From positions 1 through 42,571 of the forward strand of contig CANJNZ010000039.1 in the NCBI GenBank assembly GCA_947476045.1: a DNA stretch of 42,571 bases, in the 5' to 3' direction. This DNA comes from Chthoniobacteraceae bacterium. Lineage in GTDB: Bacteria; Verrucomicrobiota; Verrucomicrobiia; Chthoniobacterales; Chthoniobacteraceae. Shown one piece after another: positions 1 to 42,571 of this stretch. The number at the start of each line of letters is the position of its first letter. Within the stretch, counting starts at the first letter, position 1. The notes beneath the pieces are model-generated. The model made no database searches. It was not told where the DNA came from and saw nothing but the letters and a program-made list of their open reading frames with translations. The position numbers were made by a program, and so were the translations under genes.

Positions 1-128
1 CGCTGCACAGAACTTTGCAACTTCTGAGTGTCCATCCATTTGAGAAAATGCCTCTCCATGAACTACTTGCAAAACATGACTTCAACCCTTTGACACCGCA
101 AGATTGCAACCAATTACTACTGTGGTAG
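1..128 (+). CDS. C-terminal end of IS4-type DDE transposase (partial, 5' end outside window)
   Basis: An open frame runs in from the left edge (first full codon at base 3) and stops with TAG at 126-128. The 41 visible residues include LQLLSVHPFEKMPLHELL and end in DCNQLLLW. IS4-family transposases commonly end with a 'LQxLSxxxFEKxPxxELF...NQLxLF' tail, and the match in order and spacing is the basis of the call. The catalytic DDE part lies outside the window. The sequence just after the stop (about 129-155, containing CCGGACACTCGTGG) could be the terminal inverted repeat of the element, but the other end is not visible so the boundary cannot be fixed. Base composition here is lower in GC than in the following genes, as expected for an insertion. 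Confidence is moderate because only the tail is seen. Confidence 0.6.
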   Translation, partial: LHRTLQLLSVHPFEKMPLHELLAKHDFNPLTPQDCNQLLLW

Positions 129-437
129 TTACTGCCGGACACTCGTGGTAATGCTAATGAAACTGTCGAGCGGATATTTTCACTCGGGCGTGCCTTTTCA
201 CAGCCGGAACAATTCAGCGGATTTAAACCATGAAGGACATGAAGAGCATGAAGGCGTCGGGGCATGTGAACTTTCACGGAAGCGAAACGCCCGGTCTTTT
301 GGTCCGACACAACGACCCTTCAAGTCATCCGCACCCGTTCATGTCCTTCATGCTCTTCATGGTTTATCTGCATCGCCCCGCCATGGATCTTAAAAAACGC
401 CCGCACTTTCACTTTCACATTCGCGCCCGCGTTGTGC
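129..437. other. Gene-free stretch between IS tail and phosphohexomutase
   Basis: No convincing gene is present. The short open frames here are Pro/His/Arg-rich and mutually overlapping, and they arise from the inverted repeat annotated separately. The first part probably contains the right end of the IS element. The last part (about 371-437) should hold the promoter of the mutase gene, but I see no clear -35/-10 pair or Shine-Dalgarno sequence. Confidence 0.6.
219..370. repeat. Long imperfect inverted repeat built of ATGAAGG-type submotifs
   Basis: The left arm (about 224-253) reads TAAACCATGAAGGACATG and continues AAGAGCATGAAGG. The right arm (about 340-366), read on the other strand, gives AAACCATGAAGAGCATGAAG and then GACATG. 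Both arms begin with AAACCATGAAG and consist of GAC/AGC-ATGAAG submotifs in swapped order, separated by about 85 bp. Translated, the motif gives NHEGHEEHEG on one strand and NHEEHEGHE on the other, a peptide signature I remember from many spurious short ORFs in Verrucomicrobia and related environmental genomes. It is best regarded as a dispersed intergenic repeat (REP- or MITE-like) rather than coding sequence. Confidence 0.65.
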
Positions 438-2405
438 ATGGATGTTTCCATGAAGAAGCCAACACCAGCCAATGCCGCAGCACTCGAAGCCGCGAGACTG
501 CTCGATTCCGTTTCCAAAAACATCCGTCTGCTCGTGGATGCGGATACTTCGCCGAGCTATGCGGAGAGCGTGACGCAACTCGCCGAGGCCGGGCAGTGGG
601 GTGAGTTGGTGGATCGGTTCTGGCGCACGCTTGCGTTTGGCACCGGCGGGTTGCGCGGACGCACCATCGGGCGCGTGGTTTCCGCAGCAGAGCGCGGAAA
701 GGCGAAGGATGGCGCGAGGCCTGAACTGCCGTGCGTCGGCACGAATGCGATGAACTTTTTCAACATCAACCGCGCTGTGCAGGGGCTTGTGAGCTACTGC
801 CACGAGTGGTTCGGGAAAAAGAAACTCAAGGGACGTCCGAAGATCGTCATCGCGCACGACACACGGCATTTCTCGCGCGAGTTCGCGGAGCTGGCAGCGA
901 AGATTGCGGTCGAGCTTGGCTGCGATGCAGGGCTCTTCGCGGGGCCGCGCTCCACGCCGGAGTTGTCCTTCGCCGTGCGCTACACGGGCGCGACTGCGGG
1001 CGTGGTCATCACCGCTTCGCACAATCCGCCGCACGACAATGGATTCAAATGCTACTTCGCCGACGGTGCGCAGGTGGTCGAACCGCACGCCAGCGGGATC
1101 GTCGCCCGCGTGAATGCGCTCACGAGCGACGCATACACACCGCTGCCGAAATCCAAGCGCGGCAAGCTCACTGTGCTCGGGCAGGAACTCGACGACGCCT
1201 ACATGAAACGCCTCGAAACGCTGGTGCTCGACCCCGCAATGGTGAAGAGCGCAAGCCGGCTGAAGGTGGTTTTCACCAGCATCCACGGCACCGGCGGTGT
1301 GATCTGCAAACCGATGCTGAAAAAACTCGGCTTCCGTTTCGCAGTCGTGCCGGAGCAGGACAAATTCGACGGCAACTTCCCCACGGTAAAATCGCCGAAT
1401 CCCGAAAACGCGGAAGCGCTCGCGCTCGGCGTAGCGCTCGCGCGGAAGGAGCACGCCGATGTCGTCATCGCAACCGATCCCGATGCCGACCGCATGGGCG
1501 TCGCGATTCGCAATGCGCAGGGCGAAATGGAACTCCTCAGCGGAAATCAAATCGGCTCACTCATCGCCGCGTATCGCGTGCGTAAACTGATCGAGCAGGG
1601 TGTGCTCACGTCCGCAAACGCGAAGCATGCGGCGATCATCAAGACGCTCGTCACCACCGACCTGCAAAAAGCCATCGCAAAAAAACACGGCCTTCGCTGC
1701 GTGGAGACGCTCACCGGCTTCAAATACATCGGCGAAAAACTCGGAAAATACGAAGCCGCGCTCCCTGCCGCAGTGCGCGCAAAATATCGCGACCTCAGCG
1801 AAGGCGAGACTCGCGACCTGCGCTTGAAACACAGCACCTATTACGTCGCAGGCGGCGAGGAGAGCTACGGCTACAGCGCGCACGATTTCGTCCGCGACAA
1901 GGACGCGAATGCCTCGGTCGTGCTCTTCGCCGAGGTGTGCGCCTACGCAAAATCACGCGGCCTCACCGTGGATGCGCTGCTCGACGAAGTGTATGCCGAC
2001 TACGGCTTCTACTTGGAAAAGAACGGAACTATTACCTTCGAGGGCGCGGACGGCGCGGCGAAGATTGCAAAGCTCGCAAACGCCTACGCCAAGCAGCCGC
2101 CAAAAACGATGGACGGCTCCGCAGTCACGGGCGCGCGCGATTTCAAAGCGAAGACCTACAAGGATGTGGAAGGCGACACGCTGCCCCGCGAGAGCATGGT
2201 GATTTTCGATCTCGCCGACGGACGCCGCGTCGCCGTGCGCCCATCAGGCACGGAGCCGAAAATCAAATTCTACCTCTTCGCCCGCCGCGATCCGAAAGGG
2301 ACGCGCTTTACCGCAGCGGAACTGGCGAAGACCAGGCGGGAAACGAAGGAAGCGCTGGAGCGCCTGTGGGTCTGGATTCAAGCCGACGTGAAGGCACGTC
2401 TATAG
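438..2405 (+). CDS. Phosphohexomutase (phosphoglucomutase/phosphomannomutase family)
   Basis: Cytosolic alpha-D-phosphohexomutase of 655 residues that interconverts sugar 1- and 6-phosphates and feeds glycogen, nucleotide-sugar and envelope polysaccharide synthesis. All four family signatures are present in order: active-site phosphoserine loop TASHNP (192-197, Ser194), metal-binding loop DPDADR (347-352), sugar-binding loop GGEESYG (472-478) and phosphate-binding loop RPSGTEPK (601-608). The GEESYG form and the length point to the PgcA/YhxB-like branch, which handles glucose and mannose phosphates, but substrate specificity cannot be read from sequence. ATG at 438 is taken as start; TTG at 432 and ATG at 450 are alternatives, and none has a clear ribosome binding site. 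A small gene follows after 42 bp on the same strand. Confidence 0.93.
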   Translation: MDVSMKKPTPANAAALEAARLLDSVSKNIRLLVDADTSPSYAESVTQLAEAGQWGELVDRFWRTLAFGTGGLRGRTIGRVVSAAERGKAKDGARPELPCVGTNAMNFFNINRAVQGLVSYCHEWFGKKKLKGRPKIVIAHDTRHFSREFAELAAKIAVELGCDAGLFAGPRSTPELSFAVRYTGATAGVVITASHNPPHDNGFKCYFADGAQVVEPHASGIVARVNALTSDAYTPLPKSKRGKLTVLGQELDDAYMKRLETLVLDPAMVKSASRLKVVFTSIHGTGGVICKPMLKKLGFRFAVVPEQDKFDGNFPTVKSPNPENAEALALGVALARKEHADVVIATDPDADRMGVAIRNAQGEMELLSGNQIGSLIAAYRVRKLIEQGVLTSANAKHAAIIKTLVTTDLQKAIAKKHGLRCVETLTGFKYIGEKLGKYEAALPAAVRAKYRDLSEGETRDLRLKHSTYYVAGGEESYGYSAHDFVRDKDANASVVLFAEVCAYAKSRGLTVDALLDEVYADYGFYLEKNGTITFEGADGAAKIAKLANAYAKQPPKTMDGSAVTGARDFKAKTYKDVEGDTLPRESMVIFDLADGRRVAVRPSGTEPKIKFYLFARRDPKGTRFTAAELAKTRRETKEALERLWVWIQADVKARL

Positions 2406-2447
2406 TTCCCTTCTGGCGCGGAAAACGCTAATACAGTTCTGCAACCC

Positions 2448-2756
2448 ATGACAAACGACATCCAACTCGACGGCACTGAAATATCGGTCATCAAGGCACT
2501 CGGCATCGGTGGCTCAGAAATTGATGGACTAACCCTGCGCGAGCGTTGCTCCGAACTCGAAAACGCCGAACTGGTGGACACTGTGAAGGGGCTGATCATG
2601 CAAGGTTACGTGGACGCTGATAACGACTCTTTTTATGATGCGGACAGCATGGACAAACTTCATTTCCGCGTGAACTCCGGCTACGCCAAGGACCTCAAGG
2701 AGGCACTGGATCCGCGCCCCCAGCCGAAGAAAAGCAAGCGTGTGCGGCGCGAATAA
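2448..2756 (+). CDS. Small conserved-looking protein of unknown function (102 aa)
   Basis: I do not recognise the family. The protein is acidic over residues 1-75 and ends in a strongly basic tail (KKSKRVRRE). The pattern of helices followed by a short hydrophilic turn (LRERCSELENAELVDTVKGL, then MQGYVDADNDSFYDADSM) resembles a winged-helix fold with an Asp-rich wing, suggesting a small nucleic-acid or protein-binding domain. No signal peptide or membrane segment is present. It lies between the mutase and lnt on the same strand with short gaps (42 and 51 bp), so it may be cotranscribed. Third-position GC bias and lack of a competing frame support it as a real gene. The function is unassigned. 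Confidence 0.7.
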   Translation: MTNDIQLDGTEISVIKALGIGGSEIDGLTLRERCSELENAELVDTVKGLIMQGYVDADNDSFYDADSMDKLHFRVNSGYAKDLKEALDPRPQPKKSKRVRRE

Positions 2757-2807
2757 CGGCGAGAATGGTGCTTGGCAGCGGGCGTCACGGCGCGGCATTT
2801 CGGCGTG

Positions 2808-4484
2808 ATGAATGATAAAGACAGACGCTCTTCTGAGTGGTTTCGCCTATGGCCCTGGCTGGCAGCAGCGCTGAGCGGCGTCCTGCTGGCGCTCTGCTTT
2901 CCGCCTTGCGATATCGGCGGACTCGCCTTCGTCGCGCTCGGGCCTCTGCTTTTTGCGGTCTGGCTGAAAAAACCAGCACGCCGCTCAGGCTGGTATCATT
3001 TCCGGCTCGGCTACATCACCGGTCTCGTTTTTTTTACAACGACGTTTTCATGGCTCAGCGAGCTGGCGGGATTATTCGATTCGAAAATGCTCTTGGGCCT
3101 GCCGCTGCTGCTCGCTGCATTTCTTGCGCTGTATCCGGCAACGTGGGCGTGGTTCGCGGGATGGATTGTGGGCGAGCACTTCAAGCCGATTCCCCAACCC
3201 GACCCCACAGAACCTTTCTCCCGCCCTCCCCTCCTCTATTCCACACGCAATCTTTTCTTCTCGCTCCTCATCGCCGCATTGTGGACGGCACTCGAATGGG
3301 TGCGCGGCTGGCTGCTGACCGGCTTCGGCTGGAACGCACTCGGCGTCTCGCTGCATGAGGAACTCGCGCTCATTCAGATCGTCGAGTTTACCGGCGTCGG
3401 CGGGCTCAGCTTCCTGCTCGTGCTCTGCAACGCCATCGGCGTGATCACCCTCCTGCGCCTGCGGGCGGAAATCGGACGCGTCCGGCTGCGCCCGCATTTC
3501 GATTTCAGCCTCACCGTCGCGCTGGTCGTCGTCGTCTTCAGCTACGGTGCGCGCGTGCTTTTTAGCGAACAAACCAAAGCGAAAACGGAACCCAAAAATG
3601 ACGTAACCTCGCTCCATGTCGTAGCGCTCCAGCCAAACATCCCGCAAAAATGGAAACTTGAACACGGACATGAAGGAGAAATCATCGAGCGTCTGCGCGA
3701 GCTGCACGCGATTGCCTCGCTGACCGATCCGCATCTCGTGCTCTGGCCCGAGGCTGTGGTGCCCGGGGGGATGTTCAGCGACGAAGATACACACAAATTT
3801 GTCCTCGAACTGGCCGCGCAAGTTCCCGCGCTTTTACTCGGCACCGACGACAATGACCGCGGTGCAAAAGGCGAGGATCACAACAGCGCCGCCCTTCTGC
3901 TTTCCGGCGAAAAAGACGTTCAGCTCTACGACAAGCGGCACCTCGTCCCGTTCGGCGAATACCTGCCGCTGCGCTGGGCGCTCGGCTGGATTGCCGGAGA
4001 CCTGGTTCCCGGCGACTTCAAGCCCGGACGCGATGTCGGCCTGTTCAAACTCAAAGAACCCGCGCTCACACTCGCTCCGCTCGTCTGTTTTGAAGACACG
4101 CTCGGCGACCTCGCCCGCGAGCCCGTGCTGCGCGGCGCGCAGGTCCTGGTGAATATTACCAACGATGGATGGTTCGGCCGCTCGTGCGAGCCGGAGCAGC
4201 ATTTCGTTAATTCGATTTTCCGCGCCATAGAAAATCGCCGCCCGCTCATCCGCTGCACAAACACTGGCATAACCGCATCCGTGGATTCGGTAGGGCGCGT
4301 CGAAAAATGGCTCTCACCATTTCAAAAAGGATTCGCCTCAAAACAAATCAGAATAGCCAGTCACGGCGCAGAGACTTTCTACACGCGCCATGGAGAAGTT
4401 TTCTCCATCGGCTGCGCCATCGTTTCCATCACCGCCATATTCGTGCACGCGTTGCTGCTGCGACGCAGGACGAAAACCTCCTAG
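2808..4484 (+). CDS. lnt: Apolipoprotein N-acyltransferase
   Basis: Inner-membrane enzyme that adds the third acyl chain to the N-terminal cysteine of diacylated lipoproteins, the last step of lipoprotein maturation before Lol-type sorting. The N-terminal half (about residues 15-250) has a run of hydrophobic helices. The C-terminal half is a nitrilase-fold domain with the expected Glu-Lys-Cys triad: Glu315 in LWPEAVVPG, Lys376 in YDKRHLVPFGEYLPL and Cys427 in LVCFEDTLGD, followed by the family motif NITNDGWFG. At 558 residues it is slightly longer than the E. coli enzyme. Start is taken at ATG 2808; an in-frame TTG at 2772 would add 12 unconvincing residues. It ends tail to tail with the next gene, sharing the four bases CTAG. 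It indicates a diderm with a lipoprotein pathway. Confidence 0.95.
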   Translation: MNDKDRRSSEWFRLWPWLAAALSGVLLALCFPPCDIGGLAFVALGPLLFAVWLKKPARRSGWYHFRLGYITGLVFFTTTFSWLSELAGLFDSKMLLGLPLLLAAFLALYPATWAWFAGWIVGEHFKPIPQPDPTEPFSRPPLLYSTRNLFFSLLIAALWTALEWVRGWLLTGFGWNALGVSLHEELALIQIVEFTGVGGLSFLLVLCNAIGVITLLRLRAEIGRVRLRPHFDFSLTVALVVVVFSYGARVLFSEQTKAKTEPKNDVTSLHVVALQPNIPQKWKLEHGHEGEIIERLRELHAIASLTDPHLVLWPEAVVPGGMFSDEDTHKFVLELAAQVPALLLGTDDNDRGAKGEDHNSAALLLSGEKDVQLYDKRHLVPFGEYLPLRWALGWIAGDLVPGDFKPGRDVGLFKLKEPALTLAPLVCFEDTLGDLAREPVLRGAQVLVNITNDGWFGRSCEPEQHFVNSIFRAIENRRPLIRCTNTGITASVDSVGRVEKWLSPFQKGFASKQIRIASHGAETFYTRHGEVFSIGCAIVSITAIFVHALLLRRRTKTS

Positions 4485-5455
4485 GGCTTTTCCTCGTTAC
4501 CCTTGGACTCCGACTCGGACGGCGGAGTTGTTTCGGCAGGAAGGTCGGCTCGCTTCCAGCCTTCCTGTGCTGCGAGTTGCTCGGCGAGGACAAGCGGCCA
4601 TTTTGGATCCTTGAAGAAAATTTCCTTCATCGCTGGCTCCTGCTCCAACTCTTTTTTGCGCGCAAGGAGCAGCTCGTTTTCTTTGGATTCCTTGTCAAGG
4701 AGAGCCGGGTAGCGCCGTCCGGCCTCCGCCGCGGCCATCTGGGTTATTTTCTCGGGCGTCTCTTTCGATTGTCCGGTGAAGGTGACGTAGTCCGAAGCAA
4801 TGCTCACATCCTGATCCCCTGCACGAAAAGTCACGACGCCGTCTTCCAGTCCCTTGAATTGATAAATCTGCCCCGCCTTGAGGCGCCACTTACGGCCCTC
4901 GATGGTGACTAGGCAGTCCTGTTTAATGCGAATGAGCTTACCCGACTTCAGGTCAGGCGCTGGTGCCATAAATTCGCGCACAATTCCATCATCAACCGGC
5001 GGCGCTGGTTTTTCGGGGACTGATTTCTCCGGTGCCGGCTTATCCACTGGAAATTCCGGAGCCTGTGGCGCTGGTGGTGCATTCTTTGCAGTGGGTATCG
5101 ACAGCACGGGTGTGACGATTTCAGGTGCATCATCTACTTTCGGAGCGAGGCGCTCATCGGCGAGATGATCGAGTCTGCTCAGGCCCGCTACGACGAACGG
5201 GATCGCTGCTCCCAAAAGCACAACGAGGGCGATCGCGAGGAGGATGCCATTGCGCTGGCGCAGCAGCCGAAAATTATAAAGCAGCCACAGAACGCCAAAC
5301 GCACTGAGACTCGCAAAGAGCGATTGAGCGACGGCGGCGCGATTTACTTTCAGTCCCAGCCACAACGCGATGGCCGCAATCAAGAAACAGATCACAGCCC
5401 ATGCGAGGTTGCGGGTGCCACTCAAAGCATCGGCGCCAGGCGCAGATTCAGCCAT
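4481..5455 (-). CDS. Membrane-anchored protein of unknown function with periplasmic SH3-like segment
   Basis: No named family is recognised. From ATG at 5455 the protein has 324 residues. About residues 15-95 hold three hydrophobic helices (AWAVICFLIAAIALWLGL, a second around VAQSLFASLSAFGVLWLLY, a third ILLAIALVVLLGAAIPFVVA). A Pro/Ala/Lys-rich linker follows (about 115-160), then a compact beta-rich segment (LIRIKQDCLVTIEGRKWRLK...GDQDVSIASDYVTF) that resembles an SH3-like or barrel domain, and a charged helical tail (ESKENELLLARKKELEQEP). The architecture suggests a membrane anchor with a periplasmic sensor or binding domain. The frame stays open upstream to GTG 5650 and the extra 65 codons look partly coding, so a longer N-terminus is possible. 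It is convergent with lnt and divergent from gatB. Confidence 0.72.
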   Translation of the reverse strand: MAESAPGADALSGTRNLAWAVICFLIAAIALWLGLKVNRAAVAQSLFASLSAFGVLWLLYNFRLLRQRNGILLAIALVVLLGAAIPFVVAGLSRLDHLADERLAPKVDDAPEIVTPVLSIPTAKNAPPAPQAPEFPVDKPAPEKSVPEKPAPPVDDGIVREFMAPAPDLKSGKLIRIKQDCLVTIEGRKWRLKAGQIYQFKGLEDGVVTFRAGDQDVSIASDYVTFTGQSKETPEKITQMAAAEAGRRYPALLDKESKENELLLARKKELEQEPAMKEIFFKDPKWPLVLAEQLAAQEGWKRADLPAETTPPSESESKGNEEKP

Positions 5456-5712
5456 GTGCGACTTCGCCTCGGCGGTGCGCAGTTCAATTTGCGTCGATGC
5501 AAATGGCTCGGCGCGGGAATCGTCTTCGGGATACTCAGTCTTTTTCACAGGACTGGCGAGAATGCCACAGTGCGGCGTCTTGTCGCGGGTAAAATAGATG
5601 AATGAACTGTTGATTTTTCCCCACCTCAAAAGGCACTGCTTTGTGGACACGGCGAAAACGACCGTTCACAAATCGGCGTCCGCGCCTTATCAGCACATCC
5701 ATTTACCAGACC

Positions 5713-7170
5713 ATGCCTCGCTACATTCCGACCATCGGCCTCGAAGTTCACGTCCAGCTCAAAACCCGCAGCAAGATGTTCTGCGGCTGCGCGACCAGCT
5801 TCGGCGACGCGCCAAACTCGAACACTTGCCCGGTGTGCCTCGGCTATCCCGGCGCGCTGCCCGTGATGAATGAGGAGGCTCTGAAAATGACTGCGCTCGC
5901 GGGGCTGATGCTCGGCTGCACGGTGCCGGAAGTCTGCAAGTTCGACCGGAAAAATTATTTCTACCCGGACATGCCGAAGAATTATCAGATCACACAATTT
6001 GATCTGCCAATCTGCCTCGGCGGCGGGGTGCCGCTGCACGAGTTCGCATATCCAAAGGACGTGCAGAAGAACATCGCGACACCGGACAAAGTGGTGAAGC
6101 TCACACGCATTCACCTCGAAGAAGATGTGGCGAAGTCGCAGCACTTCGACTCGAACAGCGGCATTGATTTCAACCGTGCAGGCACGCCGCTGATGGAAAT
6201 TGTGAGCGAGCCCGACATCGCCACGCCGGAGGAAGCGTTCGCGTATCTCACCTCGCTCCAGCAAATCCTCATCTACGGCGGAGTGAGCGATGCCGACATG
6301 GAAAAAGGCCAGCTACGCTGCGACTGCAACGTCTCCGTGCGCCCCGAGGGGCAAAGCGAGCTGGGCGTGAAAATCGAAATCAAAAATATGAACTCCATCT
6401 CCGCCGTGCGTCGTGCGCTCGCCTATGAGATCGAGCGCCAGACTGCTGCTTGCGAGCGTGGTGAAACACTCATTCAGAGCACACGCGGCTGGGACGACAC
6501 GACGGGGCAGACGCGCCACCAGCGCACCAAGGAAAGCTCGCACGACTACCGCTATTTTCCCGACCCGGATTTATTACCGGTGAAAACGTCCGCCTTTATG
6601 GACGAAGTGCGCGCACGCCGTCCCGAATTGCCGGGTGAAAAGCGCGACCGCTTCGTTCGCGACTACGGCGTCACTTCCTACGACGCCAGCGTGCTCGCGA
6701 GTCAGAAGGCGCTCGCCGATTACTACGACGCAGCGGCAAAGGTCGCCAAAGATGCGAAGACGGTTGCGAATTACGTGATCAACGATCTGCTCAGCGCGCT
6801 CGGCACAGCGGAGAGAAGCGTCGCGCAATGTCCCATTCCACCCGCGCAACTCGCGGAGTTGGTGAACATCGTGAAGAGCGGCGTCATCAATTCCACGCAG
6901 GGCAAAACGGTGTTTGGCGAAATGTTCTCCACCGGAAAAAGCGCGACGCAAATCGTGGAGGAAAAAGGCCTCAAGCAGGAGAGCGACGCCGGGGCCATCG
7001 AGGCGCTCTGCCAGCAGGCCATCGCGGCGAATCCGAAGGCAGTCGCCGAATATCGTTCGGGCAAAGCGGCGGCGATCAACGCCATCAAAGGTCAGGTGAT
7101 GAAACTCTCCCAAGGTAAAGCCAACCCTCAGATCGTCGGAGACATTCTCGCGCGCCTGCTCAGCGCGTAG
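5713..7170 (+). CDS. gatB: Aspartyl/glutamyl-tRNA(Asn/Gln) amidotransferase subunit B
   Basis: Subunit B of the GatCAB amidotransferase, which converts mischarged Glu-tRNA(Gln) and/or Asp-tRNA(Asn) to the correct aminoacyl-tRNA in the cytosol. Of 485 residues, the cradle domain starts right after the initiator (IPTIGLEVHVQL), with the Cys motifs KMFCGC and CPVCLGYPGALP, the signature FYPDMPKNYQITQFD, the GTPLMEIVSEPDI block and the DYRYFPDPDLLP block. The C-terminal YqeY-like tRNA-binding domain covers roughly residues 340-485. ATG 5713 is chosen because the conserved protein begins there; an upstream in-frame codon at 5641 would add a basic, non-conserved leader. GatA and GatC are not adjacent, so the operon is split. 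Confidence 0.97.
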   Translation: MPRYIPTIGLEVHVQLKTRSKMFCGCATSFGDAPNSNTCPVCLGYPGALPVMNEEALKMTALAGLMLGCTVPEVCKFDRKNYFYPDMPKNYQITQFDLPICLGGGVPLHEFAYPKDVQKNIATPDKVVKLTRIHLEEDVAKSQHFDSNSGIDFNRAGTPLMEIVSEPDIATPEEAFAYLTSLQQILIYGGVSDADMEKGQLRCDCNVSVRPEGQSELGVKIEIKNMNSISAVRRALAYEIERQTAACERGETLIQSTRGWDDTTGQTRHQRTKESSHDYRYFPDPDLLPVKTSAFMDEVRARRPELPGEKRDRFVRDYGVTSYDASVLASQKALADYYDAAAKVAKDAKTVANYVINDLLSALGTAERSVAQCPIPPAQLAELVNIVKSGVINSTQGKTVFGEMFSTGKSATQIVEEKGLKQESDAGAIEALCQQAIAANPKAVAEYRSGKAAAINAIKGQVMKLSQGKANPQIVGDILARLLSA

Positions 7171-7231
7171 GAAACTCGACACTTTCCAAACAATCGCATT
7201 CCCCCCCCACAATTACCCGGAATACTTTGCA

Positions 7232-8224
7232 ATGATTCTCCGGATTTTTACGACCTGCCTCCTCGCCAGCACAGTTTCCGCGCGCGCGGAAAATCAGCAG
7301 GCCACCAAAGCAGCCGTCGTTGATCAGTCGGCCACGCAGCCGAAATCCGATGCGCCTGCACCCGAGTCTGCACCCTCGATTGGCTCAGAAGTGAACATCC
7401 ACGATCTGCTTTTTCTGGCCCACGCACTCGACCTTGGAAAATCGCTTACCTACCTCGCAAAACAAACCGCCCTCACAAACAATCCATCCATCAAAGCCTA
7501 CGGCAACAACCTGGTTAAAACGCTCGACGCGCAAAACGCCGTGCTCACCACGGTGGCTGAAATGCGGAAGCTCAAAGCCCCGACAGAGTCCCCCACTCAG
7601 AAAAGGATTTCCGAGAAACTGGGCAAACTGGAGGGAGCAAAATTCCAAAAGGCACTTCTCGACGCATTCATCGAACTGGATGAGCGATTCATCGCTACCT
7701 ACGAACTCGGAGAAAAATCATCGGATGCGAATATCTCAAAGTTCGCCAGGCAGGCGCTGCCCGAAGGACGCAAACATCTACTCGCCGTGCAAGGCTTGGC
7801 CGGTATCGCGCCGCAGTATGTCGAGCGCACCACGCCCGCCGCGCCAGCGCCCGCCTCAACAGGCTGGGAGTGCCCAGGCCCCGTAGACATGCTGAAAGCT
7901 CGAAGCACGAATCAAAACTCTGCTACAGCTAATCCGAATATCGGAACCCCACCTGTCGCAACAAAGCCTGCCACGAAGCCAGCAGCGCCGTTCACAACCA
8001 AAGCACCCGCTAAGCCCGCCGTAAATGCTCCTGCAAAGCCCCCGGTTGAAGCCACTCCCATCCCATCCGCCACGGCACCTCCCGCTACTCTGCCTCCAAA
8101 GCCAGAGCCAAAGCCCACAGTCATCGCAGAGCCTCTGGAGGATGTTGCGCCAAAGAAACTCGAGGCCGCCCCCGCGAAACCAGCCAGGCCTTCGTTTCGC
8201 ACAAATTTTTCGCCGCAAAACTAG
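7232..8224 (+). CDS. Secreted DUF4142-like helical protein with Pro/Ala-rich tail
   Basis: The protein has 330 residues and begins with a signal peptide (MILRIFTTCLLASTVSARAE, likely cleaved after the Ala-Arg-Ala region). Residues about 50-190 form an all-helical domain (FLAHALDLGKSLTYLAKQTA, IKAYGNNLVKTLDAQNAVL, ALLDAFIELDERFIATYEL, FARQALPEGRKHLLAVQ). This resembles the DUF4142 ferritin-like four-helix family found in many periplasmic proteins, although metal-ligand His residues are sparse. Residues about 195-330 are low-complexity Pro/Ala/Lys/Thr, probably a flexible envelope-spanning tail. The family role is not established; members are often linked to stress. It begins 61 bp after gatB and ends 6 bp from the convergent cstA. 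Confidence 0.72.
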   Translation: MILRIFTTCLLASTVSARAENQQATKAAVVDQSATQPKSDAPAPESAPSIGSEVNIHDLLFLAHALDLGKSLTYLAKQTALTNNPSIKAYGNNLVKTLDAQNAVLTTVAEMRKLKAPTESPTQKRISEKLGKLEGAKFQKALLDAFIELDERFIATYELGEKSSDANISKFARQALPEGRKHLLAVQGLAGIAPQYVERTTPAAPAPASTGWECPGPVDMLKARSTNQNSATANPNIGTPPVATKPATKPAAPFTTKAPAKPAVNAPAKPPVEATPIPSATAPPATLPPKPEPKPTVIAEPLEDVAPKKLEAAPAKPARPSFRTNFSPQN

Positions 8225-8230
8225 CGCTGG

Positions 8231-10585
8231 TTAGCAGCAGCGGTTCGGCGATCTAAACTGCCGCTCTGTCGCGCTCAAAAAAACATTGCGCCTGGCTTTT
8301 GTCGGATCTTTCGCACACTCGCACGCCTGTGCCGCACGCTCGCGCTCGATGGCTGACTCACCGCTGAGCTCCTTCAGCAACAGCGCGCCGAGAGCAATCG
8401 CACCCATCGCGGCAGTTGGATTCGCCGTCGCCTGGCCGGCTGGCAGCCACACAGGCTCAGTCTCGCTTAGCTTCGGCTCACGGGTGCCACCGAGCAGACG
8501 CATCCACTCGCGCGCGCTAAGTCCTACGATGAGCGCGACGAAAGCGAGAAAGGTGCAGGTGACGGCTGCATCAAGCTTGTTGTTGAAAAGTGCATTCCGG
8601 TTTGCTGTGAGCGCTATTGCGGCGTTCGCTGCGGCGGTATCGTCCTTCGCATCAGCTGCGGCTTTTTCCAGCGCGGGCATTTTCTCCGCAGCCTCGCGGG
8701 CCATTTGCAGAAAACCCAGACGCGGCCGTTTCGCGTCTGCCTCCTCGTGAAAAACTTTCTGCAAGCCGGCAGTCATCGTAACGGTGAGCAGCCAGCACAG
8801 CGGAAGAAAAGTGACAAGTGTGAGCGTGGGGCGCTGCCTGCGGTTGAGCGCGGTTTTCAAAAGGATCGTGGTGCCGAGACATAGCGCGATACTCGCGAGG
8901 AGTTGGTTCGCAATGCCGAAGATGGGCCACAGTGCCTTCACCCCGCCGTCGGGATCCTTCACCCCTGCGATGAGAAAAAATCCCCAAGCCGCGACAATGA
9001 TCGCGCTGGCGATGAGGCCGGCGAAGACGTTGCTCGTGTCACCAAATTTCTTCGAGATGCCGCTGAGAGCGTCCTGCAAAAGATAACGTCCTACGCGCGT
9101 GCCGGCGTCGAGCGTAGTGAGGATGAAGAGCGCCTCAAACATCAGCGCGAAATGATACCAGAGATCGCTGCCCACGCCGCCGGTTAAGCGTGCGAAGAGG
9201 CTCGCCATTCCGACTGCAAAAGTCGGCGCACCACCAGTGCGCCCGAAGAGGGACTTTTCGCCCATCTGCTTGGCAAGCGCGTCCATTTCGGCTTTGGTTA
9301 CGGCGACGGGGCCGGTTTTCCATCCGCCGCTGCCATCGGGCGTTTGAACTGTAAATCCGCTTCCAGCGATGCGCGCCAATGTTGCATCGGGAGTGCCGGG
9401 ACTGTTGATGGCGAGGTATTCTCCCGGAGGCAGCGTGCATGCGGCGATGAGTGCCATCAGGGCGACGAGAGATTCCAAGCACATCGCGCCATAGCCGACG
9501 GAGCGGGCGTGACTTTCACGCGTGATGATCTTCGGCGTGATACCGCTGGAAATGAGCGTGTGGAATCCGCTGATCGCCCCGCACGCGATGGTGATGAAGC
9601 AGAACGGGAAGACCTTCCCGGGAACTACAAAGCCGGTGCCGTCCACAAATTTGCTGATCGCGGGCATCTGCAACACGGGCAGCATCACGAGCGTGCCGAG
9701 CACGAGTGCAAAGATGGTTCCGAGCTTCATGAACGTGCTGAGGTAATCGCGCGGAGCAAGCAGCAGCCACACCGGCAGCACGCTCGCAAGGAAGCCGTAG
9801 CCGATGATGCACCACGCGACATTGATATCGCTGAGGTGCAGCGCAGCGGACCACGCCGGCGACTCATGGACAAACTTACCGCCCCACACAGCGAGCAGCA
9901 GCAGCACGACACCGATGGCTGAGACTTCCATTACTTTCCCCACGCGGAAAAAGCGCAGATAGCCACCCATGAAAAGCGCGATGGGAATGGTCGCGCCGAC
10001 GGTGAAAATGCTCCACGGACTCTCACCCATCGCTTTGACGACGACTAGCGCGAGCACTGCGAGCAGGATGACCATGATGGCCAAAATCGCAACGAGCCCG
10101 ATGCGGCCCACAGTGCCGGTGATCTCGTCGCGGAGCATCTGTGCGAGCGAGCGCCCGTCGCGCCGCATCGAGGATGCGAGAATGATGAAATCCTGCACCG
10201 CGCCGCCGAGCACGACGCCGATCAAAATCCAGAGCGTGCCGGGCAGGTAGCCGAACTGCGCCGCGAGCACCGGCCCGACAAGCGGCCCCGGCCCGCTGAT
10301 GGCCGCGAAGTGATGACCGAAGACGATCCACTTGTTCGTCTTCACGAAGTCGCGTCCGTCCTCGTGGATTTCGCAGGGCGTTGCGCGGCGGTCATCGAGC
10401 ATCAATACTTTTGCCGCGATCCACTTGGAGTAAAAACGGTAGCCTATTGCGTAGGTGCAAAGCGCGGCGGTGAGGATGTAACCAGAGTTCAGCGGCTGAC
10501 CGCTTTTCAGTGCGATGCCTACATACGCGCCTGCGCCGAGAAGTGCGACGATGGACCAGATGAGAATGGAGAGGGCTTTTTTCAC
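8231..10585 (-). CDS. cstA: CstA family carbon-starvation / peptide (pyruvate) transporter
   Basis: Polytopic inner-membrane protein of the CstA family, whose E. coli members (CstA, BtsT) take up peptides or pyruvate during nutrient limitation. Recognisable blocks are the N-terminal GYRFYSKWIA, the family hallmark GHHFAAISGPGPLVGP (90-105), GAVQDFIILASSMRRDGRSL, the FHTLISSGITPK motif and the DAGTRVGRYLLQD motif in the second half. Many hydrophobic helices span the length. At 784 residues it is longer than typical CstA; the excess is a hydrophilic helical insertion (roughly residues 610-670, Ala/Lys/Asp-rich, between the last helices) and a charged tail ending in a Cys pair. Some 120 bp separate it from the upstream serine hydrolase gene, so it may have its own promoter. 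Confidence 0.95.
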   Translation of the reverse strand: MKKALSILIWSIVALLGAGAYVGIALKSGQPLNSGYILTAALCTYAIGYRFYSKWIAAKVLMLDDRRATPCEIHEDGRDFVKTNKWIVFGHHFAAISGPGPLVGPVLAAQFGYLPGTLWILIGVVLGGAVQDFIILASSMRRDGRSLAQMLRDEITGTVGRIGLVAILAIMVILLAVLALVVVKAMGESPWSIFTVGATIPIALFMGGYLRFFRVGKVMEVSAIGVVLLLLAVWGGKFVHESPAWSAALHLSDINVAWCIIGYGFLASVLPVWLLLAPRDYLSTFMKLGTIFALVLGTLVMLPVLQMPAISKFVDGTGFVVPGKVFPFCFITIACGAISGFHTLISSGITPKIITRESHARSVGYGAMCLESLVALMALIAACTLPPGEYLAINSPGTPDATLARIAGSGFTVQTPDGSGGWKTGPVAVTKAEMDALAKQMGEKSLFGRTGGAPTFAVGMASLFARLTGGVGSDLWYHFALMFEALFILTTLDAGTRVGRYLLQDALSGISKKFGDTSNVFAGLIASAIIVAAWGFFLIAGVKDPDGGVKALWPIFGIANQLLASIALCLGTTILLKTALNRRQRPTLTLVTFLPLCWLLTVTMTAGLQKVFHEEADAKRPRLGFLQMAREAAEKMPALEKAAADAKDDTAAANAAIALTANRNALFNNKLDAAVTCTFLAFVALIVGLSAREWMRLLGGTREPKLSETEPVWLPAGQATANPTAAMGAIALGALLLKELSGESAIERERAAQACECAKDPTKARRNVFLSATERQFRSPNRCC

Positions 10586-10706
10586 GGACTTGCTGGAGAG
10601 TTATTCGTGCGAAGCACTCGCTGCCAGCCGCATTTATCAGCTTTGTATTTTGCTGGGCATGGACGAACTGGCGATGCCCCCTCTCTGCCGCTGGACAGCG
10701 CTAGTC

Positions 10707-11840
10707 TCACGAATACAGCGCCTCTACGAGACTGATTGCTTTTGGACCCGGCATCACGCCGGGTTCCATTTGATTCATCACGTAGGCGAAGGCGATGCGA
10801 TGTTCCGGATCGGCGAAAGCATGACTGCCACCAGCACCGGGATGACCGAATGCCCGCTGCGACGGGCCGAAAAGCGTGCGCGTCTTTTCGCCGGATGGCG
10901 AAACCGGATCGCACTGAAAGCCGGCGGAGAAAGCCGTATCCATCAGCAACACGCGGTCGTCGCCTTGCGCGAGCGGTGTGCTCATCCATGCGAGCGTGCT
11001 TGCTTGAAAATATTCACGCCCATCGAGTGCGCCACCATTCGCGAGCATCGCGTAGAATTTCGCCAGCGCGCGCGCAGTGCCGATGCCGCCAAAACCGGGG
11101 AGGGACGCCGCCCGCGCTTCGGGTGTATTCATCGCTGCCACGCTATGCAGACCAGCGGGCGAAGCGAATGCGCGAATGGTGAACGAACCCGGTGTTGCGA
11201 ACGCCGTGTAAAAACGGTCACCCTTTGGCGGCGCAGATTTCGCAGGAAAGATGGAGGCTACACGCGAGTGCTGCTCAGTTGGAAGACCGATCCAAAAATC
11301 CAGGCCGAGCGGCTCCGCAAAATGCGTCCGCCAATAAGCGCCGAGCGTCACGCCCGAGAGACGACGCACGACTTCATCGAGAAAATATCCGAACAACCTC
11401 GGTGCATATCCATGCCCGGTGCCCGGAGTCCAACGTGGAGCTTGCGCCGTAATTGCCTCCGCGACGGCTCCGTGAGCGAATACAGACGCCGCTACATCAA
11501 GCACCGGCAGTCCGGCACTATGCGAGAGTGCCTGCGCGAAGGTGATCCTCTCTTTACCTGCGGCTGCAAACTCCGGCCACACATCAGCGACACGCGTCAT
11601 CAAATTCAAACCGCGCGCCGCCATCGCGTGCAGCACGCACGCCGCTGCCGGGCCCTTCGTCGCGCTCCACACAAGCACCGTCGTGTCTTCGGTCCACGGC
11701 TGCGACTCGTGTCGGTCTCGCCAGCCGCCCGCGAGGGAAATCACCTCGCGCCCATCCTGCCACACGCACACAGACGCGCCGAGTTCGCCACGACTGGCGA
11801 AGTTCTTTACAAAAGCGGCACGCAATCGTTCGACATCCAT
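10707..11840 (-). CDS. Beta-lactamase-fold serine hydrolase (family VIII esterase / EstB-like)
   Basis: The 377-residue protein has the class C beta-lactamase/DD-peptidase fold. The catalytic S-x-x-K motif is S59-A-T-K62 in LVWSATKGPAA. The usual second block follows (LSHSAGLPVLD, 106-115). The Tyr motif is Y145-A-P in GTGHGYAPRLFGY, a Y-A-x form common in EstB-type esterases rather than the Y-x-N of true AmpC enzymes. Near the C-terminus HPGAGGSHAFADP replaces the KTG motif, again typical of esterases. No clear signal peptide is visible, so it is probably cytosolic. It likely hydrolyses small esters; beta-lactam resistance is not implied. It is transcribed toward cstA and divergently from the PH-domain gene. 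Confidence 0.87.
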   Translation of the reverse strand: MDVERLRAAFVKNFASRGELGASVCVWQDGREVISLAGGWRDRHESQPWTEDTTVLVWSATKGPAAACVLHAMAARGLNLMTRVADVWPEFAAAGKERITFAQALSHSAGLPVLDVAASVFAHGAVAEAITAQAPRWTPGTGHGYAPRLFGYFLDEVVRRLSGVTLGAYWRTHFAEPLGLDFWIGLPTEQHSRVASIFPAKSAPPKGDRFYTAFATPGSFTIRAFASPAGLHSVAAMNTPEARAASLPGFGGIGTARALAKFYAMLANGGALDGREYFQASTLAWMSTPLAQGDDRVLLMDTAFSAGFQCDPVSPSGEKTRTLFGPSQRAFGHPGAGGSHAFADPEHRIAFAYVMNQMEPGVMPGPKAISLVEALYS

Positions 11841-11941
11841 CGCCCGGAGGAAAACGAAGCGGCAGCCTCCCTGTCAAACTACGCACTCAAAAATATATGT
11901 GTGAACTTTCTAACGAATAGCACCCGCACGCGTCTTACCCA

Positions 11942-11995
11942 TTGTTCTGGGGGGAACAACAAGCACCGTCGGCAGGGTAATGGGCCGGCGGTGCT
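11942..11995. promoter_or_regulatory. Strong hairpin in divergent intergenic region, preceded by short inverted repeat
   Basis: Within the 210-bp divergent spacer lies a TTGTTC-N6-GAACAA inverted repeat (11942-11959). Almost directly after it comes an 11-bp stem, AGCACCGTCGG (11962-11972) pairing with CCGGCGGTGCT (11985-11995) with one G-U pair, around a 12-nt loop. The structure is 56 bp before the start of the PH-domain gene. It could be a 5'-UTR regulatory hairpin, an operator pair or a REP-like repeat; no T-tract follows, so it is not a canonical terminator. Confidence 0.5.
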
Positions 11996-12050
11996 GAAGT
12001 CCTTCTCCACGCACTTGCCACTACACCGCTCAATCGCTAGCATTCCGCTC

Positions 12051-12566
12051 ATGCCAGAAGAACCCATTTGGAAAGGCGCATCATCGCACTGGAAAAACTT
12101 CCGCGCCTATCTCCTCTCATCACTCACCGTCCCACTCAGCATCTGGCTGAACTTTTCTGCGACCACCAGCCCCTGGATTTACCTCCTCGTTTTAATCGGG
12201 GCCGTTTATGCGTTCTGGCGCTGGCTGACTCTCATCACCACCAGCTACCAAATCACAAACGAGCGCCTCATCACCACCACAGGCATCCTCACAAAAGTCA
12301 CCAACCCCCTCGAACTCTACCGCGTCCGCGACTTGCAGATCATCCAGCCACTCTGGCTGCGCATTTTGAAACTGCACAACATCCATATCATCACCACGGA
12401 CGCATCCACCGCCGAGGTCATCATGGACTACATCCCCACCTCCCTTGAGCTTGCTGAAAAATTGCGCGCCAGCATCGAAGCCTGCCGCAAAGTGAAAGGC
12501 GTTCGCTCGCTCGATATCACCGGCGAACATGCCGGCGACCACCCTGACGCTCATCTAGCAGGCTGA
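12051..12566 (+). CDS. Bacterial PH-domain membrane protein (YdbS/bPH2-like)
   Basis: The 171-residue protein has two N-terminal hydrophobic helices (about 18-34 and 42-60) followed by a bacterial pleckstrin-homology-like domain (about 62-140). The landmarks are YQITNERLITTTGILTK, then LELYRVRDLQIIQPLWLRI and IHIITTDAS, a layout typical of YdbS/YdbT proteins ('x-Y-x-I-T-x-x-R-L' followed by 'E-L-Y-R-I-x-D'). The C-terminal tail is helical and charged. The cellular role of the family is poorly defined. ATG 12051 is chosen because everything upstream in the same frame is antisense to the serine hydrolase gene. Its 3' end overlaps the convergent endonuclease gene by 16 bp. Confidence 0.85.
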   Translation: MPEEPIWKGASSHWKNFRAYLLSSLTVPLSIWLNFSATTSPWIYLLVLIGAVYAFWRWLTLITTSYQITNERLITTTGILTKVTNPLELYRVRDLQIIQPLWLRILKLHNIHIITTDASTAEVIMDYIPTSLELAEKLRASIEACRKVKGVRSLDITGEHAGDHPDAHLAG

Positions 12567-13189
12567 CGCTCGTTCAGCCGCAGCATCCGTGCGACGAAAA
12601 GCGTTCGCGCATAAAATGCGTGCGACCGAACGCCATGACCCGGCCCTTTCGTGCGGGGTTGAACGAGGCTCCCCATCCAGCCCGTAAGCCCCTCCGCCCC
12701 CGCATCACGCAGAGTTTTTTGCACGAGTTCGTAGTCGGCCTGCACTTGCTTGAAAGTTTCACCATCGCGCAAATCAAACGAACCCACTTTCAGCAGCACC
12801 GAGCGCGTGTACTTTTCATCCACCCACTCCCGTCCACAGACCAGCAGCGCACGCAATTTGTCGAGCAGATGACTGTGCTCAAAAGGCGTCTCCTTCACCT
12901 CCTTCGGATCGATCATCGTAATCGCCATCGTCTCCTTCACGCTCAGCGTGTCCTGTGGCGTGCGCACCAGCGGCACGACCTTTAGCTCCCATTCGCCGAA
13001 ATCCGGCCCCTGCAAATTATCCTGCGGATGATCCAGCAACCGCTCGATGAGTTGCCCCGCCCATCCTTTGTTTTTGCGCCCGTTTTTCCAGACCGTCACG
13101 CCGCGTTCGTCTGCTAGAGGACGCAGATCTGTTCCGAGGAACGGCTGCAGTTTTGTGATGGCTTCCTCACGAGTCACAGGCGGAGGCAT
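12551..13189 (-). CDS. Orphan MutH/Sau3AI-family DNA endonuclease
   Basis: The 212-residue protein aligns by eye with the MutH core: NKGWAGQLIERLL (40-52) corresponds to the DKGWVGMLLE block of E. coli MutH, and PDFGEWELKVVPL (62-74) to its D-x6-E-x-K metal site. Predicted ligands are Glu49, Asp63, Glu68 and Lys70. The loop between Asp63 and Glu68 is two residues shorter than in E. coli MutH. Later segments (QDTLSVKETMAITMI and LLDKLRALLVCGREW) also fit the family. MutH nicks unmethylated GATC during mismatch repair, while Sau3AI-type relatives are restriction enzymes cutting GATC. No Dam-like or other methyltransferase, MutS or MutL gene is in the window, so the role is open. The start at ATG 13189 gives the full domain. 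Confidence 0.8.
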   Translation of the reverse strand: MPPPVTREEAITKLQPFLGTDLRPLADERGVTVWKNGRKNKGWAGQLIERLLDHPQDNLQGPDFGEWELKVVPLVRTPQDTLSVKETMAITMIDPKEVKETPFEHSHLLDKLRALLVCGREWVDEKYTRSVLLKVGSFDLRDGETFKQVQADYELVQKTLRDAGAEGLTGWMGSLVQPRTKGPGHGVRSHAFYARTLFVARMLRLNERQPAR

Positions 13190-13256
13190 ACTCGATAAAA
13201 CACGACGGTCAAATGCACAGTCCGTCCGATCGATCTATTCATCGTGTGTCGAAATA

Positions 13257-16200
13257 TTACTGCTTTTTGGATTTCTCGGCGATGACCCGGTAGTAGGTCT
13301 CCACGGCCTCGCGATACTCTTCGGAGATTGGCAGGGAAATTCCTTTATTGATGTCTTCCGCCAATTTCGGCGGCAGCTTGCCCCATCCACCTTTTTTCAA
13401 TTCGGCGAGTTCGGGCACGGCTCCTTGCGATTGAGGAGCACCGTCGAGCTTGGAACCTTTTTCGGATTCCTCTTTTGGCATAAATGGGCCTGGCATTCCG
13501 GGCATGAGCGCCGGCTTGGATGAGCGGCTTTGGCGCATGGCAGCCATGGCTGATTGAGCCATTGCTGACATCGGTCCTGGAGGTCCATCTCCGGGCGGTC
13601 CCTGCCCCGGAGGGCCTTGTCCGGGTGGCCCCTGTCCTGGCGGGCCCTGTCCTGGCGGGCCCTGTCCGGGCGGCCCTTCGCCGGGCGGGCTTTGTGCAGC
13701 AGCGGCAGCGGCTGCAGCGGCGGCGGCGGCTTCACTGAGTTGCTGATCCAGTGCATCCAGCGCCTTTGCAAATTCCTGCTGCTCCGCAGATGTCGCATCC
13801 GAAGGCATTCCTTCTGCACTTTCACCCGGCTTGCCGCCTTTGCCCGGTTTTCCACCTTTGCCCTCTTGTTCGCCGGGTGGTGGTGAGTCCTTGGCCTCCT
13901 GCGCGGATTTTTTGAGCGCATCCACTTCCTCTGCTAATTCCGTCGCTGCCTTTTGCACCGGCGCTTGAGCTTCCGCTGCCTGCTTGGATTCACGAATCGC
14001 CTTCTCCGCTGCTGGCACGCTCTTTTTTGCCGTCTCGTCGATTTGCTTGGCTACGCTCCCGAGGCTTTCCGAAACGTCGGACTTTCCGAGACGCTCCGCG
14101 TGACGAGCGGCACGAGCCACATCGGCTGCTGCCTCCGACGCATCGGCCTGCACTGGAGCCTGCTCGATCGCTGCCTGCGCCAGAGCGGAATTCTTCGGCG
14201 CACCCTCTGCAATTTTCGCCATCGCCTGCGCTCGCTCAATGGCGTCGCGAGCGGCTGCATCAACCTGCTGAGCAGCTTCGATTGCGAGGCTGGATTTCTC
14301 CGCAGAAAGAGTCCCCTGCTCGACGGCTGAAATATTATCGGCCTGCTTGTCGCCGCCCTTTTGCGCTTCGGTTTTTGAGTTTTCTGCAAGCGCCTTGGAT
14401 TCATTCCGAGCCTGGTCTGAAGGCTGGACCACCGGCGGAACTTTTTGAATCACTGCATTGGCTTCGAGAACAATGTCCTCGGTCTTGCGGCTTTCATCAA
14501 GACGGCGGGCGGCCTCGACAAGTTGATCTGCCGTGAGAACAGCAGCGGATGTTTTTTCGACGGCCACACGGGCGCGATCCATCGCCGGCTTGTTAGCAGC
14601 CTGCTCCACGAATTGGCGGGCACTAGCCGCTGCTGTCTGTGCATCCCTTGCAGAGGCCGCAGCGAGCTTGGCTGCTTCGAGTGCACTGAGTTGACGCTTT
14701 GGATCTTTGTCCCGCGCCATGCGTTCGTTTACTTTTCCAGCCGCCAAAGCCTCGGCTTTCGCAGCGCGGATGAGTTCTTCCAGACCGATGATTGCCGTCT
14801 CTTTGCTAATCTCATCCAGCTTCTGCGCCATCTCAGGGTTCGTTGGCAGCTTTGCCTCCAGTTCCTTCAGCAAATCCTCGGGACTCTTCGCGTCCATCTC
14901 CGCAATCATTTCCGCTTTCGCGAAATCCTTGTCGAGTTGGTCTTTGATTCCCAAATCATCCTCCGCCTTACGCAGCGCGGCCCGGGTATCTTCGGGTTTC
15001 TTTCCCTGCTCCAGCGCTTCGTAGTGACCGCCGATGAGAAACAACGCCTCCACGATTTTCTGCTCATTCTCCACGGCCCGATCCAAGTCGGTCTGCTGCT
15101 GCGTTGCGTCCGCTCCCTGCGTCACATCCTGTAAAGCCTGCACTGTGGCTGGCGGTGGATCTTTGAGCATCGCCAGTGCGTCATCCGCATCGCGCATCCG
15201 CTCACGCTGATCTTTTTTCAAGATGCTCTGCTCGTTGGCGTCGGCGCGGATGAGATCCTTGAGTGTATCAATCTTGCCGTTGATATTCTGCTGTCGCGAA
15301 AGCTGCGGAAGAACCTCGTTCTTATTCTCCTCGGGTTTGGTCGTGGTAGCCTTGCTTGCGGATTGGTTGGAATCCTTCTTCAACAATGCCTCCTCCTTCG
15401 CAAGCGCGAGCGCAAGTTCGCTGATGCTCGGCGTGAGCTTGAGTAAATTTTTCCGCGCGGCATCCATCGGGCCGCGCAAAACTGCAAGCGATGCCCTCAG
15501 CTTGCCGGCAACCTGTTCCAGTTCAACTCGCGCCACTCCCGGCGTGTGTTTGGATTTCCGGCGCTCGCCCATTTCAAAAGTCAGCGCTCGAAACGGCGCG
15601 CTCGCGGGAATTTCCGCCAACATCACTGAAGCAGCCTCCACGGCTTTGCGTGCTTCTGGGTCCTTCAATGCAAGCTGTTTGAACTGGCCGGGTGCCATCT
15701 GCAGGCGGGTCGAAAGCCACGCCCAATCACGGGGCATCGTCGTGCGTGCGTGAGGCATCCGCACTTCCCATCGATCCAATGCCACGAGTGCAGCGATGCC
15801 CTCGATGAGTTCCTGCAAATTGTGTCCGGCTTCCAGAATCTGCATGCTTTGCTCCAATACATCCAGCCGGGCGGCGGTCTTCTCCGGGCCATCTCCCGCA
15901 GCGAGCGCAAATATCGTCGGCGAAGCCACGCTGGCCCGGCGCAGGTCGCCCACAAAGGAATTGTCGGCCCTGGCACGCACTTCCTCGAGGTCAGCATGCG
16001 CTTTGAAAATATCGCCCAGCGCATTCCATCGGCCCTCGATCAATGCCGCGCGATCCTGCCCGAGCTGACTCCAATTTGTAATTCCAGCCGTGAGATCATG
16101 GCGCAGCTTTTCCACACAACTCCATGTGGGTTCCAATTCCTCGACAAAATACTGGTGCATACTTCCCGCCATCAAAAGCGGTGTCTCCAAACCGCCGGCT

Positions 16201-18590
16201 GGCACCTTCCCGTGGGCGATAATGGTTTCCTGCGCCAGCTTCGAAAGTTTTACACGGGAGTTCACTGTGTCTCCAACGAGTTTGCCGAAGTTACGCGTGA
16301 AACTTTCAAACACCCCCATTAGCGATTCATCAGGCACACCCGCGCTGATCTCCTCCTGCATCTTGTCACGTGTCCACGCCAAAAAATTGCTGTTCAGAAG
16401 ATCCTCGGCGTTTTTGGAAGATGGACCTCCACCCGCTTTAACTGTCGTCAACACAGCATCCATATTTTTAGTGACGTTCAGGAGCGTATGCAGCCGCGTT
16501 GCTACCCTGCCCCAATCCTCGGGAGTTTTACTGACGTTCGCCATGTCACGGATGCGGCGTTGCTCATAGGAAAGCAGCCCGCCGAGTTCAGACACCACAT
16601 CGAGTTGCTCTGCGGTGAGATTGAAGGCGTAAGTTTCACGCGCCAGTTCCGTCATGGTTTTAGAACGCGCAGCCTGCACATGTATCTCTGCGGCGAGTTC
16701 ACGAGCGCCCGGCGTATTCGGCTGGGCGTTGAGAATCGTCAGAACTTTTCCGGCGGCCTGCACCTCTCCGCTGTTGATACGGCTCAAAAGCCGCCCGAGC
16801 AGCACGAGATCAGAACCTTCGTGATTTGCCGCCACCTCACGGAGCGGAACGTCCACCGCCGACCATGCCTGCGCGAGCTTCGCTTCGAAATCCGTGAAAG
16901 CTGTGGCGCATGCCGCAACCGCCTGCTTGCGCGCTGTGTCCGCACCCTCGGTTTGATCAAACTTCAAGCGCATCGCATAGGCTGCGCTTTCAAAAGTTTC
17001 CGATGATGCCGCCAGCGCCTTCACTACTCCTCCGAGCGCGTTCCGGCTAGCCAACGCTGCAAGTCGCTGCATCTCCGTCGCCGCTGCCACGATGACGATT
17101 TGAATTTTTCTCGACTCCGTTTGTCCGCCTTTGAAATCCGTGACAAGGAGCTTTGTTGTGATGAGGTCATTTGTCTTCACACCTTCTCCCGCGAGATCCC
17201 ATTCGCGTTCGATTTGCGTGTTCAGTCCTGCATTTTCCTTGAGCACGGCCTCCTTCCACAGACCGTCATTCACACGCACCATCTGCACGATTCGAGCGAG
17301 ACCCACATCGTCACTCGCAATGCCCGACAGTTTCACGACTTCGTTCGCTGGAGCGACCATGTCTTCCGTCGGCGATAAAATCTCAACGGCCGGGATAAGA
17401 TCTGGCACAGCGCGGATTTCATATTCAGGACTGAACTTGTTCTCGAAATCCGTCTTCGCAGCCACGAGATGGACGCGGTAGGTGCCTGAGCCACTCAGCG
17501 TGATGCGCGCACTCAGTCGCCCATCCGGCAACTGCGTTAATGGAATCTCCGTCTTCTCCTTGCCGCGATCCACTCGCAGCGTGGCGTTTTTCACCGCCTG
17601 ATTCGTCTTTATTTTCAACTCCACCGCGGCGCCTTCCAACCCCGTAAGATTGCCCTGCTCTTCCTTCACGAATTTGTCTGGAAATTTGCTGTAGGGCGGA
17701 AAGTGATAAGTCTTTTCAAACTCCACCTCGTGCGGCCTCGCCACCGCCGTAAGCTGGTAATATCTCGTCCTCCCATCCCCCGCCTGCATCCGGTAACTCA
17801 CATTCTCGCGTCCCACTTGGATGCTCGTGCTGAAGCGATTACCGGCCAGCGCCTTCATCTCCGAAACACGGCGACCCTCCCCTTCGCTGATCGTTTCAAT
17901 CTGCGCTCGCTCCGCTGGCAGTCCGCTCACTTCGATGATCACCTGCACCGCATCGCCGTGCGCCACCATCGCATCGCCCGACGCAGGCGCCACCACTCGC
18001 AACTGCGTGCCCGCCACATTCTCCAGATTCGCACCAGGCATCAGCGCCCGCAGAAACAATGTCTTAAACCGATTCTGGCTCACCAGCATCAGCGCGATCA
18101 CTGCCACGCCAAACACCATCGTTATCCCGATGTAGCGCTTGATCAACGCCACCGGCAGCAGCGTCTTCACCTCCAGACTCTCCATCCGCGAAGACACATC
18201 CGTCTGCAAAAGCCCGCGAAATTGATCCGAATCAAACACATCCCCCTTCGCACGGCCCAACTCCACCGCCGACAACAAATCCTCCCGCAACTTCGGCTCC
18301 GCGTGTTCCACCAGCCGCGCTATCTGCCGCTCGTTCGGCGCATTCAATAGCTGCTTCAAGCACTGCCGCCACGCCATCACCACCACCAACGTGTAGGCCA
18401 CCGCGCTCAACGTCCACCTCACCCAGTCGGGCATCAGCGGAAACCAGTAGTCCACACCGGCAACCACTATCATCGTCCCCACCAACATCGCCACCGCCGC
18501 AAATACCCCTCGCACCATTATCAAACTCCGACGCCGACGCGCAAACGCCTGAAGTTTTTGCAAAATCAGCGGATCAAGGCCGGCACTCAT
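13257..18590 (-). CDS. Giant DUF4175-like membrane protein, copy 1 (1777 aa, GPPGQ repeat)
   Basis: Third in transcription order of three tandem paralogs. The cytosolic N-terminus MSAGLDPLILQKLQAF is followed by hydrophobic helices at about 26-46, 56-75 and 153-171. Beyond helix 3 the chain is probably periplasmic: Ig-like beta segments (about 190-510; QVGRENVSYRMQAGDGRTRY), then a very long helical part (about 520-1600). This includes the block LIRADANEQSILKKDQRERM (about 1109-1130) shared by all three copies. The C-terminal zone contains an alanine run (about 1620-1633), a GPPGQ pentapeptide repeat (about 1634-1674), and the common end GGWGKLPPKLAEDINKG...YYRVIAEKSKK. ATG 18590 is chosen because the three copies align from MSAGLDP; the TTG at 18635 is upstream noise. 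The N-terminal layout matches DUF4175, whose function is unknown. Confidence 0.85.
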   Translation of the reverse strand: MSAGLDPLILQKLQAFARRRRSLIMVRGVFAAVAMLVGTMIVVAGVDYWFPLMPDWVRWTLSAVAYTLVVVMAWRQCLKQLLNAPNERQIARLVEHAEPKLREDLLSAVELGRAKGDVFDSDQFRGLLQTDVSSRMESLEVKTLLPVALIKRYIGITMVFGVAVIALMLVSQNRFKTLFLRALMPGANLENVAGTQLRVVAPASGDAMVAHGDAVQVIIEVSGLPAERAQIETISEGEGRRVSEMKALAGNRFSTSIQVGRENVSYRMQAGDGRTRYYQLTAVARPHEVEFEKTYHFPPYSKFPDKFVKEEQGNLTGLEGAAVELKIKTNQAVKNATLRVDRGKEKTEIPLTQLPDGRLSARITLSGSGTYRVHLVAAKTDFENKFSPEYEIRAVPDLIPAVEILSPTEDMVAPANEVVKLSGIASDDVGLARIVQMVRVNDGLWKEAVLKENAGLNTQIEREWDLAGEGVKTNDLITTKLLVTDFKGGQTESRKIQIVIVAAATEMQRLAALASRNALGGVVKALAASSETFESAAYAMRLKFDQTEGADTARKQAVAACATAFTDFEAKLAQAWSAVDVPLREVAANHEGSDLVLLGRLLSRINSGEVQAAGKVLTILNAQPNTPGARELAAEIHVQAARSKTMTELARETYAFNLTAEQLDVVSELGGLLSYEQRRIRDMANVSKTPEDWGRVATRLHTLLNVTKNMDAVLTTVKAGGGPSSKNAEDLLNSNFLAWTRDKMQEEISAGVPDESLMGVFESFTRNFGKLVGDTVNSRVKLSKLAQETIIAHGKVPAGGLETPLLMAGSMHQYFVEELEPTWSCVEKLRHDLTAGITNWSQLGQDRAALIEGRWNALGDIFKAHADLEEVRARADNSFVGDLRRASVASPTIFALAAGDGPEKTAARLDVLEQSMQILEAGHNLQELIEGIAALVALDRWEVRMPHARTTMPRDWAWLSTRLQMAPGQFKQLALKDPEARKAVEAASVMLAEIPASAPFRALTFEMGERRKSKHTPGVARVELEQVAGKLRASLAVLRGPMDAARKNLLKLTPSISELALALAKEEALLKKDSNQSASKATTTKPEENKNEVLPQLSRQQNINGKIDTLKDLIRADANEQSILKKDQRERMRDADDALAMLKDPPPATVQALQDVTQGADATQQQTDLDRAVENEQKIVEALFLIGGHYEALEQGKKPEDTRAALRKAEDDLGIKDQLDKDFAKAEMIAEMDAKSPEDLLKELEAKLPTNPEMAQKLDEISKETAIIGLEELIRAAKAEALAAGKVNERMARDKDPKRQLSALEAAKLAAASARDAQTAAASARQFVEQAANKPAMDRARVAVEKTSAAVLTADQLVEAARRLDESRKTEDIVLEANAVIQKVPPVVQPSDQARNESKALAENSKTEAQKGGDKQADNISAVEQGTLSAEKSSLAIEAAQQVDAAARDAIERAQAMAKIAEGAPKNSALAQAAIEQAPVQADASEAAADVARAARHAERLGKSDVSESLGSVAKQIDETAKKSVPAAEKAIRESKQAAEAQAPVQKAATELAEEVDALKKSAQEAKDSPPPGEQEGKGGKPGKGGKPGESAEGMPSDATSAEQQEFAKALDALDQQLSEAAAAAAAAAAAAQSPPGEGPPGQGPPGQGPPGQGPPGQGPPGQGPPGDGPPGPMSAMAQSAMAAMRQSRSSKPALMPGMPGPFMPKEESEKGSKLDGAPQSQGAVPELAELKKGGWGKLPPKLAEDINKGISLPISEEYREAVETYYRVIAEKSKKQ
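13565..13690 (-). repeat. GPPGQ pentapeptide-coding minisatellite in giant gene 1
   Basis: A 15-bp unit encoding Gly-Pro-Pro-Gly-Gln is repeated about five times, flanked by GPPGE and GPPGD variants, followed by PGPMSAMAQ. The period is five residues, so unlike the tracts in copies 2 and 3 it does not keep glycine at every third position. It directly follows an uninterrupted run of about 12 alanines. Confidence 0.85.
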
Positions 18591-18658
18591 AACGTGAAGG
18601 TGAACGAGTAAGTGAACACAGACCGACAACCACAATGACTCGAAAGGCTTTGATGGTA

Positions 18659-18688
18659 TTTATACGGAAATAGCGATTTTCTACGCAA
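18659..18688 (-). promoter_or_regulatory. Candidate sigma-70-type promoter for giant gene 1
   Basis: On the minus strand TTGCGT (18683-18688) and TATAAA (18659-18664) are separated by 18 bp in the 188-bp spacer upstream of giant gene 1. The -10 lies about 68 bp from the start codon. If real, copy 1 can be transcribed independently of the upstream array. Confidence 0.35.
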
Positions 18689-18778
18689 GACTCTCCCTGT
18701 TTCATTGAAAGAGAATTCGATGAGGGTTTGTCGAATCGAGTGCGAGGCATCCGAAGCCTTAATCACTATGGTCGGGAT

Positions 18779-21700
18779 TTACGGCTTCTTGGATTTTTCG
18801 GCAATGACACGGTAGTAGGTTTCCACGGCTTCGCGATACTCATCAGCGATCGGCTGGGAAATTCCTTTGTTGATGTCTTCCGCCAACTTCGGCGGCAGTT
18901 TGCCCCATCCTCCCTTTTTCAAATCGGCCAGTTCAGGCACGGCTCCAGATGGCCCGCCCGTAGGTGAACCTGCTCCGCCTTTTGACTCTGCCATCTGACT
19001 CATCTTTGGCGGCATTCCTGTAAATGAACCGGGCACGGGCGGAGTGTTCGCGAGACGAGCTTGCGCGATCGCGGCTTGGGCCATGGCTGCCATCGGACTT
19101 GGCGGTCCAGGCGGTCCCGGAGGCGCAGGCGGTCCGGGTGGTCCGGGCGGTCCGGGTGGTCCGGGTGGTCCGGGTGGTCCGGGCGGTCCGGGCGGTCCGG
19201 GTGGTCCGGGTGGTCCGGGTGGTCCGGGTGGTCCGGGTGGTCCGGGCGGTCCGGGCGGTCCGGGTGGTCCGGGTGGTCCGGGCGGTCCGGGCGGTCCGGG
19301 TGGTGCCGGAGGTCCGGGCGGTCCGGGTGGTCCGGGTGGTCCGGGCGGTGCAGGTGGTCCGGGTGGCGCTGCTGAGTCAAGAGGTGCTGCCGGACTGCTC
19401 TGCGCAAGTTGTCCAGCATCGGCAGCCGGAGGTGCATTCAGTTGAGAATCAAGTAAGTCCAGCAAGCGCGCTAAGGCCACTTGCTCAGCAGGCGTGGATG
19501 TTGACTCAGCAGGAGACTGCGCATCCGGCGGCTGAGCGTCGGGCGACTGAGCTTCTGGTGATTGCGCGTCGGGCGGCGCTCCGGGTTCGCCGGGCTTTGG
19601 CGGGCCACCTGCGCCTGGCTTTGGAGGACCGCCTGCCCCCGGCTTCGGCGGACCACCCGCTCCTTCTTTTGGAGCGCCATCTTTGGGTTCTCCATCCTTG
19701 GCTTCCCCATCTTTTGATTCACCGTCTTTTGGCTCACCGCTCTTCGGTTCGCCACTCTCTGGTTCACCGCTCTTTGGTTCACCGCTCTTTGGTTCACCGC
19801 TCTTTGGTTCACCACTCTTTGGTTCGCCGCTCTTTGGTTCGCCGCTCTTTGGTTCACCGCTCTTCGGTTCACTAGATTGTGCAGGTGCTTCTTGCGCCTT
19901 GGTCGATTCTTGTTGCTCGATGGCTTTAGTAAGTTCTTCCGCGTTCTTGGCGAGTTCATCGTTCGCCTTTTGCACTGGAGCCTGAGCCTCTTGAGCTGTT
20001 TTTGCATTTTGCAAGGCTTGCTCTGCGGCAGGCACGTCTTGCTTGGCCGTGTTCTCGATTTTCTCAGCAAGCTCCTCCAGCTTTTTAGCGGCATTTGGAT
20101 TCTCCAATCTTTCTTCGTGACGCGCCGCACGTTCCACATCTGCCGCTGCCTCCTTGGCAAGTTCCTCCACGGGCTTTTGATCGAGCGCGGCCTGCGCCAG
20201 CTTGGGGTTCTGCGGCGATCCATCGGGATTCTTAGCGACGGCTTGCGCAATCTCAGCGGCCGACTTCGCGGCAGCCACAATATCCTTCACAGCTTCGATG
20301 GTTGCCGCTGCTTTTTGGGACGCGAGCTTCGCCTGCTCTTGCGCCTGCTCATTCGGGGCCTGCTGCGGTCCACCTTTTTGCGCTTCGTTTTTTGCCTGTG
20401 CCGCCGCTTGGTTCGCCTGATTTAAGGCCTTTTGTGCTTCCGCTGCGATATTTTGCGCTTTTTCAATCACTGCTTTTGACTCCTTCAGCGCCTCCTCGGG
20501 ATTGCTTGCGCTCTCCAATTTCTTTGCAGCCTCCACGGTCGCGTCAGCGGCAGCCACGGCGGCCTTTGCTTTTTCAGCCGCTGCATCTGCCTTTTCCTGC
20601 GCGGGTTTATTCGCGGCCTGCTCGGCCAAAACTGCGGCCTTTTCCGCCTCAGCCACTATTTCCCGCGCGAGTGCTGCAGCGAGTTGTGCCGCTTCGATTG
20701 TGGAAGGCTGCTGCTTTCCCGCCTGCTCCTTTGCGGCTTGCTCGTTTACTTTTTTTGCAGCGTCAGCCTCACTCTTTGCGGCTGCTTTAAGTTTGTCCTT
20801 CGCCTCCGCCAGCGTGTCTTTTGAAATGGCGCTCAACTCCTTTTGCATCTCTGGATTCGCAGGCAGTTTCGCGACCAGTTCCTTCAGGAGTTCTGCGGAA
20901 GTTTTTTCCGCCATTGCCGCCAGTTCCTCAGCCTTGGCATACTGCGCATCCAACTCCTTTTTGTTCTCCAGTTCCGTTTCCTTGCTGCGCAATTCCTCGC
21001 GGGTCGCGGAAACATCACGGCCCTGTTCAAGAGCGGCGTAGTGCCCGGCGATCATGTTTAAAACATCCACGATTTTCTGTTCGTGCTGCACCGCGCTATC
21101 GAGATCGGCTTTTTGCTCATCCACGCGCTCGCCCTGGGTGACTTCGAGCAATGACTGCGCGGCTTTCGGCGGCGGATCGCGAAGGAGTGCAACCGCATCA
21201 TCCGCATCTCGCATGCGCTCACGCTGATCCTTTTTCAATACACTGCGCTCGTTCGCATCGGCCCGAATCAAATCCTTGAGCGTATCAATGCGACCATTGA
21301 TCCACAACTGTCGCGCCAGTTGTGGCTGCGCCTCCGTCTTGTTCGTATCGAGCCGGGCTGCCGCCGCTTTCCCGGCATGAGCCAACGAGACGAGCTTCAG
21401 TTCGGCCTCCTCCTTGGCCAAAGCGAGCGCAAGTTCGCTAATCGTTGGAGTCAGCGCGCTTAAATTACTTCGCGCGGATATCATCGACCTGCTCAAGAGC
21501 GCGAGGGCAGCGCGCACTTTGCTTGTGACCGCATCCACCTCCCCCCGCACACTCGACGGCGGGCGATCCAGTTTACGACGCACGCCCATTTCAGCCACAA
21601 CTGCAAGGCTGGGTTCGCTGGAAAGTATCCCTTCTATTTGCGCCGCCGCGGCTTCAAATGCAGTGCGCGCTTCTTTGTCTTTCAAAGCCAAATCTCGGAA

Positions 21701-24619
21701 ATCCCCGGACACGGTCTGTAATCTTGAATGCAGCCACGCCCAATCGCGTGGCGCTACCGTCCGCGCCTGCGGTGCTCGCAACTCCCAGCGCTCGATTGCG
21801 CTGAGGGCGACGAGACCCTCCACAATTTCCTGCAAACTATGCCCCCCCTCCAAAACCCGCAGGCTCTGGCTTATTACATCTACGCGCGCAGTCGTTTTTT
21901 CCGGACCGTCTGAGCGGGCAAGTGTCTGCACGGATTGCAGCGCCACCGTCGCCCGGCGCAAGTCGGCGACAAAAGCGCTGTCGGGCATTGCACGAATCTC
22001 CTCGAAGTCGCCCTGTGCCTTGAAAACTTCCGCTCTCGACGCCCACGATGTATCGAGCAAAGCCGCGCGCTGCTCCGGAGTCAGCTTCTCCATTTTTTCA
22101 AAAGCAGTCTGCTCCACTAGTAGCGCATCCAGGCACTCCCAGACCGTGCTCAACTGTTCGGTCAAGGCATCGTGTGTGCCGGCGACTTGTTGGGCGAGAT
22201 TCGCTGCCACGGATTTCGGGTTGGGACGTCTCGGAGCAACTGTCCCCTTCTGCGACTTGGTGGTGATGGCCTGCCCGGCGAGTTGTTGCTTGATGTCAAA
22301 TGCCTCGGCGGCCTTGTTCACCGTTCCTTTCGCGTAAGCATCAATAAACTGCTTTAGCTTCACTTTCGTATCCCCGGCATCCAACTCATGACTGAGTCTG
22401 TCGCTCTCACGTCCGAAACTGAGTTGCATTCTTTGAGCCAGAACTCCCGTGGGGCCGCCTCGAATTTTAATCGCCTCCAGCACCGAATCCACATTTTGCC
22501 TGACACTCAGCACAGTGCGCAGACGAGTTAGCACCTTCCCCCACTCCTCGGGTGTATTGGCCGCAATGGACAAAGTTCGAATACGTTCCTGCTCGGCTGT
22601 CACCACGATACAAAGTTCGGCAACGACATCAATCTCCTCGGCGCAGATATTCAAGCTGTATGCCTCATGCGCAAGACGCGTCAGCACCGTCAGGCGGTCC
22701 GCGCTCTCGTTGGCAAGTCGCATGAGTTCGCGCGCTCCGACCTGAGAAGGCTTGGCTTCCACGATTCTAATAATTCTCCTCAGCGGCTGCGCTTCTCCGC
22801 TGTGTGTGAGACTCAGCAAGCGCGCGAGTAAAATCAGGTCGGCGCTTTCGTGATTCGGCGGGGCATCACGGAGCGGATCATTGATTGCGCCCCATGCTGC
22901 TGCGAGTTTCGTATCGTAGCTGTATAAAGCTTCCGCCAGTTTAGCCAGCACCCGCACACGCTCGACATCGCCCTCCTCGGTTTGATCGAATTTCAGCCGC
23001 GCAGACTTTGCTGCTTCGTCGAGCGCGACTCCCTCGGCAGCGAGTGCTTTCACATTTGCATAAAGCATCTGCCTGCTTTTCAGCGCGGAGAGACGCTTCA
23101 TGTCGAAGCCTGCGGCGGCGACTGTGATTTGCAACGCGCGCGACTCGGCTTTGCTTCCTTTCAAATCCGTGACGACCAGCTTCGTGATCATGAGGTCGCC
23201 CGCTTTCACGCCCTCCGCCGCAAGATCCCAATCGCGCATCACGCGCACCTCGCGGCCCGAGTCCTTGAAGAGCACGGTCTCCTTCCATCCACCATCGTTC
23301 ACCTTCACCAACTGCACGACTTTCGCGATGCCTACATCATCACTGGCGCGAGCGTTAAGTTTAACAATTTCATCCGAGCGCGAGATAAGATCCAGCTTGG
23401 GCTCCTGTATTTCAATCGTTGGAACAAGATCCGGCGAAGAGCGCAATTCGTATTCAGGGCTGAACCTGTTTTCAAATCCCGTATCAGCCGCCACGAGATG
23501 CACACGATAGGTGCCTGATCCGCTGAGCGCTATCCGCGCACTTAACCGGCCATCCGGCAACTGCACCAACGGAATCTCCGTCATTGTCTTGCCTCGATCC
23601 ACCCGCAACGCGCCAGTTTTCACCGCCTGATTGGTTTTGATTTTTAGCTCCACCTCCGCGCCTTCCAGCCCGGCAAGATTGCCATGCGCTTCCTTTACGA
23701 TTTTGTCCGGCTGCTTCGCGTAGGGCGGAAAATGATAGGTCTTTTCGAAGTCAACCTCTTGCGGCCTTGCGACCGCTGTGAGTAGGAAATACTTGGTCCG
23801 ACCGTCCCCTGCTTGCATCCGGTAGGTCACGTTTTCGCGGCCGACCTGAATCGTCGTAGTAAAGCGATTATTCGGCAGGGGCATCATGTCCGAAACACGA
23901 CGACCTTCCGTGACAGTCATCGTTTCCACTTTCGCGCTTTTTGCGATCTCCCCTTTTAATTCCACGACTACGCGCACTGCATCGCCATAGGCTACCTTCG
24001 CATCGCCGGATACTGGCTCTATGACCCTTATCTGCGTGCTCGCCACATTCTCCAGATTCGCGCCGGGCAGCAGCGCGCGCAGCAGCAGCGTCCTGAAACG
24101 ATTTTGGCTCAATACCATCAACCCGAGCACCGCCAATGCGATCACCGCTGCGATGCTGATGTAGCGTTTAATCAGCGCCAGCGGCAGCAGCGACTTCACC
24201 TCCATGCTCTCCATGCGCGAAGAAACATCCGACTGCAGAAGTCCGCGAAATTGCTCCGAATCAAACACACCGCCCTCGCTGCGGCCCAACTCCACCGCAG
24301 ACAGCAAATCCTCCCGCAACTTCGGCTCCGCGTGCTCCACCAATCGCGCAATCTGTCTCTCGTTTGGTTCATTCAAGAGCTGGCGCAAACACTGCCTCCA
24401 CGCAATCACGAGCACTGCGAGATATGCCAGCCCGCTCAATACCCATCGGACCCAGTCGGGCATCAGCGGAAAAAGGTAATCCAACGCTGCCACCACGACC
24501 ATCGTGATAAACAGCATCGCCACCGCCGCGAAAACACCACGCACGATAATCAGACTCCGCCGCCGCCGCGCGAACGCATGTAGTTTTTGCAAAATGCGAG
24601 GATCAAGACCGGCACTCAT
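18779..24619 (-). CDS. Giant DUF4175-like membrane protein, copy 2 (1946 aa, collagen-like GPP tract)
   Basis: Longest of the three paralogs. It has the same N-terminal anchor (MSAGLDPRILQKLHAF; helices at about 26-46, 56-75, 153-171) and periplasmic Ig-like region (QVGRENVTYRMQAGDGRTKY). A long helical/coiled-coil part follows (about 520-1580), with the shared block LIRADANERSVLKKDQRERM near 1110-1130 and many Ala/Lys/Glu heptad-like stretches. The C-terminal zone differs: SGEPK repeats (about 1582-1635), (GGPPKPGA) repeats, a short Gln/Ser/Pro region, then about 30 Pro-Gly-Pro triplets (about 1751-1840) and the conserved last 50 residues ending YYRVIAEKSKKP. A strict Gly every third residue is the hallmark of collagen triple helices, so trimerisation is plausible though unproven. 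It starts at ATG 24619, 144 bp after copy 3. Confidence 0.86.
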   Translation of the reverse strand: MSAGLDPRILQKLHAFARRRRSLIIVRGVFAAVAMLFITMVVVAALDYLFPLMPDWVRWVLSGLAYLAVLVIAWRQCLRQLLNEPNERQIARLVEHAEPKLREDLLSAVELGRSEGGVFDSEQFRGLLQSDVSSRMESMEVKSLLPLALIKRYISIAAVIALAVLGLMVLSQNRFRTLLLRALLPGANLENVASTQIRVIEPVSGDAKVAYGDAVRVVVELKGEIAKSAKVETMTVTEGRRVSDMMPLPNNRFTTTIQVGRENVTYRMQAGDGRTKYFLLTAVARPQEVDFEKTYHFPPYAKQPDKIVKEAHGNLAGLEGAEVELKIKTNQAVKTGALRVDRGKTMTEIPLVQLPDGRLSARIALSGSGTYRVHLVAADTGFENRFSPEYELRSSPDLVPTIEIQEPKLDLISRSDEIVKLNARASDDVGIAKVVQLVKVNDGGWKETVLFKDSGREVRVMRDWDLAAEGVKAGDLMITKLVVTDLKGSKAESRALQITVAAAGFDMKRLSALKSRQMLYANVKALAAEGVALDEAAKSARLKFDQTEEGDVERVRVLAKLAEALYSYDTKLAAAWGAINDPLRDAPPNHESADLILLARLLSLTHSGEAQPLRRIIRIVEAKPSQVGARELMRLANESADRLTVLTRLAHEAYSLNICAEEIDVVAELCIVVTAEQERIRTLSIAANTPEEWGKVLTRLRTVLSVRQNVDSVLEAIKIRGGPTGVLAQRMQLSFGRESDRLSHELDAGDTKVKLKQFIDAYAKGTVNKAAEAFDIKQQLAGQAITTKSQKGTVAPRRPNPKSVAANLAQQVAGTHDALTEQLSTVWECLDALLVEQTAFEKMEKLTPEQRAALLDTSWASRAEVFKAQGDFEEIRAMPDSAFVADLRRATVALQSVQTLARSDGPEKTTARVDVISQSLRVLEGGHSLQEIVEGLVALSAIERWELRAPQARTVAPRDWAWLHSRLQTVSGDFRDLALKDKEARTAFEAAAAQIEGILSSEPSLAVVAEMGVRRKLDRPPSSVRGEVDAVTSKVRAALALLSRSMISARSNLSALTPTISELALALAKEEAELKLVSLAHAGKAAAARLDTNKTEAQPQLARQLWINGRIDTLKDLIRADANERSVLKKDQRERMRDADDAVALLRDPPPKAAQSLLEVTQGERVDEQKADLDSAVQHEQKIVDVLNMIAGHYAALEQGRDVSATREELRSKETELENKKELDAQYAKAEELAAMAEKTSAELLKELVAKLPANPEMQKELSAISKDTLAEAKDKLKAAAKSEADAAKKVNEQAAKEQAGKQQPSTIEAAQLAAALAREIVAEAEKAAVLAEQAANKPAQEKADAAAEKAKAAVAAADATVEAAKKLESASNPEEALKESKAVIEKAQNIAAEAQKALNQANQAAAQAKNEAQKGGPQQAPNEQAQEQAKLASQKAAATIEAVKDIVAAAKSAAEIAQAVAKNPDGSPQNPKLAQAALDQKPVEELAKEAAADVERAARHEERLENPNAAKKLEELAEKIENTAKQDVPAAEQALQNAKTAQEAQAPVQKANDELAKNAEELTKAIEQQESTKAQEAPAQSSEPKSGEPKSGEPKSGEPKSGEPKSGEPKSGEPKSGEPESGEPKSGEPKDGESKDGEAKDGEPKDGAPKEGAGGPPKPGAGGPPKPGAGGPPKPGEPGAPPDAQSPEAQSPDAQPPDAQSPAESTSTPAEQVALARLLDLLDSQLNAPPAADAGQLAQSSPAAPLDSAAPPGPPAPPGPPGPPGPPGPPAPPGPPGPPGPPGPPGPPGPPGPPGPPGPPGPPGPPGPPGPPGPPGPPGPPGPPGPPGPPAPPGPPGPPSPMAAMAQAAIAQARLANTPPVPGSFTGMPPKMSQMAESKGGAGSPTGGPSGAVPELADLKKGGWGKLPPKLAEDINKGISQPIADEYREAVETYYRVIAEKSKKP
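19101..19370 (-). repeat. Collagen-like Gly-Pro-Pro minisatellite, 30 units of 9 bp, in giant gene 2
   Basis: The 270-bp tract is exactly 30 nonamers. On the coding strand nearly all units are GGA-CCR-CCC or GGA-CCR-CCG, so glycine is almost always GGA and variation is mostly at synonymous third positions. A few units have Ala instead of Gly (plus-strand GCA, GCC or GCT near both ends). The uniform codon choice suggests recent expansion of a single unit by slippage or unequal crossover. Confidence 0.92.
19715..19875 (-). repeat. SGEPK pentapeptide-coding 15-bp tandem repeat in giant gene 2
   Basis: About nine units of a 15-bp repeat (plus strand GGTTCACCGCTCTTT and close variants) encode Ser-Gly-Glu-Pro-Lys, followed by degenerate units (DGESK, DGEAK, DGEPK, DGAPK). 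This gives a highly charged, alternating acidic/basic linker before the Pro/Gly zone. Confidence 0.9.
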
Positions 24620-24763
24620 AGGGCGTATTTAGGCGAAGGGTTGGGCACGCTGGGACAATCGGCAAGCCTCAGAATGCTTTGCTTATTTTAATCAGTAGAG
24701 ATGGGTAACAGATTTACCGCCAAACTTACGACGGTCCAAATGACACCTGCGAATTCTCCCAGT

Positions 24764-27700
24764 TTAAGGCTTTTTGGATTTCTCCGCGATCACTCGATAG
24801 TAGGTCTCGACTGCTTCGCGATACTCTTCAGCAACTGGCTGCGAGAGCCCTTTGTTGATATCTTCCGCGAGTTTCGGTGGCAGCTTGCCCCAACCACCTT
24901 TTTTTAATTCGGCCAGTTCAGGCACGGCTCCGGAAGGTCCACCCGTAGGTGAACCTGCCCCGCCTTTTGACTCTGCCATCTGACTCATCTTTGGCGGCAT
25001 TCCTGTGAATGGCCCGGGCATGGGTGGAGTGCGCGCAAGACGAGCTTGCGCCATCGCAGCTTGTGCCATCGCAGCCATTGGACTTGGTGGTCCGGGCGGT
25101 CCCGGTGGTCCCGGTGGTCCCGGTGGTCCGGGTGGTCCGGGTGGTCCGGGCGGTCCGGGTGGTCCGGGCGGTCCGGGCGGTCCGGGCGGTCCGGGTGGTC
25201 CGGGCGGTCCGGGTGGTCCGGGTGGTCCGGGTGGTCCGGGTGGTCCGGGTGGTCCGGGTGGTCCGGGTGGTCCGGGCGGTCCGGGTGGTCCGGGAGGTCC
25301 GGGTGGTGCCGGAGGTCCGGGCGGCATAGGTGCGGCAGGAGTTGCAGGCGAAGTTGGTGGGGCATTCTGTGCTAGTGCCGGAGCTGCCTGCGCCTTGATT
25401 TGCTCAGCAAGCGCATCAAGCGCACGCGCCATTTGCTTTTGCTGTGCAGAGCTTGGCGGTGGCGGCGCACTTGGGCTGCCGGGTTTCGGAGGGCCGCCTG
25501 CACCTGGCTTAGGAGGACCGCCTCCGGGTTTCGGTGGGCCACCACCTGGTTTCGGCGGACCGCCGCCTGGTTTGCCGCCTTTCCCTTCTTTTGGAGGGCC
25601 ACCTTTGCCATCTTTCGGAGGACCACCCTTACCATCTTTTGGCGGACCACCTTTGGCGTCCTTAGGTGGGCCACCTTTGCTATCTTTCGGCGGGCCGCCT
25701 TTGGAATCCTTTGGATCGGATGGTTTCGGCGGTTGAGTAGCGGCCTTTAAAGCTTCGGCGTTTTTCGCGAGTTCCTTGTTCGCCTGATCGACGGGAGCCT
25801 TAGCATCCTCGGCCTTCTTGGCCTGTTGCAACGCCTGATCCGCTTTCGGGACATCCTGCTTGGCTGTCTTGTCGATCTGCGCTGCGAGTTCTTTCAGCTT
25901 CTCGCTGTTTGCCTGGTTCTCCAGCCGCTTCTGGTGATCGGCGGCGCGATCCACGTCCTTGGCCGCGTCCTTGGCGTTTTGCTCGATAGGTTTCTGGTCG
26001 TTCATGACCATCGCCATGTTGCGGTTCTCCGGCGGTTTCTCGGGCAGCTTCGCCAGCGCCTGCGCCTGCTCGGCAAACAAACGCGCAGCTGCCTCCGCTT
26101 GTTGCGCGGCCTGAATGGCCTCACGACCTTTTTTCTCAGCTAGCGTCGTCTGCGCAAGCACTTGCTGGAAAATAGGCTGCTGCGCACCGGCTTTGGCAGC
26201 TTCCGGTCGTGCGTGCTCCGCAGCAACTGCCATGAGATTACGCGCCTGATCTTCCGGCCCGATAAACGCGTTTACCTTGGTGCTAAAAGTCTGCGCTTCC
26301 TTCAACACATCTTCCAGCTTTTTGGCTGTCTCCAGCCGCTGCGCCGCCTCCACGAGGAGATCTACAAATGGCACCGCAGCAGCACCCTTATCGACAGCCA
26401 GCTTCGCGCTGGTGATCTCCGCTGCAATCGCTGTCTGATCGGTAGCCTCCTTGTTGGCATCCATCGCAACCTTGGCTTCGCGAGCAAGTGCTGCCGCAAG
26501 TCGCGCCGCCTCCAGCGGTGTGAGCTTGGCTCTCGTATCCTTTTCCTTGTTCGCAAGATCATTGACCTTGTTCAGCACCTCTGCCTGCTTCGCCTTGGCC
26601 TTGTCGATTTTGTCCTTAGCAGTCTCCAGCGAATTATCGGCGATATCCTTGAGTTCCTCACGCATCTTGTCGTTCGCGTCCTCGGTGAGTTTCTTCTCCA
26701 AATCCTTGAGCTGATCCTCGGCTGATTTTTCCGAAATTTCCGCGAGCTCGCTGGCATTTTTCTCCCGATCATCGAGATCTTCTTTAATTCCCAAGTCCGC
26801 CTCCCGCTTCAGCAATTCATCGCGTGTCTTTGAAACATCCTTCCCCTGCTCCAGTGCTGTGTAATGCGCCGCAATCAGATTCAGTGCATCCACAATTTTC
26901 TGTTCCTGATCGATGGCGCTATCGAGATCGGTTTTCTGCTGCGTCGCCAGTTCGCTCTCGGTTGCTTTGCGCAATTCCTCGGCAGCTCGCGGCGGGGGCT
27001 CTTTGAGCATCGCGAGCATGTCATCGGCATCGCGCATCCGATCACGACCGTCTTTTTTCAACATGTTCTGCTCATTCGCCTCGGCGCGGATGAGATCCTT
27101 GAGAGACTCGATGCGAAGATTAATCGCCTGCTGACGCGCAAGCTGAGGCAGCGCCTCGATTTTGTTATCCTCAGGTTTTGCATCAACCGCCTTGGCAGAG
27201 TGCCCGGTGGTCACCATTTTAAGTTCGGCTTCCTCTTTCGCAATGCTGAGGGCCATGTCGCTAATTTTTGGCGTAAGATTCGCGAGACTTTTCCGCGCTT
27301 CCTCGACGGGTTTTTGCAGCATCGCGAGCGCAGTCTTCAGTTTTGCAGACACCGCTTCCACGTCACCCCTCATGCTTTCTGGCGGACGTGCGAGATTTTT
27401 TCTGGCCGCCATTTCCTTGCTGAGTGCATCGAGCGAAGGCGTGCCCGGGATGCCGCCCATATAGGAAACCAAATCGCTAACCGCTGCTGCTGCCGCCTCG
27501 TTTTTGAGACCTAGACGGTTGAGTTGTGCTGGCATCATGTAGATACGCGTAAGAACCCACCCCCAGTCGCGCGGCGCCGAAGTCCGGGCCTGAGGTGCAC
27601 GCACTTCCCAACGCTCGATGTTGTTCAGAGCAGCGAGCCCGTCCACAAGCTCTTGTAAATTATGCGCGACCTCCAGGAGACGCAGGCTTTGATCGAGTTC

Positions 27701-30427
27701 ATCAAGTCGGGCTGCGGTTTTTTCCGGACCTTCGCTGGTGGAAAGAGTATGAGTGTATTGCAAAGCAACGGTTGCGCGACGCAGGTCAGCAACGTAGCCG
27801 TTGTCGGCAACTGCACGCACTTCTTCGAAATCCCCGCTCGCTTTTAAAACATCTGCCTGCGCCGCCCATCGCGCATGAATCAACGAAGCGCGGTCCTCGG
27901 CGGAGAGTTTTTCCATTTTCTCCAGCGTGGCCTGCTCATCAATCAGGCGACTGATACATCCAGAAATTGGGCCGAGCGCGTCCATGAGATAGCGATGGGT
28001 GCCTGCCGTAAGCTCCGGATCCTGAATGAGTCTGTCGTAGCCGCGCGGTGAAAGAATCTGCGCGGCACTCGCGAGATGAATTCGCTCATCAATACCATTG
28101 CCCTGAGTAATGCCGGTGACATGCGCATGAATGGCGTCCCGGATTTCCTTCAACTGCTGCTGCGTGTTGATTTTTGTAAGTTCGGCAAGTTTAGTTTCCA
28201 GATTCTCGCGCTCCCCGATGAAAAAGCCGCCGTTCAACCGGTCCCCGATTTCAGCCCTCGGCCCGCCGCCCGCTTTGATCGCAAGCATGATACTGTCAAA
28301 ACTCTTCGTCAGATTGAGCACGGTGCGGAGACGTGTTGCCAGACGCGCGAATTCTTCCTCCGTAGTGCTGATGGGAATGATCTGGCCGATGCGATCCAAT
28401 TCCTCGCGCAGGAACAATCCGAGTTCGGCGATGCTGTCGATCTGCTCGGCGCATACATTGATGCGGCAGGCATTGAGCGCCTGTGTGGTGAGTGTGGTCA
28501 GGCGCGCAGTGGCTTCGTGGATATTCCGCATGAGCTCGCGCTGCCCAGTTGCGGTGGGATTAGAAACGAGGATTTCAAAGGCTCTCCGGATGTGCTGCGC
28601 CTCGCCGCTATGAATGCGCGCAAGAGCGCGTCCGAGTAAAACGAGGTCGCTGCTTTCATGATTTGCAGGAGCATCGTGGAGCGGCGCATGGATTGCGGTC
28701 CAAGCCTGAACGAGCTTTGCATCGTAGGCTGCGTAGGCCGTGGCCACGGCAGTCAACATCTGCTTGCGCGCCGGATCTCCCTCCTCGGACTGATCAAATT
28801 TAAAACGGGCGAGACGGCACGCTTCGCCCAGAGCCGTGCCTGCGGCACCGAGGCCTTTCACTGCCTCGAGAAGCGCTTTGCGGCTCTCCAGCATCGTGAG
28901 TCGCTTGATGTCAAAACCCTCCGCGACGACCATAATCTGTAAAGCACGCGTCTCGGCTTTGCCGCCCTTGAGGTCGGTGACGATCAGCTTCGTCGTAATC
29001 ATATCCGCCGCCTTCACGCCCTCCGTGGAAAGATCCCAGTCACGCTCCACGCGCACCTTTTCCCCGCCTTCGTGCTTCATCTCCAATTCCTTCCATGGAC
29101 CGTCATTGATTTTTAATACCTGCACGACTTTGGCGATGCCGATGTCGTCGCTGGCATTGACGATGAGCTTCACAAGTTCGTTCGATGGGGAAACCATATC
29201 TTTCTGCGGTTCCTCAAAATCAATCGTGGGAAGCAGATCAGGCACAGAACGTAGTTCGTATTCCGGGCTGAACTTGTTTTCGAATTCAGTCTTCGCCGCA
29301 ATCAGATGGACCCGATAGCTTCCAGAGCTGCTTAGCGCGATGCGCGCGCTCAACCGCCCGTCCGGCAACTGCACCAGAGGAATCTCCTTCATCGCCTTCC
29401 CTTGGTCCACTCGCAGCGAACCGCTCTTCACAGGCTGATTCGCCGTGATCTTTAGTTCCACTTCCGTCCCCTCCCAAGCAGTCAGATTGCCCTGCTCTTC
29501 CTTCGCGACCTTGTCAGGAAATTTCGTGTAGGCTGGGTAGTGATAGATCTTTTCGAAAGCCACTTCGTGGGGTCGCGCTACAGCCGTGATCTCGTAGTAT
29601 TTTGTGCGTCCGTCCCCGGCTTGCATTCGATACCGCACGTTTTCACGCCCGACCTGAATCGTCGTGGTGAAGCGATTATTCGGCAGCGGCATCATGTCTG
29701 AAATACGACGCCCCTCCAATTCGCTCAGCGTCTCCACTTTCGCGCTTTTGGTGATCTCCCCTCGTAGTTCAACCACCACACGCACAGCGTCACCATGTGC
29801 CACCATTTGATCGCCATTGGCAGGCTCGACGAGGACAAGCTGTGTGCTCGAAACATTTTCAAAGTTTCCCCCGGGCATCAGCGCTCGAAGCAACAACGTC
29901 TTGAAGCGAAACCCGCTAAGCACCATGAGCACGAGCACCGCCGCTGCGATGACGACTGCCACGCTGATGTAGCGTTTGATCAGCGCCACCGGCAGCAGTG
30001 ATTTGATTTCCAGACTCTCCATCCGCGAGGAAACATCCGTCTGCAACAGGCCGCGGAATTGCTCTGAATCAAGCACGCCTCCCTCGGTCTGGCCCAGTTC
30101 GACGGCTGAAAGCAAATCCTCGCGCAACTTCGGCTCGGCGTGTTCCACCAATCGTGCAATCTGACGCTCGTTCGGTTCATGCAGGAGTTGGCGTAGACAC
30201 TGCCTCCATGCAATAAAGAGCACCGCTGAATATGCGCCAATGCTAAGCACCCACCGCAGCCAATCCGCCATCAATGGAATGAAGTAATCCAGCGCAGCCA
30301 CCACGATCATCGTGGCAAACAACATCGCCACTGCCGCGAAAACACCGCGCACAATAATAAGACTTCGACGACGACGCGCAAACGCCTGAAGCTTTTGTAA
30401 AATCAGAGGATCAAGGCCAGCGCTCAT
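24764..30427 (-). CDS. Giant DUF4175-like membrane protein, copy 3 (1887 aa, collagen-like GPP tract)
   Basis: First of the three giants in transcription order. It has the same plan: cytosolic start MSAGLDPLILQKLQAF, helices at about 26-46, 56-75 and 153-171, Ig-like segments (QVGRENVRYRMQAGDGRTKY), a long helical region with the shared block LIRAEANEQNMLKKDGRDRM (about 1106-1126), and Lys/Ala/Glu coiled-coil stretches. The C-terminal zone has GGPPKDxK heptapeptide repeats (about 1569-1625), GGGPPKP repeats, an Ala/Gln stretch, about 26 Gly-Pro-Pro triplets (about 1700-1780) and the conserved end YYRVIAEKSKKP. In the Ig-like region it is closer to copy 2 than to copy 1 (both share MMPLPNNRFTTTIQVGRENV). 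ATG 30427 is chosen by alignment with the other copies. It lies 135 bp downstream of the cyclase-fold gene. Confidence 0.86.
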   Translation of the reverse strand: MSAGLDPLILQKLQAFARRRRSLIIVRGVFAAVAMLFATMIVVAALDYFIPLMADWLRWVLSIGAYSAVLFIAWRQCLRQLLHEPNERQIARLVEHAEPKLREDLLSAVELGQTEGGVLDSEQFRGLLQTDVSSRMESLEIKSLLPVALIKRYISVAVVIAAAVLVLMVLSGFRFKTLLLRALMPGGNFENVSSTQLVLVEPANGDQMVAHGDAVRVVVELRGEITKSAKVETLSELEGRRISDMMPLPNNRFTTTIQVGRENVRYRMQAGDGRTKYYEITAVARPHEVAFEKIYHYPAYTKFPDKVAKEEQGNLTAWEGTEVELKITANQPVKSGSLRVDQGKAMKEIPLVQLPDGRLSARIALSSSGSYRVHLIAAKTEFENKFSPEYELRSVPDLLPTIDFEEPQKDMVSPSNELVKLIVNASDDIGIAKVVQVLKINDGPWKELEMKHEGGEKVRVERDWDLSTEGVKAADMITTKLIVTDLKGGKAETRALQIMVVAEGFDIKRLTMLESRKALLEAVKGLGAAGTALGEACRLARFKFDQSEEGDPARKQMLTAVATAYAAYDAKLVQAWTAIHAPLHDAPANHESSDLVLLGRALARIHSGEAQHIRRAFEILVSNPTATGQRELMRNIHEATARLTTLTTQALNACRINVCAEQIDSIAELGLFLREELDRIGQIIPISTTEEEFARLATRLRTVLNLTKSFDSIMLAIKAGGGPRAEIGDRLNGGFFIGERENLETKLAELTKINTQQQLKEIRDAIHAHVTGITQGNGIDERIHLASAAQILSPRGYDRLIQDPELTAGTHRYLMDALGPISGCISRLIDEQATLEKMEKLSAEDRASLIHARWAAQADVLKASGDFEEVRAVADNGYVADLRRATVALQYTHTLSTSEGPEKTAARLDELDQSLRLLEVAHNLQELVDGLAALNNIERWEVRAPQARTSAPRDWGWVLTRIYMMPAQLNRLGLKNEAAAAAVSDLVSYMGGIPGTPSLDALSKEMAARKNLARPPESMRGDVEAVSAKLKTALAMLQKPVEEARKSLANLTPKISDMALSIAKEEAELKMVTTGHSAKAVDAKPEDNKIEALPQLARQQAINLRIESLKDLIRAEANEQNMLKKDGRDRMRDADDMLAMLKEPPPRAAEELRKATESELATQQKTDLDSAIDQEQKIVDALNLIAAHYTALEQGKDVSKTRDELLKREADLGIKEDLDDREKNASELAEISEKSAEDQLKDLEKKLTEDANDKMREELKDIADNSLETAKDKIDKAKAKQAEVLNKVNDLANKEKDTRAKLTPLEAARLAAALAREAKVAMDANKEATDQTAIAAEITSAKLAVDKGAAAVPFVDLLVEAAQRLETAKKLEDVLKEAQTFSTKVNAFIGPEDQARNLMAVAAEHARPEAAKAGAQQPIFQQVLAQTTLAEKKGREAIQAAQQAEAAARLFAEQAQALAKLPEKPPENRNMAMVMNDQKPIEQNAKDAAKDVDRAADHQKRLENQANSEKLKELAAQIDKTAKQDVPKADQALQQAKKAEDAKAPVDQANKELAKNAEALKAATQPPKPSDPKDSKGGPPKDSKGGPPKDAKGGPPKDGKGGPPKDGKGGPPKEGKGGKPGGGPPKPGGGPPKPGGGPPKPGAGGPPKPGSPSAPPPPSSAQQKQMARALDALAEQIKAQAAPALAQNAPPTSPATPAAPMPPGPPAPPGPPGPPGPPGPPGPPGPPGPPGPPGPPGPPGPPGPPGPPGPPGPPGPPGPPGPPGPPGPPGPPGPPGPPGPPSPMAAMAQAAMAQARLARTPPMPGPFTGMPPKMSQMAESKGGAGSPTGGPSGAVPELAELKKGGWGKLPPKLAEDINKGLSQPVAEEYREAVETYYRVIAEKSKKP
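25086..25328 (-). repeat. Collagen-like Gly-Pro-Pro minisatellite, about 26 units of 9 bp, in giant gene 3
   Basis: Some 26 consecutive nonamers (25086-25319) encode Gly-Pro-Pro with glycine as GGA throughout and Pro codons varying only at the third base. One Ala interruption lies near the 5' end of the coding tract, and a last degenerate unit (25320-25328) encodes Met-Pro-Pro. Unit sequence is the same as in giant gene 2. Confidence 0.92.
25480..25710 (-). repeat. GGPPKDxK and GGGPPKP tandem repeats in giant gene 3
   Basis: About six units of a 21-bp repeat encode Gly-Gly-Pro-Pro-Lys-Asp/Glu-x-Lys-type heptads (x = Ser, Ala or Gly), followed by four units of a Gly-Pro-Pro-Lys-Pro-Gly-Gly type. 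The result is a strongly basic, Pro/Gly-rich linker that corresponds in position to the SGEPK repeat of copy 2. Confidence 0.85.
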
Positions 30428-30562
30428 GAGATGAAGGTGTGTGAGAAGGTTAGCACAGTGCAAGGACTTGAATCATACATAAAACTTAGCTGGTTTCGCC
30501 CTAGCTACGATGCGAAATGCCTTCCGCCGTGTGAAAATAATCCGACGATACACCTGCCCGAA

Positions 30563-31636
30563 CTAGCGCTGATAAATGGGAAGAAAGTGGTTCTTTACCG
30601 CCAAGGCAAGGACGGCCATTGATGCCGTATAGACTTTGCCTGCACCTTCGTCTTCTCCCTCAAATGAACCATCTGGCTTCTGCTTTGGCAGGAGAATTTC
30701 TGGAACAATACGCTTCGATGCCTCGGCATATTTTCCTCCACGTTGATACATTCCCTGCGCGTAGTAGTAGATGGAGTAAAAAGGATGCGCCGCCTTGCTG
30801 ATGTCCTCTTTCAGAAGGTGATTGCCGGCAGCAATCGTCTCCTTGTCTTCATAGCGCCCCGCGACCTGAATCGCGAGCAGGCCCTCGGCAGTGGTGGAAG
30901 TTGTGGTAGCAGGAGCCGAGTAGCCGAAACCGCCAGCAGGTGGATTCGAGTTGGGAATCGGCATATACATCCGCTTGATGTAGCCTACGGCGTTATCGAT
31001 GGCCTCCTTGGGCACCTCGATGCCGGCGTTTTGCGCAGCGCGTAAAGCCATGGCCTGCCAGCAGGTGACCGACATATCCGCGCCCTGACTGTCCGGCTCA
31101 TAAAGCCAGCCTCCAGTGCTGGTCGGGTCTTTACGCACCGACTGCGCACGCAGAATCAGACGAATGCCGAGTTTTAGTTTTTCGCGGATGATTGCATCCT
31201 GCTTATCGTCCATGCCCATGCCTGCCATCTCGGCGAGCATGAGTGTGGTGATGCCGTGGCCATACATGCGGGAGTTGTCCACTTTTCCGAAATACCCCTC
31301 TTTCGTCTGGTTTTCAGGCAACAGGATGAAATCGATCCCTTTGCGCATCGCAACTCCCTCCGGTGAGGGATCCGCAGGCTGGTGCCCGCAGGCAGCGAGC
31401 GCCAGCACGGAGAGTGATGTCATCGCAATGGGAAACTGGGCCCCAAAATCGCCTTTGGGCTTTTGCTGGGCTATCAGAAAACTACTCGCCATCTTCAGTG
31501 AGGCATCAATCTTCGGGTTTGCCGTCTGGGCTGTAGCCATGGAAGGCAGCAATGTGAGGCCTATCGCCAGCGCGCCAACAAAACGGCAACCGCGGTTCGT
31601 GAAGAAAGAAGAAGTGATGATTGGAGTCTTGAACAT
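30563..31636 (-). CDS. Secreted squalene-cyclase/prenyltransferase-fold repeat protein
   Basis: The 357-residue protein starts with a signal peptide (FVGALAIGLTLLPSMATAQ, likely cleaved after ATA near residue 36). The mature part is an alpha/alpha-barrel of the prenyltransferase/squalene-oxidase repeat type. Repeat signatures include ASSFLIAQQKPKGDFG, GIDFILLPENQTKEGYFG, SVTCWQAMALRAAQNAG, TTAEGLLAIQVAGRY and KQKPDGSFEG...YTASMAVLALAV. The Asp-rich DXDD motif of true squalene-hopene cyclases is absent, so terpene cyclisation is unlikely. The end (LAVKNHFLPIYQR) is, as I recall, usual for planctomycete and verrucomicrobial members of this family. It sits between the vWA genes and the giants, suggesting a structural or protein-binding role in the same envelope system. 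Confidence 0.82.
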   Translation of the reverse strand: MFKTPIITSSFFTNRGCRFVGALAIGLTLLPSMATAQTANPKIDASLKMASSFLIAQQKPKGDFGAQFPIAMTSLSVLALAACGHQPADPSPEGVAMRKGIDFILLPENQTKEGYFGKVDNSRMYGHGITTLMLAEMAGMGMDDKQDAIIREKLKLGIRLILRAQSVRKDPTSTGGWLYEPDSQGADMSVTCWQAMALRAAQNAGIEVPKEAIDNAVGYIKRMYMPIPNSNPPAGGFGYSAPATTTSTTAEGLLAIQVAGRYEDKETIAAGNHLLKEDISKAAHPFYSIYYYAQGMYQRGGKYAEASKRIVPEILLPKQKPDGSFEGEDEGAGKVYTASMAVLALAVKNHFLPIYQR

Positions 31637-31640
31637 GTTT

Positions 31641-31694
31641 TTAGGATTTCTCCGCTATGATGCGGTAGTTGGTCTCGACTGATTCACGATAGTT
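31641..31694 (-). pseudogene. Remnant of the 3' end of a fourth giant gene
   Basis: The minus strand here encodes NYRESVETNYRIIAEKS followed by TAA. This matches the conserved C-terminus of the giants (EYREAVETYYRVIAEKSKK). At DNA level about 40 of 49 bases match giant gene 3 without gaps. The fragment has no start or upstream domain: it begins one base inside the stop codon of the upstream vWA gene and in another frame. It is therefore a relic of a deleted or rearranged fourth copy. Confidence 0.8.
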
Positions 31695-34462
31695 TACAGC
31701 ATTCCCACGCGTTTGCGAATGAGCCATTCGACAGTCAGAAGCAATACGAGCAAACCGAACCACCAACCGCTCTCCAGCAATGCGGTTTCACTTTCTTGAA
31801 CCTTGCCGGCGGCGAGCGGCTTCAGCAACTCTTCGACCTGGCCCACTTGCTCCTCACGGAAATACTGACCACCACTGGTCAAGGAAATCTGACGTAGCAG
31901 TTCTTCATTCACGCTGAGCAAAGTGCGCTCGATATTCAGACTGGCTTCCACTTTGAACTCCGTGCGCACCTTGATCTGTCCCACTGGCACTGCTGCGCTT
32001 TCGATAGTCACATCGTAGCTTCCTGTCTCCAGAGCCGCAGTTTTGCCACGATACAGCCCGCCCTCGGTAGGGGTCAGTTCTATCTTCGCTGCAACTTTTC
32101 CATCACGAGAAAGAACGGCTGTAACCGCCGCATCTGTCACCGGCTTACCTTCGCCACTGCGGATACGAACACGAATGTTTGCCTGCTCTCCGGGCTCGTA
32201 AGTGAGTTTGCCGGCATCGAGCGAAATGAGTTTATCCTGCATTGAGAATGGCTCTTCCGCGACGAATCCCGCAATCTGATTCCAGAATTTGACGTGGTAT
32301 TTGTCGGCAACTTCATAGCGCCAGCGCCACGAATCGTCAAACGCGTGGTAATACACTTTTCCCGCTCCAAAGCGTTGGAGAATTCCTAGCGGCACGCGCC
32401 CGCCTGTGGCGTCGGCATCAATAAGCACCTCCGCACCGGGCAGAGGCTTCACCCCGACAACGGACTTCGGCAATGGAAGTTTCGCCCACACTTCAGCATT
32501 CGCGCCGATTTCTCCGCTCAAGGCAAATGGAGCCAGTCCTGCCGCATTCGAAGTGAGGCCAAGTGATTTCAGACCAGTCGGCGCTTTATCAAGATATTCC
32601 ACTGGCAGCAGTGGTCCGAGCGGGGTGTCTGCATAATGGCGGAGGTGACCACGGGCTCCATCGATGAAAATAATCGCACCCCCGCGCTTGCCGACGAAAT
32701 CAGCCAGCCAGCGTTGCTCGTCTGCATTCAGCAATTCCTTCGGCACTTCACCGAAAATGATCAGCTCGTATGCATCGAGCTCGGCTTTCGTGCCGGGGAA
32801 TTTTCCATCTTTAGCCCTCTCGTCTTTGTCGCTGTCTGTAGTGCGAACAAAGCCCGCCCCGCGCATGCCTGCAATGGCTGCGTTCACATCCCACTTCTCA
32901 TCGCGCGAATAGAGGTTCTTCAAATAACGCGTCTCCCAACGAGGACGACCATCCACCAGCAATACCTTCCGCTTCTGCGTCACCGCACGGAAGCGAAGAC
33001 TGCTTTCGTTGTTGGTCAGTTCTCGCTCTCCGTCAATCGGCGAGACGCTGACTTTGAGATCCATCACCACTGCGAGCGATTTGACATCCTGTGCATTGCC
33101 CTTGAGCCGTTCGGCCGCCATTTCCTTGACGGAAAAATCAAACGGCACAGTGCGACTCGGCTTCCCTTCGCTAACGAGCGGGATTTCCTTAACGATCTTG
33201 TCGCCATCCTTGATGGTAAGTTTGTAGGGAAGATTGGCCGCAACCTCTTCCTTGATGATGATTTCGCCGCGTAAAACGTCTTCGTGATAGACGCTCTCGG
33301 GCGAGATTGTGCGCAGAATTGCAAGGTCGCGCGGCGCAACATGGCTGCCAGTGCCAAGTGCATAAACCGGCATTTTTTTAGCAGCCAAAATCTTTGCTGC
33401 CTCCACGGCAGATTCGCCAGCGTTTTGCTGGCCGTCCGTAATGAGCAGAACGGCACCCTTGTCCACTTTTTGTTCGTTACTCGCGCTAAAGGTCAAACCC
33501 ACCGTAAGGTTCGTGGTCGCGCCCGTGGGCTTGAGTAATGCAGTTGGAACTGGCGCATCTTTGGAACCGGATTGCCAGAGACGCTTCACTTCACCGTTTT
33601 CAAGACTCGCAAGTTGCAGGTCGAATTTTCCAGCGAGCTTGGCGAGCAAACGTTGCTCAGGCTTGCCTTCCAGCAACATGGCCTGAACGCGCTGCCAGCG
33701 CTGCAATGAGTCGAATTTTTCCAGCGCACTCTTGACTGCGGGGTTCGCCCCTTCGGCGTTGATGGTTTTCTGAAAAATATCCGCGATTTCCGTGGCCCAA
33801 CGCCCGGCAGACTCACCGAGTTTGGCGAGATCCTGAGCGGCGCGCTTGCCGTCATCCACACTCTTGATTTCGCGTGCAGCCAGTTCGGCGGCAGGTTTCG
33901 CGAGTTCCGTCTGGAAGCGGGTAAGTTGTTCTCCCTTCGCACTGGATTTTCCAAAGGAGCTGTCGGCCTTCGCCACCAGCACTCCGAAGTCGGTTGATAT
34001 CTTCTTTGCAACATCCACTGCGGGCGCGTCGTTCGACTTGGCGCTCTCTGCAATATTTCGTGCCTCTGCCAGCGCTGCGGATGCCTGTGGGAGATCGAGG
34101 TTAACAGCTCCGGGATCGAGCATGTTCAAACGCTCTAAAATCTGAATCTTCCGTCCGGAATCCATCCCTGGATCGGCGAGTTGCATACTCTCGGAGCCGT
34201 CGATCAGCACGATGAGTCGGGCAAGCTCTCCAATGACCTTGCGATGATGCAGCACCGGCCCTGCGATGAGCATGACGATCAAAAAAATCGCAAGCGCTCG
34301 AAGCAGAGGCAGGAGAAACCGGAATAGAGGCCTCATGCCGCCAGTATCGCGGCGATAGAGCAGCCATGCTGTAATTGCGAGCACGGCTGCAGCTGTCAGT
34401 CCGACATACCAAGGCCAGTCTCCAATCCAGCGAAGTGTAGTGGTTACTTTTTCGCTATTCAT
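31694..34462 (-). CDS. Membrane vWA-domain protein with GATase-like region (BatB/aerotolerance type)
   Basis: The 922-residue protein has N-terminal helices at about 19-36 and 48-71, then a von Willebrand A domain with MIDAS motif D88-G-S90-E-S92 (LIVLIDGSESM). A long helical insertion (about 110-290) interrupts the vWA fold, which resumes at VLLITDGQQNAGES. Next come beta-rich segments and a glutamine-amidotransferase-like domain (KVLLVDGRPRWETRYLKN, then YELIIFGEVPKELL and FVGKRGGAIIFIDGARG), an Ig-like carboxypeptidase-regulatory-type region, and a C-terminal helix (WWFGLLVLLLTVEWLI). vWA proteins of this type pair with MoxR ATPases and DUF58 proteins. Its start overlaps the stop of the upstream BatA gene as ATGA, indicating translational coupling. 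Substrates are unknown. Confidence 0.88.
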   Translation of the reverse strand: MNSEKVTTTLRWIGDWPWYVGLTAAAVLAITAWLLYRRDTGGMRPLFRFLLPLLRALAIFLIVMLIAGPVLHHRKVIGELARLIVLIDGSESMQLADPGMDSGRKIQILERLNMLDPGAVNLDLPQASAALAEARNIAESAKSNDAPAVDVAKKISTDFGVLVAKADSSFGKSSAKGEQLTRFQTELAKPAAELAAREIKSVDDGKRAAQDLAKLGESAGRWATEIADIFQKTINAEGANPAVKSALEKFDSLQRWQRVQAMLLEGKPEQRLLAKLAGKFDLQLASLENGEVKRLWQSGSKDAPVPTALLKPTGATTNLTVGLTFSASNEQKVDKGAVLLITDGQQNAGESAVEAAKILAAKKMPVYALGTGSHVAPRDLAILRTISPESVYHEDVLRGEIIIKEEVAANLPYKLTIKDGDKIVKEIPLVSEGKPSRTVPFDFSVKEMAAERLKGNAQDVKSLAVVMDLKVSVSPIDGERELTNNESSLRFRAVTQKRKVLLVDGRPRWETRYLKNLYSRDEKWDVNAAIAGMRGAGFVRTTDSDKDERAKDGKFPGTKAELDAYELIIFGEVPKELLNADEQRWLADFVGKRGGAIIFIDGARGHLRHYADTPLGPLLPVEYLDKAPTGLKSLGLTSNAAGLAPFALSGEIGANAEVWAKLPLPKSVVGVKPLPGAEVLIDADATGGRVPLGILQRFGAGKVYYHAFDDSWRWRYEVADKYHVKFWNQIAGFVAEEPFSMQDKLISLDAGKLTYEPGEQANIRVRIRSGEGKPVTDAAVTAVLSRDGKVAAKIELTPTEGGLYRGKTAALETGSYDVTIESAAVPVGQIKVRTEFKVEASLNIERTLLSVNEELLRQISLTSGGQYFREEQVGQVEELLKPLAAGKVQESETALLESGWWFGLLVLLLTVEWLIRKRVGML

Positions 34463-36654
34463 ACTTTACGGCGTCCACGGGCGAACATTTGTTGTAGGAT
34501 CAATTCCCCGAACAGAAGGACGAGGAGGATAAAAAGGGCCAGCTTCCAGATTTCCTGACCGTAGCGTTGCGCCTTGTCCAACGCTTTGAATTCTTCTGCA
34601 CTATGCACAAGTTGCAGACCATGTGTCTTGGCGAAGGCTTTGATCTCAGACTCGCTCATTTTAGTCATGTCGGATTCACTGCGCTCCGCATTCACCACGT
34701 AATGCACGGGCTCTCCGCCCGGTGCCTGAAGTTTGTAGAGGCCAGGACGCTGGGTTTGCGGATATTCGACAACTCCGCGTTCGCCTTTCTTGACGACGGG
34801 CACTTCTACGATGCTTGTGTCGGGCAAGGTGAGTGTCGCTTTTTTGCCGGCTGTGTCTGCAGGCAGGAAGCTAACGAGCTGTTCTCCGACTTGCAGGTTC
34901 CGCGGCGGATAAACGTTGGAGGCCAGATAGACGCAGAGTCGCTGAATCAACGGGAGATAAGAAGGACGTGCGGGGATGTTGTTCCAATCTGAATCCAGAG
35001 TCGTCGAACATGCGATCACGCGTCCTTCGCCGTAGGTCTTTTCGACGAGAAAAGGGTCTCCGTTGTCGAGCCGTGCAAGCACAGTTGGATCATCTGGACC
35101 ACCGGAACGCTCCGCTGGTTTCAGGCGGAACCATGCTTTGATTTCCGCATCGTTTAAATTGCCATTGCGCGGGTCGTTGAAAAGCTCCAGTGCCGGATGG
35201 CCAAAACGCTGACTGGCAACTTTGGCCAGATTGGCGCCGGGCTTTGAACCTGCTTCTGCTTTTGCATTTGGGTCTCCTGCCATTGCGCCCAATTGGAGCG
35301 GAGCCAGTTTTCCAAATGGCCCGTTCCACCATGCGGCGTCAGTGCGGTCACCGGTGAATACCAGCAGACCTCCGCCCTGCTTCACAAAGGTCTCTAGCGC
35401 CTTCATTTGCTCGTCATTGAGTTTAGCAACATTGGCGAGGACGACGACAGATGACTCAGAGATGCTTTTCGCGTTCACAGCCTCGACGGGCATCGCCTTT
35501 GCCTGAATCAAATCAGCCTGCTCCACCTTGCCGGAGAAAAATGGCGAGAGTGCGATCTGGGCAAAACCGGTTTCGCTTTTCAAATCATCAGCCGTCGCGC
35601 CGGGCGCTCCGTCCACGAGAAGCACAGACAGTTTGTCTCTGACTGGAATGCTGGCGAGATAGCGGTTGTCCGGCTTTACGGAATCGGCCTCGGTTTCGAT
35701 CTCGATGAAATGCGATCCGGGTTTATCGAAAGTGTGTGTGAATAGCACCTGACCCTGCGATCTGGCAGCGAGTGAGAGCTGCGAACCCGCTGTGCCGGGC
35801 TTTTCCTTTCCATCAACTTTCAGTGTGACGCGGAGGTCGGGCCGGGCCGTATCACCGAAATTGCGAATGTTTGCGCGAATCTGAACTTTCTGACCAACGC
35901 CGACCATCAGTTTGGTGAAGTCGAGCGACTCGACAGCCACGTTTTCCTTTACCTCTACGCCGACATCCCAAAGGGTGACTGACGGAGGAACGCGGAGTTG
36001 CTTGAGTCGTTCCAAAGACTGGTTGATTAGCTTTTCATCCGTTTCGGGAAAGCTGACCTTTTGAAAGTCCGTCATCAACACGACCTGACGTGCATTTCCA
36101 GTCATCTTGTCGAGCGTGCTCGCCACAAAATCGAGCGCTGCTGGCACTCGTGCGACGCCATAGCCAGAGCCAACCTTGGCCAGTGACTTGGTGACGCTGG
36201 AGATGTCGCGAGTGGACTGGTCTAGCAGACCGCGTCCTTCGCCCATCAGAAAAACATATGCCTCTGATCCGTTCTTGAGTTCGCCCACCAATCGCTCTGT
36301 TTCATCACGGGCTATACTGAAGTTTGTCTTTCCAGCTCGTTCTGCTTCCATCGAGTAGCTGTTGTCGAGCAGCACGACGGTAGATGTAGGCTCTTCGCCC
36401 AACATGCGTTTTGCGCCCTGCCAGACGGGACGCGCCATCATCAACGCGAGAATCGCGGGAATCGCGCAACGAACGGCAAGGAGAATCCACTGCTCGATCT
36501 TAATGCGCTTCTGGTTGGTCCGCAGCACCGCGACGAGGAGGTGCATGGCTCCCCATGGCACGATCTTGAATCGGCTCTTGTGGAAAAGGTGAATGATAAG
36601 CGGAATCGAAAGCGCGGCCACGCCGCCGACCATGGCGATATTGAGAAAGTTCAT
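34459..36654 (-). CDS. BatA-type aerotolerance protein with vWA domain
   Basis: The 731-residue protein opens with the BatA N-terminal membrane region (MNFLNIAMVGGVAALSIPLI, then HLFHKSRFKIVPWGAMHLL and a second helix at about 56-76). The vWA domain follows, with MIDAS D97-N-S99-Y-S101 (VVLLDNSYSM). An Ig-like CARDB-type segment lies at about 235-340 (FGDTARPDLRVTLKVDGKEK), then a GATase-like domain (LSVLLVDGAPGATADD, FVKQGGGLLVFTGDRTD) and a C-terminal helix at about 702-722. Such proteins act at the membrane with MoxR ATPases; in Bacteroides a related cluster affects oxygen tolerance. The start overlaps the DUF58 stop by four bases (ATGA). Confidence 0.9.
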   Translation of the reverse strand: MNFLNIAMVGGVAALSIPLIIHLFHKSRFKIVPWGAMHLLVAVLRTNQKRIKIEQWILLAVRCAIPAILALMMARPVWQGAKRMLGEEPTSTVVLLDNSYSMEAERAGKTNFSIARDETERLVGELKNGSEAYVFLMGEGRGLLDQSTRDISSVTKSLAKVGSGYGVARVPAALDFVASTLDKMTGNARQVVLMTDFQKVSFPETDEKLINQSLERLKQLRVPPSVTLWDVGVEVKENVAVESLDFTKLMVGVGQKVQIRANIRNFGDTARPDLRVTLKVDGKEKPGTAGSQLSLAARSQGQVLFTHTFDKPGSHFIEIETEADSVKPDNRYLASIPVRDKLSVLLVDGAPGATADDLKSETGFAQIALSPFFSGKVEQADLIQAKAMPVEAVNAKSISESSVVVLANVAKLNDEQMKALETFVKQGGGLLVFTGDRTDAAWWNGPFGKLAPLQLGAMAGDPNAKAEAGSKPGANLAKVASQRFGHPALELFNDPRNGNLNDAEIKAWFRLKPAERSGGPDDPTVLARLDNGDPFLVEKTYGEGRVIACSTTLDSDWNNIPARPSYLPLIQRLCVYLASNVYPPRNLQVGEQLVSFLPADTAGKKATLTLPDTSIVEVPVVKKGERGVVEYPQTQRPGLYKLQAPGGEPVHYVVNAERSESDMTKMSESEIKAFAKTHGLQLVHSAEEFKALDKAQRYGQEIWKLALFILLVLLFGELILQQMFARGRRKV

Positions 36655-37556
36655 GCCTTGCCAAGCCTCCGTGTCATGTAGGCAGCGAGTGCCTTAGAAT
36701 ACGACTCATCGGTGCACATCGGCACGAGGTCGATGTGATGCCTGCGGCAACCTTTTACCAATTCGTCACGAAATACACCGAGGTTCTCCATATAAGCCTG
36801 ACGGAGCATCACAGGATCGAGGAGATGCTTCACGCCTGCCTGCTCAAGGCAGTCAAACTGCGTCCAGCCCTTGAAAGGAAACTCCAACTCATCGCGATCC
36901 CAAATTTGGAATACGATGATCTCATGCTTGGCATGGCGGAAATGCGCCATTGCCTTGAGGAATTTCGCGACCTCACCGAAGCAATCAGAAATGATGATCA
37001 GGAGGCCACGACGATGCAGTTTAGGGACAAGGTTATGAAAAACTTCACCCATTTCAGTTTCGCCGCCTGGCTTGCCCTTTTCCAACTCATCAATGATGAG
37101 GCGAAGATGGCTTACCTTCGAACGTGGCGGGATATAACGGCGAATGTCCGTATCGAATGTCGCCAATCCTACGCCGTCGGCCTGATGCACCATCAAGTAT
37201 GAAAGGCACGCAGCGAGCCGGGTTGCGTATTCGTATTTGGTGACGCCCCCTGTTTTGCTGCCTGCGTAGTTCATCGAACCGCTACGATCCAGGACGATCG
37301 TCGAGCGAAGATTGGTTTCCTCCTCGTATTCGCGGATATAGTAGCGATCGCTGCGTGCGAAAACACGCCAGTCAATATGCCGGATTTCATCGCCCGGCAC
37401 ATACTGCCGGTGCTGTTTGAATTCCACGCTGTAGCCTTTGTGAGGCGAGCGGTGCAAACCTGTGGTAAAACCCTCCACGATCTGCCGTGCAAAGACCTGC
37501 AGGCTTGAAATCCGCTGCAGGTCGGACGGTTCGAGAAAGTCCGAGACGTGGGCCAT
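36651..37556 (-). CDS. DUF58 domain protein (MoxR-associated, vWA-like)
   Basis: The 301-residue cytosolic protein has the DUF58 signature (YVPGDEIRHIDWRVFARSD, residues 52-70) directly followed by a vWA-like fold with metal-binding motif D90-R-S92-G-S94 (IVLDRSGSM). The later segment RRGLLIIISDCFGEV is the second half of the Rossmann-like core. DUF58 genes almost always lie next to moxR, as here (21 bp downstream of it), and the product is thought to be a MoxR partner. The gene overlaps the following BatA gene by four bases. All expected parts are present and no truncation is seen. Confidence 0.93.
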   Translation of the reverse strand: MAHVSDFLEPSDLQRISSLQVFARQIVEGFTTGLHRSPHKGYSVEFKQHRQYVPGDEIRHIDWRVFARSDRYYIREYEEETNLRSTIVLDRSGSMNYAGSKTGGVTKYEYATRLAACLSYLMVHQADGVGLATFDTDIRRYIPPRSKVSHLRLIIDELEKGKPGGETEMGEVFHNLVPKLHRRGLLIIISDCFGEVAKFLKAMAHFRHAKHEIIVFQIWDRDELEFPFKGWTQFDCLEQAGVKHLLDPVMLRQAYMENLGVFRDELVKGCRRHHIDLVPMCTDESYSKALAAYMTRRLGKA

Positions 37557-37577
37557 TCGAGTTTTGAGGTCTCGAAA

Positions 37578-38615
37578 TTAGAGTGAGCGCTTCGCTTCGC
37601 CGCGAGGCACAGCTTTGAGAATGCGGGTGACGACTTCGTCCACCGTGATTCCTTCGGCTTCCGCGTTGAATGTAGGAACAACGCGATGACGCATGACCGG
37701 AAGCGCGACAGCCTCAATGTCATCAATGGTCACATGGAAGCGGCCTTTCAACACGGCGCGCACCTTACCGGCGAGGACGAGGTTTTGGCACGCACGCGGA
37801 CCCGCGCCCCATGCGACGAGATCTTTTACGAAAGGTGCTGCATCGGCTTCGTTCGGACGCGTATTGCGGACTAGGTCGAGGACGAAATCCATCACGTGAT
37901 CCGGAACCGGAACTTTGCGAACAACTTTTTGGAGTTCGAGAATTTCCTGCCCGCTTAGCACAGCATCGATCACTGCGCTGAATGTTCCCGTTGTGCGCTC
38001 AACGATCTGCTTCTCCTCGGCGCGGCTCGGATAGCCGACTTTGACGAGGAAGAGGAAACGGTCGCGCTGCGCTTCAGGCAGCGGGTAGGTTCCTTCCTGC
38101 TCAATCGGGTTTTGCGTCGCGAGAACGAAGAACGGCTGATCAAGTTTCAGCGTATGACCGCCTACCGTGACGCTGCGCTCCTGCATAGCTTCGAGCAATG
38201 CAGCCTGCGTTTTCGGAGGAGTGCGGTTGATTTCGTCCGCGAGGAGCATCTGCGAGAAAATCGGGCCCTTTTGGAATACGAACGAACGGCGTCCAGTCTC
38301 CGGATCTTCCTGAATGATGTCCGTGCCGGTGATGTCGCTCGGCATCAAGTCAGGCGTGAACTGAATGCGGCGGAAAGTCATGTTCAGCGTTTTTGCCAGC
38401 GTGCTGACCATCGCAGTCTTTGCGAGACCGGGCACACCCTCGAGCAGACAGTGTCCGCCCGCGAGCACTGCAATGAGGAGTTCCTCGATTACGGCTTGCT
38501 GTCCGACGATGAATTTACCCATCTCGGCCGTGATTTTGTTATATGAACTCACGAGCAGGGCAGCGGCTGCCTTGTCGTCGAGTTGATTGATCGGTGTGGT
38601 TGCAGTGGTGGTCAT
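37578..38615 (-). CDS. moxR: MoxR family AAA+ ATPase
   Basis: The 345-residue cytosolic AAA+ ATPase has Walker A GVPGLAKT (60-67), Walker B LLADEIN (124-130, Asp127-Glu128), the sensor-1 region [20 protein letters not shown] (166-185) with Asn169, and a C-terminal lid domain with the sensor-2 region. MoxR proteins act as chaperone-like motors together with vWA partners, for instance in metal insertion or maturation of enzyme and envelope complexes. It heads the tightly packed set moxR-DUF58-BatA-vWA. A 98-bp spacer with a hairpin separates it from the upstream anti-sigma gene. ATG 38615 has no evident Shine-Dalgarno sequence. Confidence 0.95.
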
Positions 38616-38642
38616 TGGTGGTTCTGAGTCTCTATAAAATGT

Positions 38643-38667
38643 GCCACTCGCATTAATAGCGAGCGGC
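38643..38667. promoter_or_regulatory. Hairpin in the spacer between anti-sigma gene and moxR
   Basis: GCCACTCGC (38643-38651) and GCGAGCGGC (38659-38667) can form a 9-bp stem with one mismatch around the loop ATTAATA. On the transcribed (minus) strand it is followed by ACATTTTATAG, only weakly T-rich. It may attenuate or process the transcript between the sigma/anti-sigma pair and moxR, or be an operator. Confidence 0.45.
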
Positions 38668-38713
38668 GCTTTGTGATTAAATCTGTGGGTTTAAAAAGCC
38701 TTAGTCATTAAAA

Positions 38714-39268
38714 TCACATTTCCGAAATATCGGGAACGGTTGCCGTGGAATCCCACGTTGTCGGTGTGCAAACTGCGGGCGCTGCGGCAAGCTGCCATTC
38801 AGCACTACTCACGGGTTTGCGACTTTGGATGCGCGCTATGAATTCCTCCGCTGTTTGTGCAAAGCCCTTTTCACGAACGTTCGCCACGAGCGTCCCCACT
38901 TGTTCGCCAGCAGCAGCCAGCTTTTCCGCGGTGCCGCCATTCTGCCAGAAGGACGGACGCATCACTGCATATCCAATCCCCGCCGCGAGTAATGCGAGCG
39001 CCGCCGCCTGCTGTAGTAGTAAGCGAAAATTCCAGCGAGGCACGTCGAGCACCTTCGAGCGCTGCGATTCATCAAGCACGAGCAAAGCCTGCTCCTCCTG
39101 AAGTTCATACCCCTCTTTCAGCATCTCGCTGAGTTCGAGCATTTGATAAACGTCGTTACGGCACTCCTCGGAAACGCCAAGCATGCTCTCAACATGGAAC
39201 CGCTCTTCCGGCGGCAGCTCGTTGAGTGCGTAGTTCGTTAAGTCTATGTCTGTTACTTTTCCTCTCAT
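38714..39268 (-). CDS. Anti-sigma-factor-like protein, single transmembrane helix
   Basis: The 184-residue protein has an N-terminal helical segment DLTNYALNELPPEERFHVES with VSEECRNDVYQM (about 9-46). This is the 'Y-A-L-x-E-L...E-R-x-x-V-E' pattern seen at the N-termini of anti-sigma factors and of planctomycete/verrucomicrobial vWA (YfbK-type) proteins. One hydrophobic helix at about 84-104 separates it from an 80-residue periplasmic part with no recognised domain. No zinc-binding HxxxCxxC motif is present. Coupling to the sigma gene (10-bp spacing, with an AGGA Shine-Dalgarno at 39277-39280 overlapping the sigma stop) supports an anti-sigma role. The call rests on context and topology. Confidence 0.72.
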   Translation of the reverse strand: MRGKVTDIDLTNYALNELPPEERFHVESMLGVSEECRNDVYQMLELSEMLKEGYELQEEQALLVLDESQRSKVLDVPRWNFRLLLQQAAALALLAAGIGYAVMRPSFWQNGGTAEKLAAAGEQVGTLVANVREKGFAQTAEEFIARIQSRKPVSSAEWQLAAAPAVCTPTTWDSTATVPDISEM

Positions 39269-39276
39269 TGGTTCCG

Positions 39277-39280
39277 TCCT
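39277..39280 (-). promoter_or_regulatory. Ribosome binding site of the anti-sigma gene overlapping the sigma stop codon
   Basis: AGGA on the minus strand lies 8 nt before ATG 39268 and overlaps the TAG stop of the sigma gene. It is one of few recognisable Shine-Dalgarno sequences in the window and implies translational coupling of the pair. Confidence 0.5.
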
Positions 39281-39839
39281 AGGAGGCGGCTAGTTTTGCT
39301 AAATAAATGATCTTCTCGTCTTTTTCGTCGCGTTCCATCTTGCCGCGCAGATTGCGCATCGCGGCATTGAGGATGAAGCCGACATTTCCGACGCTCAGCC
39401 CGGTAATCTCGCTGATTTCCTGATAGCTGTGGTTGCCATGGAAACGCAGGCGCACGACCTCCTGCTGATTCTTCGGCAACGTCATCACATGCTCCATCAA
39501 ACGCGTCGCCGTCTCGCGGCGGGCCATGTCTTGCAGAGGCGTGATGTTTTCCACCCTGTGGTGTTCAAATTCCTGATGCTCCACGTAAATGTAGCGATCC
39601 TCTTTCTTCAGCGATTTCAGCGAGCAATTGCGGCACACCGTGAAAAGCCACTGCGAGAGATGTCCCTCGATTTTTGCCTGCTCCTGCGTGTGCAGTCGCA
39701 TGAAAGTTTCCTGCACGATATCCTTCGCACGATCGAGATCGTGCACGATGCTGAGCGCGTATTGCAAAAGTGGACGCTCGAATCGTTCGAGCGCGCTCAT
39801 CACCCATGCGGATTTCTTTTTGGCTTTAGAGAGAAACAT
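39279..39839 (-). CDS. ECF-like sigma-70 family RNA polymerase sigma factor
   Basis: The 186-residue protein has sigma region 2 at about 20-82 (LQYALSIVHDLDRAKDIVQE, TFMRLHTQ, LSQWLFTVCRNCSLKSLKKE) and region 4 at about 118-168 (LPKNQQEVVRLRFHGNHSYQ, then EISEITGLSVGNVGFILNAA) with the helix-turn-helix. Regions 1 and 3 are missing, as in ECF (group 4) sigma factors. It is the first gene of the minus-strand array and is coupled to an anti-sigma-like membrane gene, so it probably directs transcription of this or other envelope loci when released. ATG 39839 is used; the ATG in the same frame at residue 14 is an alternative. Confidence 0.92.
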   Translation of the reverse strand: MFLSKAKKKSAWVMSALERFERPLLQYALSIVHDLDRAKDIVQETFMRLHTQEQAKIEGHLSQWLFTVCRNCSLKSLKKEDRYIYVEHQEFEHHRVENITPLQDMARRETATRLMEHVMTLPKNQQEVVRLRFHGNHSYQEISEITGLSVGNVGFILNAAMRNLRGKMERDEKDEKIIYLAKLAAS

Positions 39840-39882
39840 ATTGGTTTCTGGCTCAATAACCCGATTCGCGAAATTTACTGAG

Positions 39883-39901
39883 AACTTTTTTAAAAAAAGT
39901 T
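39883..39901. other. A/T-only palindrome between MFS gene and sigma gene
   Basis: AACTTTTTT is followed directly by AAAAAAAGTT, a near-perfect palindrome within the 127-bp spacer downstream of the MFS gene and upstream of the sigma gene, both on the minus strand. It could act as a weak terminator or a bent promoter element. With no GC in the stem neither is certain. Confidence 0.4.
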
Positions 39902-39966
39902 TTGCCGTGAATCTACTGCCACCCGCCGAGTCGCATGAATGCTAGCTTTCTGACCAATTGCCCAAG

Positions 39967-41373
39967 TTACACTTTTTTCAATTCCTCGTCCTCTGGTAGC
40001 GGTCGTCCTTTGGTTTCTGGCAAAAACGGCAGCACGATCAAACCCAGCACGTAGATACCAGCGAGCCAACACGCCGCGTCACGGAAAGCATCCAGCTTGG
40101 CTGCATCTTTAACGATTTCTGTTGCCCCTGCGCCGAGCGCTGTCACCGCTTTGTCAGCGAGATTTTTTTGGAGAACTGCGAGCGTGAACGGCCCCGTCGC
40201 CGCAATGAAACGACCTACGTTGTAGCAGAAACTCGTGCCCGTGCTGCGCAACCGCGTTGGGAAAAGCTCCGGCAGATAAATCGCAAATCCCGCGAACAGC
40301 GAAAACTGGCAGAAGCCCATTACCGCGCTCATCCAAATATCCGCCCGCGTGTGGAAGCAGCGGTAAAACAGAATCGTCGAAGCGAACGCGCAAACAAAAC
40401 CGATGGCGAACGCCTTCTTACGCCCGATCCCCTGCGCCAGCTTGCTAAACATGAACATCCCGAAAAACGCCCCGATATTTTGCACGATCAAATTTGCCGC
40501 CGTCCACCACTGCTTGCCCTCGCTGATTTGTGAAGCACTCAAATTCTGCGCCTTCAGTGCCGTCTCAATGGCCGGAGTCACCAACGCACCGCTAAAAAAA
40601 CCCACACCCCAAAGCCCCACCACTCCCGAAACACACAGCAACATCCCCAGCAAAGCCGGAATGCGCCAGCGCCTTTCACCCAATAAACTTCCATAACTCC
40701 CCATCGCCCTCCCCCCCACCTCCTTGCTGGCGGCCCGGGCTTCCAGCCATTTCTGCGGCTCCTTTAGTCGCATCATGATGAAAATACAAAGAAACGCCGG
40801 CGTCGCCCCGATCCAAAACAGATACTTCCATGACTCCGCAGGATTCATCCCGGCGAGCGACATCGCGCAAAGCCCCGCCGTCACATTCCCCACCGCCGAG
40901 AGCGACTGGAGCAAACCCAGCGCCTTTGGCCTCGCCAAATCCGGCAGCGCATCCGCCACCAGTGCCACCGAAAGTCCAAAAACCCCGCCCACACCCAGTC
41001 CCGTCACTAAGCGATACAGCGCAAACTCCGTGAACGTTCGTGAAAACGCCGATAAGCCCGTGCACAGCGAGTAAATCAAGACCGTCACCGCCAGCGTCCG
41101 GGCCCTCCCGATCCGATCCCCCAGCGCCCCGAAAATCAAACCACCGACCGCCCACCCCGCCACGAAAATCGCCTGAGCCAGCCCGCCATACCAACGCAAA
41201 TCATCCTTGCTCGTCCCCGCAGGCAACAGCGACTTCACAGCATTATCCCTCGCCAGCACAAACAACTGTTGATCCAAGCAATCCAACACCCACGCCGCTG
41301 TCGCTACGATAAAAACAAACCAATGATAGCGGTTCAGCGTCTTCCACCAAGGCAGGTTGATATTATCCGGCAT
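39967..41373 (-). CDS. Major facilitator superfamily transporter (sugar/organic-acid porter type)
   Basis: The 468-residue inner-membrane protein has about 12 predicted helices. The MFS motif A, GALGDRIGRAR (82-92), follows helix 2, and the helix 4-5 region contains LYRLVTGLGVGGVFGLSVAL, typical of the metabolite:H+ symporter and sialate/aromatic-acid branches. A large loop between the halves carries MMRLKEPQKWLEARAASKE. In the second half LPELFPTRLRSTGTSFCYNV is the family's second conserved loop. The substrate cannot be told. ATG 41373 is chosen because the protein aligns from WWKTLNRYHWFVF; the upstream codon at 41427 adds an unlikely leader. It is 87 bp downstream of the acyltransferase gene on the same strand. 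Confidence 0.9.
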   Translation of the reverse strand: MPDNINLPWWKTLNRYHWFVFIVATAAWVLDCLDQQLFVLARDNAVKSLLPAGTSKDDLRWYGGLAQAIFVAGWAVGGLIFGALGDRIGRARTLAVTVLIYSLCTGLSAFSRTFTEFALYRLVTGLGVGGVFGLSVALVADALPDLARPKALGLLQSLSAVGNVTAGLCAMSLAGMNPAESWKYLFWIGATPAFLCIFIMMRLKEPQKWLEARAASKEVGGRAMGSYGSLLGERRWRIPALLGMLLCVSGVVGLWGVGFFSGALVTPAIETALKAQNLSASQISEGKQWWTAANLIVQNIGAFFGMFMFSKLAQGIGRKKAFAIGFVCAFASTILFYRCFHTRADIWMSAVMGFCQFSLFAGFAIYLPELFPTRLRSTGTSFCYNVGRFIAATGPFTLAVLQKNLADKAVTALGAGATEIVKDAAKLDAFRDAACWLAGIYVLGLIVLPFLPETKGRPLPEDEELKKV

Positions 41374-41460
41374 AAAACGAGAGACATTGCCCCGCACCCC
41401 GCCGTGACAGCGAGTGAAATTTACCACGTCAAATTTAAATGCGTGTCTTTTTCTGAATAC

Positions 41461-42571
41461 TCAAAACTGGAAATAGATGAATGCCTTGAAAACCACGGGC
41501 TTCATCGTGATGGCGAGGATGGTGCCGAAACCCAGAAGCATCGCGAAACTCCATTCGGGCATCTTCCGCCACCATTTACTGAGGAGTTTGCGGGAGTTCA
41601 GCCAATGAACTAGAACAAGTAGAGCGAAGACGACGTTGATCGTGTTGCCGACGACACTGCGCTTGGCGTGATCCTTACCCAGCATCGCAGTGAAGACTTT
41701 GCGCATGGTGCCCCAACTGTCTGAAATCCGGCGGACAACGAGAGGCTGCGCTGCGATCTGCGCGGGTGAGTTGGATCCATCAGGCGGAGCGACGTGCCAG
41801 TGACCGGTGAGAAGATTGCGTCGAACAGTCGAAAGTGGAACCGGATCGTCCTTGTCTTGTGCGACAAAACCAGCGGCGATCATGCGTAGGGAGCGGATCT
41901 CAATGGCCTTGCCATCGCGCAACGGCGCAGAGCCATCTGTGGGGAGCGGGAGCAGGATTGGGTTGACGTCTGTTTTCACCACTGCGCCCACATAAGTATC
42001 CCCTGCGCGGAAAGGCACCCAGGCGAGCAGCACCCATAGAAAAGTCAGCGGCATTGCGATCCACTTCACCGCTGAAATCATCCGCGCTCCGGCCACTCGC
42101 ACCCATTCGCGATGAAAGATGAGCGCGATGCCATGCAACCCGCCCCACAGCATGAACGCCCACGACGCCCCGTGCCACAACCCGCCCAGCAACATCGTCA
42201 GCATCAAATTACGGTAAGTGAAAAGTTTCGACCCGCGATTTCCTCCCAGCGAAATGTAAAGATAATCCCTCAGCCACGAACTCAAACTCATATGCCACCG
42301 CCTCCAGAAATCCGTGATGCTCGCCGCAAAATACGGAAAATTGAAGTTCACACACAGTTCGTAACCCAGCAGCCCGGCCACCCCCAGCGCCATGTCCGTG
42401 TAGCCGCTGAAGTCACAGTATATCTGCCCCGCGTAGCAAAACATCGCCATCCACGCGCTGAAAGAATTGTAGTCCTGCGGTGCCGCAAAATACGCATCCA
42501 CCACCCCGGCAAGATTGTCGCTCACGCACGACTTCTTCACAAACCCGATGAAGAACAGCACCAGACACCCC
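41461..42571 (-). CDS. MBOAT-family O-acyltransferase (AlgI/DltB-like), 5' part outside window
   Basis: The frame is open to the right edge, so the N-terminal helices are missing; about 369 residues are visible. The MBOAT core is clear: YAGQIYCDFSGYTDMALGVA, NFNFPYFAASITDFWRRWHM, SLSSWLRDYLYISLGGNR and the catalytic histidine in LWHGASW (codons at 42160-42180). This is the AlgI-type acyltransferase that moves acetyl groups across or along the membrane onto exopolysaccharides or cell-wall polymers, usually with an AlgJ/AlgX-like partner. A hydrophilic segment of about 110 residues (roughly 41665-41995) separates the core from the last helices, longer than in standard AlgI. The partner gene is not visible on this side. 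Confidence 0.9.
   Translation of the reverse strand, partial: GCLVLFFIGFVKKSCVSDNLAGVVDAYFAAPQDYNSFSAWMAMFCYAGQIYCDFSGYTDMALGVAGLLGYELCVNFNFPYFAASITDFWRRWHMSLSSWLRDYLYISLGGNRGSKLFTYRNLMLTMLLGGLWHGASWAFMLWGGLHGIALIFHREWVRVAGARMISAVKWIAMPLTFLWVLLAWVPFRAGDTYVGAVVKTDVNPILLPLPTDGSAPLRDGKAIEIRSLRMIAAGFVAQDKDDPVPLSTVRRNLLTGHWHVAPPDGSNSPAQIAAQPLVVRRISDSWGTMRKVFTAMLGKDHAKRSVVGNTINVVFALLVLVHWLNSRKLLSKWWRKMPEWSFAMLLGFGTILAITMKPVVFKAFIYFQF

Follow-up and report, generated by a model that had tools for sequence, protein, structure and literature searches.

We found that P1, a giant membrane-anchored protein encoded in the window (the whole analysed stretch of 42,571 nucleotides), carries an in-frame, near-pure Gly-Pro-Pro tract ahead of a conserved C-terminal domain (Table 1). 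The comparison of homologs indicates that this tract is a rare lineage-specific form of a spacer slot, which is filled by other low-complexity sequence in almost all relatives. We favor the explanation that the tract is a lineage-specific stiff polyproline-II spacer to the C-terminal domain, and we give this reading about an even chance of being right.

Table 1. Features of P1, its tandem paralogs, and the neighboring genes (positions in the window)
Feature	Positions	Strand	Remark
P1, giant membrane-anchored DUF4175-like protein	18779..24619	minus	1946 aa; bears the tract
(GPP/APP)30 tract of P1	19100..19369	minus	26 GPP + 4 APP; PF01391 over cutoff
Uninterrupted (GPP)19 core of the P1 tract	19127..19297	minus	Gly codon always GGA
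C-terminal region of P1 beyond the tract	18782..19099	minus	includes conserved WG.LP...YR...YY domain
GGPPKPGA repeats in P1	19588..19657	minus	
Charged period-5 repeats (SGEPK)n	19713..19872	minus	ahead of the tract
Ig-like beta domains of P1	23117..24034	minus	residues 196-501; structure model; Foldseek
Predicted transmembrane helix 3	24107..24163	minus	residues 153-171; hydropathy + structure model
Predicted transmembrane helix 2	24398..24454	minus	residues 56-74; hydropathy + structure model
Predicted transmembrane helix 1	24482..24538	minus	residues 28-46; hydropathy + structure model
P2, tandem paralog	24764..30427	minus	upstream of P1 in transcription direction
(GPP)26 tract of P2	25085..25318	minus	one Ala; 24 uninterrupted
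P3, tandem paralog	13257..18590	minus	downstream of P1; period-5 GPPGQ tract in place of GPP
Period-5 (PPGQG)n tract of P3	13574..13690	minus	same slot as the P1 tract
MoxR AAA ATPase, DUF58, BatA-like vWA, and vWA/GATase-like genes	31694..38615	minus	operon-like cluster with the giant genes

The preliminary description of this DNA had announced about 30 Gly-Pro-Pro units with strict glycine. There are indeed 30 triplets in frame within the P1 ORF, but glycine is not strict, as four of them are APP and the longest unbroken Gly-X-Y run is 19. The interruptions sit close to the tract ends. Shuffling of the complete protein, its linker, or the tract alone (3000 times each) gave a maximum run of 7-9; the tract is real and far beyond chance. 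A comparable tract in the paralog P2 had been overlooked. Both proteins have a long stretch with glycine in each third place, by which bacterial collagen-like proteins are recognized (19 unbroken triplets in P1 and 24 in P2), and the Pfam collagen model (PF01391) exceeded its cutoff on both. Two different in-frame arrays on a single contig, along with a third from a different genome, argue against an assembly artefact as the origin of the tract; its exact length and those of the other arrays are uncertain should the assemblies have been built from short reads. The sole further PF01391 match in the genome is a secreted-looking protein of 556 aa on contig C1 (L016:2081-3751), which has a classical charged collagen-like region (GPKGDKGDKGDPG...).

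The N-terminus of P1 is positively charged, and hydropathy predicted three membrane helices. The structure model of residues 1-560 is of moderate confidence (mean pLDDT 66; best beta part >80) and includes these helices, then beta sandwiches at residues 196-501, and then helical structure. In the Foldseek comparison, the beta part fell among Ig-like arrays, namely those of titin, fibronectin, and bacterial adhesins. The earlier picture of a giant membrane-anchored host, with charged repeats ahead of the tract and a conserved C-terminal domain beyond it, was borne out. Since the N-terminus would lie inside and is followed by three helices, the rest of the protein should be periplasmic; on the basis of hydropathy and this model, the tract is predicted to lie in the periplasm, beyond the three membrane helices, the Ig-like domains, and an extended helical stretch. 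The placement in the periplasm or envelope suggested earlier is thus a prediction from topology. The structure prediction of the C-terminal part (pLDDT 54) was too poor for use. The C-terminal domain had no convincing match among PDB sequences, the C-terminal DNA had no match in the phage database, and no trimerization domain was recognized.

The proposed relation to DUF4175 (PF13779) proved marginal. In the genome search the summed score was 27.5 bits against a cutoff of 27.3, whereas the N-terminal piece of P1 alone scored 26.9, and full-length P1 had no DUF4175 match in the Pfam (at E 1) and NCBIfam scans. Like DUF4175 proteins, P1 has N-terminal membrane helices and then a domain with a marginal match to PF13779 positions about 187-394. 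However, this match does not extend to the long helical part, the spacer, or the C-terminal domain. In the same genome, a 565-aa relative of the giant N-terminal half (contig C12, L017:5809-7506) is over the DUF4175 cutoff and includes neither the spacer nor the C-terminal domain.

To read the spacer slot in other genomes, we used the region preceding the conserved C-terminal domain in 44 homolog loci from genomes of the same family and phylum and from one Phycisphaeraceae MAG. A GPP tract was found in only one locus, the P1 ortholog of a MAG named Prosthecobacter debontii. In the remaining 43 loci, the longest Gly-X-Y run was at most 6, and the slot was Gln-, Ala-, Gly-, or Pro-rich (GQGQP in the Phycisphaeraceae homolog). 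The conserved C-terminal domain was retained across the homologs despite the differing spacers. The search for Gly-X-Y tracts in related genomes, which had been recommended earlier, therefore yielded one other locus and does not make collagen a feature of the family. The same locus overturns the idea of a tract restricted to this genome. In the Prosthecobacter MAG, one contig ends within a P1-like gene, inside a tract that shows at least 23 unbroken GPP triplets. Another contig opens with 12 GPP triplets; a P1-like C-terminus comes next, and behind it lies a P3-like gene that has GPPGE/GPPGM repeats. According to the tree, the GPP tract is common to the P1 orthologs of the two species and the period-5 tract to their P3 orthologs. 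The closest P1 ortholog (L049) and 42 further homolog loci are without the collagen region, and the absence in L049 could reflect either a loss there or separate gains of the tract. L049 comes from a genome (G021) assigned to another genus, while most same-genus genomes hold more distant copies; its placement possibly results from horizontal transfer or bin contamination. Within the window genome, it had been overlooked that P3 and a fourth paralog on another contig (P4) are without the collagen register. P4 (L015:6810-12929, contig C35) has a Gly/Pro-rich stretch and a very long (GEKPAA)n array, and its orthologs were found in two same-genus genomes.

The repeat unit in the window genome is GGACCRCCC, and the Gly codon is GGA in 26 of 26 cases in P1 and 25 of 25 in P2. 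In the second species, the unit is GGTCCTCCC or GGTCCTCCG, and the residues are still GPP. Over the arrays of P1, P2, and the second species together with its fragment, third codon positions hold 55 of the 63 unit-to-unit base differences (21 expected); the units were copied from each other and are not independent, so that the nominal p-value of this excess is too small. The count covers the whole tract, because a comparison of the core, in which all differences are synonymous, is true by construction when the core is defined as GPP. These data suggest that the arrays turn over as DNA with the encoded residues kept, and the direction toward constraint at the protein level is clear in these few sequences, with the tract carried by two species. 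Furthermore, the six replaced triplets all lose Gly (four Ala and two Ser), and none loses Pro. In this small sample, such Gly-only replacement would suit a PP rod better than collagen and is opposite to what selection for collagen should leave.

In addition, the relationship of P1 to P2 changes along the protein. Up to residue about 1775, P1 is nearer to its ortholog L049 than to P2. From residues about 1775-1778 to 1895, P1 and P2 agree at 93-98% of protein positions and 88-92% of DNA positions, whereas the protein identity of P1 to L049 is 54-63%. The two genes use the same codon at 70-75% of positions in the shared C-terminal stretch versus 41-56% elsewhere, and P2 groups with P3 in the tree of the middle region and with P1 in the C-terminal tree. 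The tract and the adjoining C-terminus were apparently copied between the tandem genes by gene conversion. The direction from P1 to P2 is more likely, because the P1 ortholog of the second species also has GPP.

Our explanation starts from what was observed, namely the sequence, its slot, the homolog survey, the codon turnover, and the recombination signal. We propose that the three N-terminal helices would hold the protein in the inner membrane, with the Ig-like domains and the long helical region in the periplasm, and that the low-complexity spacer would let the small conserved C-terminal domain reach a partner far away. In the P1 line (the window species and the Prosthecobacter MAG), the spacer may have turned into (GPP)n. 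We infer that it acts there as a single chain in the periplasm, namely as a stiff rod in polyproline-II form, which at full extension would measure ~26-28 nm (arithmetic from textbook rises per residue). The array would have been lengthened and homogenized by DNA recombination, with the encoded residues kept, and gene conversion would have copied it between P1 and P2. The different repeats that occupy this slot elsewhere agree with a spacer (GPPGQ in P3, GPPGE/GPPGM in the P3 ortholog of the second genome, and GQGQP in Phycisphaeraceae). We favor the stiff spacer because a conserved anchor, a conserved end domain, and a freely exchanged spacer resemble TonB/TolA. On the other hand, the glycine of the retained (GPP)n recurs regularly, as a triple helix would need, whereas a generic spacer could do without it.

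This counterpoint leads to the collagen triple helix, in which three chains, all of P1 or a mixture of P1 and P2, would join via GPP in the periplasm and the rod would trimerize the giant proteins. A triple helix is physically plausible from the sequence. (Gly-Pro-Pro)10 trimerizes without hydroxyproline, with a Tm of about 27 C (PMC7824840), and thus 19-24 unbroken triplets gathered on a membrane could well trimerize. The unbroken runs in P1, P2, and the second species are all longer than this peptide and should be more stable. The PF01391 matches, the position of the interruptions close to the tract ends, and the tracts of P1 and P2 kept matched by gene conversion are also consistent with it. 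However, with one exception the homologs outside this genome are without the collagen register, the tandem P3 has period 5, no trimerization domain was recognized, and Gly, which is indispensable in collagen, is the sole residue replaced. On balance, we regard the triple helix as possible but somewhat doubtful. The fuller version, that real periplasmic collagen triple helices trimerize giant DUF4175-like envelope proteins and that gene conversion matches the P1 and P2 chains for mixed trimers, seems to us quite unlikely.

The tract could also be a GC-rich slippage array that is nearly neutral and serves no specific function; a disordered linker would tolerate such an array as long as the reading frame is intact. 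It is a pure array at the DNA level with a single Gly codon, the other repeats of the same proteins are likewise tandem arrays, and L049 lost the tract or never had one. Nevertheless, the third-position excess, the recurrence of GPP with different codons in the P1 ortholog of another species, and the period held by each paralog line (3 in P1 and 5 in P3) make this origin highly unlikely. Another view is that the Pro-Pro-Gly motifs (26 in P1 and 25 in P2) impose slow, EF-P-dependent translation late in a giant membrane protein. The genome does have an EF-P gene, but EF-P is near universal and its presence says little. In addition, the tract is near the C-terminus and is translated when most of the chain has been made, long after the membrane helices, and the homologs have few or no PPG motifs. 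We consider translation pausing hardly credible as an explanation.

Compared with known systems, the layout with a stiff spacer resembles that of TonB/TolA, whose spacers alternate between helical and proline-rich forms among lineages (PMC12204202). P1 shares with them the inner-membrane anchor, a low-complexity spacer that would cross the periplasm, and a small conserved C-terminal domain. However, P1 is far larger, has Ig-like domains, and has a MoxR/DUF58/vWA neighborhood rather than ExbB/ExbD or TolQ/TolR, and no partner genes of the ExbB/D or TolQ/R type were recognized among the inspected ORFs of the window; the likeness is one without shown homology. Collagen-like domains on bacterial membrane proteins are already known. 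Bucl8 of Burkholderia, a trimeric outer-membrane protein and efflux component, has about 20 GAS triplets in varying number and an experimentally shown extracellular triple helix (PMC7682875). Like Bucl8 and other PF01391 proteins, P1 has a homogeneous Gly-X-Y array of similar length on a membrane protein. Unlike Bucl8, whose helix is demonstrated, the P1 tract is predicted to be periplasmic and is a candidate for trimerization. The preliminary description had stressed that the tract is outside a classical surface adhesin; for a collagen domain on a membrane protein other than a classical adhesin, Bucl8 is a precedent. Our search of the accessible literature, the coverage of which is incomplete, gave no report of a near-pure GPP tract in any DUF4175-like protein encoded in a MoxR/DUF58/vWA cluster.

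In this family, one and the same slot holds near-pure collagen sequence in one line, whereas other lines have period-5 or Gln-rich repeats there, and it offers a natural case for asking what a GPP rod contributes beyond a generic linker. It is also an example of DNA arrays that appear to turn over and to be copied between neighboring genes with the protein repeat unchanged. If the tract does trimerize, collagen folding would take place inside a bacterial envelope protein and not on the cell surface.

The three tandem paralogs are in the order P2, P1, P3, with P1 in the middle and all on the minus strand. Ahead of them lie genes for an ECF-type sigma factor, a small membrane protein, MoxR ATPase, DUF58, BatA-like, vWA/GATase-like, and squalene-cyclase-like proteins. 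The small membrane-protein gene had no Pfam match and could encode the anti-sigma factor for this sigma factor. As in MoxR-DUF58-vWA (Bat-like) clusters, the MoxR ATPase, DUF58, BatA-like, and vWA genes are directly upstream, and several relatives have a similar gene order around the giant gene. The giant protein, in three tandem copies in the window, is an added component by which this cluster differs. Between the vWA and squalene-cyclase-like genes, we found a relic (NYRESVETNYRIIAEKS-stop, 31641-31695, minus strand) that matches the end of the giant C-terminal domain. An original giant-gene copy seems to have been lost at this site, because several relatives carry the giant gene directly after the vWA gene. 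In the Prosthecobacter MAG, the P1-P3 pair (L126 and L137) is without adjoining MoxR/DUF58/vWA genes, and hydrolase, sulfatase, and Hsp90-like genes lie upstream of the P1-like gene.
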